A stretch of 62,194 nt of DNA from assembly GCA_002686995.1 (NCBI GenBank), contig NYZC01000356.1, positions 1 to 62,194 of the forward strand, read 5' to 3'. The notes under the pieces were generated by a model. The model searched no databases, was not told the origin of the DNA, and saw nothing but the letters and a program-made list of their open reading frames with translations. Positions 1 to 62,194 of this stretch are shown here, piece by piece (position 1 is the first letter of the stretch; every line of letters begins with the position of its first letter). This DNA is from Phycisphaeraceae bacterium (GTDB lineage Bacteria; Planctomycetota; Phycisphaerae; Phycisphaerales; Phycisphaeraceae). The translations under genes were made by a program, and so were the position numbers.

Positions 1-712
1 GACGGCTGCGCCCGTCCTCGCTCCAGATGCTCATGTTCCCCGTGGCGCCATGGACGCCGAACCATGCGTACCACCAGTAGTCGAGGCTCACGGACTTTCC
101 TGAAAAGGTCAGGCCCGTGCCGTAGGTTCCGGGCGGCTGATGCAGCTCGAGACCGGCCTTGATGACGTCGTCCCACGTGGTCGGGGGGCCGAGGCCCGCG
201 GCGTCGAACAGGTCCTTTCGGTAGTACATCGCCCGCGGATCGAGAAAGTAGGGCAGGCCCATGAGGCGGTCGTTCGTGCGGAACGCATCGAGGCCGGACG
301 CGACGAAGTGAGCAAGGAACGACGAGGGCAGAAGGTCGTCGAGAGGCCTGATCTCGTCGATCCCCATCCATTCGCTCAGCCACAGCGACGCCACGTTCGC
401 CAGGTCCGGCGCCTGGCCGCCGCCGATCTGCGTGACGAGCAGGTCGTGCCCCTGCGGCCAGCTGTAAACGTCCAGGGACGCCTCGATTTGCTTCTGACCC
501 TGATTGAACGCTTCGATCAGGGCCTGCGTGTCGGCCTTCATGTTCTCGTCGTAATCCATGACCACCAGGCGCAGCGGCTTGCGCTTCACCGCGACGCCCG
601 GTCCCTCCACGCGATCCGAGCAGCCAGGAACCAGCAGACCGGCGCCGCCGGCGGCCATCGCCTTGAGTACCTGCCGACGCGAGACGCTGCCTGCTTGCGT
701 GTTCTTCTTCAT
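1..712 (-). CDS. ABC transporter sugar-binding lipoprotein (3' end outside window)
   Basis: Extracellular solute-binding protein of a carbohydrate ABC importer, probably anchored to the membrane. Only the first 237 residues are in the window; the gene runs off the left edge. The start is the ATG at 710-712. Residues 11-17 read SRRQVLK, a twin-arginine signal, followed by an Ala/Gly-rich hydrophobic stretch and a lipobox-like LVPGC ending at Cys31. After the signal come the features of family 1 solute-binding proteins: a beta strand LRLVVMDYDENM, the region GGGQAPDLANVASLWL, and YYRKDLFDAAGLGPPTTWDD, which is the usual 'RKDLFxxAGL.PPxTWDE' block. No transporter partner is seen beside it; the permeases at 20.2-25.2 kb already have their own fused binding domain. 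The family call is secure; the substrate is unknown. Confidence 0.9.
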   Translation of the reverse strand, partial: MKKNTQAGSVSRRQVLKAMAAGGAGLLVPGCSDRVEGPGVAVKRKPLRLVVMDYDENMKADTQALIEAFNQGQKQIEASLDVYSWPQGHDLLVTQIGGGQAPDLANVASLWLSEWMGIDEIRPLDDLLPSSFLAHFVASGLDAFRTNDRLMGLPYFLDPRAMYYRKDLFDAAGLGPPTTWDDVIKAGLELHQPPGTYGTGLTFSGKSVSLDYWWYAWFGVHGATGNMSIWSEDGRSR

Positions 713-826
713 CGATTGACGCCCTGGGGAATTCATTTCACGAGATTCGAAGGGACCGCGTCGTGCACTGGCCGACGCGCAGTTCGAAATGGTATCTTCT
801 CCGGTGCGGCATCACAGGTGAACGAA

Positions 827-1948
827 ATGAGCGCCCTTACGAGTCTGAATCTCGGCATCGTCGGAGCGTGCGGGCGAGGCGGCAGCTTCAAGGCAGCCTG
901 CGACGCCATCGGCCGCGTGCGCGTTCACGCCGTGTGTGACATCGACGCGAACGGACTCGGCGCTGCGGCCGAGCGCCTCGGCGCGTCGGAGCGATACGAG
1001 CGATACGAGGACATGCTGAGCTCGTCCGAACTCGATGCCGTGATCGTTGGCACGCCCATGCACCTGCACGTCCCGCACTCGCTTGCCGCGCTGGAGCATG
1101 GTCTGCACGTGCTTTGCGAGGTGCCGGCCGGCGTCTCCGTGGAGGAGTGCCGCACGCTGACCGAGACCTGCGTCCGTGGCGACGCGATCTACATGATGGC
1201 CGAGAACTGCAACTACACGCGGACGAACGCCATCGTCGGCGCGCTCGTCGCGGCCGGGCTGTTCGGCGTCCCTTACTACGCCGAGGGGGAGTACCTGCAC
1301 GAGCTGAAGCGGCTGAACGAGCGGACGCCGTGGCGGCGCACATGGCAGACCGGCGTTGACGGAGTGACGTACGGGACCCACGCGCTCGGACCCATCCTTC
1401 AGTGGATGCAGGGCGACCGCGTCGAGTCCGTGTGCTGCGCCGGTACCGGGCATCATTACCGCGATCCCCGCGGCGACGCGTACGGAGCCCAGGACACCAG
1501 CGTGATGCTCTGCCGGATGCGCAGCGGCGGTCTGATCAAGATACGGGTGGACATGCTCTCGGATCGTCCAGATGCGATGTCGACGTACGAGCTTCAGGGC
1601 ACGGACGGCGCTTACGAATCGCCGCGGGCGCCCGGAGAGGCGCATCGCGTCTGGCTTCGCGACCGTTCGTCCGAAACGGCGTGGTCGGACCTCGAGGATC
1701 TCGCCATCGAGTTCCTGCCGGACTACTGGCAGCGCGGCCGGGAGCAGGCCGCCGGGGCCGGGCACGACGGCGCCGACTTCTTCGAGGTCCTCGACTTCTT
1801 CGACGCCATCGAGGGCGGGCGCCCGTGCCCGATCGGTATTCACGAGGCGATGGACATGACCCTGCCGGGACTGTTGAGCCAGGCGTCGATCAGGGACGGC
1901 GGCAGCTGGAAGCAGGTTCCGGATTCGAGAGACTGGTGTAAACCATGA
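827..1948 (+). CDS. Gfo/Idh/MocA family oxidoreductase
   Basis: NAD(P)-dependent sugar or cyclitol dehydrogenase-like protein of 373 residues. The Rossmann motif GIVGACGRGG lies at residues 10-19 and VHAVCDID follows as the second strand. The usual EKP motif that carries a catalytic lysine is replaced by EVP in LCEVPAG, and the usual His-bearing motif is TYGTHALGPILQW. Substrate chemistry may therefore be altered or lost. The reading frame is open further upstream, but that part is antisense to the solute-binding protein gene; ATG 827 gives a normal N terminus, and GTG 818 is an alternative. The stop overlaps the start of the next gene by 4 bases (ATGA), so the two are probably translationally coupled. 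A second oxidoreductase of the family, with intact EKP, lies at 29171-30223. Confidence 0.85.
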   Translation: MSALTSLNLGIVGACGRGGSFKAACDAIGRVRVHAVCDIDANGLGAAAERLGASERYERYEDMLSSSELDAVIVGTPMHLHVPHSLAALEHGLHVLCEVPAGVSVEECRTLTETCVRGDAIYMMAENCNYTRTNAIVGALVAAGLFGVPYYAEGEYLHELKRLNERTPWRRTWQTGVDGVTYGTHALGPILQWMQGDRVESVCCAGTGHHYRDPRGDAYGAQDTSVMLCRMRSGGLIKIRVDMLSDRPDAMSTYELQGTDGAYESPRAPGEAHRVWLRDRSSETAWSDLEDLAIEFLPDYWQRGREQAAGAGHDGADFFEVLDFFDAIEGGRPCPIGIHEAMDMTLPGLLSQASIRDGGSWKQVPDSRDWCKP

Positions 1949-3315
1949 CGATCGATCCGATTGATTTCCGCTTCGCCACCGCGCTCGATGGGCCGCACAT
2001 CCTGATCGACGGCGCCGGACCCGGACGCACCGATGCGCGGCTTCACTTCGAGTACCTGATGGGGACGCTGGACGGCGAGATCTTCGGGGGGTTCTTCCGC
2101 GAGAAGCAAACGCCTCGCCGCATCGTGGATGCAGGAAGCGAGGCGATCCTCACCGGCACGATCGACGAGCGCAATCGCCACCGGCCGGACCTTCCATGCG
2201 TCGTGCGCGTGCGATGCGCGTCGCGTCCGGGGCGGCTGCACGTTCAGGGCGAAGTCTCCGGTCTTTCGGATTCATTCTCCCCGGCCACCATCATGCCGTG
2301 CCTGACCGCGGATGTACTATCGCACACCAACCATCCGCCCTTCAGCATGGCGAACCGATCGTTCGTTTTCACCGAGAGCGGATTGCAATGGGTCAGCGAC
2401 CTGCGGCGCCGCGCCTCGGAAACGCATCCCGGCAAGGACAAGGGCGGGCCCTGGATCTGCATGTACGGCACCGATGAAGGCGTGCGGCGACACGAGCGCT
2501 TCCGGGACGAGCCAGCGCCGCCACCGCGCCCGTGCTGGGGCATGTACGCCGAATCCGACACCGTGGGTTCGCCGGTGACCGGATGGATCGCGCCGGCGAG
2601 CACCCACCTGATGGCGATCGCGGGCAGCAACGCGTTCCAGGTCGGTCCGCGCTGGGGTCCGTGCCTGCACAGCGACATCGGGCTGGTCGGCGCCGACGGC
2701 GCGGTGACGCTCGCGTTCTCGCTTGCTGCCTACTTCGTGCCACCGGACCTGGACCTGCTGCGCGAGCTGGTGCACGAGGACTTTTCGGAGGACGCGACGC
2801 GCTGCATGAACGTCGAACGGGCAAACCTCTGGCCCTGGCAGGAGGGTCGTCTCCTGGATTCGATGGACGCGAGTTCCATTTCGCAGTGGACCGCTTCCAC
2901 GGGAGCGCTCGGCGTCTATCGCAGCGAGGACATCTGGATCAACGGAAACCAACAACGCGTGGAGTATCCCGAAGGCGTGACGCATGGCGACGCTTCGCTC
3001 GTCTGGGAGGTGGCGGCGGGCGCCGACGAGGCGTGCATGACGCGGACCGTGCCGTTCGAGGGCGAACGACTCACCCACGTCGGCATCGACGCGATGAATC
3101 GCGGCGCCGAGGACATCGACGTGACGCTGCGCGTGGGCGCCGATGCCGACGTGATCGCGGAGCGGCGCTTCATGGTCAACGAGAGTGCCAATCGCCGCCT
3201 GCTCCTCCCGCTCGACCGGGCACCCACGGGTTCCATCGACGTCAGCCTGGTGCTGCACGATCGCACGCAGGGCGCCCGCCTTGTCGTCGACAACCTGCGC
3301 GGATTCGTAGGATGA
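1945..3315 (+). CDS. hypothetical protein coupled to Gfo/Idh oxidoreductase
   Basis: A 456-residue protein that I do not recognise. It has no signal peptide and no membrane segment. The first half contains HFEYLMGTLDGEIFGGF and a middle stretch SWHTNHPPF-like His/Pro region; the second half, from about residue 300, reads like a beta-sandwich carbohydrate-binding module (alternating strands, SLVWEVAAGADEACMTRTVPF, ending LVVDNLRGFVG). The last part resembles binding domains appended to glycosidases, but no catalytic motif is evident. It overlaps the upstream oxidoreductase by 4 bases, so the two are probably co-expressed and act on the same sugar derivative (inference). Confidence 0.7.
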   Translation: MTIDPIDFRFATALDGPHILIDGAGPGRTDARLHFEYLMGTLDGEIFGGFFREKQTPRRIVDAGSEAILTGTIDERNRHRPDLPCVVRVRCASRPGRLHVQGEVSGLSDSFSPATIMPCLTADVLSHTNHPPFSMANRSFVFTESGLQWVSDLRRRASETHPGKDKGGPWICMYGTDEGVRRHERFRDEPAPPPRPCWGMYAESDTVGSPVTGWIAPASTHLMAIAGSNAFQVGPRWGPCLHSDIGLVGADGAVTLAFSLAAYFVPPDLDLLRELVHEDFSEDATRCMNVERANLWPWQEGRLLDSMDASSISQWTASTGALGVYRSEDIWINGNQQRVEYPEGVTHGDASLVWEVAAGADEACMTRTVPFEGERLTHVGIDAMNRGAEDIDVTLRVGADADVIAERRFMVNESANRRLLLPLDRAPTGSIDVSLVLHDRTQGARLVVDNLRGFVG

Positions 3316-3362
3316 GTGCGCAGTATTCAGTATTGCGTGTTCATCGGGTGGCTGCGGTCGAG

Positions 3363-3431
3363 CACCCCCCCAACCCCCCCTTGCAAAGGGGGGACTTTGC
3401 CAGGCTCCCTCCCCTTCACAAGGGGGCGCTA
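3363..3431. repeat. C-rich palindromic dispersed repeat, copy 1
   Basis: Short intergenic element built on runs of C followed by runs of G (core ACCCCCCCAACCCCCCC then TTGCAAAGGGGGG). The inner part can fold as CCCCCCTT/AAGGGGGG around a tiny loop. It shares this core with the copies at 27418-27514 and 39299-39404 and more loosely with 11530-11587. It lies between two convergent genes. Confidence 0.75.
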
Positions 3432-3465
3432 CCTGCGTTCGGTGGTTTGCAGTACCGATTACACG

Positions 3466-4263
3466 CTATTCAGACATCAGACGCACGGACGTGCGATCAA
3501 ATTCCTCCAGCGATCCTTCAAAGAAGATCAGCTTTCCCCTGAACACGACGCGCTCCCCGATCGGCAGTTCATCGACCGCAGGATCGGCATGGATGCAGGG
3601 ATGAGCGCAGTTGTTCTGAAGCGACAGCGTTCGATCGAACCAGGTCAGCGCAACGAATCGGTTCGCCTCGCGGGCGCGGCAGACGACCACGGGCCGATCG
3701 ACGGGCGCCGGACCGTCGCGATCAATGTGGCTCGGCCACCCGATGTAGCAGCCGCCGCGATCGGTCGCGGCCTCGGGTGCGTCGTCCATCGCCACCCATC
3801 CACCGCCGGGAACGTGTACGAGCTTGTTCGCGCCCGTGCGTTCGGAAAGCTCATCGACGGCCCGCAGGTAAGCGCAGGTCTGCAGCCTGATATCGGGAAC
3901 GGTCGCGGAGCCTTGATTCTCGAGGACGATCTGAAGGTCGACGTCGTTCGCGCCGCCGTGCGTGACCTGGCCTGAGCATTTCAGGCCGTTCGGCAGCCTG
4001 CGTTCATACGCGATGCCGCCCGCGATCGACTGCCACGGAACCCTCGGCAGGTCCGTGAACGTCGTCGGACACTCTGGATTGACGTGGCTCAGGAACAGTA
4101 GCTCGCGCTGCGTCCAGATCGCCTCGGGGAAGTCGAGCCATACGTAGTCCTGGCATGGCCACGACGGGCTTACCCAGACGATGTGCTCGAACGGATAGTG
4201 CGGCCGCCACTGGCCGGGGAGAATCCGGATGCCTTTCGCCGACGTGAGATAGGTCTCGCTCAT
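3466..4263 (-). CDS. hypothetical protein
   Basis: A 265-residue protein of unknown function, start ATG at 4261-4263. It has no signal peptide or membrane segment. The composition is rich in Trp, aromatic and beta-forming residues (HYPFEHIVWVSPSWPCQDYVWLDFPEAIW), with a Gly-rich loop at VHVPGGGWVAMDD. It looks like a beta-rich sugar-handling or binding protein, by context only. It is convergent with the coupled pair upstream and divergent from the dehydrogenase at 4366; the two start codons are about 100 bases apart and must share a promoter region. Confidence 0.65.
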   Translation of the reverse strand: MSETYLTSAKGIRILPGQWRPHYPFEHIVWVSPSWPCQDYVWLDFPEAIWTQRELLFLSHVNPECPTTFTDLPRVPWQSIAGGIAYERRLPNGLKCSGQVTHGGANDVDLQIVLENQGSATVPDIRLQTCAYLRAVDELSERTGANKLVHVPGGGWVAMDDAPEAATDRGGCYIGWPSHIDRDGPAPVDRPVVVCRAREANRFVALTWFDRTLSLQNNCAHPCIHADPAVDELPIGERVVFRGKLIFFEGSLEEFDRTSVRLMSE

Positions 4264-4348
4264 TCGGTCGTTACTTCAGTCGGACCCGCCGAGAACGCGC
4301 GTGACGGAGACGTCTGCTGCTGTCGGATCACGCCTTACGATGTAACTC

Positions 4349-4368
4349 ATTCTACGATGGCCCGCATG
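4349..4368 (+). promoter_or_regulatory. putative leaderless promoter (-10 TACGAT, 7 nt before ATG)
   Basis: ATTCTACGAT at 4349-4358 ends 7 bases before the ATG at 4366 and no Shine-Dalgarno sequence is present. It matches the arrangement before the gene at 30313 position for position: both read CATTCTAnnnTGnCCCnnATG. On the opposite strand the same bases read TAGAAT and could serve the gene at 4263. Confidence 0.45.
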
Positions 4369-5334
4369 GACTTACGCATTCTCGTGACCTCGGATTGCAC
4401 CGTCTGTCCCCAGGCCCTCGACCCGCTGCGGCGGATCGCCGCGGTGGACTGTCGTTTCGGCCTCGAGCGCGATGTCATGCGGCGCATCGTTCAGGACTAC
4501 GACGCGATCATGTGCGACGGCAAGGTGGTGATTGATCGCGAACTTCTTGCCCCGGCGGATCGGATTCGCGTCGTGGCGACGCCGAGCACGGGCACCGACC
4601 ACATCGACAAGCCGTTTCTCGCCGAACGCGGCATCGAGTTCATCGCGCTCACCACCGAGTACGAGGTGATCGAGCAGTTCACCGCCACCGCCGAGGGCGG
4701 GTGGGCGCTGCTGCTGGCGGCGATACGCCGAATCCCGAGCGATTTCGAGCGCGCCAAGCGCGGCGAGCGCGGCCTTGCGGATCCGGACGAGCGACGGATC
4801 CAGCTTTCGGGCAAGACGCTCGGCGTGATGGGCTACGGGCGGCTGGGACGGATGGTGGGCGAGTACGGCAAGGCGTTCCGCATGCGCGTGCTCGCTTTCG
4901 ACCGCAAGCACATCGACGTGGCCGGCGTGACGCGGGTCGACCTCGGCACGCTCGTGACCGAATCCGACGTCATCAGCCTGAACCTGCACCTGACCGACGA
5001 GACGCGACTCATCCTCGATCGCCGGCGTTTCGAGCAGATGAAGCGCGGCGTGATCCTGGTCAACACCGCCCGCGGCGACCTGCTGGACGAGGACGCGCTG
5101 GTCGACGCCCTGGAATCCGGACACGTCGCCGCGGCGGGCCTGGACGTGGTCCACGGCGAATGGGATCCGAACCTCGCCGAGCATCGCCTCCACGAGTACG
5201 CGCGGACGCACGACAACCTGATCCTCACGCCGCATACCGCCAGTTCCTGCGCCGAAGCCACCCTGATCGCGCGATCGTTCATCGCCAGCAAGCTGGCGGA
5301 CAGGTTGCGGGCGTTGATGAACCGCACCGGTTAG
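4366..5334 (+). CDS. D-isomer-specific 2-hydroxyacid dehydrogenase
   Basis: NAD-dependent 2-hydroxyacid (phosphoglycerate-like) dehydrogenase of 322 residues. The N-terminal flavodoxin-like half ends near residue 110. The nucleotide-binding motif GYGRLG is at residues 156-161, preceded by LSGKTLGVM. The catalytic Arg is in NTARGD (R236), the acid in DVVHGE (E265) and the His in LTPHTAS (H290), so the full catalytic triad is present. The second substrate-loop motif is ATPSTGTDHID. I chose ATG 4366 over 4357 because a -10-like TACGAT ends exactly 7 bases before it, as in another gene of this window. The reaction is reversible reduction of a 2-oxo acid, plausibly from sugar-acid breakdown; the substrate is unknown. 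Confidence 0.88.
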   Translation: MDLRILVTSDCTVCPQALDPLRRIAAVDCRFGLERDVMRRIVQDYDAIMCDGKVVIDRELLAPADRIRVVATPSTGTDHIDKPFLAERGIEFIALTTEYEVIEQFTATAEGGWALLLAAIRRIPSDFERAKRGERGLADPDERRIQLSGKTLGVMGYGRLGRMVGEYGKAFRMRVLAFDRKHIDVAGVTRVDLGTLVTESDVISLNLHLTDETRLILDRRRFEQMKRGVILVNTARGDLLDEDALVDALESGHVAAAGLDVVHGEWDPNLAEHRLHEYARTHDNLILTPHTASSCAEATLIARSFIASKLADRLRALMNRTG

Positions 5335-5343
5335 AAACCTCTG

Positions 5344-5727
5344 CTACCCCTTCAACCCCGCGCGCTGCTGCGAGAGGCCGATGCCGCGCCGGATCGGCTC
5401 GTGCAGCCATCGCTGCAAGGCATCACCCTCGAACCCGGTGAGCATCTCGGCTGCGAATCCCGGTTCGTTCAGCTCGTCCTCGGTAAGCCAGCGCGTCTCG
5501 ATGCCGTCCGCGGCGCGGAGCGCCGGCGGCACCTCGAGGGGACGCCCGTAGACGCGGCACAGCGCGTCGCCTTCCAGCCAGTCGCCGACGTAGCTCATCC
5601 AGTCGATCGCGACGTCGAGCAGATCCTGCACGTGCTCTTCGAGCGAGGCGATCACGTTTCCGACGTCCCAGTCCGTGATCACGTCGATCTGCCTGGCGGG
5701 ACCGCCGGGCCAGACGAAGAATCGCAC
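5344..5727 (-). CDS. short hypothetical protein, possibly a gene remnant
   Basis: An open frame of 127 residues beginning with GTG 5727 (VRFFVWPGG). There is no clear ribosome binding site, and the frame is open 15 codons further upstream without an ATG. Sequence such as HVQDLLDVAIDWMSYVGDW is protein-like but I cannot place it in a family. It overlaps, in another frame, a remnant of a PhyH gene at 5715-5833. It is convergent with the dehydrogenase upstream. It could be a true small gene, but a 3' remnant is about as likely. Confidence 0.35.
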   Translation of the reverse strand: MRFFVWPGGPARQIDVITDWDVGNVIASLEEHVQDLLDVAIDWMSYVGDWLEGDALCRVYGRPLEVPPALRAADGIETRWLTEDELNEPGFAAEMLTGFEGDALQRWLHEPIRRGIGLSQQRAGLKG

Positions 5728-5833
5728 GGTCGAGACGCTGCAGTTCAGTTTCTTCGAAAAGACCCGGGACGATCAGATCACCGTCGCGCTCGTACGACGC
5801 GATCTGGTCCGGCGAAGGCCGCCAGTCAGCAAC
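5715..5833 (-). pseudogene. fragment of a phytanoyl-CoA dioxygenase (PhyH) gene, N terminus only
   Basis: Reading this strand gives PDQIASYERDGDLIVPGLF and then ELQRLDRAILR, the characteristic start of PhyH-family 2-oxoglutarate/Fe(II) dioxygenases. There is no start codon: the frame is closed by TAA at 5834-5836. After the fragment the frame turns into low-complexity Arg-rich sequence, so only about 35 codons of the family survive. No HxD or distal His motif follows. It is best read as a decayed relative of the intact PhyH gene at 16217-17056. Confidence 0.55.
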
Positions 5834-5880
5834 TTACTTCTCCGTCTCGGGTCATCGCGTGCTCCTGAAGTCCGGCGACC

Positions 5881-7953
5881 TCAGCGACGGGCTTCGAGCC
5901 ACTCGAGAATCTGCGCCGTAAGCGCCGAATCCATCGCCGGCTCGCCCGGCATGCGGCAGACCGACAGCGCGTCGCTTCGGCCTGCACGTTCGTATGACGG
6001 CTTCATCGCACCGATGATCGTTTCGGCGCCTTCGCAGGGCCATCGGGAATCGTCCTCGAAGTGGATCAGGCAGCACGGCCGTGGAGCGAGCAGTGACAGG
6101 GCGCCGTCCACGTCACCGGTCGGCAACAGGCCGGGCTGGTAGAGGAAGTAGTGCTCGGCGATCTGCCGGTCGATCGCGGCGGCCTGGGTCGTCACGCCGC
6201 CCACCGCCACGACCGAGCGGATGGCAGGCTCGAGCACGGCGGTCATCAGCGCCGCGAACCCGCCGGTCTCGAAGCCGATGACGTCGATGGCGTCCGGGTC
6301 GACGTCGTCGCGTTCGCGCAGCCAGGACACCACGGCGCGGATCTCGTGAATCGTGCGCTCGAGCAGCGACGTCCCGGTGCGTGAGAAGTGGATGGCGGGA
6401 AAATTGAACGATCTCTCGGGTTGGCTCGGCCATTTGCGCTGCGCCTGCCTGTTGGCGCGCTGACCGTGCCCGAACAGATCCATGGCCGCCACGACACGTC
6501 CCTGCGCGGTGAGGCTCGGCCCGAGTGCGTAGGCAGGATCGCCGCCGAACCCCATCACCTCGTCGCGCCCGACGTCGAACGGCTCGACCGAGCGGTGGAT
6601 CAGCAGCGCCGCCGGTTTGCGGTCTTCATCGGACGCCGGGCGGCCGACCCACAGGTCGAGGTGGTCGTTCATGTCCACGAGTTGTCGAACACCCGCCAGG
6701 TACGTGCTGACGTCGTTCGGCGGCTCCAGACGCACGCGCTTGTTGTCAAAGGCAGGCGTATCGTCCACCGTGATGCGCACCTCTTCGATCCTTGCAGGAG
6801 GATCAACTGGAGCGTCGACGCGCTTGCGCACCCTGGGTTGCGGCTCCGGACGTGCTCCGTAACGACCACACAGGTCGCGCAGCCCCTCCACGTCGACGCG
6901 GCGACGCTCGAGCGGCGCCGGGTCGGGTCGATCCGCGCCGTACCAGACCTCACCCGAATCGATGGGCGTGCGCACGAGCCAGCGGTCGAGCCAGTCGTAT
7001 CCCACGGCCCGCACATACGGCGCGAACACGTGAGGACCCGCAATGCAGCCGAAATCGATCCGGTCGGCGATGCCCAGCGCCTCGTATGCCTGCTTCGCAC
7101 GGTAGTACGTGTTGAGGATGCCGTCGGTCGGAAAGAGCCAGTCTTCGCTGCCGTTGGTGATGAGTACCGCGCGCGGCGCCATCGCGGCCACGACGGCCGC
7201 TTCGTCACCGAGTTGCGTGATCCCCGGGACGGAGCTCGTGTGGCTTGCCGTTCGCGTATCGCGAATCGTCGCCGCGGCGGAGGCGATGCCGCAGTTGAGC
7301 ACGGCCGCCTTCACGCGCGGATCGTAGACGCACGCGACGAAGGACTGCGAGCCGCCGCCGGAGTGCCCCATCACGCCGACGCGCTCCATGTCCACGTCGT
7401 CGCGCTGGCCGAGCACGTCGATGGCGCGGCTGGTGTCGTACGCGAGCTTGCCCATGAGCGTCCGGCCCGAAGCGGCGCGGTGGAAGCCTTCGAAGTGCTC
7501 GTGGAGGGCTCCGGGGCTCACGCCGCGCGTGTTGATCCAGCTGCGATCCTCGAAGCAGAGCTGATCCTGGCAGATCACGACGTACCCGCGCCGCGCAAGC
7601 TCGTATCCCCAGCCGTAGAACTCGCGCGCGGGATCCGGCGGGCAAGTGGCGAAGATCTCGCCCTTGCCCACGGCGTAGTTGCCGCCATGGCTGTGCAGCG
7701 CGGCCATCGCGGGCAGCCGTCCCTTCGCGCCGCGCGGCCGCGCGACGTATCCCGTCACCCATTCGCCCGGCTCGAGCTGATAGCGAAGCTCCTCGCGCAC
7801 GACGTCGTCCCGCTCGACCTCGTCGATCCGCTGCACCTCGAGATCGCAGCGCGGCGGCAGCGCACCCAGGTGTTGCCATATGGTCCGGCGCAGCTCGTCG
7901 AGCTGGGCGCGGGAGATTGCTGGTCCGTCGACCGGGGGGTGGATTTCGAACAT
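5881..7953 (-). CDS. tandem alpha/beta hydrolase (acetyl xylan esterase / dienelactone hydrolase-like)
   Basis: A 690-residue protein made of two alpha/beta-hydrolase domains and lacking a signal peptide. In the first (residues about 55-340) the oxyanion-side motif ALHSHGGNYAVGKGE and the nucleophile elbow GHSGG (S198) are clear, with the acid probably in NGSEDWLFPTD (D271 or D277) and the His in GPHVFAP (H308); this domain should be an active esterase. The second (about 400-690) keeps the fold landmarks (AAMDLFGHGQR, ERTIHEIRAVVSWL) but its elbow reads GFETGG, with Glu where Ser should be, so it is probably not a classical hydrolase. Deacylation of acetylated sugars is the likely job. It is divergent from the HEAT-repeat gene at 8126. 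Confidence 0.82.
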   Translation of the reverse strand: MFEIHPPVDGPAISRAQLDELRRTIWQHLGALPPRCDLEVQRIDEVERDDVVREELRYQLEPGEWVTGYVARPRGAKGRLPAMAALHSHGGNYAVGKGEIFATCPPDPAREFYGWGYELARRGYVVICQDQLCFEDRSWINTRGVSPGALHEHFEGFHRAASGRTLMGKLAYDTSRAIDVLGQRDDVDMERVGVMGHSGGGSQSFVACVYDPRVKAAVLNCGIASAAATIRDTRTASHTSSVPGITQLGDEAAVVAAMAPRAVLITNGSEDWLFPTDGILNTYYRAKQAYEALGIADRIDFGCIAGPHVFAPYVRAVGYDWLDRWLVRTPIDSGEVWYGADRPDPAPLERRRVDVEGLRDLCGRYGARPEPQPRVRKRVDAPVDPPARIEEVRITVDDTPAFDNKRVRLEPPNDVSTYLAGVRQLVDMNDHLDLWVGRPASDEDRKPAALLIHRSVEPFDVGRDEVMGFGGDPAYALGPSLTAQGRVVAAMDLFGHGQRANRQAQRKWPSQPERSFNFPAIHFSRTGTSLLERTIHEIRAVVSWLRERDDVDPDAIDVIGFETGGFAALMTAVLEPAIRSVVAVGGVTTQAAAIDRQIAEHYFLYQPGLLPTGDVDGALSLLAPRPCCLIHFEDDSRWPCEGAETIIGAMKPSYERAGRSDALSVCRMPGEPAMDSALTAQILEWLEARR

Positions 7954-8110
7954 GGGGCACGCTCACGGAACGACGATGCTGATCGGACGGACTTCGCGCT
8001 TGCGCTTCGGAACCAACTCGCGGTGAGAGACTGTAACACGGGCACCGTCGATGTCACAAGATCGTGCGGTGACGACGACCTGTCCTACTCTTTCGCGGCT
8101 TCGTTCCGCG

Positions 8111-8116
8111 TAGTAT
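8111..8116 (+). promoter_or_regulatory. putative -10 element close to the start codon
   Basis: TAGTAT lies 9 bases before ATG 8126 with no Shine-Dalgarno sequence between, so the transcript may be leaderless or nearly so. A short inverted repeat CGCGG/CCGCG just precedes it. No good -35 is visible. Confidence 0.3.
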
Positions 8117-8125
8117 CATCCAGGC

Positions 8126-8977
8126 ATGAAGAAGATTGCGGCACATGTCGTCGCCATCGGACTGGCGGCCTGTTCGATCGTCGCGGCCGAGAAGGCGACC
8201 ACCGAAGATTCGTTCGCGCGGCTGAAGGATCCGGAGCCGAGCGTCCGCGCGGCGGCCGTCGCGGAGGTGGGCAGGGGGACGGATCCGCGCGCGAAGGCGG
8301 CGCTGAAGCGCGCGCTGGCCGATCCCGAGCACGTCGTGCGGCTGGCCGCGGCGAAGGTGCTTGCCGCGACGAAGGATGCGGCGGCCCTGGATGAGCTGGT
8401 CGCCGGGCTGGACAGCGATGATGTGCTGACCCGCGACGGCAGTGTTCTCGCGCTGTCGCACCGACCCGATGCCAAGGCGTTCGACGCGTTGATGGCGCAG
8501 TGCGCGAAACGCAGCCTGGCGTTCCGCTGGCGTGTTGGCGAAGCGATTGCGATGGCGGCGAACCATGCGTTCATTCCCATGATGCTTGACAAGGTCAGCC
8601 AGGGCGCCGACTGGCGGATTCAGGAGGTGTCCGTCGTGGCGCTGGCGCTGATGCACGACGCCGTCGGTATTGATCCTTTGCTGCATTCGATACGAAGCAA
8701 CGATCCTTACATTCGCCGGATCGCGTGCTGGCAGCTTGGCGTGATCGGCGATCCGCGCGCCATCGACCCGTTGATCTCCGACATGCTCGAGAAGTACGAC
8801 AACTACAATGACCGCGTCTGGGGGGCCGTGGCGATCAACCGGATCGGCGCAGGACTGGATCCGCCGGTGGCCGCGGTCGTGGGCGAGCTGGCGCACGCCC
8901 AGGAGGGCAAGATCGAGGCGCTCAAGCGGAATTGGGCCGCCGCCAGGGATCGATACATTCCTGATGAGTCGCCGTAA
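8126..8977 (+). CDS. secreted HEAT-repeat protein
   Basis: A 283-residue protein with a cleavable signal peptide (MKKIAAHVVAIGLAACSIVAAE) and then a row of HEAT/PBS-lyase-like helical repeats. Examples are DPEPSVRAAAVAEVGR, DPEHVVRLAAAKVLAATKD, DDVLTRDGSVLALSHR and NDPYIRRIACWQLGVIGD; about seven repeats fill the chain. Such proteins are scaffolds with no enzymatic activity and are very frequent in Planctomycetota. It ends 12 bases before the convergent prepilin-like gene. The partner is unknown. Confidence 0.8.
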   Translation: MKKIAAHVVAIGLAACSIVAAEKATTEDSFARLKDPEPSVRAAAVAEVGRGTDPRAKAALKRALADPEHVVRLAAAKVLAATKDAAALDELVAGLDSDDVLTRDGSVLALSHRPDAKAFDALMAQCAKRSLAFRWRVGEAIAMAANHAFIPMMLDKVSQGADWRIQEVSVVALALMHDAVGIDPLLHSIRSNDPYIRRIACWQLGVIGDPRAIDPLISDMLEKYDNYNDRVWGAVAINRIGAGLDPPVAAVVGELAHAQEGKIEALKRNWAAARDRYIPDESP

Positions 8978-8989
8978 GGTCGGCGTGCG

Positions 8990-9886
8990 TCAGGGCAATC
9001 CCGGATCAATCGTGTATGCGGGGCGGTTCACGGTAGGATCGCGCGGCGGCTCGTCGTAGGGCCCCAGCTTCATGAATTCGGCGCGGCCGTCGAGGAAGGC
9101 GACGTTCGATTTGGGGTCATAGGCGAACCAGAGCCAGTTGTCCGGCTGGTACGGCGAGGGTTGCGCATCGGGGTGCTTGCTCGGCGGATCGTGCCAGTTG
9201 TAGGGTGAGCCGTGCAGGCCGAACCCCTGCCACACCAGGTATGGCCAGGTGTACCAGATCGTGTGGTCCGCCATGGTGACCATCTTCGACGGGACGTCGA
9301 TCTCTTCCAGGCGCTTCCAGCGCAGCGTGTACTGCGCCTGAGGCGTCTGGTAGTTGCTGTTGTAGAGGTAGCTCGAGCCCCACCACCGATACACCGTGCC
9401 GTCACCGTAGCCGTTGCCGTTGCTCCATGCGGGCACCAGGAACTCCGCAAAGGCGTAGCCCGTGTCCGAGGGGCAGCGGAACCCCTTTTCGTCCACGTAA
9501 CCCTGCAGCTTTCGCCGGCCGCGAACCTCGGTCTGGTCCGAGTCGTCGGTGCCGCCGATCATCGCCGGGCCCCACATGACTTCCCAACTGGTGCCCGCCG
9601 GCGCCGGCGACTCGTCGAACCAGCCCCGCTCGGGCCGGATCGGGTAACCGGGCAGCCGCCCCTTGTTGTCGGCCGCGTAGGCGAGCACCCCGAGGGTGCA
9701 CTGACGCACGTTGCTCGTGCAATGGACGATCCGCGCGCTCTCGCGCGCTTCCTTGATCGCGGGCATGAGCAGGGCGATCAGCAGCGCGACGATGCTGATG
9801 ACGACGAGCAGCTCGATGAGCGTGAAGGCTCGGACACGGTCCGATCGACTCCACCCGGCTGGTCTATGCACGTGCGTGTAGTCCAT
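8990..9886 (-). CDS. prepilin-type N-terminal domain protein (pseudopilin-like)
   Basis: A 298-residue protein with a type IV prepilin/pseudopilin N terminus: a basic leader, then [20 protein letters not shown] near residue 20, with Ala rather than Gly before the Phe at the cleavage site. The C terminus has VAFLDGRAEF, the DG motif of the planctomycete DUF1559-like family. The middle is rich in Tyr and Trp, as in surface-exposed proteins. I chose ATG 9886 because AAGGCGG lies 9-10 bases before it; in-frame ATGs further upstream enter the intergenic region. No pilus machinery is nearby. The same type recurs at 25289-26011 and 52855-53586. Confidence 0.85.
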   Translation of the reverse strand: MDYTHVHRPAGWSRSDRVRAFTLIELLVVISIVALLIALLMPAIKEARESARIVHCTSNVRQCTLGVLAYAADNKGRLPGYPIRPERGWFDESPAPAGTSWEVMWGPAMIGGTDDSDQTEVRGRRKLQGYVDEKGFRCPSDTGYAFAEFLVPAWSNGNGYGDGTVYRWWGSSYLYNSNYQTPQAQYTLRWKRLEEIDVPSKMVTMADHTIWYTWPYLVWQGFGLHGSPYNWHDPPSKHPDAQPSPYQPDNWLWFAYDPKSNVAFLDGRAEFMKLGPYDEPPRDPTVNRPAYTIDPGLP

Positions 9887-9981
9887 GGTTGGCGACCGCC
9901 TTCTTTCATTCCACCTTTTCATTATTCTACAGTACAGTTCAGACGACGGCGCGAGAATAATCCGAGGCCAAAGGAGAGCCC

Positions 9982-11520
9982 ATGCCGACCCTTCGCACTT
10001 ACACCTATGCAATGAATTCAGAGAATCTGAAGGTGGGCATGCAGACGATGCGCGGTAACACGCGCCTGATCCCAGGCGAGCCGGTCCAGGTGGGCTCGAC
10101 GCCGCAGCTGTTGATGGACCGGTACGTGGTCGACGATCTGAACGGGTGCGTGCGGCGCGTGCACGAGCCGGTGAAGCGCCCGGAAGGGCCGGTCATCGTG
10201 TCCGAGCATCCATATGAAGACGTCGGGCCGACCTCGTTCGGTACGGTGCTGCGCGATTCGAGCACCGGTCGGTATCGGATGTGGACTTCGATCGGCGACA
10301 CGCAGGTGATCAGGGAGAAGGGCAAGGGGGTGCCCGAAGCCAAGCGCGGCCACTACTACGAGTCCGACGACGGCATCACGTGGCGGCGGCCGGACCTCGG
10401 CCTTTTCGAGTGCCGGGGCTCGAAGGCCAACAACGTCTTTCTCCAGGGCGGCATCGACCACCTCTTCGTCTTCGAGCTTCCCGAGCGCCTGCACGACCGC
10501 GGCCGGTACGCCATGATCCATTCCGACCCGTTGCGTGACCCTCCGGATCCGGCGTTGCATCATGCCAAGCACGCGCTGGCGTTCAGCGACGACGGCATTC
10601 ACTGGAACGACGCGCCGGAGAACCCGATTTTCTACGGGCGATCCGACACCAACAACTGCGTCGTGTACAACCCCGATCGCGACGTGTTCATGTGGTATCG
10701 ACGCGCCACCGTCAACGCGGGCGAGGTTCGGCGCATCGCGTACAGCGAGAGCGAGGACCTGGTCGCCTGGACGCAGCCGATCAACCTGATGGGGCACGAT
10801 GAGCTGGATCCGATGTACCTGTACGGCATGCCGGTGAGCCGATACGGCGACCTCTTCCTCGGCTACCTGTTTCGCCTGCATGTTCACCCGCGGTTCGAAC
10901 AGGGCGAGATGCTGCCCGACGGGCGTGACGGCAGGATGGACACCGAGCTGGCATGGAGCCGCGACGGCGTGACATGGGAGCGTCACGCGTTGCGTCCGGT
11001 GTTCATTCGCAACTCACCACCCGGTGAGGACGCGTTCGACTGGGGCCATGCGCAGGGCATGGCCAACCTGATCGAGGACGGCGACGAGGTTCGCGTGTAT
11101 TACGGCGGTCGGGCGTATCTTCACGCGCCGGCCCGCGCGTTCAGCGATCCGATGCGACGGGGCATCTGCCTGGCGACGCTGAAGCGCGACCGGTTCGTCT
11201 CGGTCCACGCCGACAACGACGGCGGGTTCATGCTCACCCGGCCGATCGTCTGTCCTCCGGACGCGAACGAGCTGCACGTCAACGCATCGACCGAGGGCGA
11301 GGGCTTCGTCAGGGTTGCGATCCGCGAAGGCGAAGGAGCCCGTGACGGCGCGTGGCCCGACGGATGGCATTTCGATCAGTCCGTCCCGTTCCGTGGTGAC
11401 CGGCTCGACGACACGATGCGCTGGAGCAATGCCTCATCCTTGAGCGCCTTCGCCGGCCGGACGATTCGCCTGCACTTCTGGCTGGAGAACGCCCACCTGT
11501 ACTCGTTCCGGTTCGAGTGA
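9982..11520 (+). CDS. beta-propeller glycosidase-like protein with C-terminal beta-sandwich (trio member 1)
   Basis: A 512-residue protein resembling the five-bladed propeller glycosidases (GH32/GH43/GH130-like). Blade motifs repeat as YYESDDGITWRRPDLG, LAFSDDGIHWNDAP, IAYSESEDLVAW and AWSRDGVTWERH. The N terminus carries QLLMDRYVVDDLNG, which also occurs in variant form in the relative at 49939. The last 100 residues form a beta sandwich ending HLYSFRFE. There is no signal peptide, so it should act in the cytoplasm. Start ATG 9982 follows AAAGGAGAG. Two paralogues lie at 49939-51603 and 57935-59308. Hydrolase or phosphorylase activity is inferred from the fold only; I cannot fix the catalytic residues by eye. 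Confidence 0.72.
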   Translation: MPTLRTYTYAMNSENLKVGMQTMRGNTRLIPGEPVQVGSTPQLLMDRYVVDDLNGCVRRVHEPVKRPEGPVIVSEHPYEDVGPTSFGTVLRDSSTGRYRMWTSIGDTQVIREKGKGVPEAKRGHYYESDDGITWRRPDLGLFECRGSKANNVFLQGGIDHLFVFELPERLHDRGRYAMIHSDPLRDPPDPALHHAKHALAFSDDGIHWNDAPENPIFYGRSDTNNCVVYNPDRDVFMWYRRATVNAGEVRRIAYSESEDLVAWTQPINLMGHDELDPMYLYGMPVSRYGDLFLGYLFRLHVHPRFEQGEMLPDGRDGRMDTELAWSRDGVTWERHALRPVFIRNSPPGEDAFDWGHAQGMANLIEDGDEVRVYYGGRAYLHAPARAFSDPMRRGICLATLKRDRFVSVHADNDGGFMLTRPIVCPPDANELHVNASTEGEGFVRVAIREGEGARDGAWPDGWHFDQSVPFRGDRLDDTMRWSNASSLSAFAGRTIRLHFWLENAHLYSFRFE

Positions 11521-11529
11521 GGTAGAAGT

Positions 11530-11587
11530 CAGCGCGCGGGCTGCGCCCGCGACCCCCTCCTTTCCAAGGGGTAGGGGGGGGGTCGCG
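11530..11587. repeat. C-rich palindromic dispersed repeat, copy 2 (divergent)
   Basis: The 10-base arms CGCGACCCCC (11548-11557) and GGGGGTCGCG (11578-11587) can pair, enclosing CCCCTCCTTTCCAAGGGG. The left flank CAGCGCG..GGCTG is shared with copies 3 and 4. It lies between convergent genes and could terminate transcription, but has no T-tract. Confidence 0.6.
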
Positions 11588-11636
11588 ACGAGACTCGGCG
11601 GCCCCGCTGCGTCGTTCTGTGTTTGCGGGACACGAC

Positions 11637-12182
11637 CTAGCGCTCTTCCGTCTCCAGTTTCTCCAGTTGCCGCGTCGCCCTGCCGATCTCCGCCGCGAAA
11701 TCCTCGATCAGGTCACTGAGGATGCTCATCAGGACCTTCTGCAGGTCCTCGGTCTTCTCGAGACCGGCGCCGATCCGCGCGAACGTCGGCAGGTTCAGCG
11801 TGCGCCCGATCCGGTCGACGCTGGCCGGCTGGTTGAACCGCAGGCCGACGACGTAGGCGATCGCGCCCTCGATGTTCGGGTCGAGCAGTGCGTAGAGCTT
11901 CACGTTCAGCACCTGCTCGATTTCGTTGTCAGCAGGTTCGATGCCCGCCTTGCGCAGGATGCGCCGGCACGTGCTCTCGACGTCGTCGCTGCTGACCCCG
12001 AGATCCCGCAGCGGGCCGGGGACGCGTTCCACGACGAGACGAACGCGCTGAAGGCCGGCGAGACTGAGCTTGTGGTCGGACATCCTGGGCATCGGGTAGA
12101 GAATCGGCGCGCCGCTGACGAATACCGCCAGGATGACGGTAGTAACCGCCGCGGCCAGGGAAAACGTGGATCGTTGAAGCAT
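11637..12182 (-). CDS. small exported protein of an unnamed family (paralogue A)
   Basis: A 181-residue protein with an N-terminal signal or anchor (MLQRSTFSLAAAVTTVILAV) and no family I can name. GAGGAA precedes ATG 12182 at 6 bases, which fixes the start. The mature part reads LQRVRLVVERVPGPLRDLGV, then SSDDVESTCRRILRKAGI and LYALLDPN, ending in a charged amphipathic helix. The same order of motifs is found in the protein at 27599-28102, showing that the two are paralogues with a conserved pattern of about 130 residues. Function unknown. Confidence 0.75.
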   Translation of the reverse strand: MLQRSTFSLAAAVTTVILAVFVSGAPILYPMPRMSDHKLSLAGLQRVRLVVERVPGPLRDLGVSSDDVESTCRRILRKAGIEPADNEIEQVLNVKLYALLDPNIEGAIAYVVGLRFNQPASVDRIGRTLNLPTFARIGAGLEKTEDLQKVLMSILSDLIEDFAAEIGRATRQLEKLETEER

Positions 12183-12202
12183 GGGAGTTCCTCGTCGCTC
12201 GC

Positions 12203-12572
12203 TCATGATCTTATCCGCACGACGCACCCCGCCACGTACCGCTGATGGATGTGGCTGTACGTCAGGCCGGGGCGCAGGTCGGGCAGGGCCGGATCGGGCT
12301 GACGGTAGACGCAGAACAGACGCTCGTCGTCCAGCCAGGCGACGTCCGGATACGCCGCCTGGGTTCGGTCGCGCGTAAGCAGGTCGGCGTCGTCGGTGGC
12401 GAAGAGCACGATCCCGAAGTCGCGCATGGGCGAGAGAAACGCGTCGCGCAACCCGGCGCCGACGGTCTCGGTCGGGTTCGTGCCCGGCGCTCGCCTCGGC
12501 AGGGTGGGGAAGGGTGGGTCATTGCTGATGTCGCCAGGTCGGCATTGAACCTGGATCGATTCAAGAGTATTC
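12203..12572 (-). pseudogene. possible 3' fragment of a sialidase-like (BNR) gene
   Basis: An open frame of about 120 codons with no ATG or convincing start; a TTG at 12451 would give 82 residues. It contains RDFGIVLFATDDADLL and AAYPDVAWLDDERLFCVYR, which resemble blades of sialidase-like propellers ('YPDVAWLDDERLFCVY'). No Asp-box is present. The upstream part (GDISNDPPFPTLP) is not protein-like. A truncated remnant is the simplest reading; a small real gene cannot be excluded. Confidence 0.4.
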
Positions 12573-12657
12573 TAAGAGGCCGTCCCTCGTGTTTCCATGA
12601 CTCGACGCGTATCGAGGGACACGTGTCCGAGCGAACCTGACCACGCTGACCTGGGAA

Positions 12658-13770
12658 ATGGGCGAAGCGACGCCGGCATTTCAATCCGACCGACGACTGC
12701 GATGGTATCGTCCCCGGATCGATCGCAAGGAACTGACGGCGCTTTCCCGGCGCAGCGATCTTCGCGGTTTCGTTCAGGCGCTCGGTCACCTTGGCCTCTG
12801 GGGTCTGACGGGTGCGCTGGCGTACACGGCGTTCCTCCAGGTGTCGGCGGCGAACTGGTTCTGGTCGGTTCCGCTGCTCTACGTCGCGCTGTTCGCGCAC
12901 GGCTCGGTCGGGGGATTCATGGGCGGAGCGTCCTGCCACGAGCTGGGGCACCGGACGGCGTTCAGGACCCGGGCGCTCAACGACCTGTTTCTGAAGGTGT
13001 TCGCCTTCTTCAGCTGGTGGGATCACGTCGGCTTCCGGCCCAGCCACATCAAGCATCACCAGCACACGACCTTCCACGATCACGACGGAGAGGTCGTGCT
13101 CCCCCTGGAGCTCTCGCTCGCGGACTGGCAGCTCTGGCTGCAACAGTTCGCGTGGAACCCAGTGCACACCTGGAACCTGATTCGTGTCAACGCGAAGCGG
13201 GCGATGGGCCACATGGACAACCCGTGGCACGAGTTCTGCATGCCGCCGGAGAAGGTCGACGTGCGTCGCCGGCACCGGAACCGTGCGCGGCTCCTGCTGG
13301 TGGGACATGCGCTGCTGGCCGTAGTCTTCATCGCGACTGGACACTGGTTTCTCATCTTCATCGTGAATCTCGGCACGCAATACTGTTCGCTGCTGTCGGG
13401 GCTGTGCGGCATCCCTCAGCATTTCGGCATGCAGCCCGACGTGCCCGACCATCGGCTTTGCTGCCGGACCTACATCACGCGGGGCCTGCCGGCGTTCCTC
13501 TACTGGAACATGCAGTACCACGTCGAGCACCACATGTTTCCATCGGTCCCGTTCTTCAATCTTCCCAGGCTGCGCAAGGTGATTGAACGCGAATTGCCCC
13601 CTGCGCGGCGCGGCCTGCGGGCGACCTGGGCCCACATCCTGGAGGTCCGCCGGCGGCAGCAGGCGGATTCCGATTACTACTACGTGCCGCAACTGCCCGT
13701 CGACGCCGGCGGCGAGCGAGCGTCCGATCTGGATCTCGAGCAGGAAGCAAGCGGCTCGCCGACATCCTGA
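12658..13770 (+). CDS. membrane fatty acid desaturase family protein
   Basis: A 370-residue integral membrane di-iron enzyme that desaturates or hydroxylates lipid acyl chains. All three histidine boxes are present: HELGH at residues 94-98, HIKHH at 130-134 and HVEHH at 288-292. Hydrophobic segments lie at about 40-90, 110-120, 213-235 and 236-252. There is no obvious ribosome binding site; ATG 12658 gives the expected N terminus. It is the only lipid gene of the window and has no functional link to its neighbours that I can see; it is convergent with the putative hydrolase at 13795. Confidence 0.9.
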   Translation: MGEATPAFQSDRRLRWYRPRIDRKELTALSRRSDLRGFVQALGHLGLWGLTGALAYTAFLQVSAANWFWSVPLLYVALFAHGSVGGFMGGASCHELGHRTAFRTRALNDLFLKVFAFFSWWDHVGFRPSHIKHHQHTTFHDHDGEVVLPLELSLADWQLWLQQFAWNPVHTWNLIRVNAKRAMGHMDNPWHEFCMPPEKVDVRRRHRNRARLLLVGHALLAVVFIATGHWFLIFIVNLGTQYCSLLSGLCGIPQHFGMQPDVPDHRLCCRTYITRGLPAFLYWNMQYHVEHHMFPSVPFFNLPRLRKVIERELPPARRGLRATWAHILEVRRRQQADSDYYYVPQLPVDAGGERASDLDLEQEASGSPTS

Positions 13771-13794
13771 GACGCGACCGGGGTCAGGTCGCGG

Positions 13795-15186
13795 TCAGCG
13801 GTCCGTGGATTGCTCGTCCAGCCCCGGGAACGGCGCGTCGCCGAGCTTGAACAGGTCGCCCGTGCCGCCCGGCAGGCGCAGCTTCAGTACGCCGCCTTCG
13901 ACGACCAGCGCCTCCGGCCTGCCGGTCTCGCGTGAAAGGCGCGTCAGCGACGTCACCTTCGGATCGAACCTGAGCGTGAACGTTTGTGCGCAGTCGGCGC
14001 CGGTCATGCCCTCGTCGTGCCAGATGTTGGTGACCATGAGGTACTCGTGGCCGTCGTCATCCCTGAAGAATCCGAGCATGGCATCGCGATCAGGGCCGAC
14101 GGCGTCAATCGTGACATCGGTCAGCAGGGCCGACCTGCCTTCCACGTCCGGCCAGGTCCATTTGCCCTTCGGCATGCGCGGCGCCGGGTTCGGGACACCT
14201 TTGCCGTCGCGCTCTTGCCGGCCCAGGACGAATGCGACGCCGGTATTGTCGAGGAACCGCAGCGCCTGGCCGAGGTTGGCCACCTCCATGTTGGCGCGCC
14301 CGGAGTGGTAGTACAGCGGCGTGCGGCGCGCGGCGCCGTCGACGAGCCCCGGTCCCAGCGCCGGGTCGTACGTGAAGTACGCGAAACCCGTGTAGCCCAT
14401 CGCCATGGGCGCGAACATCTGAAAGCGAATGTCACTGTCACTGGGCCGTCGCCGCCGGCCGTCGTGGTCGAACGACTGGATGAACACCCAGTACGGCGCG
14501 TTCAGCTTCATGCCCTCGCGCCGCACGAGCGCCATGTTCTCGAAGTAGATGCCTGACTTGCCGCCGCCTTTGCCCAGCGGGTAGATGTCGATCATCACGA
14601 CATCGGGCTCGACGATCTGTCCGAAGCGCTCAATGTAGGTGTCGTAGAAATCGGGCGGGTGATTGTCGTTGTCGAATCCGTACTTGGCCGGCCAGCGCGC
14701 GCCTCGGGGCAGCGCGTTGGAGTAGATCAGCTTGTCGGGAAACGCCTTGCGCAGCGCGATGAGCGTATCGCGCACCCTGGGCATCACGTAGATGCGCGGC
14801 TCATCCCAGAACATCACGCCGGTGATACCGGGGTATTGCTCCATCAGCGCCCGCGTGTGCTCGACGTATTGCTCCGGCGTTTCGCCGTGATTCTGGTGAA
14901 GGTGGTAGTGAATCGGAAGCCCGTCGTCCGACGATTGCCTGAGCATGTTGGGCTTGGGGTCCCACGCCAGCAGGTGCGTCATGCCGGCGCCCTTGTAGTC
15001 GTTGACGTCGAAGATGTCGTCGTTCTGCGTCAGGGCGCCGATCCAGAACGGATTGGCACGCAGCCACTTCTTCCCACGGCTCAGGGTCATCTGCTTCTTC
15101 GCATCCTCGTCGGCGAGACACCGTCCGGATTCGATCGTCATCGTCAAGGCGAAGGCAAGGGCAAGGGCAAGGACGGGGCGAATCAT
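13795..15186 (-). CDS. secreted TIM-barrel glycoside hydrolase-like protein
   Basis: A 463-residue exported protein. The signal peptide is MIRPVLALALAFALTMTIES, which sets the start at ATG 15186 although the frame stays open to 15309. The body looks like a beta/alpha barrel: GAGMTHLLAWDP, LPIHYHLHQNHGE, GITGVMFWDEPRIY (a WDEP motif typical of a barrel glutamate), IYSNALPRGARWP, DVVMIDIYPLG, and TGFAYFTYDPALG; the last 130 residues form a small beta domain (EYLMVTNIWHDEG). The arrangement suits a GH-like enzyme of uncharacterised type. Substrate unknown. Confidence 0.65.
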   Translation of the reverse strand: MIRPVLALALAFALTMTIESGRCLADEDAKKQMTLSRGKKWLRANPFWIGALTQNDDIFDVNDYKGAGMTHLLAWDPKPNMLRQSSDDGLPIHYHLHQNHGETPEQYVEHTRALMEQYPGITGVMFWDEPRIYVMPRVRDTLIALRKAFPDKLIYSNALPRGARWPAKYGFDNDNHPPDFYDTYIERFGQIVEPDVVMIDIYPLGKGGGKSGIYFENMALVRREGMKLNAPYWVFIQSFDHDGRRRRPSDSDIRFQMFAPMAMGYTGFAYFTYDPALGPGLVDGAARRTPLYYHSGRANMEVANLGQALRFLDNTGVAFVLGRQERDGKGVPNPAPRMPKGKWTWPDVEGRSALLTDVTIDAVGPDRDAMLGFFRDDDGHEYLMVTNIWHDEGMTGADCAQTFTLRFDPKVTSLTRLSRETGRPEALVVEGGVLKLRLPGGTGDLFKLGDAPFPGLDEQSTDR

Positions 15187-15597
15187 GAATGTGCTCCAGA
15201 GGGAACTGCAGGGAAGGTACTTGTCGGACAGTCCGGTTCGCCGGCACAGATCGACGCACTCCTTCCACGTCGTGACATGATACTGATCGAACTCTTCGAC
15301 GTCGGTCAAGCGGGTTACACGGCCGCGCTGCTGGCTTCACGAAGCTGGTTTCGATCTGCGACTCGGACAGCGGCGCGATCCGCTCGAGCGGCGCCAAGCC
15401 GCGATCGACATCGCAGCCTGCGGTGTTGGAGGAGCGATACCATGGGGTATCGATTTGGTTCGCGTCGATAAAAGTAAGCTGTTCTCCTCGCGATCCTGTG
15501 ATCGAGGACCACCCGTACCATAGAGGGTAGAATAGGACGGTGGTTTCAAGGCGACACAGTCGCCGGCCGCTGAAACTCGATGACGTTATGTGACTCT
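15187..15597. other. intergenic region with decayed sequence
   Basis: There is no convincing gene. The frame upstream of the gene at 15186 stays open and reads FDQYHVTTWKECVDLCRRTG, which looks protein-derived, but it has no start and breaks into other frames, so it may be a remnant. TAGAAT at 15528-15533 is a possible -10 element 64 bases before the short open frame at 15598. Confidence 0.4.
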
Positions 15598-15681
15598 ATG
15601 AAACGTCACGTCTTAACTTGGTTCTCAATGGTATTCCTGGTTTGTTGTCTGGCCGTGACGGGCCTGTGGGTGCGAAGCTGA
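15598..15681 (+). pseudogene. truncated N terminus of a planctomycete membrane protein
   Basis: ATG 15598 opens a 27-codon frame reading MKRHVLTWFSMVFLVCCLAV and then TGLWVRS before TGA at 15679. This is the usual start of a very common planctomycete family of small membrane-anchored proteins, which read '..LLLCVATVVLWVRSYW..' (recalled from general knowledge, not searched). Here the chain stops straight after LWVRS, so it is probably a remnant; a 27-residue membrane peptide is the alternative. Confidence 0.45.
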
Positions 15682-15776
15682 AGTGAAATTCCTTGAGCAC
15701 GAAACCTGCGAGCTGAAACCCACGAGGGTCAGGATGTGCGACTTTCTCAGCCTAGGCGAAGAGAATGAAGAGACCT

Positions 15777-16169
15777 AACCATCGATACCATCGATGCGGA
15801 CGACATGGCGCTCGTCTCTCACGTCGGCCAACTGTGCAGGTTCGATGCGTTGTGCCTCATGGTTGAAGTGGGATTCGACGTCAGTGCCCCGGCTGGATGG
15901 ATGCGACACCTCCGCACTGGGCATGCTGCCATGGTCACGCGGACACGGTCAGGTTTCAGCTCGACCGGGGGACGCCGACGAAGAACGTCGACGGATACTT
16001 CGGGACGCCCCTGCACACGACCCTTCACTGCCAATGGGGTTCGGACGGCGACCACGCACGGGTGCTGCGCCACTTGCTCGAGGGCGGATGCGAGGTGCCG
16101 GACGGCGCATTCCCTACGGGAAACTCGAAACTGGACGAAGTGTTCCGGGATTTCGAGGGCGCGGGATGA
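15777..16169 (+). pseudogene. ankyrin-repeat gene broken by a frameshift
   Basis: Two adjacent frames together encode an ankyrin-repeat protein. The first (from about 15777, ATG 15805) reads MALVSHVGQLCRFDALCLMV and GFDVSAPAG. The second (15897-16169) continues with MDATPPHWACCHGHADTVRF, QLDRG, FGTPLHTTLHCQWGSDGDHA and VLRHLLEGGCEVPDG before a TGA stop. The junction is at GGATGGAT near 15891-15898, where one base has been lost or two gained. Ankyrin consensus residues (TPLH, A..GH.., LL..G) are kept but partly degraded. The product would be an intracellular protein-binding scaffold if intact. Confidence 0.7.
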
Positions 16170-16216
16170 ACCTTGCCGATGTGCACGGAAGCTGTTCGCG
16201 ACGCCTCCGCCATTGC

Positions 16217-17056
16217 TTAGCGTCGCCAGAAGCTGGAATAACGATCCACGAACCGGCGGTAGAACGCCTGCTTGTCGGGTTCGAGCGCGTTCAGGTAACC
16301 CGGCATGAGAAACCATGGCTGATCGGTGAAGTAGTCCTCGGTGGCCGCTGACTCCGTCGAGTACGAAAGCATCAGGGTGCGCCGCGCCTTGTCGACGTGA
16401 TAGCGACCGCGGTGCAGTCCGTAGGGGTGGAACGCGATGACGTCTCCCGGTTCCTGGTGGAACCGCACGGCGCCCGGCATCCGGTCGGATCGGTTGTTTG
16501 CCTGGTCGTCGCCAAGGCGGATGCGATATTCCTCCTCGGAATCCCATCGCAGATGAGTTCCCGGGACAAACTCGTTGTCTTCCGTCTCGATCAGCGCCAG
16601 CATGATCTGAACAGATTCCTGCGGCGTGGCTTCGGAGATGATGCGGCGCTGATCCGCTTCATCGGGATACACGAACTGGATATCGCGGTGCCAATGCCCG
16701 TCCTTGCCCGCCGAAACGGGGTTGTACCAGTAGGTCGTGCATCGAAAGAGCGCCCGCTCTCCCAGGATCACATTGACGAGATCCAGGATGCGCTCGTCCG
16801 CGATCGTGTCCAACAGCAACCGGAGTCCGTCCGGATCGCCTTCGTGGTAAGCCGGATGATTGAGATGCCGCATTGCGCGACCATCAGGATCGCCCGGTTC
16901 GTTCGTTTCGGGATTGTTCGCCAGGTGTTTCCTGAGTATCGCGTCGCATACCTGACGGAGTGCAGACACCTGATCCGAATCGACAAGACCGGGCACACTT
17001 ACGAACCCATGTTCGTCCCATTGGGCGCGGCAACCGAATGTCTGCGTGATGCCCAT
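16217..17056 (-). CDS. phytanoyl-CoA dioxygenase (PhyH) family protein
   Basis: Fe(II)/2-oxoglutarate-dependent dioxygenase of 279 residues, a family that hydroxylates diverse small molecules and lipids. The N-terminal family signature is DEHGFVSVPGLV; the iron ligands are in HWHRD (H123, D125) and GLHRGRYH (H215), and R226 in KARRTLML is the 2-oxoglutarate anchor. The triad is complete, so it should be active. The ATG at 17056 and the first 13 codons lie inside a repeat of about 180 bp whose second copy is at 20007-20186, so the true start and promoter may have come with that element. Substrate unknown. Confidence 0.88.
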   Translation of the reverse strand: MGITQTFGCRAQWDEHGFVSVPGLVDSDQVSALRQVCDAILRKHLANNPETNEPGDPDGRAMRHLNHPAYHEGDPDGLRLLLDTIADERILDLVNVILGERALFRCTTYWYNPVSAGKDGHWHRDIQFVYPDEADQRRIISEATPQESVQIMLALIETEDNEFVPGTHLRWDSEEEYRIRLGDDQANNRSDRMPGAVRFHQEPGDVIAFHPYGLHRGRYHVDKARRTLMLSYSTESAATEDYFTDQPWFLMPGYLNALEPDKQAFYRRFVDRYSSFWRR

Positions 17057-17196
17057 GAGCGTCCTCGCCGGCGGTGGGGCACATCGCGAACCTGCGATGG
17101 GGCCACGGGTTCGGTTCCCGTGCCCCTACGATGCCGGATCGTCGCGTCGTGACATCGAGGTGTCAACACGATCGTGTTGAGTCCGTCTAGCGGGTT
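17018..17196. repeat. ~180-bp repeat, copy A
   Basis: About 179 bases alignable with 20007-20186 in the same orientation. The best conserved blocks are GAGCGTCCTCGCCGGCGGTG and GGATCGTCGCGTCGTG. It contains a strong stem-loop (GGGGCCACGGG..CCCGTGCCCC, about 17100-17126) and the 5' end of the PhyH gene on the minus strand. Confidence 0.85.
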
Positions 17197-17289
17197 ATGA
17201 TAGGGATTCGTTGACATGCACGACCGGCAGAATGAAATCAGCGGTGGACGCGGAACAAAACAGGCTCGGGCTCACATCGGAGACGCTGA

Positions 17290-18591
17290 ATGACTAGCGC
17301 ATTCAATCAACTCGCACTGCCTTTGACGCTGACCCTGCTCCTTCACGCGACCTCGCTCGCCGCGGACTGGCCGCAGTGGCGTGGGCCCGGTCGTGATGGT
17401 CTGTGGAACGAAACCGGCATCGTCGAGAATCTTGCAGCGCCGACGCTCGAGCCGCGCTGGACGGCGCCGATCGGCGCCGGGTACAGCGGACCCACCGTTG
17501 CCGCCGGACGGGTCTACGTGATGGATCGACTGACCCAGCCGAGCGAGGTCGAACGCATACACTGCCTGGATTGGGAGACGGGACGGTCATTGTGGACCCG
17601 TTCCTACGAATGCCGGTACCGGATCGAGTTTCCGTCGGGACCGCGAACTTCGGTCACGATTGTCGACGGACACGGTTACGCGCTCGGCGCGATCGGGCAC
17701 CTGGTCGGTTTACACGCCGAGAGCGGCAACGTGCTGTGGAGCAGAGATCTCTCGAACGAATACGAGCTCGCACTGCCCCGGTGGGGACTCGCCGCGTCTC
17801 CGCTCGTGTGCGGGGACGTGGTGATCGTGATGATCGGTGGGGCGGACGGCGCCTGCGTCGTGGGATTCGACCGGCGCAGCGGGACCGAGAAATGGCGAGC
17901 GCTCGACGATCCGGCGTCCTACGCTTCGCCGATCCTCGTTCGGCAGGCAGGGCGCGACGTCGTGATCTGCTGGACGGGGGCACACGTCGCCGGTCTGGAT
18001 CCGGAGACGGGCAGGATCTACTGGAAGCAGCCCTACCATCCGTCGAGGATGGTGATCAATATCGCCACGCCGGTCGTCCATGGCGATTCCCTTTTCCTGA
18101 CCGACTTCTTCGCCGGCTCGTTCATGTTCAGAATGCGTCAGGAGGCGCTCGACGTCGAGTCGCTATGGCATCGCAGCGGGAAGAACGAGCACAAGACCGA
18201 TGCCCTGCATTCGCTGATGTGCACGCCACAGTTGCGAGACGGTCATATCTATGGGGTGGACAGCTACGGTCAGCTTCGATGTCTCGATGCGACCACCGGC
18301 AACCGGATCTGGGAGGACACGACCGCGGTGCCCGAGGCGCGGTGGGCGAACGTTCACATGGTCCGCAACGGTGAGCGAACCTGGCTCTTCAACGAGCTGG
18401 GCGAGCTGATCGTGGCCAGGATGTCATCGCAAGGCTACCAAGAGCTCGGACGGTCGAAGCTGATTGAGCCGTCGGGTGACCGCGTCGGTGAGCGCGAGGC
18501 CGTCTGCTGGTCGCATCCGGCGTTCGCGTATCGCCACGTCTTTGCCCGCAACGACGGCACGCTGGTCTGCGCGAGCCTGGAGGCGAAGTAG
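17290..18591 (+). CDS. secreted PQQ-like beta-propeller protein
   Basis: A 433-residue exported beta-propeller of the PQQ-binding-like type. The signal peptide ends near AADWPQWRGPGRDG, the hallmark start of a large planctomycete family. Blade repeats include IHCLDWETGRSLWTRSYE, LVGLHAESGNVLWSRDL, VVGFDRRSGTEKWRALDD, VAGLDPETGRIYWKQPY and LRCLDATTGNRIWEDTT. The family is large and mostly uncharacterised; true PQQ or heme dehydrogenase activity is not indicated because no catalytic calcium-site motif is seen. It is convergent with the small membrane protein gene downstream. Confidence 0.85.
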   Translation: MTSAFNQLALPLTLTLLLHATSLAADWPQWRGPGRDGLWNETGIVENLAAPTLEPRWTAPIGAGYSGPTVAAGRVYVMDRLTQPSEVERIHCLDWETGRSLWTRSYECRYRIEFPSGPRTSVTIVDGHGYALGAIGHLVGLHAESGNVLWSRDLSNEYELALPRWGLAASPLVCGDVVIVMIGGADGACVVGFDRRSGTEKWRALDDPASYASPILVRQAGRDVVICWTGAHVAGLDPETGRIYWKQPYHPSRMVINIATPVVHGDSLFLTDFFAGSFMFRMRQEALDVESLWHRSGKNEHKTDALHSLMCTPQLRDGHIYGVDSYGQLRCLDATTGNRIWEDTTAVPEARWANVHMVRNGERTWLFNELGELIVARMSSQGYQELGRSKLIEPSGDRVGEREAVCWSHPAFAYRHVFARNDGTLVCASLEAK

Positions 18592-18654
18592 ACGCCGCGG
18601 CGTCACGCGAATCAGCCGTACGACTGCAGGCCCCGCTTCCGCTCATCCGTTTTC

Positions 18655-19089
18655 TTATGGTTCAAACCGCTTGCGATCGTACTTGTAGATCGTCTCGCTG
18701 CGCTTGATGCGGGCCGACGTGGCATCCAGCACGTCGCGCGCCATCGAAACCTCGATGTGACTCATGCCCGGACGCACGTCGAAATAGGCCTTCGCCGTCG
18801 CGTTCGGCGGCAGCAGCCGGCCAAGGACGCCGCGCCGGATGAGATAGCGCAGTTTCCGCTCCTGGAACTTGGCCGGCAGGTCACCGTCGGGCACGATCGC
18901 TCTTCGGTCTTCGCGCACTTCCGTGATCGTCATGGTATGCATCGCCGGCGGCGTGGCGTACATCGCAAAGCCACCGAATCGCCATGGATTCATGTCCCAG
19001 GCCGCCACGACCCAGCGATGGATCAGCGGCCAGACCATGTACACCGCACAGATCAGCACGGCCAGGCGGAATTTGGTCGACGTCTTCAA
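18655..19089 (-). CDS. small membrane-anchored protein coupled to HTTM-like protein
   Basis: A 144-residue protein with one N-terminal membrane helix (LAVLICAVYMVWPLIHRWVV) followed by a soluble domain with MNPWRFGGFAMYATPP and AYFDVRPGMSHIEVSM. The start is probably TTG 19089, whose last two bases are the first two of the upstream gene's stop TGA; an in-frame ATG occurs only later. The 2-base overlap implies translation by re-initiation, so it is made in step with the membrane protein before it and is probably its partner. I do not recognise the family. Confidence 0.7.
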   Translation of the reverse strand: MKTSTKFRLAVLICAVYMVWPLIHRWVVAAWDMNPWRFGGFAMYATPPAMHTMTITEVREDRRAIVPDGDLPAKFQERKLRYLIRRGVLGRLLPPNATAKAYFDVRPGMSHIEVSMARDVLDATSARIKRSETIYKYDRKRFEP

Positions 19090-19979
19090 TGAGCACCCCA
19101 CCTGGGGACGACCCCGAATCCGGCCGCAACCAGGTACGCATAGAGCGCGACAAACAGCGGAAGAACCCGCGCGTTGACGGCGCGGGGAGCGAACAGCAGC
19201 ATCAGGCCCACGTACAGGCCACCGAAAAGCACTTCCCGGGCCGACACCTCGATGGCGACGATGAGCGCGACGGCGCCAACGAGCGTGAGCGTCCGCAACC
19301 GTGGCACCAGGAAACCGACCGCCGCCAGCATTTCCAGTGCGTAGGTCGCGTTCGATACCAGCATCAGCAGCGGTGAAGATACGTAATACGGACCGGCCCC
19401 GACCGGGGGCGGCAGACCGTAAGACCGAAGACGCTCCAGCTCTTCGCCCGGCAGCAGCCACCCGAGCGTCTCCGCGAATCGGGGCTCCATCGCGATCGCG
19501 AAGCTGAGCAGCTCGCCGGAGAAGTAATACCCGTGCATGACCTTCTGCAGGCCGGCGTAGAACATCACCGTGACGACCACGCAGCGACAGCTCTGAAGCA
19601 GCAGCCGGGACTCGTCTTCACTGCGCTCGTCGAACAGGGACCCGAGCGCAAGTATCCCCAGCTCCAGGTAATGATGATTGGCCGACAGGGGAAACTGGTT
19701 GACGTGCCGGACGATCGAGATCACGAGGACGAAGACGAACGCCGCGCGCGACCAGCGGGGCCGCCAGCCCAGAACAAGGCCGAGCGTGTAGGCCACGGCG
19801 CAGAAGAGAATGACGCTCGTCGAGTACGCAGGCTTTTCGACCGTCAGCCAGACGAACCACTCCTGCACGCACAGGTGCAGCAGGATGAGACGACGAAATG
19901 CGCGGACCATGCGGTCCCGCTCCCTTTCGTCATCGTCGACGCCGGCAATGGCGAGAAGCTGCTGATCCATGGGAGCCAT
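19086..19979 (-). CDS. HTTM-like polytopic membrane protein
   Basis: A 297-residue protein with about seven hydrophobic segments. FYAGLQKVMHGYYFSGELLS resembles the core of HTTM (horizontally transferred transmembrane, vitamin K-dependent gamma-carboxylase-like) proteins, which read 'YFFAGIAKL...WL.G'; EWFVWL, NHHYLELGILALGSL and the C-terminal helices fit too. The start ATG 19979 (or 19970) lies just downstream of the second copy of the 180-bp repeat. HTTM homologues are common next to small membrane proteins; the biochemical role in bacteria is unsettled. Confidence 0.65.
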   Translation of the reverse strand: MAPMDQQLLAIAGVDDDERERDRMVRAFRRLILLHLCVQEWFVWLTVEKPAYSTSVILFCAVAYTLGLVLGWRPRWSRAAFVFVLVISIVRHVNQFPLSANHHYLELGILALGSLFDERSEDESRLLLQSCRCVVVTVMFYAGLQKVMHGYYFSGELLSFAIAMEPRFAETLGWLLPGEELERLRSYGLPPPVGAGPYYVSSPLLMLVSNATYALEMLAAVGFLVPRLRTLTLVGAVALIVAIEVSAREVLFGGLYVGLMLLFAPRAVNARVLPLFVALYAYLVAAGFGVVPRWGAH

Positions 19980-20006
19980 CTTCGAATCGGAGCGTCGGAC
20001 CGCAAC

Positions 20007-20186
20007 CCAATGGGCGCGGCACCCGAATATCTCCGTGATGCCCGTGAGCGTCCTCGCCGGCGGTGGGGCATATCGCAATCCTGCAATGCGGCTACGCGTT
20101 CGTAATCGCATGTCGCCACGACGCTGGATCGTCGCGTCGTGGCATGGACGTGTCAACAGGATCGTGTCGCGTCCGCGTCGCGGGTT
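20007..20186. repeat. ~180-bp repeat, copy B
   Basis: Second copy of the repeat at 17018-17196, about three-quarters identical by eye. It includes a hairpin CACGACGC/GCGTCGTG around 20117-20141. On the minus strand GIT-E-I-FGCRA-H-W matches GIT-Q-T-FGCRA-Q-W of copy A in frame, but here it is upstream of the probable start of the membrane protein gene and has no ATG at the matching place. Confidence 0.85.
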
Positions 20187-20222
20187 GCCGCCCGTGGCGA
20201 CACGTCGACTGCGCGGGTCATC

Positions 20223-22235
20223 TCACTTGAAGCTCGGGATGATGATGCCGCGGAGAATGATGTTCTGACAGAACACGAACACGATCAGCGTGGGCACGGC
20301 CGCGATCACCAGCGACGCCATGACCAGGGGGACCGTGTTCTGCTGCTGGAACTCGTAGAGAAAGACCATCAGCGTCCACATCGCGGGATCCTGGCAGACC
20401 AGGAACGCATGCATGAACGCCCCGTAGGCGGCAGTGAAGGCGCCCAGCGCCATGACGGCCAGGATCGGCTTGCACAACGGCAGCGTGATGCGCCGCAGAA
20501 TCGTCAGCTCACCGGCGCCGTCGATGACGGCAGCCTCGTACAGCTCTGCCGGAAGACCGTCGAAGAACCCCTTGAGCAGGAAGATGCCGTACCCGTTGGC
20601 CAGGCTCGGAAGCACCAGGGCCCAGAACGAGTTCAACAGGCTGACCGAAAGCGACAGATCGAAACGGGCGGCCAGGCGTGGCAGCACGTAGCCGCTGAGC
20701 ACGGCGGTCACCAGCAGCGCGACCGAGGCACTTGCCAGCAGCGGCATCTTCTTGCCCATGAGCGTCTTCAGCCAGACGAATGCCGCGACGCACAGACCCA
20801 CCAGCACCATTTGGCCCAGTGGAAAGGACTTGATCAGAAGGAAGCTGGGGATCATCAGCACCTCCGCCGGGAACGCCATCGTCGCGAGCAGGAAGACCAG
20901 CAGGTGATGGGTGTGCCGCAGGCCGAAGCGCGATAGAGCATAGGCCGCCAGCGGGTTGACGGTGAGTGTCGTGCCGATCATCACGACGATGTAGATGACG
21001 GTGACCCAGAGCGCTCGGCCGTGTACGGCGATGAAGTCGATCACGGTCAGGAAGTTGTGGGTCAGGTACGTCCACCGGAGTCTCCCCGCCATGTTCCGGT
21101 ACGCGTCGTAGTGGGCCAGGGCCATCGTGGGACCGATGGTTGCGTCCTCGAACCGACTGTATGGCGTGCCGTGCGCTCGATTGAGCGCGTCGACGGTTCC
21201 GTACCGCTCGGTGAGAAATGTCCGCCACGAGGTTTGCGGGCGCACCAGGTCCAGCGCATCGATCGGCGCAGATCGCTGAACGAACCTGGCCCACGCCGCC
21301 ACGCGGGCCGGATCGCGGGGCAGGCGCTCATCGAGCGGGAGGTCCGGATCTTCGTTTATGCTTCGGAGAAATCGACGCCAGGACGGCGCCGCGGCTGCGG
21401 CGTCCACCCGCACGAAACGCAGCGGCGCATGACGACGGAAGAATGCGCGCAGGGTGCGCTCGCCCAGGCTGAACCGGGCGAGGTCGTCATATGAGACGGC
21501 GCTCAGGGTTTCGGCTGTCCACCCGGTCTGCTCGGTAAGGCGCGCTGCGCTGCCGTACCGGGCGACGAGAAAATCGTATACGGTCGCATCGATGTTGAAG
21601 ATGCCTGTTCGAACCGGTTCGCGGGACGTGATGAAACGCCGCCAGTCGCGGCCGCGGATGTCGTCGTCGGGCCAGCGGTGAAGCGGTTGCGTAGGTAATT
21701 CCAGCTCGTTCCACGTGGTCGCGTTGTCGTCGTAGGCGCGGTTCACCTCATCGATTTCACCGTACCGGCCGGCCAGCCACCGCAGATACGCAGGGCGCAG
21801 GGCCAGCGGATTCTCGCGGCCGCCGCGGACGAACAGCGGCATCTTGAATTCGTCCGGGCAGGTTTTAGCGATGAAGCGGCGCCAGTCCGCCGCGACGGTC
21901 GCGCGAACGGACGCTGACGTCGACGTGACGGCGAGAAGCTGGGACTCCTTGATGTCCGAAGGCAGGAACCACTGATCGTGCCCGAACCACGCGGCAAGAT
22001 CGCTGACGGGGGCGGCGTCCACGAGATATTTCCTGAACAGCGCCGTGTCGTTGAACCAGTACCGCGGGATGAGCCTTAGCTGATCGCCGTCCGCGCCGCT
22101 CGTCGTGGCCGTCGAAAGCATGAGCGCGAACGGATAGATCATGGTGAACGCGCCCAGCGTCAGCACCAGGTAAATCCCACCCAGCAGCAGGCGCAGCGGC
22201 ATCGAGCGTCGGCCGACCCGGCTGATCAGGGACAT
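20223..22235 (-). CDS. carbohydrate ABC transporter permease (MalG-like) with a large extracytoplasmic insert
   Basis: A 670-residue inner-membrane permease of a carbohydrate ABC importer; the usual family length is about 280. The first membrane helix is at residues 20-42 and the other five only after residue 405. The EAA loop EAAVIDGAGE..ILRRITLPLCKP, which docks the ATPase, is at about 565-585. Between them lie about 350 residues outside the membrane with repeated motifs: DWRRFI at 118 and 198, SWRRFL at 286, SWRTFL at 337, and RYG at 157, 226 and 344 followed by DEVNRAY or DALNRAHGTPY. I chose ATG 22235 because it leaves a 22-base gap to the upstream gene. Its partner is the fused gene at 22258-25245; no ATPase gene is in the window. 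Confidence 0.85.
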   Translation of the reverse strand: MSLISRVGRRSMPLRLLLGGIYLVLTLGAFTMIYPFALMLSTATTSGADGDQLRLIPRYWFNDTALFRKYLVDAAPVSDLAAWFGHDQWFLPSDIKESQLLAVTSTSASVRATVAADWRRFIAKTCPDEFKMPLFVRGGRENPLALRPAYLRWLAGRYGEIDEVNRAYDDNATTWNELELPTQPLHRWPDDDIRGRDWRRFITSREPVRTGIFNIDATVYDFLVARYGSAARLTEQTGWTAETLSAVSYDDLARFSLGERTLRAFFRRHAPLRFVRVDAAAAAPSWRRFLRSINEDPDLPLDERLPRDPARVAAWARFVQRSAPIDALDLVRPQTSWRTFLTERYGTVDALNRAHGTPYSRFEDATIGPTMALAHYDAYRNMAGRLRWTYLTHNFLTVIDFIAVHGRALWVTVIYIVVMIGTTLTVNPLAAYALSRFGLRHTHHLLVFLLATMAFPAEVLMIPSFLLIKSFPLGQMVLVGLCVAAFVWLKTLMGKKMPLLASASVALLVTAVLSGYVLPRLAARFDLSLSVSLLNSFWALVLPSLANGYGIFLLKGFFDGLPAELYEAAVIDGAGELTILRRITLPLCKPILAVMALGAFTAAYGAFMHAFLVCQDPAMWTLMVFLYEFQQQNTVPLVMASLVIAAVPTLIVFVFCQNIILRGIIIPSFK

Positions 22236-22257
22236 GGCGTGTTTCCGAATCGGCAGG

Positions 22258-25245
22258 TCATGCTCGGGAATCCCATGCTGCCGCCGCACGAAACTGCAGC
22301 CGGTTGAGGATGCGCAGCTGATGCAGGGTGAAGCCGATCAGCAGCGCCGCCATGATCCAGCCCATGGCGGTGGCGGCGCCGAAATCCAGGTACAGAAACG
22401 CGCGAAACCAGATGTCCAGGCCGATGACCATCGAACGATCCTCCGGGCCTCCGCCCGTCATCACGAAGATGTTGCCGGACTCCTTGAAGCCGGCGATGAC
22501 CGCGCCCACGAAGTTGATGATGATCAGGGCGTGCAGGTTGGGGACCGTCACGAACCAGAACTTCTTCCACACGCCGGCCCCGTCCAGGTCGGCGGCTTCG
22601 TACTGCTGATCGGGAATGCTCTTGAGCGCCGCCAGATAGATCAGGCAGCCCGGTCCCGCCCCGGCCCAGATCACGGGCAGCACCAGCCACAGCATGACCA
22701 GGCTGCGGTCGCGCAGGAAGGTCTGCCTTTCGAAAGCGAATCGGCTCCAGAACGCGTCGATCACGGCCGCGGCGCCGCCGTTGGCGCCGCGATCGATGAG
22801 GAACCAGAGCACCAGCGCCAACCCGGTCGCGCCCGCCGCGCCGCTGATCCAGCGTTCGCGACCGGTGCCCGTGGACTTGACCGCCTGGAAGATCAGCGCC
22901 GCGAAGATGGCGACCAGGCCCAGCAGCATGAGCAGCTTCACCGCAACGGCCACGGGAAGCGGCCAGGCGTTGAACGAGAGAATCAGCCGATTGAGCACGC
23001 CCTTGTCGGTCGGGTCGTAGAAGAGCTGCTTCCACAGAAAGAGCGTGACGAGGCCGGTCGTCACGGCGGGCAGGTAGTAGATCACGCGGTACACGATCTT
23101 CCCGCGCGGGATCTCGCTGAGCAGCACGGCGAGCACGATGGGGACGATGAATCCGATCCCGACGAGCATCAGGACGTATTCGAACGTCTGCACGAGGTGT
23201 AACCAGAACGGCCTCGAGGCGACCACCTCGATGAAGTTGCGCAGGCCGACGAATCGGGAGTCGCCCAGGAGCCGGTAATCCTGGAATGCCATGATCATGC
23301 CGCGGGCCAGCGGGTAGTAGTTCCATATCAGAACCGTGACCACCGCCGGCAGCAGCATCGCCCACGCGTACGCGGCGCGACGCGGCCGGCGCCCCGCGGC
23401 GCCGATCCGCTCGCCACCGCGGGCGGTCGATCTCATGGCCAACTGAACGACGCGCACGGCGGCCATCATCAGCCCGGCCGCCAGGCCGGCGAAGATCAGC
23501 CAGCCGATGCGCGAGCGCCGGCGCACCTGCTCGTCGGACATCCGCCCGAGGATCCGCGCGTTGACCCGGTCCACGACCTCGTTCATGACCTGCTGCAGGT
23601 CGAGTCGATAACGGCCGGTGCGCGGATCGGGGCGATCGTTGATGATCCTTTCGATCAGAAGGGGCAACTCGCGCGTCTGGACGGTCGTAAAGCCCTCGCA
23701 GAACGGTTCGACGCGCGCCCACCTGTCAAGGTCTTCCCACAGCCGTTGCCGCATCGGCGGGATGCGGTCGAGCAGATCGCCGTAACCGGCGGCTTTCAGG
23801 GGGCCGGGTCTCACGTAAGGCGCCAGACCATGGGCGACGAACGTTTCGACGCGGATCCTCTGTGCTTCGGGACCCGTGACGAATTGAATGTAGGTCCAGG
23901 CCGCGCGGCGGATCCGCTCGACGCTGCGGCGACCCGGCTCGCGGCCGGGCGTGATCGCGCGGTTGATCGACAGGTACTCGCCGGCGATGAAGGCGGCCGG
24001 ATTCGCGCCCGATCTCGAGGGAAACGGTACCGCCATCCGCAGCTTCGGCTCGGAGATGTCGGCCTCGCCGAAGACGTTGATCTGCATGCCGTACCGGGCG
24101 CGATGGATCTTGCGGCCTTCGTCCTGCCGGGTGACGGCGTCCACGACACCGCGGTAGACGCGCCGGGCGACTTCGGGGTCGCCGAGGTCGAATTCGTCAC
24201 CGTTGACGGGATCCACGGCCACGCCCGTGGCGAGCATCTCCGGCGTGATGTCAAACTCGTGGTCGCCGTTGCGCAACCAGGGCTGGTGGATCATGCGCCG
24301 GTAGAACCGCATCGCCTCGATGGCTTCGGGGCTGTCGGTGCGAAGCCGCCACACCAGGTCGTCCACCGAGCGATCGGGCGGTATCGACCGGGCGTCCAGC
24401 ACGGCTTGCCGCTTCTCCCGTCGCTCGTCGTAGGCCGACTGGTTGCCGAGCCGGACGTGGAAAGCGGCGTAGTCCACGGGCAGCGCCGGGATAGGAACAT
24501 CGCGTCCGTCGGGCCCCACGTAACAGGCCTCCACGACTTCGCCGCCGGCCGACCAGACATGCTGCATGAAGTGCGAGCCGGCCCGGGTGAGGCCGGTCAG
24601 CATCTTGAACCCGTATTGCTGTGGCTCGCCGGGCTCGCCGTCGGGCTCCCTGGCCGGATCGCGCGTGAGCCTGCGCGCGAACTCGTACAGCTCGTCCCAG
24701 TTCCTGGGCACACGATCCCCCAGCCCGGCCCGCGCGAACAGATCGCGCCGGCACGCCAGGGCGTGCGAGTAGTACAGGTAGGGCACGGCGATGATGCGGC
24801 CGCGGTCGTGGCACAGCTGCCACACCTTGTCCGGCGCGTTGATGCCGGCGTAGTCCCGCCCGTGATCGGCCGCGTAGCCTGCCAGAAACTGATTGAGGGG
24901 AAGGAGAAGGTCCTGGGCGCGGTAGTCGCCGACCTTGCGTCCCTGGAGGTAGAGCACATCGGGTGCCACGCCGCCGGCCACCGCCATCAGCTCGTTGCCC
25001 TCGGCGGCGGGCCCTTCGATCTCGAGCGGCACGAGGGCCTTGACGCGGATCTCGGGATGACGCCGGCAGAAGAGATCGAAGACCTTCCGGCGCGCCATGA
25101 TGGCGGGATGGGACGTGCCCCGGGGAGGGATGTTCCAGAGGTGCAGCGTGACCGGTTCAGCGTCGGCGCCGCAGTTCGTCGCGCAGATCCAGGTTACGGC
25201 CAGGAAGACCGTCGCCAGCGACATTCGACCGGGAATGAGGGTCAA
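22258..25245 (-). CDS. solute-binding protein fused to MalF-like ABC permease
   Basis: A 995-residue fusion. An N-terminal signal segment (MSLATVFLAVTWI) is followed by a family 1 solute-binding domain, about residues 30-560: VTLHLWNIPPRG, APDVLYLQGRKVGDYRAQ, ACRRDLFARAGLGDRVPRNW, GFKMLTGL, and AWTYIQFVTGPEAQR. A membrane helix at about 580-600 and an MalF-like permease (about 620-995) follow, with IYYLPAVTTGLVTLFLWKQL and the EAA loop YEAADLDGAG at 882-891. An extra pair of hydrophobic segments sits between the third helix and the EAA loop. The binding protein is thus tethered to its channel. The family start could be ATG 25245 or 25224. With the gene below it forms a two-gene importer that needs an ATPase from elsewhere. 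Confidence 0.87.
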   Translation of the reverse strand: MTLIPGRMSLATVFLAVTWICATNCGADAEPVTLHLWNIPPRGTSHPAIMARRKVFDLFCRRHPEIRVKALVPLEIEGPAAEGNELMAVAGGVAPDVLYLQGRKVGDYRAQDLLLPLNQFLAGYAADHGRDYAGINAPDKVWQLCHDRGRIIAVPYLYYSHALACRRDLFARAGLGDRVPRNWDELYEFARRLTRDPAREPDGEPGEPQQYGFKMLTGLTRAGSHFMQHVWSAGGEVVEACYVGPDGRDVPIPALPVDYAAFHVRLGNQSAYDERREKRQAVLDARSIPPDRSVDDLVWRLRTDSPEAIEAMRFYRRMIHQPWLRNGDHEFDITPEMLATGVAVDPVNGDEFDLGDPEVARRVYRGVVDAVTRQDEGRKIHRARYGMQINVFGEADISEPKLRMAVPFPSRSGANPAAFIAGEYLSINRAITPGREPGRRSVERIRRAAWTYIQFVTGPEAQRIRVETFVAHGLAPYVRPGPLKAAGYGDLLDRIPPMRQRLWEDLDRWARVEPFCEGFTTVQTRELPLLIERIINDRPDPRTGRYRLDLQQVMNEVVDRVNARILGRMSDEQVRRRSRIGWLIFAGLAAGLMMAAVRVVQLAMRSTARGGERIGAAGRRPRRAAYAWAMLLPAVVTVLIWNYYPLARGMIMAFQDYRLLGDSRFVGLRNFIEVVASRPFWLHLVQTFEYVLMLVGIGFIVPIVLAVLLSEIPRGKIVYRVIYYLPAVTTGLVTLFLWKQLFYDPTDKGVLNRLILSFNAWPLPVAVAVKLLMLLGLVAIFAALIFQAVKSTGTGRERWISGAAGATGLALVLWFLIDRGANGGAAAVIDAFWSRFAFERQTFLRDRSLVMLWLVLPVIWAGAGPGCLIYLAALKSIPDQQYEAADLDGAGVWKKFWFVTVPNLHALIIINFVGAVIAGFKESGNIFVMTGGGPEDRSMVIGLDIWFRAFLYLDFGAATAMGWIMAALLIGFTLHQLRILNRLQFRAAAAWDSRA

Positions 25246-25288
25246 GGATTTCGATGCCGTCGAGGCCGCGCCGATGAAACGTGCAACG

Positions 25289-26011
25289 CTACCTGGTCAG
25301 TGCCGGAATGATCAGAGCGGGATTGCCCGGGGCCAGCGCGTACTCGGTGAACTCGATATGGCCGTCCAGAAACATGGCGTTGAGACCGCCCTGGTGACGG
25401 TCGCCCCCGTTCTCGACGGCCGCGATCGTGCCGCCGTCGGTGAGGTACTCGAGGACGTGGGGCATGTCGAACCAGATATGGCCTCTCGTGTCCATCATGT
25501 AGATGACGGCCATGGGGTTGGCGATGTCGATCAGCCGATTGAGCGGCACGTTGCCGTGTCGGTAAACCGCGATCTCCGCGTTGAGGCCGTAGTTCGGCCA
25601 CAGCTTGCTGTCGTAGACGTCCGGATCCAGCCATGGCCGGGACTCGGCCGGGCAGTGGGTCACCTTCGCGTAGAGGCTGCCGCGCGATTCAGAGGGGTTT
25701 CCGGAGTTGGACTCCACGATCGAGCGCCACTCCTTGTTGTCGAGCATCCAGCCGTAAAAGCTGCTGTGCCAGGGCGCTTCCTCGTACGCCGCGACCAGGT
25801 AACCGTCGTTCTCGCTCACGTAGACCTGCACCGCCAGCGCCATCTGCTTCATCTGGCTCGCGCACAGCGTAGTCAGGGCGAGTGACTTCGCCCGCTTGAC
25901 GGCCGGCAGGATCAGCGCGATCAGCAGCGCCACGATGGAGATGACGACGAGAAGCTCAATGAGCGTGAACGCCTGCCCCCACGGTTGGCGACGAGTGATG
26001 TTGCGGATCAT
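25289..26011 (-). CDS. prepilin-type N-terminal domain protein (pseudopilin-like)
   Basis: A 240-residue protein with the pseudopilin start [20 protein letters not shown] at about residue 14, an Ala before the Phe, and then a helix [20 protein letters not shown]. The C-terminal half has the H-x9-DG motif, [16 protein letters not shown], of the DUF1559-like family. The length is typical. TAGAAT at 26045-26050 (minus strand) lies 34 bases before the ATG and may be its -10. It precedes the ABC importer pair by 43 bases on the same strand and may share their transcript. Confidence 0.87.
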
Positions 26012-26346
26012 CTCAACGTGCCTCGTCAGAACCCGATCATGCGGATTCTAGGGTGCGGTCATCGCAGTGGCAATGCGTCGCCGCCTCGGTGACCGGCTGA
26101 TTTGCCCGCCCAGGGGTCCGGAATCGGCTGTAGCCGTGCCGAATCCAGCTTTTTTGACTCTGAACTCTCTTTTTCTTTTGGTAATCGTACAGGTTTCGAG
26201 TACAATCGTGAGTGGAGATCAAGATTGGAAGGTGGAGATGCGCCGCCATCACAAACCTGTTTGAGAACGACGACCAGGCGCAGATAGTGCGCATTACGTC
26301 GATACGGTGACGATTGTCATTCATATCCAAGAAAGGAGCATTGACA
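26012..26346. promoter_or_regulatory. 335-bp AT-rich divergent promoter region
   Basis: Non-coding DNA, noticeably more AT-rich than its surroundings, between two divergent genes. A well-spaced promoter is present: TTGGTA (26178-26183), 17 bases, TACAAT (26201-26206), directed at the PEP-CTERM gene and leaving about 135 bases of leader. On the other strand TAGAAT (26045-26050) is directed at the prepilin-like gene. AAGGAG precedes ATG 26347. Nothing else is recognised. Confidence 0.6.
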
Positions 26347-27204
26347 ATGAGGACCAGTGGAGTCTTGATGGTGGCCCTGACGGCCATTGCGCTGACGGGC
26401 GTCGAAGCGCTCGCAGAATTCAAGGTTGTCGCGGATCCGGGCCGCGAAGAGTTCGGTTTCGAGCAACCCTCGCCCGGAACCAACGTCTTCACGCTCGGCG
26501 CACCGCAGTGGGGAAACGTCGGCAACCGGATTACCGGCGTGGTTCAGACGGGGGACGGCATGGGTGGTGGCACCGCAGGCGACGGTTCGCCCAACGATGC
26601 CGGCCTTCAGTCGGCGATGTTCACCGCCACCAGCAGTAACGCGCGAATCGACCTCAACGCATCGCCGCGCATGCTTCCCGGCCATACCGGGCGTTTTTCG
26701 TTCGCGTTCCAGATGCCCACCGGCAACAACGACTTCGAGACCCAGGTCTACCTGGATGGGGTCAGTCCCGACTCGTTTCGGGCGGTGTGGCTGAGCTTCG
26801 ACAATGGCCGGTTCAGCACCCGCGACTCATCCGCGGGTAACGCTCACACCGATATCGGCACCTACGAGGGCGACAAGTGGTACGAGGTCGTCTGGGAAAA
26901 GCCCGTGTGGAGCGATGGCTCGGTCGGACAGCCATTCACCGTCAGCCTGTACGATTCGAGCACGCAGGGTCTCATCGGACAGGAGACCGTCTCCCTGGGT
27001 AAGGCGGTCGAGAACTTCGGGAACTGGGGGTTCTGGCTGGCGAATTCGTCCAGCAACTTCATGAAGCTTGATCATTTCAACTACGCCTTCGATGACGCGG
27101 GCGCTGCGCTGCCCGCATTCGTGCCCCGCGGCCCCGAACCGGGGACGCTGGGTCTGCTCGGGTTCACCGGCTTGATGCTGCTGCGCCGCCGTGCACGTGC
27201 GTGA
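26347..27204 (+). CDS. PEP-CTERM sorting domain protein
   Basis: A 285-residue surface or exported protein. A signal peptide (MRTSGVLMVALTAIALTGVEALA) leads to a beta-sandwich ectodomain (GRFSFAFQMPTGNNDFETQV, RAVWLSFDNGRFS) like the LamG/ConA type. The C terminus carries PEPGTLGLLGFTGLMLLRRR, the PEP-CTERM signal for exosortase-dependent sorting. Start ATG 26347 follows AAGGAG. A good rho-independent terminator is 48 bases after the stop. Promoter, gene and terminator make it a single-gene transcription unit; the function is structural or adhesive by family. Confidence 0.9.
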   Translation: MRTSGVLMVALTAIALTGVEALAEFKVVADPGREEFGFEQPSPGTNVFTLGAPQWGNVGNRITGVVQTGDGMGGGTAGDGSPNDAGLQSAMFTATSSNARIDLNASPRMLPGHTGRFSFAFQMPTGNNDFETQVYLDGVSPDSFRAVWLSFDNGRFSTRDSSAGNAHTDIGTYEGDKWYEVVWEKPVWSDGSVGQPFTVSLYDSSTQGLIGQETVSLGKAVENFGNWGFWLANSSSNFMKLDHFNYAFDDAGAALPAFVPRGPEPGTLGLLGFTGLMLLRRRARA

Positions 27205-27251
27205 GGCGCGTCCGCGCAGCGACTCGAATTCGCTAAGGTTGCAGATGATGG

Positions 27252-27283
27252 CGGCCGGTCCCTCGTGACCGGCCGTCTTTTTT
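27252..27283 (+). terminator. rho-independent terminator
   Basis: Perfect 9-base stem CGGCCGGTC/GACCGGCCG (27252-27260 and 27267-27275) with a 6-base loop, followed by TCTTTTTT. It ends the PEP-CTERM transcription unit. Confidence 0.9.
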
Positions 27284-27417
27284 ATACTTGGGAAGGCACG
27301 GAGACACGGGCATGGCGCTCGAACGGGCGCGACCCGGGCTTCCGTGGGCCAGGAGACGCTCAGATAGCCACGAAAAGCCACGAAAGGCCACGAAAAGGGA
27401 AGAGCTACGAGAAGCCA

Positions 27418-27514
27418 CAGCGCGGGCTGTGCCGGCAACCCATCGTGACGCCGGTCTGGACAATGCGACACCCCCCCAACCCCCCCTTACAAAGGGGGGG
27501 CTTCAATGCGCCGC
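27418..27514. repeat. C-rich palindromic dispersed repeat, copy 3
   Basis: Reads CAGCGCGGGCTG, then GGTCTGGACAATGCGA, then CCCCCCCAACCCCCCC, TTACAAAGGGGGGG, CTTCAATGCGCCGCTCC. It is collinear along its whole length with the copy at 39299-39404. The ATG at 27506 is inside the element and so is unlikely to be the start of the following gene. Confidence 0.85.
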
Positions 27515-27598
27515 TCCCGTTCCGGGGCTAGGGGGCACAACCTTGCAAGGACAACAGGAATTCGACGGTTTGTAGCACAAACCCTGTTCGAACGGCAC

Positions 27599-28102
27599 GT
27601 GGTTCGTTACGCCGCCATCGTCCTCGTCACGGTGACCCTGGGGCTGGCAACCTGGGCGGGACCGGTCTTTCCCGCGCGAACGGTCCGTTCCAACCAGGTT
27701 CGGAGCCTGGCCGACCTGTCAATGATTCGCATCGCGGTCCGGCCCCTTCCCGAGGTCCTGCGGCGGGCGGGCCTGTCCGTCGACGCGATTCGCAGCCAGT
27801 GGTCCGAAGCGCTGCAGCAGGCGGGATTCGACGTCTCCGACGAAGCGCTCGCGCTGCTCGAACTGCGACTGGTGACCATGCAGGATCCCAACGACCCGGA
27901 CAACTTCGCGATCAACCCGGTCCTGATGCTGTATCAGAACGCCAGGGTCCGACGCCGGCCCGGTGAACTGGTGATTCCGACTTACGTGAACATCCGGATC
28001 GGCATCGAGCGGCGGGACGGGATCGCCAACCCCGTGCGTCGCGTCCTCCAGGCCATGCGCGGCCAGTTCATCCAGGATTGCCGGCGTGCGAATGAGAAGT
28101 GA
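27599..28102 (+). CDS. small exported protein of an unnamed family (paralogue B)
   Basis: A 167-residue protein with an N-terminal hydrophobic anchor (VVRYAAIVLVTVTLGLATWA) and the motifs LADLSMIRIAVRPLPEVLRR, AGLSVDAIRSQWSEALQQAG and VTMQDPNDPDN. These align in order with the protein at 11637-12182 (LRDLGVSSDD.., ..LLDPN). I used GTG 27599 as the start, since the upstream ATG 27506 is repeat DNA; the exact start is uncertain. Function unknown. Confidence 0.7.
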   Translation: MVRYAAIVLVTVTLGLATWAGPVFPARTVRSNQVRSLADLSMIRIAVRPLPEVLRRAGLSVDAIRSQWSEALQQAGFDVSDEALALLELRLVTMQDPNDPDNFAINPVLMLYQNARVRRRPGELVIPTYVNIRIGIERRDGIANPVRRVLQAMRGQFIQDCRRANEK

Positions 28103-28130
28103 GTGATCCGGCCGGAGGGATCCCGCCACG

Positions 28131-29174
28131 TCAATGCGGTATCGCGGGCGGGATCACACCGATGTTCCGGCCCTCCCGATACGCGATCCCGTCGTCGATC
28201 ATGCGTTCGATCGTGAATTGCGGATCGTATCCGAGCAGGGTCCGCGCCCGGGTCAGGTCGAATTCGAAGTGCCAGTGGTTGGGCAGGTCCACCTCCACGC
28301 AGGTCTCGCCCAGACGTTCACACAGGTACTTCACGGTTTCGTCCCATGGCGCCGGGCGCGGGCCGGCGATACAGAAGGTCTCGCCGATGGCCTGGTCGCT
28401 TTCGATAGCGCGCTCCACCGCGTGCACCGCGTCGCGCACGTCGACGACGTGCCAGGTCCATGGCCTGCGATCAGGCCCGTAGGGGATCACGCGCTGGGTC
28501 GGGTCGACGACGGCCTGCTCGACGATTCTCCAGGGCTCGGCGGCGGCGGCCTGGTAGCAGGTGTACCTTTCGTCCGCGGATTGCAGGACGCCCGTGACCC
28601 AGTCGCTGCGCCAGCCTTCGAGCACCTCGTCGCAGGCCATGATGAAATTCGGACGCAGGACGACGGCAGGCAGGCCGGTGCGATAGTGAAACGTGCGCAG
28701 CATCGTCTCGTTGGCGGCCTTCGTTGCACCGTACAGCGTCAGTGGGTTCAACGGGCTGTCTTCGGTGATGACCGGGCCGGTGTTGTGCACTGCGTACGCG
28801 GACGTGCTGCTGAGATAGACGAATCGACTGATCCGGTCAGCGCGCTCAGCGGCGGCGTGGAAGACATTGAAGCTTCCACGACAGTTGACGTCGTAGAAGA
28901 AGTGAGGCGAAAGCCCCGCTTCGGCCATCAGCGATGCCGCGTGGACGATGACGTCACAGCCGTCCACGGCGGCTTCCACGACCTTCTCGTCACGCAGGTC
29001 ACCGTGCACCGTCTCGGTTGCCAGCCCGGCGAGAGATTCTTCGGCCGGGTCGTCCGGGATGACGAGCGCGCGGACGTGCTCGCCCCTCTCCAGCAGGCGC
29101 TTCACGAGGTTGGCGCCCAGGCGGCCACTCGCCCCGGTGACGAGGATGCGTTCGAATCGGCGTGCGTCGTTCAT
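28131..29174 (-). CDS. NAD-dependent epimerase/dehydratase
   Basis: Extended short-chain dehydrogenase of 347 residues that changes sugar stereochemistry or removes water from a nucleotide-sugar. The Rossmann motif GASGRLG is at residues 14-20; the active-site SSTSAY and YGATK (Y148, K152) are intact. The length and the C-terminal FDLTRARTLLGYDPQF ('yD.trar.lLGw.P') fit the UDP-glucose 4-epimerase-like group. Its ATG overlaps the end of the upstream oxidoreductase by 4 bases, so the two are translated together. The exact sugar is unknown. Confidence 0.88.
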   Translation of the reverse strand: MNDARRFERILVTGASGRLGANLVKRLLERGEHVRALVIPDDPAEESLAGLATETVHGDLRDEKVVEAAVDGCDVIVHAASLMAEAGLSPHFFYDVNCRGSFNVFHAAAERADRISRFVYLSSTSAYAVHNTGPVITEDSPLNPLTLYGATKAANETMLRTFHYRTGLPAVVLRPNFIMACDEVLEGWRSDWVTGVLQSADERYTCYQAAAAEPWRIVEQAVVDPTQRVIPYGPDRRPWTWHVVDVRDAVHAVERAIESDQAIGETFCIAGPRPAPWDETVKYLCERLGETCVEVDLPNHWHFEFDLTRARTLLGYDPQFTIERMIDDGIAYREGRNIGVIPPAIPH

Positions 29175-30223
29175 GTCGCGTTCTCGTGCTCATCATGCGG
29201 ATCGACTGAAACTGCGGCGCCGGTCTTGATCGACTGCTGCGCCGCCAGCGCGACGCGCACGCTGTCCCGGCCCGTTTCGGCGCGGCCCGTCGACGCGCCG
29301 GCATGCGACCCCGACGTTCGGCAATCGAGGAAGTCAAGCCATCCCGTGCGATCACCGTGGGCCTGGGCCAGCGAATAGTGCCACACGTCGTGGCGTCGGG
29401 TCTCGTGCTCCGGATCCCACAGTTTCAGCTGCTCGAGGTCCGTCACCAGGCGGCGACCGTTGTCGCCGATGATCTCCAGCTCGTGGGCGAAAGGCGGGCA
29501 GAAGAAGCACATTTCCAGGCAGGCTCTGGCGCCGTTGTCGTAGTCGATCAGCACGAACGCGTGATCGATCAGGTCGCCCGGGTTGCTGCCTTGCTCCGGG
29601 GTGAGCGCCTTGCCTCCGATGGCCTGCACCCTCGAGGCCCGGCCGCCGCAATACCAGTTGAACAGATCGAAATGATGAACGTTCTTCTCGACCAGGGCGC
29701 CGCCCGACTTCGATTCATCCGCGATCCAGTTGTCGACCTTGGGGATGAAAGGTGCCCGCAACTCGCGGCAGAAAAGCATGCGCGGCGTGCCGACGGCGCC
29801 GCTGTCGACCAGTTGCTTCGCATGCCTGAACACCGGCACCGTCCGCAGCTGAAGGCCGACGTAGAACAGGCTGTTCGAATCGCTGACGGCGGAGACGATG
29901 GCATCACAGTCCGCGAGGGTGGCGGCCATGGGCTTCTCGCAATAGATATCCAGCCCCGCTTCGAGTCCCGCCAGCGTGATTTCACAATGCAGGTATTGCG
30001 GCGCGGTGACGAGCAGCACGTCGGCCTCGACGGCGGACAGCATCCGGCGCCAATCCTCGAAAGCGCTCGCCTGGGGTGCCTGCGCGGCCGCCTTGTTGCG
30101 CGAAGGGCCATGGGGATCGGCATAGGCCACGAATTCGCCGCCGCCCTCGATCTGCTGAATCGAACTCATGAGGCCGACACCGCGGCCACCCGTACCGACA
30201 ACGACGATGCGTGGCTGTTTCAA
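29171..30223 (-). CDS. Gfo/Idh/MocA family oxidoreductase
   Basis: NAD(P)-dependent dehydrogenase-like protein of 350 residues. The Rossmann motif is VVVGTGGRG (residues 7-15); YCEKPMA keeps the catalytic-type EKP, and EKNVHHFDLFNW is the His-containing motif of the family. The C terminus is a beta-sheet domain with CLEMCFFCPPFAHELEIIGD. It is first in a two-gene operon with the epimerase, which suggests that a sugar is oxidised and epimerised in sequence. It is divergent from the PcRGLX-like gene at 30313. Confidence 0.9.
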   Translation of the reverse strand: MKQPRIVVVGTGGRGVGLMSSIQQIEGGGEFVAYADPHGPSRNKAAAQAPQASAFEDWRRMLSAVEADVLLVTAPQYLHCEITLAGLEAGLDIYCEKPMAATLADCDAIVSAVSDSNSLFYVGLQLRTVPVFRHAKQLVDSGAVGTPRMLFCRELRAPFIPKVDNWIADESKSGGALVEKNVHHFDLFNWYCGGRASRVQAIGGKALTPEQGSNPGDLIDHAFVLIDYDNGARACLEMCFFCPPFAHELEIIGDNGRRLVTDLEQLKLWDPEHETRRHDVWHYSLAQAHGDRTGWLDFLDCRTSGSHAGASTGRAETGRDSVRVALAAQQSIKTGAAVSVDPHDEHENAT

Positions 30224-30237
30224 GCGAAGGCCTGTTC

Positions 30238-30270
30238 GAAGATCATCAGAAGATCGTCAGAAGATCATCA
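30238..30270. repeat. three tandem 11-base repeats
   Basis: GAAGATCATCA, GAAGATCGTCA, GAAGATCATCA, without spacers, between the divergent genes at 30223 and 30313. Spacing of 11 bases is about one helical turn, so it could be an operator. Confidence 0.8.
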
Positions 30271-30295
30271 AGAGCTGCATGGTGTTCGCGGGCGC

Positions 30296-30315
30296 ATTCT
30301 ATACTGCCCCCGATG
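30296..30315 (+). promoter_or_regulatory. putative leaderless promoter (-10 TATACT, 7 nt before ATG)
   Basis: TATACT at 30300-30305 ends exactly 7 bases before ATG 30313 and there is no Shine-Dalgarno sequence. The flanking bases match the element before 4366. No convincing -35 is seen. Confidence 0.45.
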
Positions 30316-32652
30316 TCCCGTGATCTGAACGTCCCTCTGGATGTCCAGGAAACCGCCGGTGTCGATCGGTCTGGCTTTCCGGTGCGAAGCGGGGTGCCGT
30401 TTGCCCCCGGAACGCTCACGGACGCCCGGCAGGTATCGCTCTCCAGCAACGGCGGACCGGTGCCGCTCCAATCGACGCCGCTGGTACGTTGGCCGGACCA
30501 GAGCATTCGGTGGCTGTTGATCGACTTTCTGGCGGATGTGCGGCGCCACGGTTACCGACGGTACGTCTTGCGCACCCGATCTGATCGAGCGCGGCCGGTC
30601 CTGCCGCAACCGGTCAGGGTGCGAAGGCGCGCCGACCGCATCGGTCTTGCTAACGATCGGTTTCAGATCGAGGTGGGATCGGGAGATTCTCTGGCACGAC
30701 TGGTGCACGCGCGCGGCGCATTCGATATCGACCTGTTCGGCGCGGTGCGCCGGTACGGTTCGCTGACGGCCACGAAACCGGATGTCGACATCGAGACGCG
30801 CGGCCCGGTGCGTGCCACCGTGTGCCTGACCGGACGTCTTGGAACCAGGCAGAAGTCCGCTCCGCACCTCGAATACCGGGTTCGGCTGCACATGTACGCC
30901 GGTAGTGACCTGGTCTGCGTCGAGCATCTGATCGTGAACGATGACCGCGCGCGACTGCAGACGCTGGTCAAGAATCTAGGCGTGCGCTTGCGGCCGATGG
31001 GCGCCGAGGCCCCGACGGGCCGCATTGGCGGCGTGTCCGGCGCCTGGTCCATCGGAGCCGGGACCCGGGCGTTTCAGAAGGGCCACGGGCTCGTTCAGAT
31101 CAGCGGGGATCTCGGTTCGCGCGTACGGCGGGGCACGCTTCCGGGCTGGGCGAGCATCAGGTCAGAAGGCGTGCGGCTCGACGTGAGCGTACGCGACCTT
31201 GCCCTGCAGTGGCCCAAGGATTTCGTCTGGGATGGCGACGCGATGAACATCGGGCTTTTCCCGGCCTGGGAATCGGTGAAGGCCCGAGACATGGAGCAAT
31301 GGACGAAGCACCTGTACCTGTTCGAACGGGATGCCTACGTCCTGAAGGTCGGTGTGGCCAAACGGCATGAGTTCTGGCTGCGCCTCGACGAACGGAAATC
31401 CATGGGCGGTGCGGCCGGTTTCCACAGAAGCGTACAGTCCCCCCTGTTTGCCGCCGCGCCGGGGAAGTATGTTTCGCGAAGTGGCGCGCTGGGTACGTTC
31501 AAGTCTGATGACGACGTCCTGGACCGCGACTGGAACCGGTTGTTCGATCAGATGGCAGGGCGGTTCCGGAAGCGCCAGCACGAGAACCAGGAGACCGGAG
31601 TCCTCAATGCCGGCGACTGGTACGGCGAACGACAGACCAACTGGGGCAACAACGAATACGACACCGCATTCGCGTTTTACATGCAGTTTCTTCGAACCGG
31701 CCGCCGCGACTTCCTGGAGACCGCGCGCCGCGCCGCCTGGCATGTCGCTGACGTGGACACGCTCCATCACGTGAACCGTGTCCTGCAAGGGTCGGCGACG
31801 CGGCAGTCGTTCATGACGCACGGATTCATGCGCGGCCAGGTTTATCCGCATACGACGGGACACGTGTCGAGTTACCGGCCGCCCCCGGCGTTGTCGGCGC
31901 GAGGACGGCATGAACCGGCGGTTCATCCCTACAACGCGGGACACCACTGGACCCAGGGTCTGGCCGCCTGCCATGTCCTGACCGGGGATCGCTGGTGTCT
32001 CGAGACGCTGCGGGCCATTGGTGATTGGCAGGTCGCGGTCAGCGAGACACCGGGCTACACGTACTACCTGGATATCGACACCCACTCGGCTCGGGTGGCG
32101 GGATGGTCGCTCCTGTCGCTGATGGCGGCGTACCGGGTGACGCGCGCGTCGAAGTACCTGCGCGCATCGCGGCGCATCGTCGACCTCGTCCTCGAATCAG
32201 CGGATCCCCACAGCGGCGCGTGGCACTATCCGCTCTACGGAGCGCACTGTGGTTGCCGGATCAAGCACGTCGGTCAACCTGCCTTCCTCACCGGCATTCT
32301 TCTCGGCGCGCTTCTGGACTACGACGAGGACCAGCGTGATCGCAGGATTTCGGACGCGATCGTTCGAGCCGTGCGCTATATGATCCGAAGCAAGTGGGAC
32401 GATCCGGCCCGCTCGTTTCGAATGACGGAGTGTCCCGCGACGGAAAGCCTCCCCGAACTGAACGGTCTCTGTCTGCGGTCGCTCTTCTACGCGTCGAGAA
32501 TCACCGGCGATGCGCGATTGGATTGCGTCGCCCGGGCGGCCCGGCAATCGTTCATCGAGCACCTGGAGAAATCCTTTTCAGGCATGGGCAAGGACCTGAC
32601 CCTCGCGGCGCGTGACATGCCGGCCGTCCTCGGATTGATGGAGTCAGACTAG
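30313..32652 (+). CDS. PcRGLX/YetA-like protein (rhamnogalacturonan lyase-like), cytoplasmic
   Basis: A 779-residue protein like PcRGLX and YetA (PL26-like). The N-terminal RIFT-barrel motif reads FPVRSGVPFAPG..RWPDQSIRWLLIDFLADV, which is collinear with the same region of the large protein at 40135-44475. A beta-sandwich follows (about 80-260), then an alpha/alpha-toroid with GDWYGERQTNWGNNEYD, GHHWTQGLAACHVLTGD and LYGAHCGCRIKHVGQPAFL. There is no signal peptide, so it should act on imported oligosaccharides. Exo-acting rhamnogalacturonan lyase activity is the family expectation; the substrate here is not proven. Confidence 0.78.
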   Translation: MSRDLNVPLDVQETAGVDRSGFPVRSGVPFAPGTLTDARQVSLSSNGGPVPLQSTPLVRWPDQSIRWLLIDFLADVRRHGYRRYVLRTRSDRARPVLPQPVRVRRRADRIGLANDRFQIEVGSGDSLARLVHARGAFDIDLFGAVRRYGSLTATKPDVDIETRGPVRATVCLTGRLGTRQKSAPHLEYRVRLHMYAGSDLVCVEHLIVNDDRARLQTLVKNLGVRLRPMGAEAPTGRIGGVSGAWSIGAGTRAFQKGHGLVQISGDLGSRVRRGTLPGWASIRSEGVRLDVSVRDLALQWPKDFVWDGDAMNIGLFPAWESVKARDMEQWTKHLYLFERDAYVLKVGVAKRHEFWLRLDERKSMGGAAGFHRSVQSPLFAAAPGKYVSRSGALGTFKSDDDVLDRDWNRLFDQMAGRFRKRQHENQETGVLNAGDWYGERQTNWGNNEYDTAFAFYMQFLRTGRRDFLETARRAAWHVADVDTLHHVNRVLQGSATRQSFMTHGFMRGQVYPHTTGHVSSYRPPPALSARGRHEPAVHPYNAGHHWTQGLAACHVLTGDRWCLETLRAIGDWQVAVSETPGYTYYLDIDTHSARVAGWSLLSLMAAYRVTRASKYLRASRRIVDLVLESADPHSGAWHYPLYGAHCGCRIKHVGQPAFLTGILLGALLDYDEDQRDRRISDAIVRAVRYMIRSKWDDPARSFRMTECPATESLPELNGLCLRSLFYASRITGDARLDCVARAARQSFIEHLEKSFSGMGKDLTLAARDMPAVLGLMESD

Positions 32653-32755
32653 CGGGTGTATCGCGCGCTCGGGTCCGGACCGCAACCCACTCTTGAAGAG
32701 AGCCTCACACGGAGGCACGGAGGGGGAATAGGGGGACGCCGACGCGCCCCCATAG

Positions 32756-35635
32756 CTACACGAGCGTCTTGTCCGTATCCACCGCGCCGGCGCCGCCGAA
32801 CTCCTCCACGATGCCGATGCGCGGTGACAGGTAGTATCGGGACAGGGCCACGAACCTCCTGAGCACGTCCGCGCACACGATGTCGATCTCTTCGATGACG
32901 TCATGGCGGGCCATTTCCATCTGCTGCCATCCATGCGTGTCGGTCGAGTCCCCCAGAAGAAGCAGAACGCTCGCCTGTTCGCACGTCTTGTGTGGCGCCG
33001 TCATGACCTTCGGCCCGGTGACGGTCGGGGCATACGTGCGCGCGAGCATCGAATGCTCCGGCGTGCCGATCACGATCAGGTTGCGCTCGAACATCTGCGG
33101 TTCGCGATCGAGATAGGACTCCCATCGAATCAACAGCTCGTCGTTGGCGAGCACGGAGTGGAGCACGTTGTGCAGGTTGTACGCCCACTCGGCCTCCTTG
33201 CGGGTCGCGTTCGCGCCGACTGCGATGGTCGTGGGCGCGTTGAGGTCGATCTCGCGCAGGATCTTCACGCCGCCGGGATATTCCACGCTTTCGTAGGGAC
33301 TGCGGTCGAGATCGATCATGTCGGGGCGGAAACTGCGATGGCGCAGGACGCTCCAGCCGCAAATCGTCCGTTGCTCACGATCGTCACGGTACCGGACGAC
33401 GGGAAACACGTGGTAGTAGCCCGGCTTTTCCCGGTCGTCGAGGGTGAGACGCGCCGTCAACGTGCGGCCGTCACGGGGTTCGAGCACGAAGCCTTCGAAC
33501 GCGTCGGGCGCGATGGCGATCTCTTCCGGTCCTTCCATGTTGATCGCCGTGATCGTCAGGCGATGCTCGGAAATGTTGCGCACGGTGAACGAGAGCTCGA
33601 AAGGCGCGGAAGCCGTGATCTCGCCCTCGGCGCACGTCAGCTCGACCTGGTTGATGGGGAGATCCCGCGGCCCGTACTGCTTCTGCAGGTCCCTCAACAG
33701 CGCTCCTTCACCGCGGAGCGTCCGGTCCCATGCCACGAGCTCGTAATGCCTACGGCCGTGCCGCTTCCAGAAGGTGTCCTGGAACCAGCATTTGTAGAGG
33801 TGGGTGATGCCGCGCTCGGCAAGCTGACGACCATAGATCTCGCGGCAGACGGCCACGCGATCCTCGTCACTGAGGTGCGTCAGCCCTCCCCAGCCGGACT
33901 CGGTTGCCATCGGTTCCAGGCCGTGCCGTCCGCAGTAGTTGCCCAGCGAAATCGGGTAGTTGGCCACCTCGAAGGTCTGGTCGAGCTGATCCTCGACGGG
34001 TCGCCATCCGCGGCGGAAGCCCGAGAAGTAGTCGTGGGACGAGAGGCACTGGAAATCGAGCCCGGCATCCCGCACGATCCCCGCGTACGCCGCCATGCCC
34101 TTGGAGACGGTGATGATCACCCGCGTCGACGACTTGTGAAACTCCGCCAGCATCTCCCGGGCCCGGTCCAGGTACGCCGCGTTCACGCCCTGGCAGTATT
34201 CTCCGCTCTCGTGGTCCGCGTAGATCGCCTCGTTCATCGGTTCGTTGAACTCGATGACGTCGGCGAACTCGTGATTCAGACGGTCGACCGCCGCGATCGC
34301 TCCCGGTTCGTAGTCGATGTCCAGACACATCGAGACGCCGTAGGTCCGCGCGGTCTCAAGAATGAATCGCACCATCTCCAGCTCGACGTCATTGCGCGCC
34401 TTCAGGTGGTGATAACGGCACGCCAGCCCCAGCGCGCTCATGATGCGAAAGTCCCTTCGGATCACGTCCCTGAGGCGTCGGCTGCGGGGCAGGGTCAGCA
34501 GGTCGTTCGTCTTGCCCACTGACGTGTCCGTGCGCCACAGCACGAAGTCCTCGGCCAGTCGATCCGGAATGTAGAGCACGCCGAGCTTCGTGTGCCGGAC
34601 CCCGAGATCCACCGTGGGCGTTCGATCCTCCAGCGCGATCCTGCGATAGCCTTCGTAGAGCACGAACTGCCGATCGGCCTCGGCCGCGGTCGTCCGACCC
34701 GACACGTGAAGGCGCATCGCGTATGAGATTCGCCTTCCGGGCGGCGGGCCGACGAACTCGTACTGGCCGTCCGCGTCGTAGCGGGTCTGCGTGTACCGCG
34801 GCCCGGTCAACGAGGTCACGCAACATGCGTCCGAGTCTGACGGGAGCAGGCGGTGCATGGCCATGCGCCCGTTGCATTCGAGGAGCCATTTCCCGTCGGG
34901 CGTCGGCTGGTGCCAGTTGAACGTCTGGTCGTTCATGAGCTGGCACGTCCAGTCTTCCCCGCCAAGCAAGAGCCAGTCGAGACCCTGATAGAGGCGGTCC
35001 GGCGGCTCCTCGAACTGCAGTTCCTGCCTGACGCGCCCGTACAGACGTGATGCCGTGGACGTGATGCCCCGGTCGACACGGACGCGCTTGGCGATCGCCA
35101 TGGTGCGCTGCGTCTGCTGCGAACCCTGGTTCGTGACGCCAATCTCGACGTCGACGAAACCCGCGTGATAGCAACAGACCGTCAGGTCGATCTCGTAGTC
35201 GGCCCATCGACCGGACGAGCGCGATCGGGTGCACACGGCGCCGTGCTGACGGGCGTCCACGGTCATCTCGGGCCACGCCTGATCATCGAGATCGTCCGGC
35301 CGCACCTCGGGGGCGTCGCCCGAGGGGCGGTCGATCAGCCCCAGGGACAACTCCGCGACGAAATCTCCGGACGGAGCGCACACACGAACGACTCCGTTCT
35401 CCACGGAGGCGCTGATGCCGCCGGGGGGACGAGCTTCCGTTTCAGGTCTGCAGGCGATCTCGCTGCCGGCAGGCACGTCGGCCAACAGCACGAGTGTGTC
35501 ATCGATCTGCTGTGTCGGGACGGGTTGCGCGCCGGTCACGTCTCGCGATCGGTGTTCGATGCTGCCTGCGATTTCCGCAGGTATCGTCACCGGTGTCATG
35601 GCGCGAAAGTCGAAGTTGTTTCGCACGATGATCAT
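32756..35635 (-). CDS. clan GH-A-like multidomain glycoside hydrolase
   Basis: A 959-residue protein without a signal peptide. The N-terminal 330 residues are a beta-rich domain; a beta/alpha barrel follows with EFNEPMNEA (E465, the NEP acid/base of clan GH-A) and MATESGWGG (E579, probable nucleophile), plus YKCWFQDTFWKRHGRRHYEL. After residue about 670 an Ig/NEW3-like segment reads ASAPFELSFTVRNISEHRLTI; the last 130 residues may be a small Rossmann-like domain (NLIVIGTPEHSMLARTY). The start ATG 35635 follows GGAG, 16 bases after the stop of the upstream FG-GAP gene. Both catalytic glutamates appear present; the substrate is unknown. Confidence 0.7.
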   Translation of the reverse strand: MIIVRNNFDFRAMTPVTIPAEIAGSIEHRSRDVTGAQPVPTQQIDDTLVLLADVPAGSEIACRPETEARPPGGISASVENGVVRVCAPSGDFVAELSLGLIDRPSGDAPEVRPDDLDDQAWPEMTVDARQHGAVCTRSRSSGRWADYEIDLTVCCYHAGFVDVEIGVTNQGSQQTQRTMAIAKRVRVDRGITSTASRLYGRVRQELQFEEPPDRLYQGLDWLLLGGEDWTCQLMNDQTFNWHQPTPDGKWLLECNGRMAMHRLLPSDSDACCVTSLTGPRYTQTRYDADGQYEFVGPPPGRRISYAMRLHVSGRTTAAEADRQFVLYEGYRRIALEDRTPTVDLGVRHTKLGVLYIPDRLAEDFVLWRTDTSVGKTNDLLTLPRSRRLRDVIRRDFRIMSALGLACRYHHLKARNDVELEMVRFILETARTYGVSMCLDIDYEPGAIAAVDRLNHEFADVIEFNEPMNEAIYADHESGEYCQGVNAAYLDRAREMLAEFHKSSTRVIITVSKGMAAYAGIVRDAGLDFQCLSSHDYFSGFRRGWRPVEDQLDQTFEVANYPISLGNYCGRHGLEPMATESGWGGLTHLSDEDRVAVCREIYGRQLAERGITHLYKCWFQDTFWKRHGRRHYELVAWDRTLRGEGALLRDLQKQYGPRDLPINQVELTCAEGEITASAPFELSFTVRNISEHRLTITAINMEGPEEIAIAPDAFEGFVLEPRDGRTLTARLTLDDREKPGYYHVFPVVRYRDDREQRTICGWSVLRHRSFRPDMIDLDRSPYESVEYPGGVKILREIDLNAPTTIAVGANATRKEAEWAYNLHNVLHSVLANDELLIRWESYLDREPQMFERNLIVIGTPEHSMLARTYAPTVTGPKVMTAPHKTCEQASVLLLLGDSTDTHGWQQMEMARHDVIEEIDIVCADVLRRFVALSRYYLSPRIGIVEEFGGAGAVDTDKTLV

Positions 35636-35651
35636 CAGCGCTCCGGCTTCT

Positions 35652-37643
35652 TCATGAGGCGCTGCCCGGTATGCCTTCGAAGCGCAGTTCCGACGGCTCG
35701 AACAGCAGCAGCGCCCCGCAATCGATGCCGATGAGCATTTCCGGCTCGCCGTCGCCGTCGATGTCCACCATGCAAGGGGTCGGCGTGTGGCGACCGAGCG
35801 CGAGCGGACCGCCATTGAAGGTTACGTCGCGCGCGCGCCCGAATCGCGGCACGGTCGGCGTGCCGATGTTCGCGATCCAGCGGACGGTCGGGACGCGCCC
35901 GTCGGGAACCGGTTCGACCTTCCCGAGAATCGTGCCGAACAGGACGTCGAGCGTGCCCGTGCCGGTCACGTCGGACATCCAGAGCTTGGTACGGCCGGCC
36001 AGGACGCTGCCGCGGTTCTGATGACCGTCCAGCTTGTACGGCTGATCGTCCGGATCGAGAAGGAGCGTCCCCTCGTCGAGGAGCGCGGGATCCGCCGAGT
36101 CGATCTTGCGGTACACGGCCAGCCGGCCTTGCGGATCCAGGGCGATCAGCTCGGTGCGGCCGTCGGCATCGATGTCGGCGATGCAGGGCCGCTGTCGCCA
36201 GACCGTATCGAACGTCCCGTCCCCCTGGCGCAGCCAGACGCCTTCGGCGAGCATCGGCATGCCGTTTCGATCGCGGCCGGTGTTTCGATAGAGGATCATC
36301 CGTCCAAGGCTCGTTCCCAGGATGAGGTCGTCGGTGCCGTCGCCGGTCCAGTCGCCGACGGCGGGGTTCGTATAACCCCAGGACGATTCCTGCGGCCCCT
36401 GCACGTCGCCTTCCGGCCCGGGCGTGATACGGATCGGCTTGCCGCCGGCGAGCAGGGGCACCGGTGCGGCGAAGCGGGGTGACTGCGGGCCGCCCGTGTT
36501 CTCGATGAACTCCACCGCGCCGGACTCGGCGCCGACGATCAGGTCGATGTCGCCGTCGCCGTCCCAGTCCACCGCCGCGGGTACGGAAAAGGTTGGGCCG
36601 TGGACATCGCCGCCGGCGGTCAGGAAGGTCTCCTCGGGACCCAGGATCGGCACCCCGTCGTCACCCATCCCGATGACCGGCACGCAGCCGAAATGGATTC
36701 CGGAGAGCAGGATGATCGTTCGACCGGCCGGGTCCCGGTTGACGGCGGCGGGCTGGCTCTGCCGGGTGACCAGTTCCCACGGGGTTCGGTCAGGTCGGCG
36801 CACCGGTCCGCGATCGACGAACTGCGGCGCGCCGGGCTCGCCGATGTTCTCCAGGTAGATGAGGTTTCCGTTGCACTGGCCGCAGATCAGATCCACATCG
36901 CCGTCGCCGTCCAGGTCGACGGGGCAGGCCGTCGCGACGCCGAAGAACTCGATCGGGAGGCCCTCGGGATCGACAAGCGGAGCGCCGTGCCCTTCGAATC
37001 GCGGTGCCTGCGCGGTCCCGACATTCCTGAACCGATACAGGAACCCTCGTTCGCTTCCCCCGCGCCATTTCCCGTTTTCGTCGAAGCGGGACTTGACGAT
37101 CTCGGACCACGGTGCGTTGTCCGTGCGGTCGCCCACCGGCGGCCAGTAGCCGTCGGGGTATCCGCAGAAGCATCCGCCGATCAGGTCCGGGATGCCGTCG
37201 CCCCCGAGGTCGGCGACCGCCAGGTTCACCGGGCCGACGACGTCGTCGGGCGTGGAGACCTGGCCGATCTGCTCCTTTTGCGTAAACAGGCGCACGCCGT
37301 ATTCGGTTTCACTCGTATGGATCCAGACCGTCCACTCCGGTCCGATGCTCACGAAGCCGTGCGGATATCCGAACCGATCCGCGGCATAGGCCCATCGGGT
37401 CATCTCGGGGCCGCACGCTTCGACGAAAACGGGGCGGGAGAGCAGCGTCGGCTCGTCCGGGCCGCCGACGTGGCGGGTGAAGGCCAGGCGGCCGGTGAGC
37501 CCGCGCTGCGAGAGATGGTCGTATCCGAGCCAGAGCAGGTACTGGGCATCGCCCGCCGCATCCGCGCCGAGGACCATCGCCCGCGAAAGCAGCGCCTCGC
37601 GAAACGGGATGCGGGCGTCGGGTTCGTGTCGGAGCAGACGCAT
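35652..37643 (-). CDS. FG-GAP/VCBS repeat beta-propeller protein
   Basis: A 663-residue protein of FG-GAP repeats, like the propeller of integrin alpha chains. Calcium-loop motifs recur: ADLGGDGIPDLIGG, VDLDGDGDVDLICGQ, VDWDGDGDIDLIVGAE, GDWTGDGTDDLILGT, ADIDADGRTELIA and VDIDGDGEPEMLIGI. Most FG-GAP proteins are exported, but this one has no signal peptide (MRLLRHEPDARIPF). TAGAAT (minus strand) lies at 37664-37669, 20 bases before the ATG. It is the first gene of an operon with the GH-A-like enzyme 16 bases downstream, so it may bind the same glycan or act as a subunit (inference). Confidence 0.85.
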   Translation of the reverse strand: MRLLRHEPDARIPFREALLSRAMVLGADAAGDAQYLLWLGYDHLSQRGLTGRLAFTRHVGGPDEPTLLSRPVFVEACGPEMTRWAYAADRFGYPHGFVSIGPEWTVWIHTSETEYGVRLFTQKEQIGQVSTPDDVVGPVNLAVADLGGDGIPDLIGGCFCGYPDGYWPPVGDRTDNAPWSEIVKSRFDENGKWRGGSERGFLYRFRNVGTAQAPRFEGHGAPLVDPEGLPIEFFGVATACPVDLDGDGDVDLICGQCNGNLIYLENIGEPGAPQFVDRGPVRRPDRTPWELVTRQSQPAAVNRDPAGRTIILLSGIHFGCVPVIGMGDDGVPILGPEETFLTAGGDVHGPTFSVPAAVDWDGDGDIDLIVGAESGAVEFIENTGGPQSPRFAAPVPLLAGGKPIRITPGPEGDVQGPQESSWGYTNPAVGDWTGDGTDDLILGTSLGRMILYRNTGRDRNGMPMLAEGVWLRQGDGTFDTVWRQRPCIADIDADGRTELIALDPQGRLAVYRKIDSADPALLDEGTLLLDPDDQPYKLDGHQNRGSVLAGRTKLWMSDVTGTGTLDVLFGTILGKVEPVPDGRVPTVRWIANIGTPTVPRFGRARDVTFNGGPLALGRHTPTPCMVDIDGDGEPEMLIGIDCGALLLFEPSELRFEGIPGSAS

Positions 37644-37734
37644 GAGGTGAGACCTTGGCTTTGATTCTATCGAAACCGGTCGTGCGACGGCGATGACCTG
37701 CGCGACTCGAAAGCCGTTACGATCGCGATCCCGC

Positions 37735-37750
37735 TACACTCGACATCGTG
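37735..37750 (+). promoter_or_regulatory. putative leaderless promoter (-10 TACACT, 7 nt before GTG)
   Basis: TACACT (37735-37740) ends 7 bases before GTG 37748 and 10 before ATG 37751, with no Shine-Dalgarno sequence. Confidence 0.4.
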
Positions 37751-39250
37751 ATGGCACAACTACGCATCGGCATCGGGCGTTTCTATCACGAATCCAACAG
37801 CTTTTCGACCGTACCGGCCACCGCGGAATCGTTTCGCGCGCCGTCGTCCAACGGCGGCACGGTGACGGGGCCACCGATGCTGACGCAGGAGGATCGATCC
37901 GACGAGGTGACCGGTTTCGTCGACGTGCTGGGCGAAGACGCCGCCGCCGAGGCCGTACCGCTCCTGAACACGGGCACGCTGCCTTCGGGCCCCGTTACCC
38001 CGGATGGCGTGAGGTTCCTCGAAGATACGCTTCGCCGACAGTTGCACCGTGCGGGTCCGCTCGACGGCATCTGTATCGCTCTACACGGCGCCATGAGCGC
38101 CACGGACATTGACGATCTCGATGGTTACCTGCTGGATGTCATTCGCCAGGAGGTGGGTCATGACCTGCCTGTCGTCGTCGCGCTGGACTGCCATGCGGTC
38201 GTGACGCGCCGCATGATCGATCTATCGGATGCAATGACTGCGTTTCGGACGCATCCGCATACGGACCTGGTCGAGACCGGTCAGCGCGCGGCGCGCATCC
38301 TGCTCGACCTGCTCCGGCGCGGCGCGCGCCCCGTCGTCGGTCATCGGCGCCTCCCCATGCTTTTCGTCGACCCGGGGACACTGGCCGGTCCGTTGAAGCG
38401 GATCTTCGAGAAGATCGTTTCGTGGGATGATCGCGACGGCGTCATCTCGTGTTCGCTCTGTCCCTCCTTTCCATACCAGGACGTGCCCGAGCAGGGTTGG
38501 ACGGTCCTGGCCGTGACGCGCGACGACGAAGCCCTGGCCGAGCGCCTGGCGGATGAGCTGGCGGAGGAAGTCTGGTCGATCCGTCACCAGCTGCTGTCAC
38601 CGCCCCTGGTGGCTCCGGACGAGGCGGTCCGCCGAGCCGTCGCCGTCGACGGGGCGCCGGTCGTGATCACCGACTCGGCCGACAACGTCGGCGGTGGAGC
38701 ACCCGGCGACACCACCACGATGCTCGAGATGTTGCTTGCGATGCGTGACCAGGTCGACGGCCTGATCCTCGCCCATCTTCCGGATGCCGGCGCGATCGCC
38801 CGGATCGCGTCGGCAGGGGTTGGCGATGAAGTTCACGTTGCCGTCGGGGCCAGGATGGACACCGCCTTCAGCGAACCGCTGCCCGTCACCGGACGCGTCA
38901 CCTGCGTGACCGGCGGGCAGATCACCAACGACGGTCGATTCGGCAACGACGCGATGATCGATATCGGTGCGGCGGTGTGCCTCGCGGTCGACAACGTCCG
39001 GCTCGTCCTGACCGAGCGCGTGATCATGGGCCCGCAGCCGTCGCTGTTTCGCAAGGTGGGCCTCGAGCCGTTCGACGCGAAGATCGTCATGCTCAAGAGC
39101 ACGATCGGCTACCGGGTGACCTACGGCCACGTGGCGAAGGCGGTCATCCCCGCCGATTGTCCCGGAGCCATGTCCGCGAACATGACCCATTTCGACTTCA
39201 AGCGCGTGCCGCGCCCCATTTTTCCGCTCGATCCGGACGCGGCGTATTGA
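37748..39250 (+). CDS. M81 family metallopeptidase (MlrC-like)
   Basis: A 500-residue homologue of microcystinase C, a zinc-dependent peptidase family also found in sugar and D-amino-acid gene clusters. The N terminus IGIGRFYHESNSFSTVP has the metal-binding HESN; further landmarks are GICIALHGAMSATDIDDLDG, VVVALDCHAVVTRRM, FRTHPHTDLVETG and TDSADNVGGGAPGDTT. The family's metal ligands in these motifs appear present. Start GTG 37748 or the adjacent ATG 37751. The physiological substrate is probably not a microcystin; it may cleave an amide bond in a glycan-linked peptide or amino acid (inference). Confidence 0.9.
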   Translation: MMAQLRIGIGRFYHESNSFSTVPATAESFRAPSSNGGTVTGPPMLTQEDRSDEVTGFVDVLGEDAAAEAVPLLNTGTLPSGPVTPDGVRFLEDTLRRQLHRAGPLDGICIALHGAMSATDIDDLDGYLLDVIRQEVGHDLPVVVALDCHAVVTRRMIDLSDAMTAFRTHPHTDLVETGQRAARILLDLLRRGARPVVGHRRLPMLFVDPGTLAGPLKRIFEKIVSWDDRDGVISCSLCPSFPYQDVPEQGWTVLAVTRDDEALAERLADELAEEVWSIRHQLLSPPLVAPDEAVRRAVAVDGAPVVITDSADNVGGGAPGDTTTMLEMLLAMRDQVDGLILAHLPDAGAIARIASAGVGDEVHVAVGARMDTAFSEPLPVTGRVTCVTGGQITNDGRFGNDAMIDIGAAVCLAVDNVRLVLTERVIMGPQPSLFRKVGLEPFDAKIVMLKSTIGYRVTYGHVAKAVIPADCPGAMSANMTHFDFKRVPRPIFPLDPDAAY

Positions 39251-39298
39251 GCGAGGGTGTAAAGCCCTGGCCGCGGCGGGAATGGCCGCGAAGAGTCG

Positions 39299-39404
39299 CA
39301 GCGCGGGCTGAGGCCGGCAATCCATCTTTGCGCCGGGTCTGGACAATGCGATACCCCCTCCGAACCCCCCCCCTTACAAAGGGGGGGCTTTAATGCGCCG
39401 CTCC
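39299..39404. repeat. C-rich palindromic dispersed repeat, copy 4
   Basis: Collinear with 27418-27514. The right end reads TTACAAAGGGGGGGCTTTAATGCGCC; on the minus strand its TTA supplies the TAA stop and the codons for RRIKAPPL at the end of the LamG protein gene. Confidence 0.85.
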
Positions 39405-40138
39405 TCGCGTTGCGCCCGCGCGGCCAGGTATCGTCGTTTGATCTCGTCGCCGTCCAGCACGCGCTTCCACAGGCGCAGTTCGTCGATGATCGCATCGCAG
39501 GGATCCTTGCCGTCCCGACTGCCGATCCACAGCGTGTCGGGCGCCTTCATGCCGCCTTTCGACCGAGGATCGAAACCCGGCTCTTCCTGGACGAGCACAC
39601 CGTCGATGTATCCGTTGACGTGATAGAGCACGGGTGTCACTTCGTTGCGCAGCAGCTTGAGGCGCCTGCCATCCCCCCACGTCAGGGCCAGGTGGTGCCA
39701 TCGACCCGCCTTCCAGGAGACGTTCTGACCTCGTTTCGTCGTCGAACCGATCGCACCCATGCGAAGAATCCGGCCGTGCAGCACCTGCAGCGGATACGAA
39801 TTGGCAAACGGCGCTCCCGCGTGGATGAAAGCGCGCGAGCCGGCATCGGTCCCGGAGCCATTGGGGCGCACCCACAGCTCCAACGTGCCTTCATGTATCG
39901 GGAAGCGATCGCCGATGGCGTAGCGAATGCCGTGGCCGTGGTTCAGGGCCGTGAATCCCCGTCCGACGAAGCCGCGCACGAAGTGCCCGCCTTTAACCGT
40001 GGCGCCGCTCCCGACGAGAAGCGTTCGATCTTCGAACGGTTCGTGAAGCACGAGGTCTCCGTGGTCGGGCGCTGCTTCACCGAGCGTCGCCGAAGCCATA
40101 GCACCGAGCATGATCACGCCGACGCAATGCCGCATCAT
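39374..40138 (-). CDS. secreted LamG/ConA-like lectin domain protein
   Basis: A 254-residue exported protein: signal peptide MMRHCVGVIMLGAMASATLG, then a single concanavalin A-like (LamG) domain with IRYAIGDRFPIHEGTLELWV, WKAGRWHHLALTWGDGRRLK, YIDGVLVQEEPG and AIIDELRLWKRVLDGDEIKR, the consensus 'IDELRI..R.Ls..EI'. It is the last gene of a three-gene operon and overlaps the giant PcRGLX-like gene by 4 bases. The C-terminal codons come from a dispersed repeat, so the natural end may have been altered by its insertion. Confidence 0.85.
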   Translation of the reverse strand: MMRHCVGVIMLGAMASATLGEAAPDHGDLVLHEPFEDRTLLVGSGATVKGGHFVRGFVGRGFTALNHGHGIRYAIGDRFPIHEGTLELWVRPNGSGTDAGSRAFIHAGAPFANSYPLQVLHGRILRMGAIGSTTKRGQNVSWKAGRWHHLALTWGDGRRLKLLRNEVTPVLYHVNGYIDGVLVQEEPGFDPRSKGGMKAPDTLWIGSRDGKDPCDAIIDELRLWKRVLDGDEIKRRYLAARAQREERRIKAPPL

Positions 40139-43100
40139 GGCCGCACCTCCGTTTCGCCGGGCGGTTGCCAGTTGGGATCGTGGGTCAGTACAAGCCGGTC
40201 GAGATCGACGTAAGCGATCCGGTTGACCAGCTCGACGTAGTGCGGGCCGGGGTCAAGCGAAACCGACGACGCGGCGCGGAGCCAGTGCCACTTCTCGCGA
40301 TCGTGCCCCGGCGGATCGACGAGCGGCACGGTGTCATGGTCACGATCGATATTGAAGTCGACGCGGTATTCCGCGTCCGTGCCCAGGTCGCGCACGTTGA
40401 AGGTGGGGGGCCATCGCACGAGCGTCCAGATGAAATAATCAGCCTTGCGGTCGGCGGTGAAGCCCCACGTGCAGCGTGCCTGCGCACTGGCCATGCACCT
40501 GAGGAAGAATCCCCCGGACGCGGCTTGCTCCATCGTGACTATGCGCCCGGCTCCGCGAACATCGGGGCGCTCTGCTTCCAGCGCGATCGTGTCCCCCGTC
40601 GCGCTGACGCCGATTCGAACCGGCCGGCGCACTTCACTGCGGCTCCAGGCCGGACCGCCGCCGAAAGAGCCCAGGATGTGCGACGTGGTCGCCGCCGTCG
40701 GCGCCAGCCCCGTCGCGACGAGCGCCATGCGCACCTGCACGCGCTCGCCGGGTTGCAGCGACGTACTGACCGATGTGGGCACCGAACGCACGCCGGCTGG
40801 CAGCGCCGCCCAGTGAATCCGGCCGCGCAGGGTCGAATCGGATTGGTTGTGCACCACGGCGTCGATCGACTGTCGCGCTCCGGCCGACAGCGCCACCTGC
40901 TCCTGCGCGCATTGAAGGGCAACCTGGTTCGCGGCTTTCCGTGCGCGGATCGTGAACCGCGTCTCGTCGGCGCTCTCGGCCGGCGCGACCAGCAGGTGCT
41001 GGCGACGGTCGACGCGGACTGCCGGCGGCAATGAGGCCCATTCCACCGGAACGCGCAGCGCCGGCGTGCGCGGATTGGCGAGTTCGACGTCGACGGTCTC
41101 CGGGCGGTCACCTGCCAGTTCGACGCCTTGTGGCACGATGAACATCGCCGCGAAGCCGTCCGGAATCAGGGCCATGAGATCGGCGGCGGCCTCGCTGCCG
41201 CCGGCAAACTCGAGGACGTGCCGTCCGCTTGAAAGCGCGACTGCGGGAGATGCCCCCCGCCAGCGCCAGGACGCGTGCCGGTCCTCCGAACTCACGGATA
41301 ACCATGGCCCGCCGTCGATCCGGAATCGAATCGGCTGCGATTTCGGGTCGAGCCTGACGCGTACCGCCAACCGGTATTCGCCGTCTTCGGCGAGGGAGAA
41401 CGACAGGCGATTGGGACGATTCGAATCGGGCGATTCGCCGAACCGCACGCAGGCGGCGCCCGACGCGAGTGGATCCGCTTCGATTTCGACATCGGGTGCC
41501 AGCCACTCCGGCTCGTCCAGTTCGAAGGCGCGAATGCTCCGGACGGACCGACCGTTCAACCGCGATAGCTGCACCGCGTGCCTGCCCATGACGGGACGTT
41601 CCGCAACCGTAAGGCGATAGCCCGGCCGCGAATCCGCCCCGGCGGCGTCGGATCGAATCAGCCAGGCTCGTGGTCCGCGCGGCAGCCAGGGGGACATCAT
41701 GCTCATGGCGGCAGGCATGCGCTTCGTGGTGAACGCCATTTGCTTGGGGTTGCTCGAACCGTAAATCCGCTGGCCGAAAATCCTGTCCGCGCGAGTCAGG
41801 AAACGATCGTCGCGAGTGAGCTCGAATGCCATCGCCAGCACTTCGACGACCCACGGAAACGAAGTATGGCGCGTGACCTGCGTCGGCGTGAAGTCATCGA
41901 GGACGCGCTCCGCGTACTGAATGATCGCCTCGCGGCAGCGCGGGTCGCCGGTGACGCGGAAGTATTCAATCACCGACAGGCCGACGACCTGCATCATCCA
42001 GCCGCGGCCTTCGGTGAGATCCCGCTGTATCTCGTGGTACGGCCACTCTCCCGAGACCGGGCTGTCGAGAAAGCCTTCGATGTAGTGTCGCGCCGCTTCC
42101 AGGTATCGCTGGTCCCACGTGTCGGCGTACAGGGACACGAACGCCAGTGCGGGCCAGCCGTATCCGCGATGCATCTCCACGGCCGGCGGCAGCGTCTTGC
42201 GCAGCTTGAACCTCCCGTGGCTCATCGCGACCTCGGTGGCCCGCCGGTCAGCGAAGAGATGTCCGAAAGCCAGCAATCCGTCGATCCACGCGTGCCCGCC
42301 GGCGCCCGCTTTCTGGCCGACGTGCTCGGGGCCGTGCGCGTACTGGGCCCCGGCGCGATGAGCCGGGAAGTGCACGTGATCGATATCCATCCAGTGTCGG
42401 CCGGCGATCTCGGCTTCGTGGAACCATGGTCGCGTGCCGCGCCGCGCGAACTCGTGCACGAAGGTCAGGGTGCCGTCGTACTCGAGGTTGATCCACGCAT
42501 TGCCCTCCGGATCGTCCCAGTTGCTCCAGTTGCGGATGCCTCCGCTGGCCGTCGACGCGCGATAGGCGCCGCAGAACGAGTCGCCATAGTCGCGCATCCC
42601 GTAGTGCCGCTGCGGCAACAGGTTTCGACGACGGTTGACATAGGACGCCAACCCGTCGTCCATGCTCGATTCGTAGGGACGAAACAGATCGGGATTGAAC
42701 GCGCCGACCTCGCCCAGTGCCTTCGTGGATTGGACCCAGGCGGGAGGCGTCGGCGCGATCAGCGGGTGCTCGAAGGCCGCCGCCACCCGTGACGCCGCCA
42801 CCGAACCGCTCTGACCCGGGTGGAAGTGGAACAGCACCTCGTGACGCTTGGCCATTCCCCGGTAACAGTCGAAATGGGGCTGGCTGCGCTGCGGCCATAA
42901 CTCGAGAATCGCCGTCGTCCCGTGCGTGATCAGGCTCTTGGGTTGTTGCTGCCAGCCGTGGCGCACGGCGACAGTCATCCCGAACCGATCGTCGCCGAGA
43001 TGCATCCAGCCCCCGAAGCGCCTGCCCTTCGCGATCGGACGATCGGACTCGTACAGTCGGAACCGGTCATGCGCGGACTGGAAGATCTCGACGGGCGCGC

Positions 43101-44475
43101 CGGCGGCAGCGCCTTCGTGCACGGCGCCGTCGTCGATCCCGAACGCATGACGCACCTGCCCCGAATCGAGTTCGAGCGGCACCGACAGCGCCAGGCGGCT
43201 GATCATCCGCCACCACGCGTTCTTCTTTCGGTAACCGTTGCCGTCCTTGAGGTTGGAGCGGATCCAGCCGCGCACCTGGTCGTCGTGCGCGTTTGTGAAG
43301 GTGTAGAACACTCGCACCATCGAGTGACCGGCGTAAGCGTGATAGCGCGCGTCGTACGCGAGCCATTTGGCGCCGTCTGCCGCGACGTGCCAACCCTGCA
43401 CGCGCACGACGGCCCGCATCGGTCCGGTCTCTTCGATCGTCACGCGCTCGGGCGGACGATCGGCGGTGCCGTAGTCGGTGGCGATCTCCGGCGCATGCTC
43501 CAGCGACGGCCGCCATTCGTCGATGACACGGCAGGTCGACGCGTCGAGGTAGCTGGCGCGGGGCGGTTCCGACAACGTCGCTCCTCCCGGGGGGTGCCCG
43601 GTCACGATCGTCTCGTCGTCGGTATGTCTGCGGTTGCCGTCGACGTCCAGGCTGACATGTTCGAACAGGCTGAAGCGCGACTTGCTGAGCGCGAATTGCA
43701 GCGGGCCGGTGTCGATCTCGATGCGTTCGTCCGAATCGCGCACCGTGAGCGGCGACGCGGCGGACGACGGTTCGATCGCATGGCCGTACTCGATCCCGTA
43801 TTCGGCGCGCCGACGGGCCCGAACGTTCGCCTGGAAGTCGATCGTGACCCACTTGACGCTACCGTCGGGCCAGTAGCCGGTGGCGCGAAACTGGCCGGGA
43901 ACCGGGCGGCCCTGCGGACTGAGGACGCGCATCTGCCGGTCGGTGGCCAGTTCGCCGATCGGGACCGGGAATCCGAAGGTCACCGGATACTGCCGGCGGT
44001 CGATGCCTGCCGGTTCGTCGATGATCAGCGGGACGCTTCGCCGCTCGGCGCTTCCCTTCCGGAGGATGCGGAAATCCGCATCGGCGGTTTCGCGTTCCGT
44101 CGTCGCGCCGGGCTGATACGTGGCGCCGTAGCGTGCCGCGGCATCGAAGCCGGACACGTAAATCTTCAGGAAGCGAGGATCGAAGACGAATTGATCCGGA
44201 CCATCCACGTCATCGAGGAACGACCTGCGGGTCAGCGCTTTGCCGTCACGCTCGATGACGATCGACGCCCGGTCCGGTGGGGGATCCCTGCCTTCGATCA
44301 GTCCGGTAAAGGACAGGCGGTGCTTCTGGATGGGCAACGACTCGAGGTTGCCGTAAGGACGCAACCGGCACCAGGTTCGCGTGCTCAGATCGACGTGTTG
44401 CGCATCGCCGACCGTGATGGGCGACGCCGCGCCGACGAGCGCGAGGATCGTGAGGATGTACGGCCACTTGAACAT
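40135..44475 (-). CDS. giant secreted PcRGLX-like (rhamnogalacturonan lyase-like) multidomain protein
   Basis: An exported protein of about 1446 residues. The signal peptide MFKWPYILTILALVGAASP favours ATG 44475; GTG 44538 overlaps the upstream stop as GTGA and would add 21 residues. A beta-domain is followed, from about residue 145, by the RIFT-barrel motif YPVTFGFPVPIGEL..YWPDGSVKWVTIDFQANV, and an alpha/alpha-toroid contains GGHAWIDGLLAFGHLF, MHRGYGWPALAFVSLYADTW and GRGWMMQVVGLSVIEYFRVTG. The C-terminal third comprises at least three beta-sandwich modules (for example LSLAEDGEYRLAVRVRLDP, and HYVELVNRIAYVDLDRLVL at the end). It is the only secreted PcRGLX relative here and probably performs the first extracellular cut. 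Confidence 0.78.
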   Translation of the reverse strand: MFKWPYILTILALVGAASPITVGDAQHVDLSTRTWCRLRPYGNLESLPIQKHRLSFTGLIEGRDPPPDRASIVIERDGKALTRRSFLDDVDGPDQFVFDPRFLKIYVSGFDAAARYGATYQPGATTERETADADFRILRKGSAERRSVPLIIDEPAGIDRRQYPVTFGFPVPIGELATDRQMRVLSPQGRPVPGQFRATGYWPDGSVKWVTIDFQANVRARRRAEYGIEYGHAIEPSSAASPLTVRDSDERIEIDTGPLQFALSKSRFSLFEHVSLDVDGNRRHTDDETIVTGHPPGGATLSEPPRASYLDASTCRVIDEWRPSLEHAPEIATDYGTADRPPERVTIEETGPMRAVVRVQGWHVAADGAKWLAYDARYHAYAGHSMVRVFYTFTNAHDDQVRGWIRSNLKDGNGYRKKNAWWRMISRLALSVPLELDSGQVRHAFGIDDGAVHEGAAAGAPVEIFQSAHDRFRLYESDRPIAKGRRFGGWMHLGDDRFGMTVAVRHGWQQQPKSLITHGTTAILELWPQRSQPHFDCYRGMAKRHEVLFHFHPGQSGSVAASRVAAAFEHPLIAPTPPAWVQSTKALGEVGAFNPDLFRPYESSMDDGLASYVNRRRNLLPQRHYGMRDYGDSFCGAYRASTASGGIRNWSNWDDPEGNAWINLEYDGTLTFVHEFARRGTRPWFHEAEIAGRHWMDIDHVHFPAHRAGAQYAHGPEHVGQKAGAGGHAWIDGLLAFGHLFADRRATEVAMSHGRFKLRKTLPPAVEMHRGYGWPALAFVSLYADTWDQRYLEAARHYIEGFLDSPVSGEWPYHEIQRDLTEGRGWMMQVVGLSVIEYFRVTGDPRCREAIIQYAERVLDDFTPTQVTRHTSFPWVVEVLAMAFELTRDDRFLTRADRIFGQRIYGSSNPKQMAFTTKRMPAAMSMMSPWLPRGPRAWLIRSDAAGADSRPGYRLTVAERPVMGRHAVQLSRLNGRSVRSIRAFELDEPEWLAPDVEIEADPLASGAACVRFGESPDSNRPNRLSFSLAEDGEYRLAVRVRLDPKSQPIRFRIDGGPWLSVSSEDRHASWRWRGASPAVALSSGRHVLEFAGGSEAAADLMALIPDGFAAMFIVPQGVELAGDRPETVDVELANPRTPALRVPVEWASLPPAVRVDRRQHLLVAPAESADETRFTIRARKAANQVALQCAQEQVALSAGARQSIDAVVHNQSDSTLRGRIHWAALPAGVRSVPTSVSTSLQPGERVQVRMALVATGLAPTAATTSHILGSFGGGPAWSRSEVRRPVRIGVSATGDTIALEAERPDVRGAGRIVTMEQAASGGFFLRCMASAQARCTWGFTADRKADYFIWTLVRWPPTFNVRDLGTDAEYRVDFNIDRDHDTVPLVDPPGHDREKWHWLRAASSVSLDPGPHYVELVNRIAYVDLDRLVLTHDPNWQPPGETEVRP

Positions 44476-44534
44476 GTCGTGAAACGGGATCCGCCGCGAT
44501 GCGTCCGCCCGGTCACCGTGGCGCTCCGAGTGCG

Positions 44535-45782
44535 TCACTCGCTCTGCAGTAATCCGTTGATCTGCACTTTCGCGCCGTTCTGATAGACCCGCAGCCCGTC
44601 CCCTGCGGCCAGCTGAAGCTTGTCCGCCACCTTGATCGTCGTATCGGGCCGGTACCCTTGCGACGGCCCCTTGTTGCAGGTGGCGTTGATCATGACCACG
44701 GACGTGTCACCGTAGGCGTCGAGATCGTAGGCGACGTATCCGCTGTCCTTGAAGAAGGTGCCGCCCATCGCGTAGCAGTTCATCAGCGTCAGGCCGGCGG
44801 CGCCATGGACGTAGAACCCGTTGAATCCGCCGGAGGTCCGGACGTTCTTCACGAGGAAATTCACGATGTAGTCGGTATCGACGTAGACGCCCCACGCGCC
44901 GGGTCTCGAGCCCGACTCGACGCGGATGTCGTTCAGCGACACGTTCGTCCCGTGGCCGCCCGTGCCCCGGTTGTGGAGGTAGATGCCCTTCTGAACGTGG
45001 CAGATCGCGTTGGTGCCGTCCACGGTCACGTTGGTGACGTGAGGGGCGACGATCTCCATGCCGATGCCGCGCTCGCGGTTTCCGGCGACGAGGTAGATGT
45101 CCTGGAAGTGAAAATGATCGGCGTCCAGGCTCGGGAAGTTCGGGTTCTTGTCGATGTAGATGCACTTGGGAACCCGGTACACCCGGATGTTCCTGAACGT
45201 CAGCGTATCCCATCCCTTGATCCAGATGCCCTTGTTCGAGAAGTCCTTCTTGTCGCCATCCCACCGCCAGACGGCGAGGTCTTCGAACATACCGCGCCGC
45301 ATCGCCTCGATCTCGATGGCGCTGCCGGTGGGCTTGCCGCGGCCGCGAAAACAGATGCCCCGGACGGTGATGCCGTTGATGTACTTGCCTTCAGCCTGCT
45401 CGGGTGGCGCGAACTTCCAGCAGGTGGAACCGTCGATCTCGTCGTAGAGCACGGTGGTTGCGATCGTGCTTGCGCCGCCGTCGCCTTCGATGCTGATATC
45501 GTTGTCCTTGATCCAGAGCGTGGATTCGTCCTGGTAGTTGCCTGCCGGCATGTAGTACGTCGTTCCGCCGCCCTTGGCCTCGAGCGCGTTGCGCAACGCG
45601 TTCACCCACGGTTTTGCGCTGGATCCGTCACCGGCGCTGGCGTACGCTGTCACGTTCACCCGCGCATCCTGCGGGCTCGCGCCGGCGCGGGCTTCTGCGA
45701 GGATCGTGCCGAGGATCGCGCCGACGAATGCGACCGTCCATGCGACAAGGGCGATTCCCGAACGTGTGTGGCAATCGATCAT
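44535..45782 (-). CDS. secreted right-handed beta-helix (pectate lyase/polygalacturonase-like) protein
   Basis: A 415-residue exported parallel beta-helix protein. The signal peptide covers IALVAWTVAFVGAILGTILA; a Pectate_lyase_3-like N-cap follows (VNVTAYASAGDGSSAKPWVN, then GGGTTYYMPAGNYQ), and coils repeat as ISIEGDGGASTIA, NGITVRGICFRGRG, LTFRNIRVYRV, NVTVDGTNAICHVQKGIYLHN and LTLMNCYAMGG. Start ATG 45782 follows GGAG. Catalytic residues cannot be assigned by eye. It is the first gene of the operon with the PcRGLX-like and LamG genes and faces the AAC(3)-like gene across about 43 bases. Confidence 0.8.
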   Translation of the reverse strand: MIDCHTRSGIALVAWTVAFVGAILGTILAEARAGASPQDARVNVTAYASAGDGSSAKPWVNALRNALEAKGGGTTYYMPAGNYQDESTLWIKDNDISIEGDGGASTIATTVLYDEIDGSTCWKFAPPEQAEGKYINGITVRGICFRGRGKPTGSAIEIEAMRRGMFEDLAVWRWDGDKKDFSNKGIWIKGWDTLTFRNIRVYRVPKCIYIDKNPNFPSLDADHFHFQDIYLVAGNRERGIGMEIVAPHVTNVTVDGTNAICHVQKGIYLHNRGTGGHGTNVSLNDIRVESGSRPGAWGVYVDTDYIVNFLVKNVRTSGGFNGFYVHGAAGLTLMNCYAMGGTFFKDSGYVAYDLDAYGDTSVVMINATCNKGPSQGYRPDTTIKVADKLQLAAGDGLRVYQNGAKVQINGLLQSE

Positions 45783-45825
45783 GGCGCGCTCCATCTCGGT
45801 GTTCGAGTGACGAGGGTCAAATGTA

Positions 45826-47316
45826 TTGGAATTCGCATTGCTGAACAAGCGGACCATCGTGACGCGGCTGAGCAGGCTGGGCGTGCGCGCGGGCGATCAC
45901 GTCCTGGTGCATAGCGCGCTGAGCAGCTTCGGCCGCGTGGCCGGTGGCGCCGATACGGTGATCGACAGCCTGCTGGAAGCGGTGGGACCGGAAGGCACCG
46001 TGGTCGTGCCCACGTTCGGGACGGGCAGCTCGACGATCTTCGATGCGCGGAAGAGCGATACCGGCCTCGGCGCCATTCCCCAGGCGTTCTGGAAGCGGCC
46101 GGACGCCATGCGCAGCGTGCATCCGACTTCTTCCGTGGCCGCGATCGGCAGGGAAGCGGACCGGCTCGTCGCCGATCACGCCGAGGCCGCGACGGCACAC
46201 GGCAAGGGCACGCCTTACCACACGCTTTACGAACTGGGCGGAAAGATCCTGCTGCTCGGCGTCGATCAGGATCGCAGCACGTTTCTGCACACGATCGAGG
46301 CGTTCGCCCGTCTCCCTTACCTGGGCACGGTTCGCCGCGACTACGTCGATGCGGGCGGAAGGCGGCGCAGCGGATCGTGGCGGCACCTCCCCGGCCCGCA
46401 TCGCGACTTCATCGGACTCGAGAAATGGCTGTGCGACAACGGCCTGCTCGCCCGCCTGACGATCGGGTCGTGTCTGGCCCGCCTCATGCCTTGCCGAGCG
46501 CTGTTTGACGCGACGTCGGATCGTCTGAAGACCGAGCCGTTGCTGTTCATCTCCGACAACCCGAATCTTCCCGACGGCGTGCGGCAGAGGGCCGCGGGGC
46601 ACGAGGCACGGTGGCGGCGCCTGCCGTTCGAACTCGCGGCGGATAGCGGCTTCGCCGGCCGCTACATGGAGCAGGCCATCGACAACCTGGCGCGCTTCGG
46701 CATCCGCAGGATCGTGCTGTCGAGCGTCAACGACGTGTTGTGGCACCAGGTCGACGCCGATCGACGCCGTTGGTATCTCCAGGGGCTTAGGAAGGCTCGG
46801 ATTCGCGTGGCGGCCCTCCGGCTGGCGCCGGCCGCGCTCGCGCAGGCCGAATCACTGCTCGAGGAGGCCGGGACCCGGACGGCCATCGTTCCTTCCACTT
46901 CGGGCGTCAGGACGGTTTCAAAGCTCGCCGCCGCCGGCGCGTCGGTGCTGGTCGAGAACATCCTCGATCCGAGCTCGGGGATGCTCCAGCTGCACGAGGC
47001 GCTGCCGGCCCGCGCGCGGAAGAAGGTCCAGCTGGCGTTCAACCCGCTCCACTTCGTCATCGCGGGAGAGCATCCGTTTCTCAAGTCGTACCAGTCCGGC
47101 CTCAAGCACCACATCGGCGCGCTCGTCGTCAACGACGGGCTCGCATCGGGTCGTCGGACCCTGCCGGAAGAAGGTCGCGCCGAGATCAAGGAGCTGCTCT
47201 CGATCCTGCACGCCCGCAGTTTCGCGGGGATGCTTCTGCTTCAAGCCACGAGCGCTCGCTCTTTCGCGCGCAGCACGGAGCGATTCATAGGCCTCCTCGA
47301 CCAGTTGGCCATTTGA
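45826..47316 (+). CDS. AAC(3)-like N-acetyltransferase fused to a second catalytic-like domain
   Basis: A 496-residue protein starting at TTG 45826, preceded by GAGGG. Residues 1-250 belong to the aminoglycoside 3-N-acetyltransferase family: HVLVHSALSSFGRVAGGADT, LLEAVGPEGTVVVPTF, RSVHPTSSVAAIGREAD and TPYHTLYELGGKILLLGVD. The remaining 240 residues look like a xylose-isomerase-like beta/alpha barrel half, with AIDNLARFGIRRIVLSSV, AGTRTAIVPSTSGVRTVSKL, ASVLVENILDPSSGMLQLHE and KKVQLAFNPLHFVIAGEHPF. The first domain acetylates an amino group from acetyl-CoA. In a sugar locus the likely substrate is an amino sugar rather than an antibiotic (inference). Confidence 0.75.
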   Translation: MEFALLNKRTIVTRLSRLGVRAGDHVLVHSALSSFGRVAGGADTVIDSLLEAVGPEGTVVVPTFGTGSSTIFDARKSDTGLGAIPQAFWKRPDAMRSVHPTSSVAAIGREADRLVADHAEAATAHGKGTPYHTLYELGGKILLLGVDQDRSTFLHTIEAFARLPYLGTVRRDYVDAGGRRRSGSWRHLPGPHRDFIGLEKWLCDNGLLARLTIGSCLARLMPCRALFDATSDRLKTEPLLFISDNPNLPDGVRQRAAGHEARWRRLPFELAADSGFAGRYMEQAIDNLARFGIRRIVLSSVNDVLWHQVDADRRRWYLQGLRKARIRVAALRLAPAALAQAESLLEEAGTRTAIVPSTSGVRTVSKLAAAGASVLVENILDPSSGMLQLHEALPARARKKVQLAFNPLHFVIAGEHPFLKSYQSGLKHHIGALVVNDGLASGRRTLPEEGRAEIKELLSILHARSFAGMLLLQATSARSFARSTERFIGLLDQLAI

Positions 47317-47356
47317 GCCGCTGCGCGCGTTGCATGATCATCAAGGACACTGAACC

Positions 47357-48196
47357 ATGAAGATTCATCTACTGGGGACGGCTGCGGCGAAACCGGTTCC
47401 CCGCATCTTCTGCTCCTGTCGCGGCTGCCGGGTGGCCAGACGGGAAGGGGGCAGGAGTCTGCGCACCCGAAGTTCGACGAGCATCTACCTGGGGGACGAC
47501 AGCCCGCAAGACGTGCGCTACAAGGTGGACCTGGGACCGGACGCCCACCTCCATCAGATTCAGTTCGGCGAATGTCTCGATCGGCTGGAGCACCTGCTGT
47601 ACACCCACGCCCATGCGGACCATGTGCATCCCTACTGGCTGAGCCTGCGGCGCCAGGCGATCGCGAAAGAAGGCATCGCGCCGCTGCAGGTCTGGGCGAA
47701 CGCGCGGGTCATGGAGCTTCTCGCCGACCTCGATCTCGATGCCGCGAACATGACGGCTCACCTGGTCGAGCCGGGAAAGGCGTTTCGGGCGGGTGAGCTG
47801 GAGGTCGTGCCGTTGAATGCCATGCATCCCGAGGTCGAGCCGTGCATCAATTTCGCCGTCACGGCCGAAGACACGACGGTGCTGCTGGCGTGGGACACGG
47901 GTTACTGGGACGAGCCGACGTGGAACGCGGCCCGGGACCTTCGATTCGACGCGGTGATCATGGAGCTGACCGTCAACGGCCCCGACGGGCCGGCGTCGGG
48001 ACCGTACCACCACAACGTCGAAAGTTTTCTGAAGATGAAACAGCGCATGGAAGCGTTGAACATGCTCAACGACGGCGCGCCGTTCGTCAGCACCCACATG
48101 GGTGACAACGGCCAGTTCAGCCACGACGAAGCGCAAGCGTACTGGACGCCGCACGGCGTGACGGTCGGATACGACGGGCTGCTGATCGAGGTGTGA
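47357..48196 (+). CDS. metallo-beta-lactamase-fold hydrolase (PhnP-like)
   Basis: A 279-residue MBL-fold phosphodiesterase-like enzyme. THAHADH at residues 83-89 carries the dinuclear metal ligands, with H157 in NAMHPEVE, D180 in AWDTGYW and a distal His in STHMGDNG. The cysteine cluster FCSCRGCR (C19, C21, C24) matches the extra zinc site of PhnP, the cyclic ribose phosphodiesterase. It follows the AAC(3) fusion by 40 bases and precedes the sialidase-like gene on the same strand, so it may act on a cyclic or phosphorylated sugar (inference). Confidence 0.88.
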   Translation: MKIHLLGTAAAKPVPRIFCSCRGCRVARREGGRSLRTRSSTSIYLGDDSPQDVRYKVDLGPDAHLHQIQFGECLDRLEHLLYTHAHADHVHPYWLSLRRQAIAKEGIAPLQVWANARVMELLADLDLDAANMTAHLVEPGKAFRAGELEVVPLNAMHPEVEPCINFAVTAEDTTVLLAWDTGYWDEPTWNAARDLRFDAVIMELTVNGPDGPASGPYHHNVESFLKMKQRMEALNMLNDGAPFVSTHMGDNGQFSHDEAQAYWTPHGVTVGYDGLLIEV

Positions 48197-48242
48197 GCGG
48201 CAGGGGGTTGATCGGCGGCCGGGTGAATTCGCGCAGGGACAG

Positions 48243-49883
48243 GTGAAGAGCTTCCACCATTCGCAGGATCGTCGGACTGTCATCGTGCCGAAGCACGAGC
48301 GCTACGGCTCCTTCGGCAGCGCGCTGCTCCTGTGCCCCGACGACACGCTGCTGTGTTCGTACGGGAGGAATGATTTCGAACGGTGCGTCCATCAGAAGGT
48401 GATCATCGCCAGCACTGACCGCGGGCGATCATGGTCGGCGCCGAACGTCGTGGCGGAGACGCCGGGCCTGGTCAAGACGATGCGCGGTGAATCGCTGACC
48501 CGGTTGAGCGATGGGCGCATCGCGATGGTCAGCAACCTGCCGGTTGCGGGCCCGGCGGGCAAGACGCTCTACGACGGTTTCGAGATTCGATGGAGCCATG
48601 ACGGCGGCGCGAACTGGACCGAGCCCGCCCGGGCCGCCGACCAGGGGACGATGCCCTGCTCGAACCGGATCGTCGAGAACGCCGACGGGAGCCTGCTGAT
48701 CACCTGTCGCGCTTCGGCCGTCGCGAAGCCGGTGAGGAAGGTGGTCATGCAGTACCGGTCGCGCGATCGAGGCGCGACCTGGGAGGGCCCTCGAGTCATT
48801 GCCGAGGCCCCGAACCTGCTTCTGACCGAGCCGTCGACGGTTCGGCTGCGCGACGGCAGGCTCATGTGCGTGATGCGCGAGACTTCATACGTGGGTTTCC
48901 CTTCGTACCGGATGATCTCCACCGACGACGGCGCGACCTGGTCGGCGATCGAGCCGATGCCGATCTTCGGACACGAGATTTTTCTCGATCAACTGAAGAG
49001 CGGCCGTCTGCTGGCTGCGTATCGTCACGTCGGGGGCTACGCCGCGACGTGGGCCTGGGTCGGCGACCCGGACGAGCGAGCCGGGTTCCGGGTGCCCGGA
49101 ACGATTCGGACTCGAACGGCACCGGCGCTGGCGGACGATTGCCTTCGGATCCGCACGACCGGGCACGGCGAGACCGCGCTTTACCATCTGCAATCGCCGG
49201 AGTCGGCCCAAAGCACGATTCGTCTCGAAGCCGAGGTCCGATGTTCGGCGAACCGGATCAACGCCTGTGCCCTCCACGTCGCGCAGGCCGGCTGGATCAC
49301 GTTTCATCCTGATCGGATCGCGCTGCCCGATTACCGAATATCGGCGCCGATCGACCTGAATATCTTTCGCCGTTTCGAGATTCTGCGCCGTGACGGACAG
49401 CTGGAGGTGGGATGCGACGGCAAAGTCCTTCTGCACCTGCCGGCATTGCAACGACGCGCTGCGCAGAAGACGTTCTACGGCGACCTGCATCCGGACAACG
49501 TGACGACCTTCGGAACCCGCAGCCCGTTCTTCGGTGACCTCGAAGCCGAGGCCGAAGGCGAGGCGGCATGGCGCTCGGTTCGGATGGTCATCACCGACCC
49601 GAGCCGCGCGGACGTCGAATATGACTGGAGCGCTCGTTCGGGCCTGCTGCCCAATCAGTACGAAGAGGATCGGATGATCGAGATCGAGAACAACTACGGC
49701 GGTCCCGGCGGCTTCTACTTCGCGGGGCAGGTCGCCTGGGCGCAGTTTCCGGACGGCGAGATCTTCGCGGCCACGGGCCGACAGTATCTCGACGCGCAGG
49801 CAAGGCGCAGTTCCTGGATTCGCGGATGCCGACTGCGCGAGGAAGATTTCCGGATGACGGAAGACGTGTCGTCCGAACCATGA
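48243..49883 (+). CDS. sialidase-like (BNR) propeller protein with lectin-like domain
   Basis: A 546-residue protein starting at GTG 48243. Residues about 15-290 form a six-bladed sialidase-like propeller with Asp-boxes STDRGRSWS, SHDGGANWT, SRDRGATWE and STDDGATWS. From about 300 to 500 a ConA/LamG-like beta sandwich follows (TALYHLQSPESAQSTIRLEA, FRRFEILRRDGQLEVGC), and the last part returns to blade sequence (FYFAGQVAWAQFPDGEIFAA). The sandwich appears inserted between blades. There is no signal peptide. The family includes sialidases and other exo-glycosidases; the sialidase Arg triad is not identifiable with confidence. Confidence 0.75.
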   Translation: MKSFHHSQDRRTVIVPKHERYGSFGSALLLCPDDTLLCSYGRNDFERCVHQKVIIASTDRGRSWSAPNVVAETPGLVKTMRGESLTRLSDGRIAMVSNLPVAGPAGKTLYDGFEIRWSHDGGANWTEPARAADQGTMPCSNRIVENADGSLLITCRASAVAKPVRKVVMQYRSRDRGATWEGPRVIAEAPNLLLTEPSTVRLRDGRLMCVMRETSYVGFPSYRMISTDDGATWSAIEPMPIFGHEIFLDQLKSGRLLAAYRHVGGYAATWAWVGDPDERAGFRVPGTIRTRTAPALADDCLRIRTTGHGETALYHLQSPESAQSTIRLEAEVRCSANRINACALHVAQAGWITFHPDRIALPDYRISAPIDLNIFRRFEILRRDGQLEVGCDGKVLLHLPALQRRAAQKTFYGDLHPDNVTTFGTRSPFFGDLEAEAEGEAAWRSVRMVITDPSRADVEYDWSARSGLLPNQYEEDRMIEIENNYGGPGGFYFAGQVAWAQFPDGEIFAATGRQYLDAQARRSSWIRGCRLREEDFRMTEDVSSEP

Positions 49884-49938
49884 GCCGCTTGCCCCTCGAT
49901 CGGGAAACGTGGCCGCCCGGCGATGCCCGATCCCGGGG

Positions 49939-51603
49939 TCACGTGTCGACCTGCCCGCTGAAGCCCGGTCCGCCGGCTGCCACGTAGCCATGGCTGGCGC
50001 CGGACGTGTCCGGCGACACCCAGAACGCGTAGAGGCTGGCGGACTGCAGATGGAACCTGAACCGCACCGGGGTGCCGGCGAGTTCGGAGAGATCCGCAGC
50101 GCCCTGCCACTGCACGCGGGCGCTCGTGCTGTCTCCGGTCACGGCGATGCTGTTCTCTCTCGTGAACGGCGCGATGACCTGACCCTCGCGATCCAGCACC
50201 TCGGCCGTCAGGTGGCCATCCGGCGCCGCGAGATTGACGAACAGGTGGCTGCCCTGGAAACAGATCGGACGGGTCGTGAGCGAGCCCGGCTCGGCGCCGG
50301 CGTCCATGGACGCGAAGCCGTCGCGGCGCAGCGTCGCCAGGCCGGTGGAGAAGTCCATGATCTTCGTGTTCGTGCTGCCGCCGCGGCCGGTGCAGTAGAT
50401 GTACAGCAGGTCGCCCACCACCAGGAAGCACCCGCCCACTGATTGCATGTTCGAGCTGTTCCAGGCGACCGGGTCATCCGACATTTCGAGAAGGGGCTCA
50501 CGGAAAGGCCGGTCCCAGTGAAAGCCGTCGCGGCTGAAGCCGACGCCGACCATGTTGATCTTGTCGGATCGCTTCGGGTAAAGGGGCGGGAACGGCTCGC
50601 GGTGAAGGGAGAACAGTCCGACCATGATGCTTTCGTAGGCGACGGCGTCGAGGTGATAAAGATCCGTCACGTACGAAGATCCCGGCACCGGGGGATCGAG
50701 GCGATCGGCGCCGACCCACAGGACGGGTTGCATGGCCATCTCCCGTCCTTTCTCCGATTCCCGCCAATCGGGGTCGCCGAGCCGTGGCCAGGAGCGGGCG
50801 GCGGAGGCGAGATCATCTCCCTCGGCGTAACGGCGAATCCGCTTGTACGTCCACGGGCCGTCCTCTTCGGTGCCGGAAGGTCGATCGATGCTGTAGGACC
50901 ACTTGTCGTCGGCGGCGTGGTAGAACATCGTGGACCGGAGACTGAAGCACCATTTTTTCCGAAACGGGTTGTGGAAGAATGTCGTGCGATCCTGCGCGTT
51001 GCCGGTCTCGGTGAGCCTTTCCCAGTGAATGCCGTCCGGCGAAAGAAAGATGACGTGCTCGCGCACGGTTTCGTCGTACCACATCATCTTGAGGCGTTCC
51101 GCGGGCGGGCCTTCCGGATCGAGCCAGACCGTGCCCGAGTCGCGTCGCCCGGGATGCTCCATGACCACGTTCGTGCCGGGCGCGACGTCGAACGACGGCT
51201 TCTCCCAGTGGATGCCGTCCGTGGATCGCGCGTGGCAGGTCGTCATCTCGCCGGCGTAGTACCACATCTTGAACAGGCCGTCCGCGGCGTCGTACCACAC
51301 GCCGTCGCTGAACGGCATCGCCGCTCGGCCGCGCGCCTTTCCGGGCGTGCCCGACTCCCACGGTCGGTCCGGCCTGACGACCGGCGAAGCCGGATGCCAG
51401 GCGGGCTTGTGGCACGTGCGCGTGAGCGTGGATTCGGCGATGAGAAAATCGTCAACGAGGAGCTGGCGACCGACGTCGATGGGAATGACCCCGGGCGGAT
51501 CGTCCAGGTAAGGCACGGGCATGGGATCCGGGGGCAGCGTCTCGCGTTTCGGCGGCCATGGCGAGGGCAGGACGATCCCGTTGTAGAGCGTTTCGTGTGC
51601 CAT
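49939..51603 (-). CDS. beta-propeller glycosidase-like protein with C-terminal beta-sandwich (trio member 2)
   Basis: A 554-residue relative of the proteins at 9982 and 57935. Blade motifs: CHARSTDGIHWEKPSFD, VIFLSPDGIHWERLTETG and GVGFSRDGFHWDRPF; the N-terminal RQLLVDDFLIAE corresponds to QLLMDRYVVDD of member 1. The C-terminal sandwich reads LTAEVLDREGQVIAPFTREN, then RVQWQGAADLSELAGTPV and ASLYAFW, a pattern shared by all three. There is no signal peptide. It is convergent with the sialidase-like gene and divergent from the PEP-CTERM lectin at 51841. Confidence 0.72.
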   Translation of the reverse strand: MAHETLYNGIVLPSPWPPKRETLPPDPMPVPYLDDPPGVIPIDVGRQLLVDDFLIAESTLTRTCHKPAWHPASPVVRPDRPWESGTPGKARGRAAMPFSDGVWYDAADGLFKMWYYAGEMTTCHARSTDGIHWEKPSFDVAPGTNVVMEHPGRRDSGTVWLDPEGPPAERLKMMWYDETVREHVIFLSPDGIHWERLTETGNAQDRTTFFHNPFRKKWCFSLRSTMFYHAADDKWSYSIDRPSGTEEDGPWTYKRIRRYAEGDDLASAARSWPRLGDPDWRESEKGREMAMQPVLWVGADRLDPPVPGSSYVTDLYHLDAVAYESIMVGLFSLHREPFPPLYPKRSDKINMVGVGFSRDGFHWDRPFREPLLEMSDDPVAWNSSNMQSVGGCFLVVGDLLYIYCTGRGGSTNTKIMDFSTGLATLRRDGFASMDAGAEPGSLTTRPICFQGSHLFVNLAAPDGHLTAEVLDREGQVIAPFTRENSIAVTGDSTSARVQWQGAADLSELAGTPVRFRFHLQSASLYAFWVSPDTSGASHGYVAAGGPGFSGQVDT

Positions 51604-51840
51604 TTCGAGGCCCTTTGCACGTCGTGTAAGCGATTGATATCACCGGTGGTTCGGACTACAATGTATCTTGAAGTCCGGGTAGTCGGATCAGCCACCGATG
51701 GAGCGCGGAAGGAAGGATACGGATGAGCATTCATCAGGGAAAGCATTCTGCGCTGCTCCATGAGCGGCGGGTCGATCACCTCGAACTGTCGGACCATCGA
51801 AACACAGCCCTTTTCACCTTTTCCACGTAAGGAGAATCTG
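51604..51840. promoter_or_regulatory. divergent promoter region with long leader
   Basis: TTGATA (51634-51639), 17 bases, TACAAT (51657-51662) forms a strong sigma70-like promoter for the lectin gene, leaving about 170 bases of leader; AAGGAG precedes ATG 51841. The spacing and hexamers closely match those before the other PEP-CTERM gene at 26347. Confidence 0.65.
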
Positions 51841-52761
51841 ATGACCAAGTTCCACACCTCTTGCCTGATCGCGGGCCTGCTTTCGACCATTCTGGTTGGC
51901 TCGAGTGCCGCTGCCCTCCTCGGCAACGGCCAGCCGGACCCGGGCTTCAACGGCAACGCCATGCAGCTCTGGCTGCGTGCCGATTCCGGCGTCGACAATC
52001 CCGGGGGACTCGTCGGGACTTGGTCCGACCGATCCACGCACGGCCGCGACGCCGTGGCGGACGATGATGCCCTCAAGCCGACGCACATCGCCGGCGCGCA
52101 GGGCGAACGAGACGTGCTCAACTTCATCGACAATGGCGAGCGCATGCGCTTGCCTGCCTCCCTGAACAGTGTCTTTTCCGGCGCCTTCACAGTGTTCATG
52201 CTCGTCGCGCCGGACGTGACCGATCCAAATCGAGACGAGCTGTGGTTCGGTTCGATCGACTCTTCAGGCGGCGGGACCAACCGGCTCTTCCACGGCACCG
52301 ACGGAAACGGCAATCCGACCGGGCTGAACACGCTGTTCAAGGCGGACGGGAACAACGCCAACACGAACATTGCGCCAACGCCCATTGTGGGAGGCGAATT
52401 CACGTTGGTGAGCTATGTCAATGAGAACCTGGGTGGATTGAACTCGGTCTACATCGACGGCGCTGCGACCCCGGCGGTGTCGACCGCCAGCGTGGATAAC
52501 TCGGACTTTGCGAACGTCGTCACCACTCCCTGCGTCGGAGCGGCCTGCTGGCAGGCGGACGGTTTCGCCTGGCCGAATTCGAGCAACACCCTCAAGGGGC
52601 AGTTCGCCGAGATCGTCATCTACGCGGGCGCCCTGGCCGAAGCCGATCGCCAGGCGGTCGAGCAGTACCTCATTGCCTATCCCGAGCCCGGAAGCATGGT
52701 GCTCCTGGCCGCGGGGTGCGTGACGCTCGTGGTGCGTCGCCGCCGGCGCGGTTCGCGCTAG
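51841..52761 (+). CDS. PEP-CTERM protein with LamG-like lectin domain
   Basis: A 306-residue exported surface lectin. After the signal peptide (MTKFHTSCLIAGLLSTILVG) comes a LamG-like domain with NAMQLWLRADSGVDNPGGLV, WSDRSTHGRD, GAFTVFMLVAPD and FAEIVIYAGALAEADRQAVE. The C terminus PEPGSMVLLAAGCVTLVVRR is a PEP-CTERM sorting signal. The lectin domain is the sister of the N-terminal domain of the 1112-residue protein at 53586 (AMQVWLRADSGVVTEQGRVV, WRDRSNHRHD). The start follows AAGGAG. Likely a glycan-binding surface protein. Confidence 0.9.
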   Translation: MTKFHTSCLIAGLLSTILVGSSAAALLGNGQPDPGFNGNAMQLWLRADSGVDNPGGLVGTWSDRSTHGRDAVADDDALKPTHIAGAQGERDVLNFIDNGERMRLPASLNSVFSGAFTVFMLVAPDVTDPNRDELWFGSIDSSGGGTNRLFHGTDGNGNPTGLNTLFKADGNNANTNIAPTPIVGGEFTLVSYVNENLGGLNSVYIDGAATPAVSTASVDNSDFANVVTTPCVGAACWQADGFAWPNSSNTLKGQFAEIVIYAGALAEADRQAVEQYLIAYPEPGSMVLLAAGCVTLVVRRRRRGSR

Positions 52762-52806
52762 AATGAGGTAATGCGACGTCACGGAACGAGATGCCGAGGT
52801 GCGTTC

Positions 52807-52838
52807 GGATCGGTGGCGGGTGCTCCCGCCACCGATCC
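52807..52838. terminator. strong intergenic hairpin
   Basis: Perfect 14-base stem GGATCGGTGGCGGG/CCCGCCACCGATCC with a TGCT loop. There is no T-tract, so it may be a partial terminator or an mRNA-stabilising structure between the lectin gene and the genes at 52855 and 53586. Confidence 0.7.
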
Positions 52839-52854
52839 TGCGTATCCTGATTCG

Positions 52855-53586
52855 ATGCACGACGCTTCGGCCAGGCCATTTCGACCCTGCTCCGGCGATC
52901 GGGGCTTCACACTGATCGAACTGCTCGTCGTGATCTCGATCATCGCGCTGCTGATCGCGCTGCTCCTGCCCGCGATACGCGGGGCGAAGGATATCGCGAG
53001 ACAGGTCACGTGCCTCAGCAACGAGAGGCAGATGGGGCAGGTCCTGCAGGCGTACGTCGGCGAGGCGGACGGCTTCTTTCCTCTGGTTGAGGATAACAAC
53101 GGCCCAATCCCCGGCGCCAACAGTGACGTCGAAGATCCCTGGAGCGTCATCGGGCTGTCCCTGCCGCTGGTGAACGACAACATCGAGATGTATCAATGTC
53201 CGACGGCGCTGACGTTCGGCATCCCCACCGAATACCTGGGGCGCAAGGTGACCCCCTACATGCACAACGGCGTGCTGATGCACGTCTTCCCCACGCTGAT
53301 GTCATCCGTGCCCAATCTTCCCGCGACGGTCCTGGTGCACGAGTACGGACACATGACGGTCCGGTCATACCTTCGACCCTGGTACACCAACGGTGAGTAC
53401 CGGCTCGATTACGAAACCTGGGTGCGCGGCTTTTCCTATCACAGTGGTGGCTCGAACTTCCTGTTCGGGGACGGACATGCCGAGCTGGTCCACTTCGATG
53501 ACGTGCGGACGGGCATGTGGGGGCTCACGCCCGCGGACGAGACGCTGCCGGAGAGCATCGGGCAGGGGTACGACCGATCATTTTGA
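52855..53586 (+). CDS. prepilin-type N-terminal domain protein (pseudopilin-like)
   Basis: A 243-residue protein with the classical pseudopilin site [20 protein letters not shown] at residues 17-36 and the C-terminal H-x9-DG motif [19 protein letters not shown] 52855 fits the usual short basic leader; the frame is open further upstream through the hairpin. Its stop TGA overlaps the next start as TGATG, so it should be translated together with the large LamG-glycosidase protein, a link not made by the other two prepilin-like genes. Confidence 0.88.
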
Positions 53587-56500
53587 TGATCACGATCCAC
53601 CGCAAATTGTGCGTGCTGATCGTCGGCGCGCTCACGATTCTGCTCGTGTCCGGGCCTCGGGCTTCATGTGACATCGTGCTCGAGAGCGGCGAGCCGGATC
53701 CCGCCCATGACGAAAACGCCATGCAGGTCTGGTTGCGCGCGGATTCCGGCGTGGTCACGGAACAGGGCAGGGTGGTCGCATGGCGCGATCGGTCGAACCA
53801 TCGCCACGATGTCGCTCAGCCCACGAGCGCGGATCGACCCGCGCTCGTCGAGGAGTCGTTCGGCGGCAGGCCGGTCGTTCGATTCAGCGGCGGCGGGCAG
53901 CACCTGAAGTTCTCGACGGGATTCGACGCGGTATTCGACGGAAGCTTCACCATCTTTTCGCTGATCGCCCCCGATCATGGCGTCGGCAGGGACAATCTCT
54001 GGTTCGGTCTCGTCGGCCACGGTGAGCACAGCCGCGTCCTGCTGAACAACTCCGGCAAGGACACCGGCCTGACAGGCCTGTACAAGGCCGGCGGGAACTC
54101 GGACAACATCGACGTCGTGCGCGATCCGTTCGGCGTCGGGCCGCCGAAGGCGCTGACCCTCGTGACCTGGGTCGTCGATGCCGGACGCGTTCACCAGATC
54201 TTCGTCAACGGCAATCCGACGGCCGCGGCCACGATCAACGGCGACGCGGACCACGAGCGTTTTTCCAGCGGGGGCATCCACGCCTACCTCGGTGCCGCGC
54301 AGAACACCGATGGCACGATCTTTCCGAGCACGCGATGCAGCTTCGCCGGCAGCATCGCGGAGTTCATCATCTACGACGGTGCCCTGAATACGCGCGACCG
54401 GAAGGCGGTGGAGGCGTACTACCTCGCATCGAAAGGCCTGGCCGACGAATCGTCGCCCGACTACCGGCCGCCGATCGATCGCGCCGAAATCGACGTCAGG
54501 ACGCTCGTGGCGGTCAATCCCTGGTTCCCGCTGGACCACCGGCGCTGGTCGGTCCGGACGCCCGACCGTCCCACGGTGTTTGCGATCGACCCCCCCGCGG
54601 GCGACGTGAAGCAGATCCATGAGCTCGACCGGAAGCCCGCCGAAGAGGCCAGGCGACGAACCCTGATCGGGCAGTACGAGCAGGAGCTCATCCTCGCCGA
54701 CAGTTGCGGCGTCGACGCGCTCATGATCGAGAGCATGTCGAGCGGGATATGGTGGCCCGTCACGCCACTGTTCATGCAGGCGGCCGACGGCGTCGATGGC
54801 AATACCCGGGTGGGCATTTTCCTGACGGGTCAGCCGGACGGTGAGACGCCGGTGACCCGGCGCAGGAACTTCGTGGCGCACATCAGGAAGATCGTCGAGC
54901 AATGCGATCGGCACGAACGGATCTGGCGCGTCGGCGGCAGGCCGGTCGTGATGCTCTACAACACGTGGTCCATGTTCCCGCCGGCCGTATGGCGTGAGGT
55001 CCAGGCCGAGTTGGCGGCCGTCGGGAAGGACTGCACCTGGCTCATGTCGGGGGAACGCGTGGGATGGGATCTCAGCGTCCTGGCGAAGTACCTGCCGGTC
55101 ATGGACGGCGTCGCGCATTACGCCAACTACGGGCTGGCCGCGTTCGAGGAGAAGATCGCGAATTCGATGATTCCCTGGATGCGCGAGCACTACCCTCAGA
55201 AGCTCGTCTATCCCGGGGTTCAGCAGAACTACGCCCAGTCCTGGAGCTTCGCGGGCAGCGGTTCCGGACTGACCCGGCCCGTGCGGGGCATGTGCGACGC
55301 GGCGATCGAACAGGGCGTCGACGGCCTGCACTTCACGAACTGGTCCGACTTCATCGAGAACTCTCGGTTCGTCCCCAGCGAGATGGGGGATCGCGCGCTG
55401 GCCGAGCTCATGCGCCACTACGGCTGGATCCTGCAGGGCAAGAACCCGCGCGACGAGAGAACGCAGCCGCTGTTCGCACTGTCGTACATGGATTCCGAGG
55501 TTCACGGACGGATCATCCGCTTCGAGTTGCTGGCGTTTCCTTTCCGCACGGGCACGACCGGCAACGCGAGGATCGTGATCAGGGATGGGAAGGGCGAGGA
55601 GGTGGCGCGTTCGTCGACGAAGCCGATCTCGATGACCGAGCTGTCGGAAGCGCGATTCGAGTTCGAGACCGCCGACTGGCCCTGGCGCTACACGCTCACG
55701 CCCGAAGCCGAGATCCGATTTGACGACGCGGATCGGGAGACCGTCGTGCTGCGCGGGCCGTACATGACCGTTAGTCCGGATCGGGAGGCCTGCAAGCTGG
55801 CTCGCAGCGTCTGCAGCGGCTCGGTGCTTCCGATTCAGGCATCGGTGAAGGAGGTCGGGCGGCCGGCGCCGCAGTCGCACAGGCTGCGTCTCGCGGTCAG
55901 TGCGGCGCAGACCTGCGATGAGATCAGGCTCGTGCGCAATTCGCACGTGGTCAGGACCTGGAATCCATCTGCGCCCGACTGGGAAGAGGAGCTGACCCTC
56001 CAGCGCGGCCCGGTGGGATTTCGCGCGGGTGAGGGAGAGCTCCTCCCGGGCGTACCGCCGTTCGATATCTATCACCTCGAGGCGTGGATGAGCGACGCGC
56101 GCCGGGCGTGGTCGGGTCCTTTGATTGTGCAGAACGCGCCGGACGCGGGCGACGCCAGGACGGTGCTGTCGACTGGCGTCGAGATATCCGCGCCCCGGCA
56201 TGCTTTCGTGACGTCGCGCTACTCGTTTGACGCGCTGGTCGACCGGCTGGTTCCGGACGAAGGCGGATTCGATTTCCACGGCGCGCTCGGGGCCGGGGCG
56301 CTCAGCGGCAAGTCGCGCGGGTACGGCTACTGGGGCCGTCACACGGCGCGCGGCGTGTTTCACTACTACCACGGCGGATTGAAGAGTGTGCCCCAATCGG
56401 TGGCCGGCGGCATCGGTGACAGCCGCTGCCTGAGCTTCGACGGGACCGACGATCGCGTCTTCTTCTGGTCGAACGTGCTCTCGGAAAACTCGTGGACGAT

Positions 56501-56924
56501 CGCCGCGCATGTCCGGGCCGATCCGCACTCGGGTGAAGTCTGCCTGTGGTCGACGCGCTCCGGAGGCATGATCGCGCGCCTGGACGGCGAGAACCGGCCG
56601 GTGACCAGCGGGTGGGTGCTCCGGCACAGCTGGCAGACGGCCGCCGCGCAGGAGCCGATCTCGACCGAGGCATGGCATCACGTGGCGACCACCTACGACT
56701 GCCGGACGTTGCGTCTGTACGTGGACGGCAGGCCGGTGGCCGAGGTGAACCCGAAGGGGCACGTTTCGGCGAACCTTCCCTGCCTGATGGTCGGCTGCCG
56801 GCTGAACTACAAGGGCGAGCTGAGCGACTTCTTCAAGGGACGCATGGACAACCTGTTCATCACCGGCCGGCCGATGGACGACGACGAGATCGCGGCGCTG
56901 GCACGGGCGGGCATGTCGCGCTGA
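53586..56924 (+). CDS. secreted LamG - GH71/GH99-like - LamG multidomain protein
   Basis: A 1112-residue exported protein. The signal peptide is [20 protein letters not shown]. Residues about 30-270 are a LamG-like lectin domain, sister of that in the PEP-CTERM protein at 51841. Residues about 280-620 are a barrel with features of GH71/GH99-type enzymes: QYEQELILADSCGVDALMIE, RPVVMLYNTWSMFPPAVWRE, MDGVAHYANYGLAAFEEK and GVDGLHFTNWSDFIENSRF. Beta domains follow, and a second LamG domain lies at about 915-1110 (SWTIAAHVRADPHSGEV, TEAWHHVATTYDCRTLRLYV). The start overlaps the prepilin stop by one base. The glycosidase class is tentative; the lectin domains are secure. Confidence 0.78.
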   Translation: MITIHRKLCVLIVGALTILLVSGPRASCDIVLESGEPDPAHDENAMQVWLRADSGVVTEQGRVVAWRDRSNHRHDVAQPTSADRPALVEESFGGRPVVRFSGGGQHLKFSTGFDAVFDGSFTIFSLIAPDHGVGRDNLWFGLVGHGEHSRVLLNNSGKDTGLTGLYKAGGNSDNIDVVRDPFGVGPPKALTLVTWVVDAGRVHQIFVNGNPTAAATINGDADHERFSSGGIHAYLGAAQNTDGTIFPSTRCSFAGSIAEFIIYDGALNTRDRKAVEAYYLASKGLADESSPDYRPPIDRAEIDVRTLVAVNPWFPLDHRRWSVRTPDRPTVFAIDPPAGDVKQIHELDRKPAEEARRRTLIGQYEQELILADSCGVDALMIESMSSGIWWPVTPLFMQAADGVDGNTRVGIFLTGQPDGETPVTRRRNFVAHIRKIVEQCDRHERIWRVGGRPVVMLYNTWSMFPPAVWREVQAELAAVGKDCTWLMSGERVGWDLSVLAKYLPVMDGVAHYANYGLAAFEEKIANSMIPWMREHYPQKLVYPGVQQNYAQSWSFAGSGSGLTRPVRGMCDAAIEQGVDGLHFTNWSDFIENSRFVPSEMGDRALAELMRHYGWILQGKNPRDERTQPLFALSYMDSEVHGRIIRFELLAFPFRTGTTGNARIVIRDGKGEEVARSSTKPISMTELSEARFEFETADWPWRYTLTPEAEIRFDDADRETVVLRGPYMTVSPDREACKLARSVCSGSVLPIQASVKEVGRPAPQSHRLRLAVSAAQTCDEIRLVRNSHVVRTWNPSAPDWEEELTLQRGPVGFRAGEGELLPGVPPFDIYHLEAWMSDARRAWSGPLIVQNAPDAGDARTVLSTGVEISAPRHAFVTSRYSFDALVDRLVPDEGGFDFHGALGAGALSGKSRGYGYWGRHTARGVFHYYHGGLKSVPQSVAGGIGDSRCLSFDGTDDRVFFWSNVLSENSWTIAAHVRADPHSGEVCLWSTRSGGMIARLDGENRPVTSGWVLRHSWQTAAAQEPISTEAWHHVATTYDCRTLRLYVDGRPVAEVNPKGHVSANLPCLMVGCRLNYKGELSDFFKGRMDNLFITGRPMDDDEIAALARAGMSR

Positions 56925-56977
56925 TCACGAGGTCGCTTCGACCGAGAGAGACGGATTTGCCTTCAGAGTCTCGACGA

Positions 56978-57892
56978 ATGCTCGGCGCCGGGGGGATCGG
57001 CCGATGGCGTTCCGTGCTGTCGCTGGATTCCAGCCGGAAGATCACGGCCGGGAGTTACAAGGATCTCGTCGATGCCGTGCGCCGGGGCGCGGATCTCCGG
57101 ATTGCCCTGGAGTTCGTCCACAACGAGCACATTGATGTGCGATCGCCCTGTGCGGAGGTCGTGCGTGAAGCGTGCGAATACGGCGTGACGTATCTCCTGG
57201 ACGATCGTTGGGCGGCCGGCATCATGAGCCTGCGGCAGCCGGTGGCATTGCCCGACGACCTCGGGCCGCGCTCGTCGATGTCCTTCTTCCTTTCCAACCA
57301 GGACGGCGCGCAGGGCATTGCGCGCCCGTACCTTGACGGATCTTCGGAAGCCGCCTTTCCCGGAGCCACTCCGCTTGGCAGCGCCGAAGATCCACCGAAG
57401 TACCATCCGCGCGACGTGTGGGACGCGCAGACCAATGCGCCCAGCAGCAACTTCGTCTACGACTTCGATCTGCTCGACTACTACGTGAGTGACAGCTGGG
57501 AGCAAGTGCTGTCTCATGACGCCGAGGGCGGGGTCGTGTCGGGCTCCGTGGACAGCCTGGCGTCGGCGTTCGCCGACGGTTGCGCGGTGAAAGTCGGAAT
57601 CAGCGGCCTGTGCTCGGATTTCGCGCTCGATGCGCCGTCGATGGACCACGAGGTGTTCGTCGAGACGGGATCGTGCTACTACTACGTCGACAGCAGGATA
57701 TTCATTGCCGGTGCCCACCCCGTCGTCCGCGTCAGTCCCGAGATTCCCCTTCGTTATCAGAGCCAGGGCTGGGATTTCGGCTGGCTCCTGTTGCGCACGG
57801 ACGGCGCGGTCGTCGATCGTCGTTGCGATCCGTACACGCTCGCATTCAGCGATCACCGACGGAGGCTTCCGATCCGATGGTTCGTTCGTTGA
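56978..57892 (+). CDS. hypothetical protein
   Basis: A protein of about 304 residues that I do not recognise. TTG 56957, preceded by GAGAGAG, is an equally good start and adds 7 residues. There is no signal peptide. The chain is mixed alpha/beta with SSRKITAGSYKDLVDAVRRG and LRIALEFVHNEHIDVRSPC, then beta-rich stretches such as SCYYYVDSRIFIAGAHPVVR and DFGWLLLRTDGAVVDR. It sits between the giant lectin-glycosidase and propeller member 3 on the same strand, 42 bases before the latter, and is probably in the same transcript. Confidence 0.65.
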   Translation: MLGAGGIGRWRSVLSLDSSRKITAGSYKDLVDAVRRGADLRIALEFVHNEHIDVRSPCAEVVREACEYGVTYLLDDRWAAGIMSLRQPVALPDDLGPRSSMSFFLSNQDGAQGIARPYLDGSSEAAFPGATPLGSAEDPPKYHPRDVWDAQTNAPSSNFVYDFDLLDYYVSDSWEQVLSHDAEGGVVSGSVDSLASAFADGCAVKVGISGLCSDFALDAPSMDHEVFVETGSCYYYVDSRIFIAGAHPVVRVSPEIPLRYQSQGWDFGWLLLRTDGAVVDRRCDPYTLAFSDHRRRLPIRWFVR

Positions 57893-57934
57893 CCGGTTGC
57901 AGAGCGCTCAATCCCTGGACGAGGATGGAACGTC

Positions 57935-59308
57935 ATGGTTCAGCTGTTGAAAGAGGTGCTGTTCTCTCCCCGAAATATCACCGAGCATCACAAGTGCTAC
58001 GACTACGTCGAGCCCATGCTGAAGGACGAGACGCCGGTGCTGACGGTGGAGACGGACTGGGAAAGAGAGAAGGGGATCCAGTTCTTCAGCGTGATTCGAT
58101 CCAAGCGCGACGGCAGGTACCGGATGTGGTACCAGTCCGGCTTCAAGCACCGGTCCGAGGCAGGTGAGGTCATCATCGACAATTCGGTGCACGGCGTGTG
58201 GCGCAAGGTCGTCTGCTATGCCCAGAGCGACGACGGCGTCAACTGGGTCCGCCCGAAGCTGAACCTGTACCTTTCGAAGCAGTTCCCCGGCAACAACATC
58301 GTGATGGACTGGGCGGGCGTCCTTCTGGAGTGTCCCTCGGTGATCGAGGACGTCGACGATCCGAATCCCGCGCGCCGATACAAGATGCTCGTGTATCACC
58401 TCGACCCGGACGATCCGGCGGGGACGGGGGGATGTCTCTTCTTCTCGCCCGATGGTCTGCACTTCACCTTCACCGGCCATACGTTCCCTTCTCAGGACGC
58501 GGAATGCCTCTGGTACGATCGGATCCACAAGCGATACGTGGCGTTCCTGAAGGAACGCTGCGGCGAGCAGCGAATCCGCATGATGAGCGTCAGCACGGAT
58601 TGCGAAAGCTGGACCGAGCCCCACGTTCTGTTCGCGCCCGATACGGGCGATGACAAGGGAACGAACTTCTACCAGCAGTCCGCGTTCATCATGAACGGCC
58701 GATGTCTCGGGTTCGTGAACATCTTCGACGTGACCTCGCAGTCGTCCTGGCTCGAGCTTGCCGAGAGCCCTGACGGGCTGTCCTGGTATCGCCTTCCCGG
58801 CAAATCGCCCGTGCTCAAGCCGGGAGATATCGGCTCGATCGACGGCGGCGGGGTTTATTGCGGTCTCTCCGAGCCGATCGTCGACGGTGATCGAACCTGG
58901 GTGTATTACTTCGCCGCGCCGCATCGCCATGACGGGAGAGTCAGCGAGGGGGCGGAGAAGCTGAAGCAGTGCGCGGCCCGCGCGTCGTTCCCCACGAACC
59001 GGCTCGTGGGTCAGCAGACCGAACGCGAGGGATATTTCGCGACCGTGCCGGTGGCCTGCCCGGGGGGCACGTTGCACCTGAATTACCGGTGCGCGAACGA
59101 AGTGCGGGTGGAGCTGATGGATCCGGGTTACGGCAGACCGATCAAGGGTTTCACGCGCGACGACTGCGTGCCGATGACCGGTGACGAGAAGGACGCCCCG
59201 GTTCGCTGGAAGCACGGCCGCAACCTGGATGAGCTGCAGGGTCGGTTCTTCAAGATCAGGCTCGAAGGCGACAACATGAAGGCCTATTCGGCGGGATTCC
59301 GTAGCTGA
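57935..59308 (+). CDS. beta-propeller glycosidase-like protein with C-terminal beta-sandwich (trio member 3)
   Basis: A 457-residue relative of the proteins at 9982 and 49939. Blade motifs: SVIRSKRDGRYRMWYQSG, CYAQSDDGVNWVRPKL, FFSPDGLHFTFTGH, SVSTDCESWTEPHVLF and LAESPDGLSWYRLPGK. The C-terminal module VRVELMDPGYGRPIKGFTRD followed by VRWKHGRNLDELQGRFFKIR is the clearest form of the shared sandwich. There is no signal peptide. The start follows GAGGATGG. It ends in a short inverted repeat GAAGTC/GACTTC (59307-59322) before the convergent sialidase-LamG gene. Confidence 0.75.
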   Translation: MVQLLKEVLFSPRNITEHHKCYDYVEPMLKDETPVLTVETDWEREKGIQFFSVIRSKRDGRYRMWYQSGFKHRSEAGEVIIDNSVHGVWRKVVCYAQSDDGVNWVRPKLNLYLSKQFPGNNIVMDWAGVLLECPSVIEDVDDPNPARRYKMLVYHLDPDDPAGTGGCLFFSPDGLHFTFTGHTFPSQDAECLWYDRIHKRYVAFLKERCGEQRIRMMSVSTDCESWTEPHVLFAPDTGDDKGTNFYQQSAFIMNGRCLGFVNIFDVTSQSSWLELAESPDGLSWYRLPGKSPVLKPGDIGSIDGGGVYCGLSEPIVDGDRTWVYYFAAPHRHDGRVSEGAEKLKQCAARASFPTNRLVGQQTEREGYFATVPVACPGGTLHLNYRCANEVRVELMDPGYGRPIKGFTRDDCVPMTGDEKDAPVRWKHGRNLDELQGRFFKIRLEGDNMKAYSAGFRS

Positions 59309-59323
59309 AGTCTGGCGACTTCT

Positions 59324-61144
59324 CTAAGCTTCTGCTTCGTAGCTCGCTATCGCCTCACCCGTCAGAAAGGCACGCTCGTAGATCCGAACGCATCGGACTT
59401 CGCCGTTGAGCGTCGAGCCGATCCGTAGCACGTCTGCGCCGTTGGCGTTCTGAAGGAACGGGCTGAGGCGCCCCCATCCGTACGGTCGGGCGCCGCCGCC
59501 GTCGCACAGCACGCCGTCGACCACGAAGCTGATGACGCGTGGACCGCCGTCGACGACGATGACCAGGTGGTGGTTTCTGCCTGCTTCGAGCATGTCCGTA
59601 TCGCAGGCCCAGGCGCTTTCACTTCGGCCGTCGTTGAGGACGAGCTTGACCGTTCCTCTTGATGTGGTCTGCAGCAGGATGCCGGCGCCGGACTCCGTTC
59701 GACTGTCGAGAATGGCCTGGTCCGGATCCAGCGTGTCCATGCGAACGGACACTTCGAGGGTGAACGCGGCGCGGGTGTTCCTCGTGCTGAAGTCCGCGGC
59801 GTTCGGGTTCTGGAAATCGATGAAGTCCGGCAGTCGGGGCATCGGGGTCTCGTCGGGTACCGGCCGGTCGTCTCCCAGTGCCATAACCGGATCCTCGCGC
59901 ACGTGCCATTCGATCTCGCCCCAGACGGACTGCAGCAGTCGCGGATCGATCTCGTGCACGCGCGCGGTCAGCTTCTGCGTTTCCGTGACGAAGTATCGGC
60001 CGTCCTCTTCGATCAGGTCCGGGTAGCTGCACCCGCGCATGATCTGCGGGTCGTACAACAGGATCTCGGGCTGTGACCAGCGGATCTCGCCGTCTCGCTC
60101 CTCGCCGCCGCACAGCCACACGACGCTGCGACTCGCGAATCCGTCATCGTGCGTGAACGAGCAGGTGCCGTTGTTGTGAAACCAGTACAGGAATCGGCCG
60201 TTGGCGCATCGCCAGGCGGTGTTGGCTGCGCGCGGGTGCCGCATCGTTCTGCCGTTGGCGAATCGCTCGTATCGCGGCTCCGTCCACGTGTGTCCGCCGT
60301 CGCGGCTGTACGCGCAAGCCGGCCGGCCGTCGGTCGTCCGGTAGACGCCGTAGATCGAGCCGTCACTCAGCACGCTGAAGTTGTGCTCTTCGGCGATCGG
60401 CCCGCCGCCCGGAGGCGTGCGCAGCCCGACATCGCCGTCTGGCAGCGTCTCCCACGTGATCCTTTCGGGATCCGTCTCGACCAGAAGGTTTTCGCTCTTG
60501 AGCAGCGTCCCTTCGCTGCGCGTGAACATGCCGATCCCGAAGCCGCCCACCTTGATCAGCGAGACGTACGCCGCTCCGTCGAGCGTGATCGGACGACCTA
60601 CGTTCCAGAAGAACTTGATCTTCCCTTCGTAGGGATTCTCGCGATCGATCTGCGTCAAACGAATCGGAATTTCGTAGCGCCTGTCCGCCCAGGTCCGCCC
60701 GTGATCGTCGCTGAACTTGAACACGAAGTGCCCTTGCGTGTCCACTCTCCGGCAGTATCCGTCGGCCCACCGTTCAGTGTCGCCGATGACCCTCCGCGTG
60801 TTGTCCGTGTTGTGGTTGTAGAAGCAGTAGATGCGGCCGGGCGCGCCCGCTTCGGGCGCCGTCGGCGCCTTGAGAAGGACCGCGTACGATGCTTCCGGAC
60901 CATCCGCCGGCTCGACGTCCACGGGTGTCGACCAGGTCCGCCCGCAGTCCGCGCTGCGCATGCTGACGATGTGCTGGCCGGACGTGCCCTCGGCGCCCGC
61001 GCCGGTCGTCATCACGCACAGCCAGGCCCCGTCGTCCGTCCTGACGATGTGCGGCTGGTCACAATACGTCTCGGAGGGAATCACCCGGCCCGTGGTGAGG
61101 TCCCGCGCGTCGATCGACCCGCTCGCTTCGGTGATCTGCGTCAT
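59324..61144 (-). CDS. sialidase-like propeller with C-terminal LamG domain
   Basis: A 606-residue protein without a signal peptide. Residues about 20-410 are a sialidase-type propeller with RSADCGRTWSTP, FSDDHGRTWADR, YSRDGGHTWTEPRY and a block DGRYFVTETQKL. Residues about 430-600 are a LamG domain (AFTLEVSVRMDTLDPDQAIL, MLEAGRNHHLVIVVDGGPRV, GSTLNGEVRCVRIYERAFLT). Start ATG 61144 follows GGAG. Exo-glycosidase activity is inferred from the fold; sialic acid need not be the substrate. Confidence 0.82.
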   Translation of the reverse strand: MTQITEASGSIDARDLTTGRVIPSETYCDQPHIVRTDDGAWLCVMTTGAGAEGTSGQHIVSMRSADCGRTWSTPVDVEPADGPEASYAVLLKAPTAPEAGAPGRIYCFYNHNTDNTRRVIGDTERWADGYCRRVDTQGHFVFKFSDDHGRTWADRRYEIPIRLTQIDRENPYEGKIKFFWNVGRPITLDGAAYVSLIKVGGFGIGMFTRSEGTLLKSENLLVETDPERITWETLPDGDVGLRTPPGGGPIAEEHNFSVLSDGSIYGVYRTTDGRPACAYSRDGGHTWTEPRYERFANGRTMRHPRAANTAWRCANGRFLYWFHNNGTCSFTHDDGFASRSVVWLCGGEERDGEIRWSQPEILLYDPQIMRGCSYPDLIEEDGRYFVTETQKLTARVHEIDPRLLQSVWGEIEWHVREDPVMALGDDRPVPDETPMPRLPDFIDFQNPNAADFSTRNTRAAFTLEVSVRMDTLDPDQAILDSRTESGAGILLQTTSRGTVKLVLNDGRSESAWACDTDMLEAGRNHHLVIVVDGGPRVISFVVDGVLCDGGGARPYGWGRLSPFLQNANGADVLRIGSTLNGEVRCVRIYERAFLTGEAIASYEAEA

Positions 61145-61196
61145 GTTTCATCTCCGGCGATAGCGCTTCCTCCGGGATGCTTCGAAATGAGCGTCT

Positions 61197-61997
61197 TCAC
61201 CAGAGCTCGAGAGGGTCATCGGTGTGCTTCACGACGGTGCGCGGTCCGGCGCGCTCGGCGTTGTGGCGCTGCATTCGATGGTCGGCCGCCGCGATGGTGC
61301 GTGTCTCGATGCGCAACTCATACGGCGGGTCGATGGCGAACGGCTTGAACTCTCCGTTCGCGGCGCGTTCGACGGCGCGGGCGGCCCGCGTGCGGATCAG
61401 GTCGCACGCGTCGTCGGGATGCAGTGACACGGCTCCGTGATAGGTCAATCCCTGTTTCGTCGGCGCGACCTCGACGTCGCCCAGCCACTGCTTCGCCTCG
61501 CGGCACCCGGCCTCGTCGGCGCTCACCATCACGACCGGGACGCCGAGTGCCCCGATCTGCAGGGACTCGATGCCGATCTCGCCGACCGGCCGTCCGTTCA
61601 GGGTGAGGTGGCGGAGGCTGGCCATGCTGTACGAATGGGCCATGACGCCGTCGTCGACGCCGTATCGCGCGTGGTGACCGATGAGCAGCGCGGCATCGAA
61701 TCCCAGCGCGACGACCTGCTTCATCGGGGCGACGCCGAGCGCGATCCGGACGCCCCTGGGCAACTGGTCATAATGAAGGTTGAGGCCTGCCGGGGCGTGG
61801 TCGCGCAGAAATCCGACATCGTGCACGAGCACGTCGGTCGCCCCGCCCCGCCGCGCCCCCTCGACGGCCGCGGCCGCCTCCGCCGTCGCCTGCCGCCGGA
61901 CGAACTCGAACTGCCAGGGCCCCGTCTCGGCCCCTCCCGCCCCGTGCCCTACCACGCAAGCTTCCCCCTCCGTGTCCACCGCGATGTACACCCGCAT
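61197..61997 (-). CDS. M55 family metallopeptidase (DppA-like D-aminopeptidase)
   Basis: Zinc D-aminopeptidase family protein of 266 residues. The metal ligands of DppA can be placed: D8 and E10 in AVDTEGE, H59 in VLVHDVGF, H108 in LLIGHHARYG and E140 in GEIGIE. Upstream on the same strand, TAGAAT at 62031-62036 lies 33 bases before the ATG. Together with the M81 peptidase at 37748 it gives the locus two peptidases of types that often act on D-amino-acid or cyclic substrates. Confidence 0.9.
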   Translation of the reverse strand: MRVYIAVDTEGEACVVGHGAGGAETGPWQFEFVRRQATAEAAAAVEGARRGGATDVLVHDVGFLRDHAPAGLNLHYDQLPRGVRIALGVAPMKQVVALGFDAALLIGHHARYGVDDGVMAHSYSMASLRHLTLNGRPVGEIGIESLQIGALGVPVVMVSADEAGCREAKQWLGDVEVAPTKQGLTYHGAVSLHPDDACDLIRTRAARAVERAANGEFKPFAIDPPYELRIETRTIAAADHRMQRHNAERAGPRTVVKHTDDPLELW

Positions 61998-62007
61998 GGC
62001 TGGTTCC

Positions 62008-62035
62008 TTGAATCCCGACCGCGATCTGCTATTCT
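62008..62035 (+). promoter_or_regulatory. putative tRNA promoter
   Basis: TTGAAT (62008-62013), 16 bases, TATTCT (62030-62035), followed by a GC-rich hairpin CCCGCC/GGCGGG and then tRNA-Asn 44 bases on. The same bases read TAGAAT on the other strand for the M55 gene, so the direction is uncertain. Confidence 0.45.
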
Positions 62036-62079
62036 ACCGGCCCCGCCCAAGGCGGGTGAAAACTGAAGATCTGTGAAGA

Positions 62080-62155
62080 TCCCCGATAGCTCAATTGGTA
62101 GAGCGAGCGGCTGTTAACCGCTAGGTTGGTGGTTCGAGTCCACCTCGGGGAGCCA
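62080..62155 (+). tRNA. tRNA-Asn (GTT)
   Basis: A complete cloverleaf with acceptor TCCCCGA/TCGGGGA, D arm AGCTCAATTGGTAGAGC, anticodon loop CTGTTAA (anticodon GTT), T arm GGTTCGAGTCC, discriminator G and an encoded CCA. A short hairpin CCGACGG/CCGTCGG (62164-62183) follows and may terminate transcription. Confidence 0.97.
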
Positions 62156-62194
62156 AAATCAATCCGACGGAATTTGCCGTCGGTTCAAGTTAAC

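Follow-up and report, generated by a model that had tools for sequence, protein, structure and literature searches.

TAnnnT boxes ahead of four genes

Four plus-strand genes of the window, by which we mean the whole 62,194-nt stretch of Phycisphaeraceae DNA analyzed here, carry a -10-like box shortly ahead of their start codons. TACGAT (4353-4358) is separated by seven nucleotides (N7) from ATG 4366, which opens a D-2-hydroxyacid dehydrogenase gene (4366-5334); TATACT (30300-30305) shows the same N7 spacing to ATG 30313 of a gene encoding a PcRGLX-like protein (30313-32652), and TACACT (37735-37740) lies at N7 from GTG 37748 and at N10 from ATG 37751 of an M81/MlrC family gene (37748-39250), all three as reported in the first-pass annotation. 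The fourth box, upstream of a gene for a HEAT-repeat protein (8126-8977), had been read as TAGTAT-N9-ATG. That hexamer is present at 8111-8116 with the spacing claimed, but the overlapping TATCAT at 8114-8119, which lies at N6 from ATG 8126, is the better register, since N6 is the commonest spacing in the genome and is the one kept in a paralogue. Relative to the start codon, the box begins at -13 at three of the sites and at -12 at the other. Strings resembling GGAG, GAGG or AGGA are absent upstream of all four starts, in agreement with the claimed lack of a Shine-Dalgarno sequence. All four boxes fall within divergent intergenic regions and, given that each gene has a divergent neighbor upstream, each must open a transcription unit. 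Further candidates in the window are TACTGT (9929-9934, minus strand), at N6 from an in-frame ATG at 9922 that extends a minus-strand gene (8990-9886), and TATCCT (52843-52848, plus strand), at N6 from ATG 52855 of a gene that ends at 53586.

The four sites can be held with different degrees of confidence. ATG 8126 is the sole ATG, GTG or TTG between the in-frame upstream stop and the coding body, the protein that it opens has a signal-peptide-like N-terminus, and the site is very probably genuine. At the M81 gene, GTG 37748 is followed immediately by ATG 37751, so that a 3-nt leader is possible; this site is highly likely to be genuine, only a shade less so than that at 8126. ATG 30313 is supported as a start because the distance from its Met to a conserved D-R-x-G-F-P motif is equal in a paralogue on contig C114, and we regard this site as probable. 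The dehydrogenase site is somewhat less secure than the other three, though still likely. Its start is ambiguous between positions 4357 and 4366: a second in-frame ATG, absent from the first-pass annotation, lies at 4357 within the sequence TACGATG, and it was this ATG that the codon-usage gene finder chose. Any TAnnAT box that is followed by G and spaced at N7 yields an in-frame ATG 9 nt 5' of the start, and several genes in the genome sample (L005, L210 and L214) were apparently mis-called at such a box-internal ATG. A practical rule for annotation follows: gene finders that rely on Shine-Dalgarno sequences alone will misplace TAnnnT-type starts, and the false ATG inside such a box, as at 4357, is a systematic trap.

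Other features of the window were also noted. At 30238-30270, 30-60 nt 5' of TATACT in the region ahead of the PcRGLX-like gene, an 11-nt unit is repeated three times head-to-tail (GAAGATCATCA, GAAGATCGTCA, GAAGATCATCA); no further copies were found in the sampled genome, and the triple repeat could be a regulator binding site. A second, far larger PcRGLX-like protein (1467 aa) is encoded on the minus strand at 40135-44538. Also on the minus strand, the region 20223-25245 holds an open reading frame with a solute-binding-protein match (988 aa) and another with a glycosyl hydrolase 42-like plus ABC permease match (659 aa), both larger than is usual in an ABC sugar transporter.

Spacing of the box in the genome

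The bare pattern TANNNT-N7-RTG occurs 8 times in the 62,194 nt of the window versus 9.05 expected and is therefore not enriched. Hence, the window by itself is unable to establish the claim; data on the scale of the genome do so. The genome-scale sample was drawn from the 7.8-Mb assembly to which the window belongs and covered approximately 1.23 Mb. In a gene-anchored test, genes were predicted by codon usage only, leaving the choice of start codon free of any motif, and the expectation was taken from the region between -70 and -21. A TAnnnT starting at -13 or -12 was present in 38 of 611 lead (first-in-unit) genes against 7.3 expected (Poisson P ~ 1e-15); among operon-internal genes, the figure was 3 of 220. 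By the same expectation, 7.3 of the 38 box-bearing lead genes (about 20%) would carry the box by chance, and any one site may therefore be false.

In a second test, which did not use gene prediction, instances of TAnnnT-Nk-ATG were counted for k = 0 to 30. For ATGs opening a reading frame of at least 100 codons, 46 instances were obtained at N6 and 33 at N7, compared with about 14 at other values of k; with GTG, 28 instances were counted at N6. No spacer peak was seen in this profile for TTG, for CTG or for ATGs without an open reading frame, and in a separate profile ATC was likewise flat. From the excess, the TAnnnT-N6/N7 class is estimated to comprise some 5-7% of genes. The middle positions of the box favor C/T, A/G and A/C. 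A Shine-Dalgarno sequence was found in 2 of the 38 box-bearing lead genes versus 133 of the 573 lead genes lacking a box, a difference that is partly mechanical and constitutes weak evidence because the box sits on the positions that the Shine-Dalgarno sequence would occupy. A search of the assembly found no 16S rRNA.

Boxes facing in both directions were also observed in the sample. Divergent gene pairs with a TAnnnT box at N6 or N7 on both genes occur at L004 (8896 on the minus strand and 9927 on the plus strand, 53 bp apart), at L057 (4389 minus and 4453 plus, 63 bp apart) and at L211 (14895 minus and 15079 plus). At L204 (3397-3450, contig C257), a very short divergent intergenic stretch of TATAGGC/TATAGGG repeats carries a leaderless-type box in each direction and is a possible bidirectional leaderless promoter.

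Conservation in paralogues and related genomes

Paralogues of two of the four genes retain the box. A paralogue of the HEAT-repeat gene, located on contig C239 and 78% identical where the two match, has an identical TATCAT-N6-ATG, the rest of its upstream region (-60 to -13) being only 40% identical. The M81 paralogue on contig C75 (54% identical) presents TAGAAT-N7-ATG within one codon of the position of TACACT in the window, and its ATG aligns with ATG 37751. The box is not kept at the start in paralogues of the dehydrogenase (4366) and PcRGLX-like (30313) genes, and orthologues of the dehydrogenase in named genomes and relatives, all of them distant, show no box at the corresponding place.

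The analysis was extended to 61 genomes from the family and order of the window by comparing counts of TANNNT-N6-ATG with those of a frame-matched N12 control, which was run because the reversed-pattern and N10 controls are not frame-matched. N6 exceeded N12 in 60 of the 61 related genomes, with z > 3 in 52 of them. The counts were 430 versus 220 in the genome of the window, 321 versus 35 in G003, 412 versus 79 in G014 and 225 versus 43 in G055. The signal was strongest in G003, which belongs to the same family as the window and has a GC content of 73.3%. At 73% GC, the start calls of the codon-usage gene finder are poor in this genome, and spacer profiles free of start calls were used instead; the sampled profile shows a broad peak from N5 to N9 (11, 21, 9, 7 and 6 instances, against about 1), from which leaderless-type usage may, by a rough estimate, reach about 20% of genes. 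G017 gave odd peaks at N3 for ATG and at N5 for GTG in a small sample, probably due to repeats.

A survey of the phylum, whose numbers are less secure because its N10 control is not frame-matched, detected an excess in Phycisphaerales and in families f22, f25, f28, f35 and f45, and no excess in f26, f38, f54 and f56 or in the three further families sampled from the class to which Phycisphaerales belongs. It is somewhat more likely than not that TAnnnT leaderless transcription is a major but phylogenetically patchy mode of expression in Planctomycetota, one that would be strong in Phycisphaerales as well as in several other families and lacking in others of the phylum and class.

Probable leaderless transcription and alternative explanations

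We interpret the boxes as very probable -10 elements of leaderless transcripts, an arrangement that would be general for a minority of genes in this Phycisphaerales genome and its relatives and would not define a regulon (probability roughly 0.85). In the proposed mechanism, a sigma factor would bind a sigma-70-type -10 element (TAnnnT) located 6-7 nt ahead of the start codon, RNA polymerase would begin transcription at the start codon or a few bases from it, and the resulting leaderless mRNA would be read from its 5' end by a ribosome carrying initiator tRNA, with no need for a Shine-Dalgarno sequence. The leaderless interpretation put forward in the first-pass annotation is supported by the motif itself, by a spacing enriched genome-wide, by its dependence on a following open reading frame, by its restriction to possible starts of transcription units, and by its being conserved both in two paralogues and among genomes of the order.

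Several other explanations were weighed. The boxes might be genuine -10 elements of transcripts with short leaders of about 3-10 nt, the true start codons lying slightly 3' of those assumed. The M81 gene fits this, with ATG 37751 three bases past the GTG and aligned with the ATG of the paralogue, as does the breadth of the N5-N9 peak in G003. In the genome of the window, however, the profile has a sharp N6-N7 peak and none from N8 to N12, which suggests selection for a leader of zero or near-zero length, and we consider short leaders unlikely. It is slightly less likely still that the four matches are chance hits to a permissive pattern, selected by eye from a window rich in candidate starts. 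The chance-level count of the bare pattern in the window and the background probability of about 20% for a random box-bearing lead gene speak for such an origin, but it accounts neither for the positional enrichment across the genome nor for the retention of two of the four sites in paralogues and the location of all four in divergent intergenic regions. An A/T-rich box could also act in translation, as a signal for ribosomal protein S1 or as an AU-rich enhancer, and in the single planctomycete studied by Nakagawa et al. (2017, PMC5397173) leaderless and S1 signals could not be separated. Against a role in translation, which we consider very improbable, the signal consists of the specific T1, A2 and T6 of a -10 box and is sharply positioned, and operon-internal genes, which also need to be translated, are nearly devoid of it when set against lead genes.

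Least probable of all, and hardly tenable, is a dedicated regulon in which the dehydrogenase, PcRGLX-like and M81 genes, whose co-regulation had been raised as a possibility in the first-pass annotation, are controlled together through an extended element, CATTCTAnnnTGnCCCnnATG. The sites at 4366 and 30313 do agree at this string, as had been pointed out; this 21-mer pattern has just two occurrences in the 7.8-Mb genome, both of them in the window, and the three proteins could conceivably share a role in sugar or sugar-acid catabolism. The agreement, however, covers 9 of the 15 free columns and is matched by 9 of the 351 pairs that can be formed among 27 unrelated N7 sites; it is thus at chance level and does not constitute evidence of a shared element, which is in any case lacking at the M81 and HEAT sites. 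Moreover, the box precedes many unrelated and housekeeping genes: among 20 proteins scanned behind boxes were homologues of succinyl-CoA ligase (sucD), an AIR synthase-related protein (purM), LpxB (lpxB), squalene-hopene cyclase and UvrC (uvrC), together with homologues of class-V aminotransferase, epimerase, ROK kinase, GFO/IDH/MocA oxidoreductase and M50 protease.

The preferred reading, that of leaderless transcription, relates these sites to a known kind of signal. In high-GC bacterial genomes, a TANNNT located about 12 bp before the start has been published as the leaderless signal, and the arrangement has been described for Actinobacteria and Deinococcus-Thermus, planctomycetes not being named in the main text (Zheng et al. 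2011, PMC3160421). The analogy with these groups drawn in the first-pass annotation is apt as regards mechanism, although the genome belongs to Phycisphaerales (Planctomycetota). The sites described here share with the TANNNT leaderless genes of those phyla the TAnnnT core with an uninformative middle, the high-GC genome, the spacing of about 12 bp, the absence of a Shine-Dalgarno sequence and the location at starts of transcription units. They differ in lineage and in apparent usage, which is about 5-7% of genes here compared with about 20-40% in those phyla. T1, A2 and T6 are present as in the sigma-70 -10 (Pribnow) element, but, unlike in sigma-70 promoters, a clear -35 element or consensus was not found in 72 aligned sites. 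For the one planctomycete covered by Nakagawa et al. (2017, PMC5397173), genes lacking a Shine-Dalgarno sequence were suggested to use leaderless and/or S1-dependent initiation, and the sequence-specific, operon-position-dependent box reported here favors the former of these alternatives, which that study had left unseparated. No direct description of leaderless promoters in Phycisphaerales was found in the literature searched, the coverage of which was incomplete and makes this weak evidence of novelty.

On this reading, the boxes belong to a promoter type known from other bacteria; we found no clear earlier description of it for this group, and the boxes extend a known arrangement of promoter and translation start to that lineage. 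If the patchy distribution among planctomycete families is real, the phylum would hold natural events of gain or loss of leaderless initiation, and the on/off pattern among its families would make such gain and loss testable inside a single phylum.
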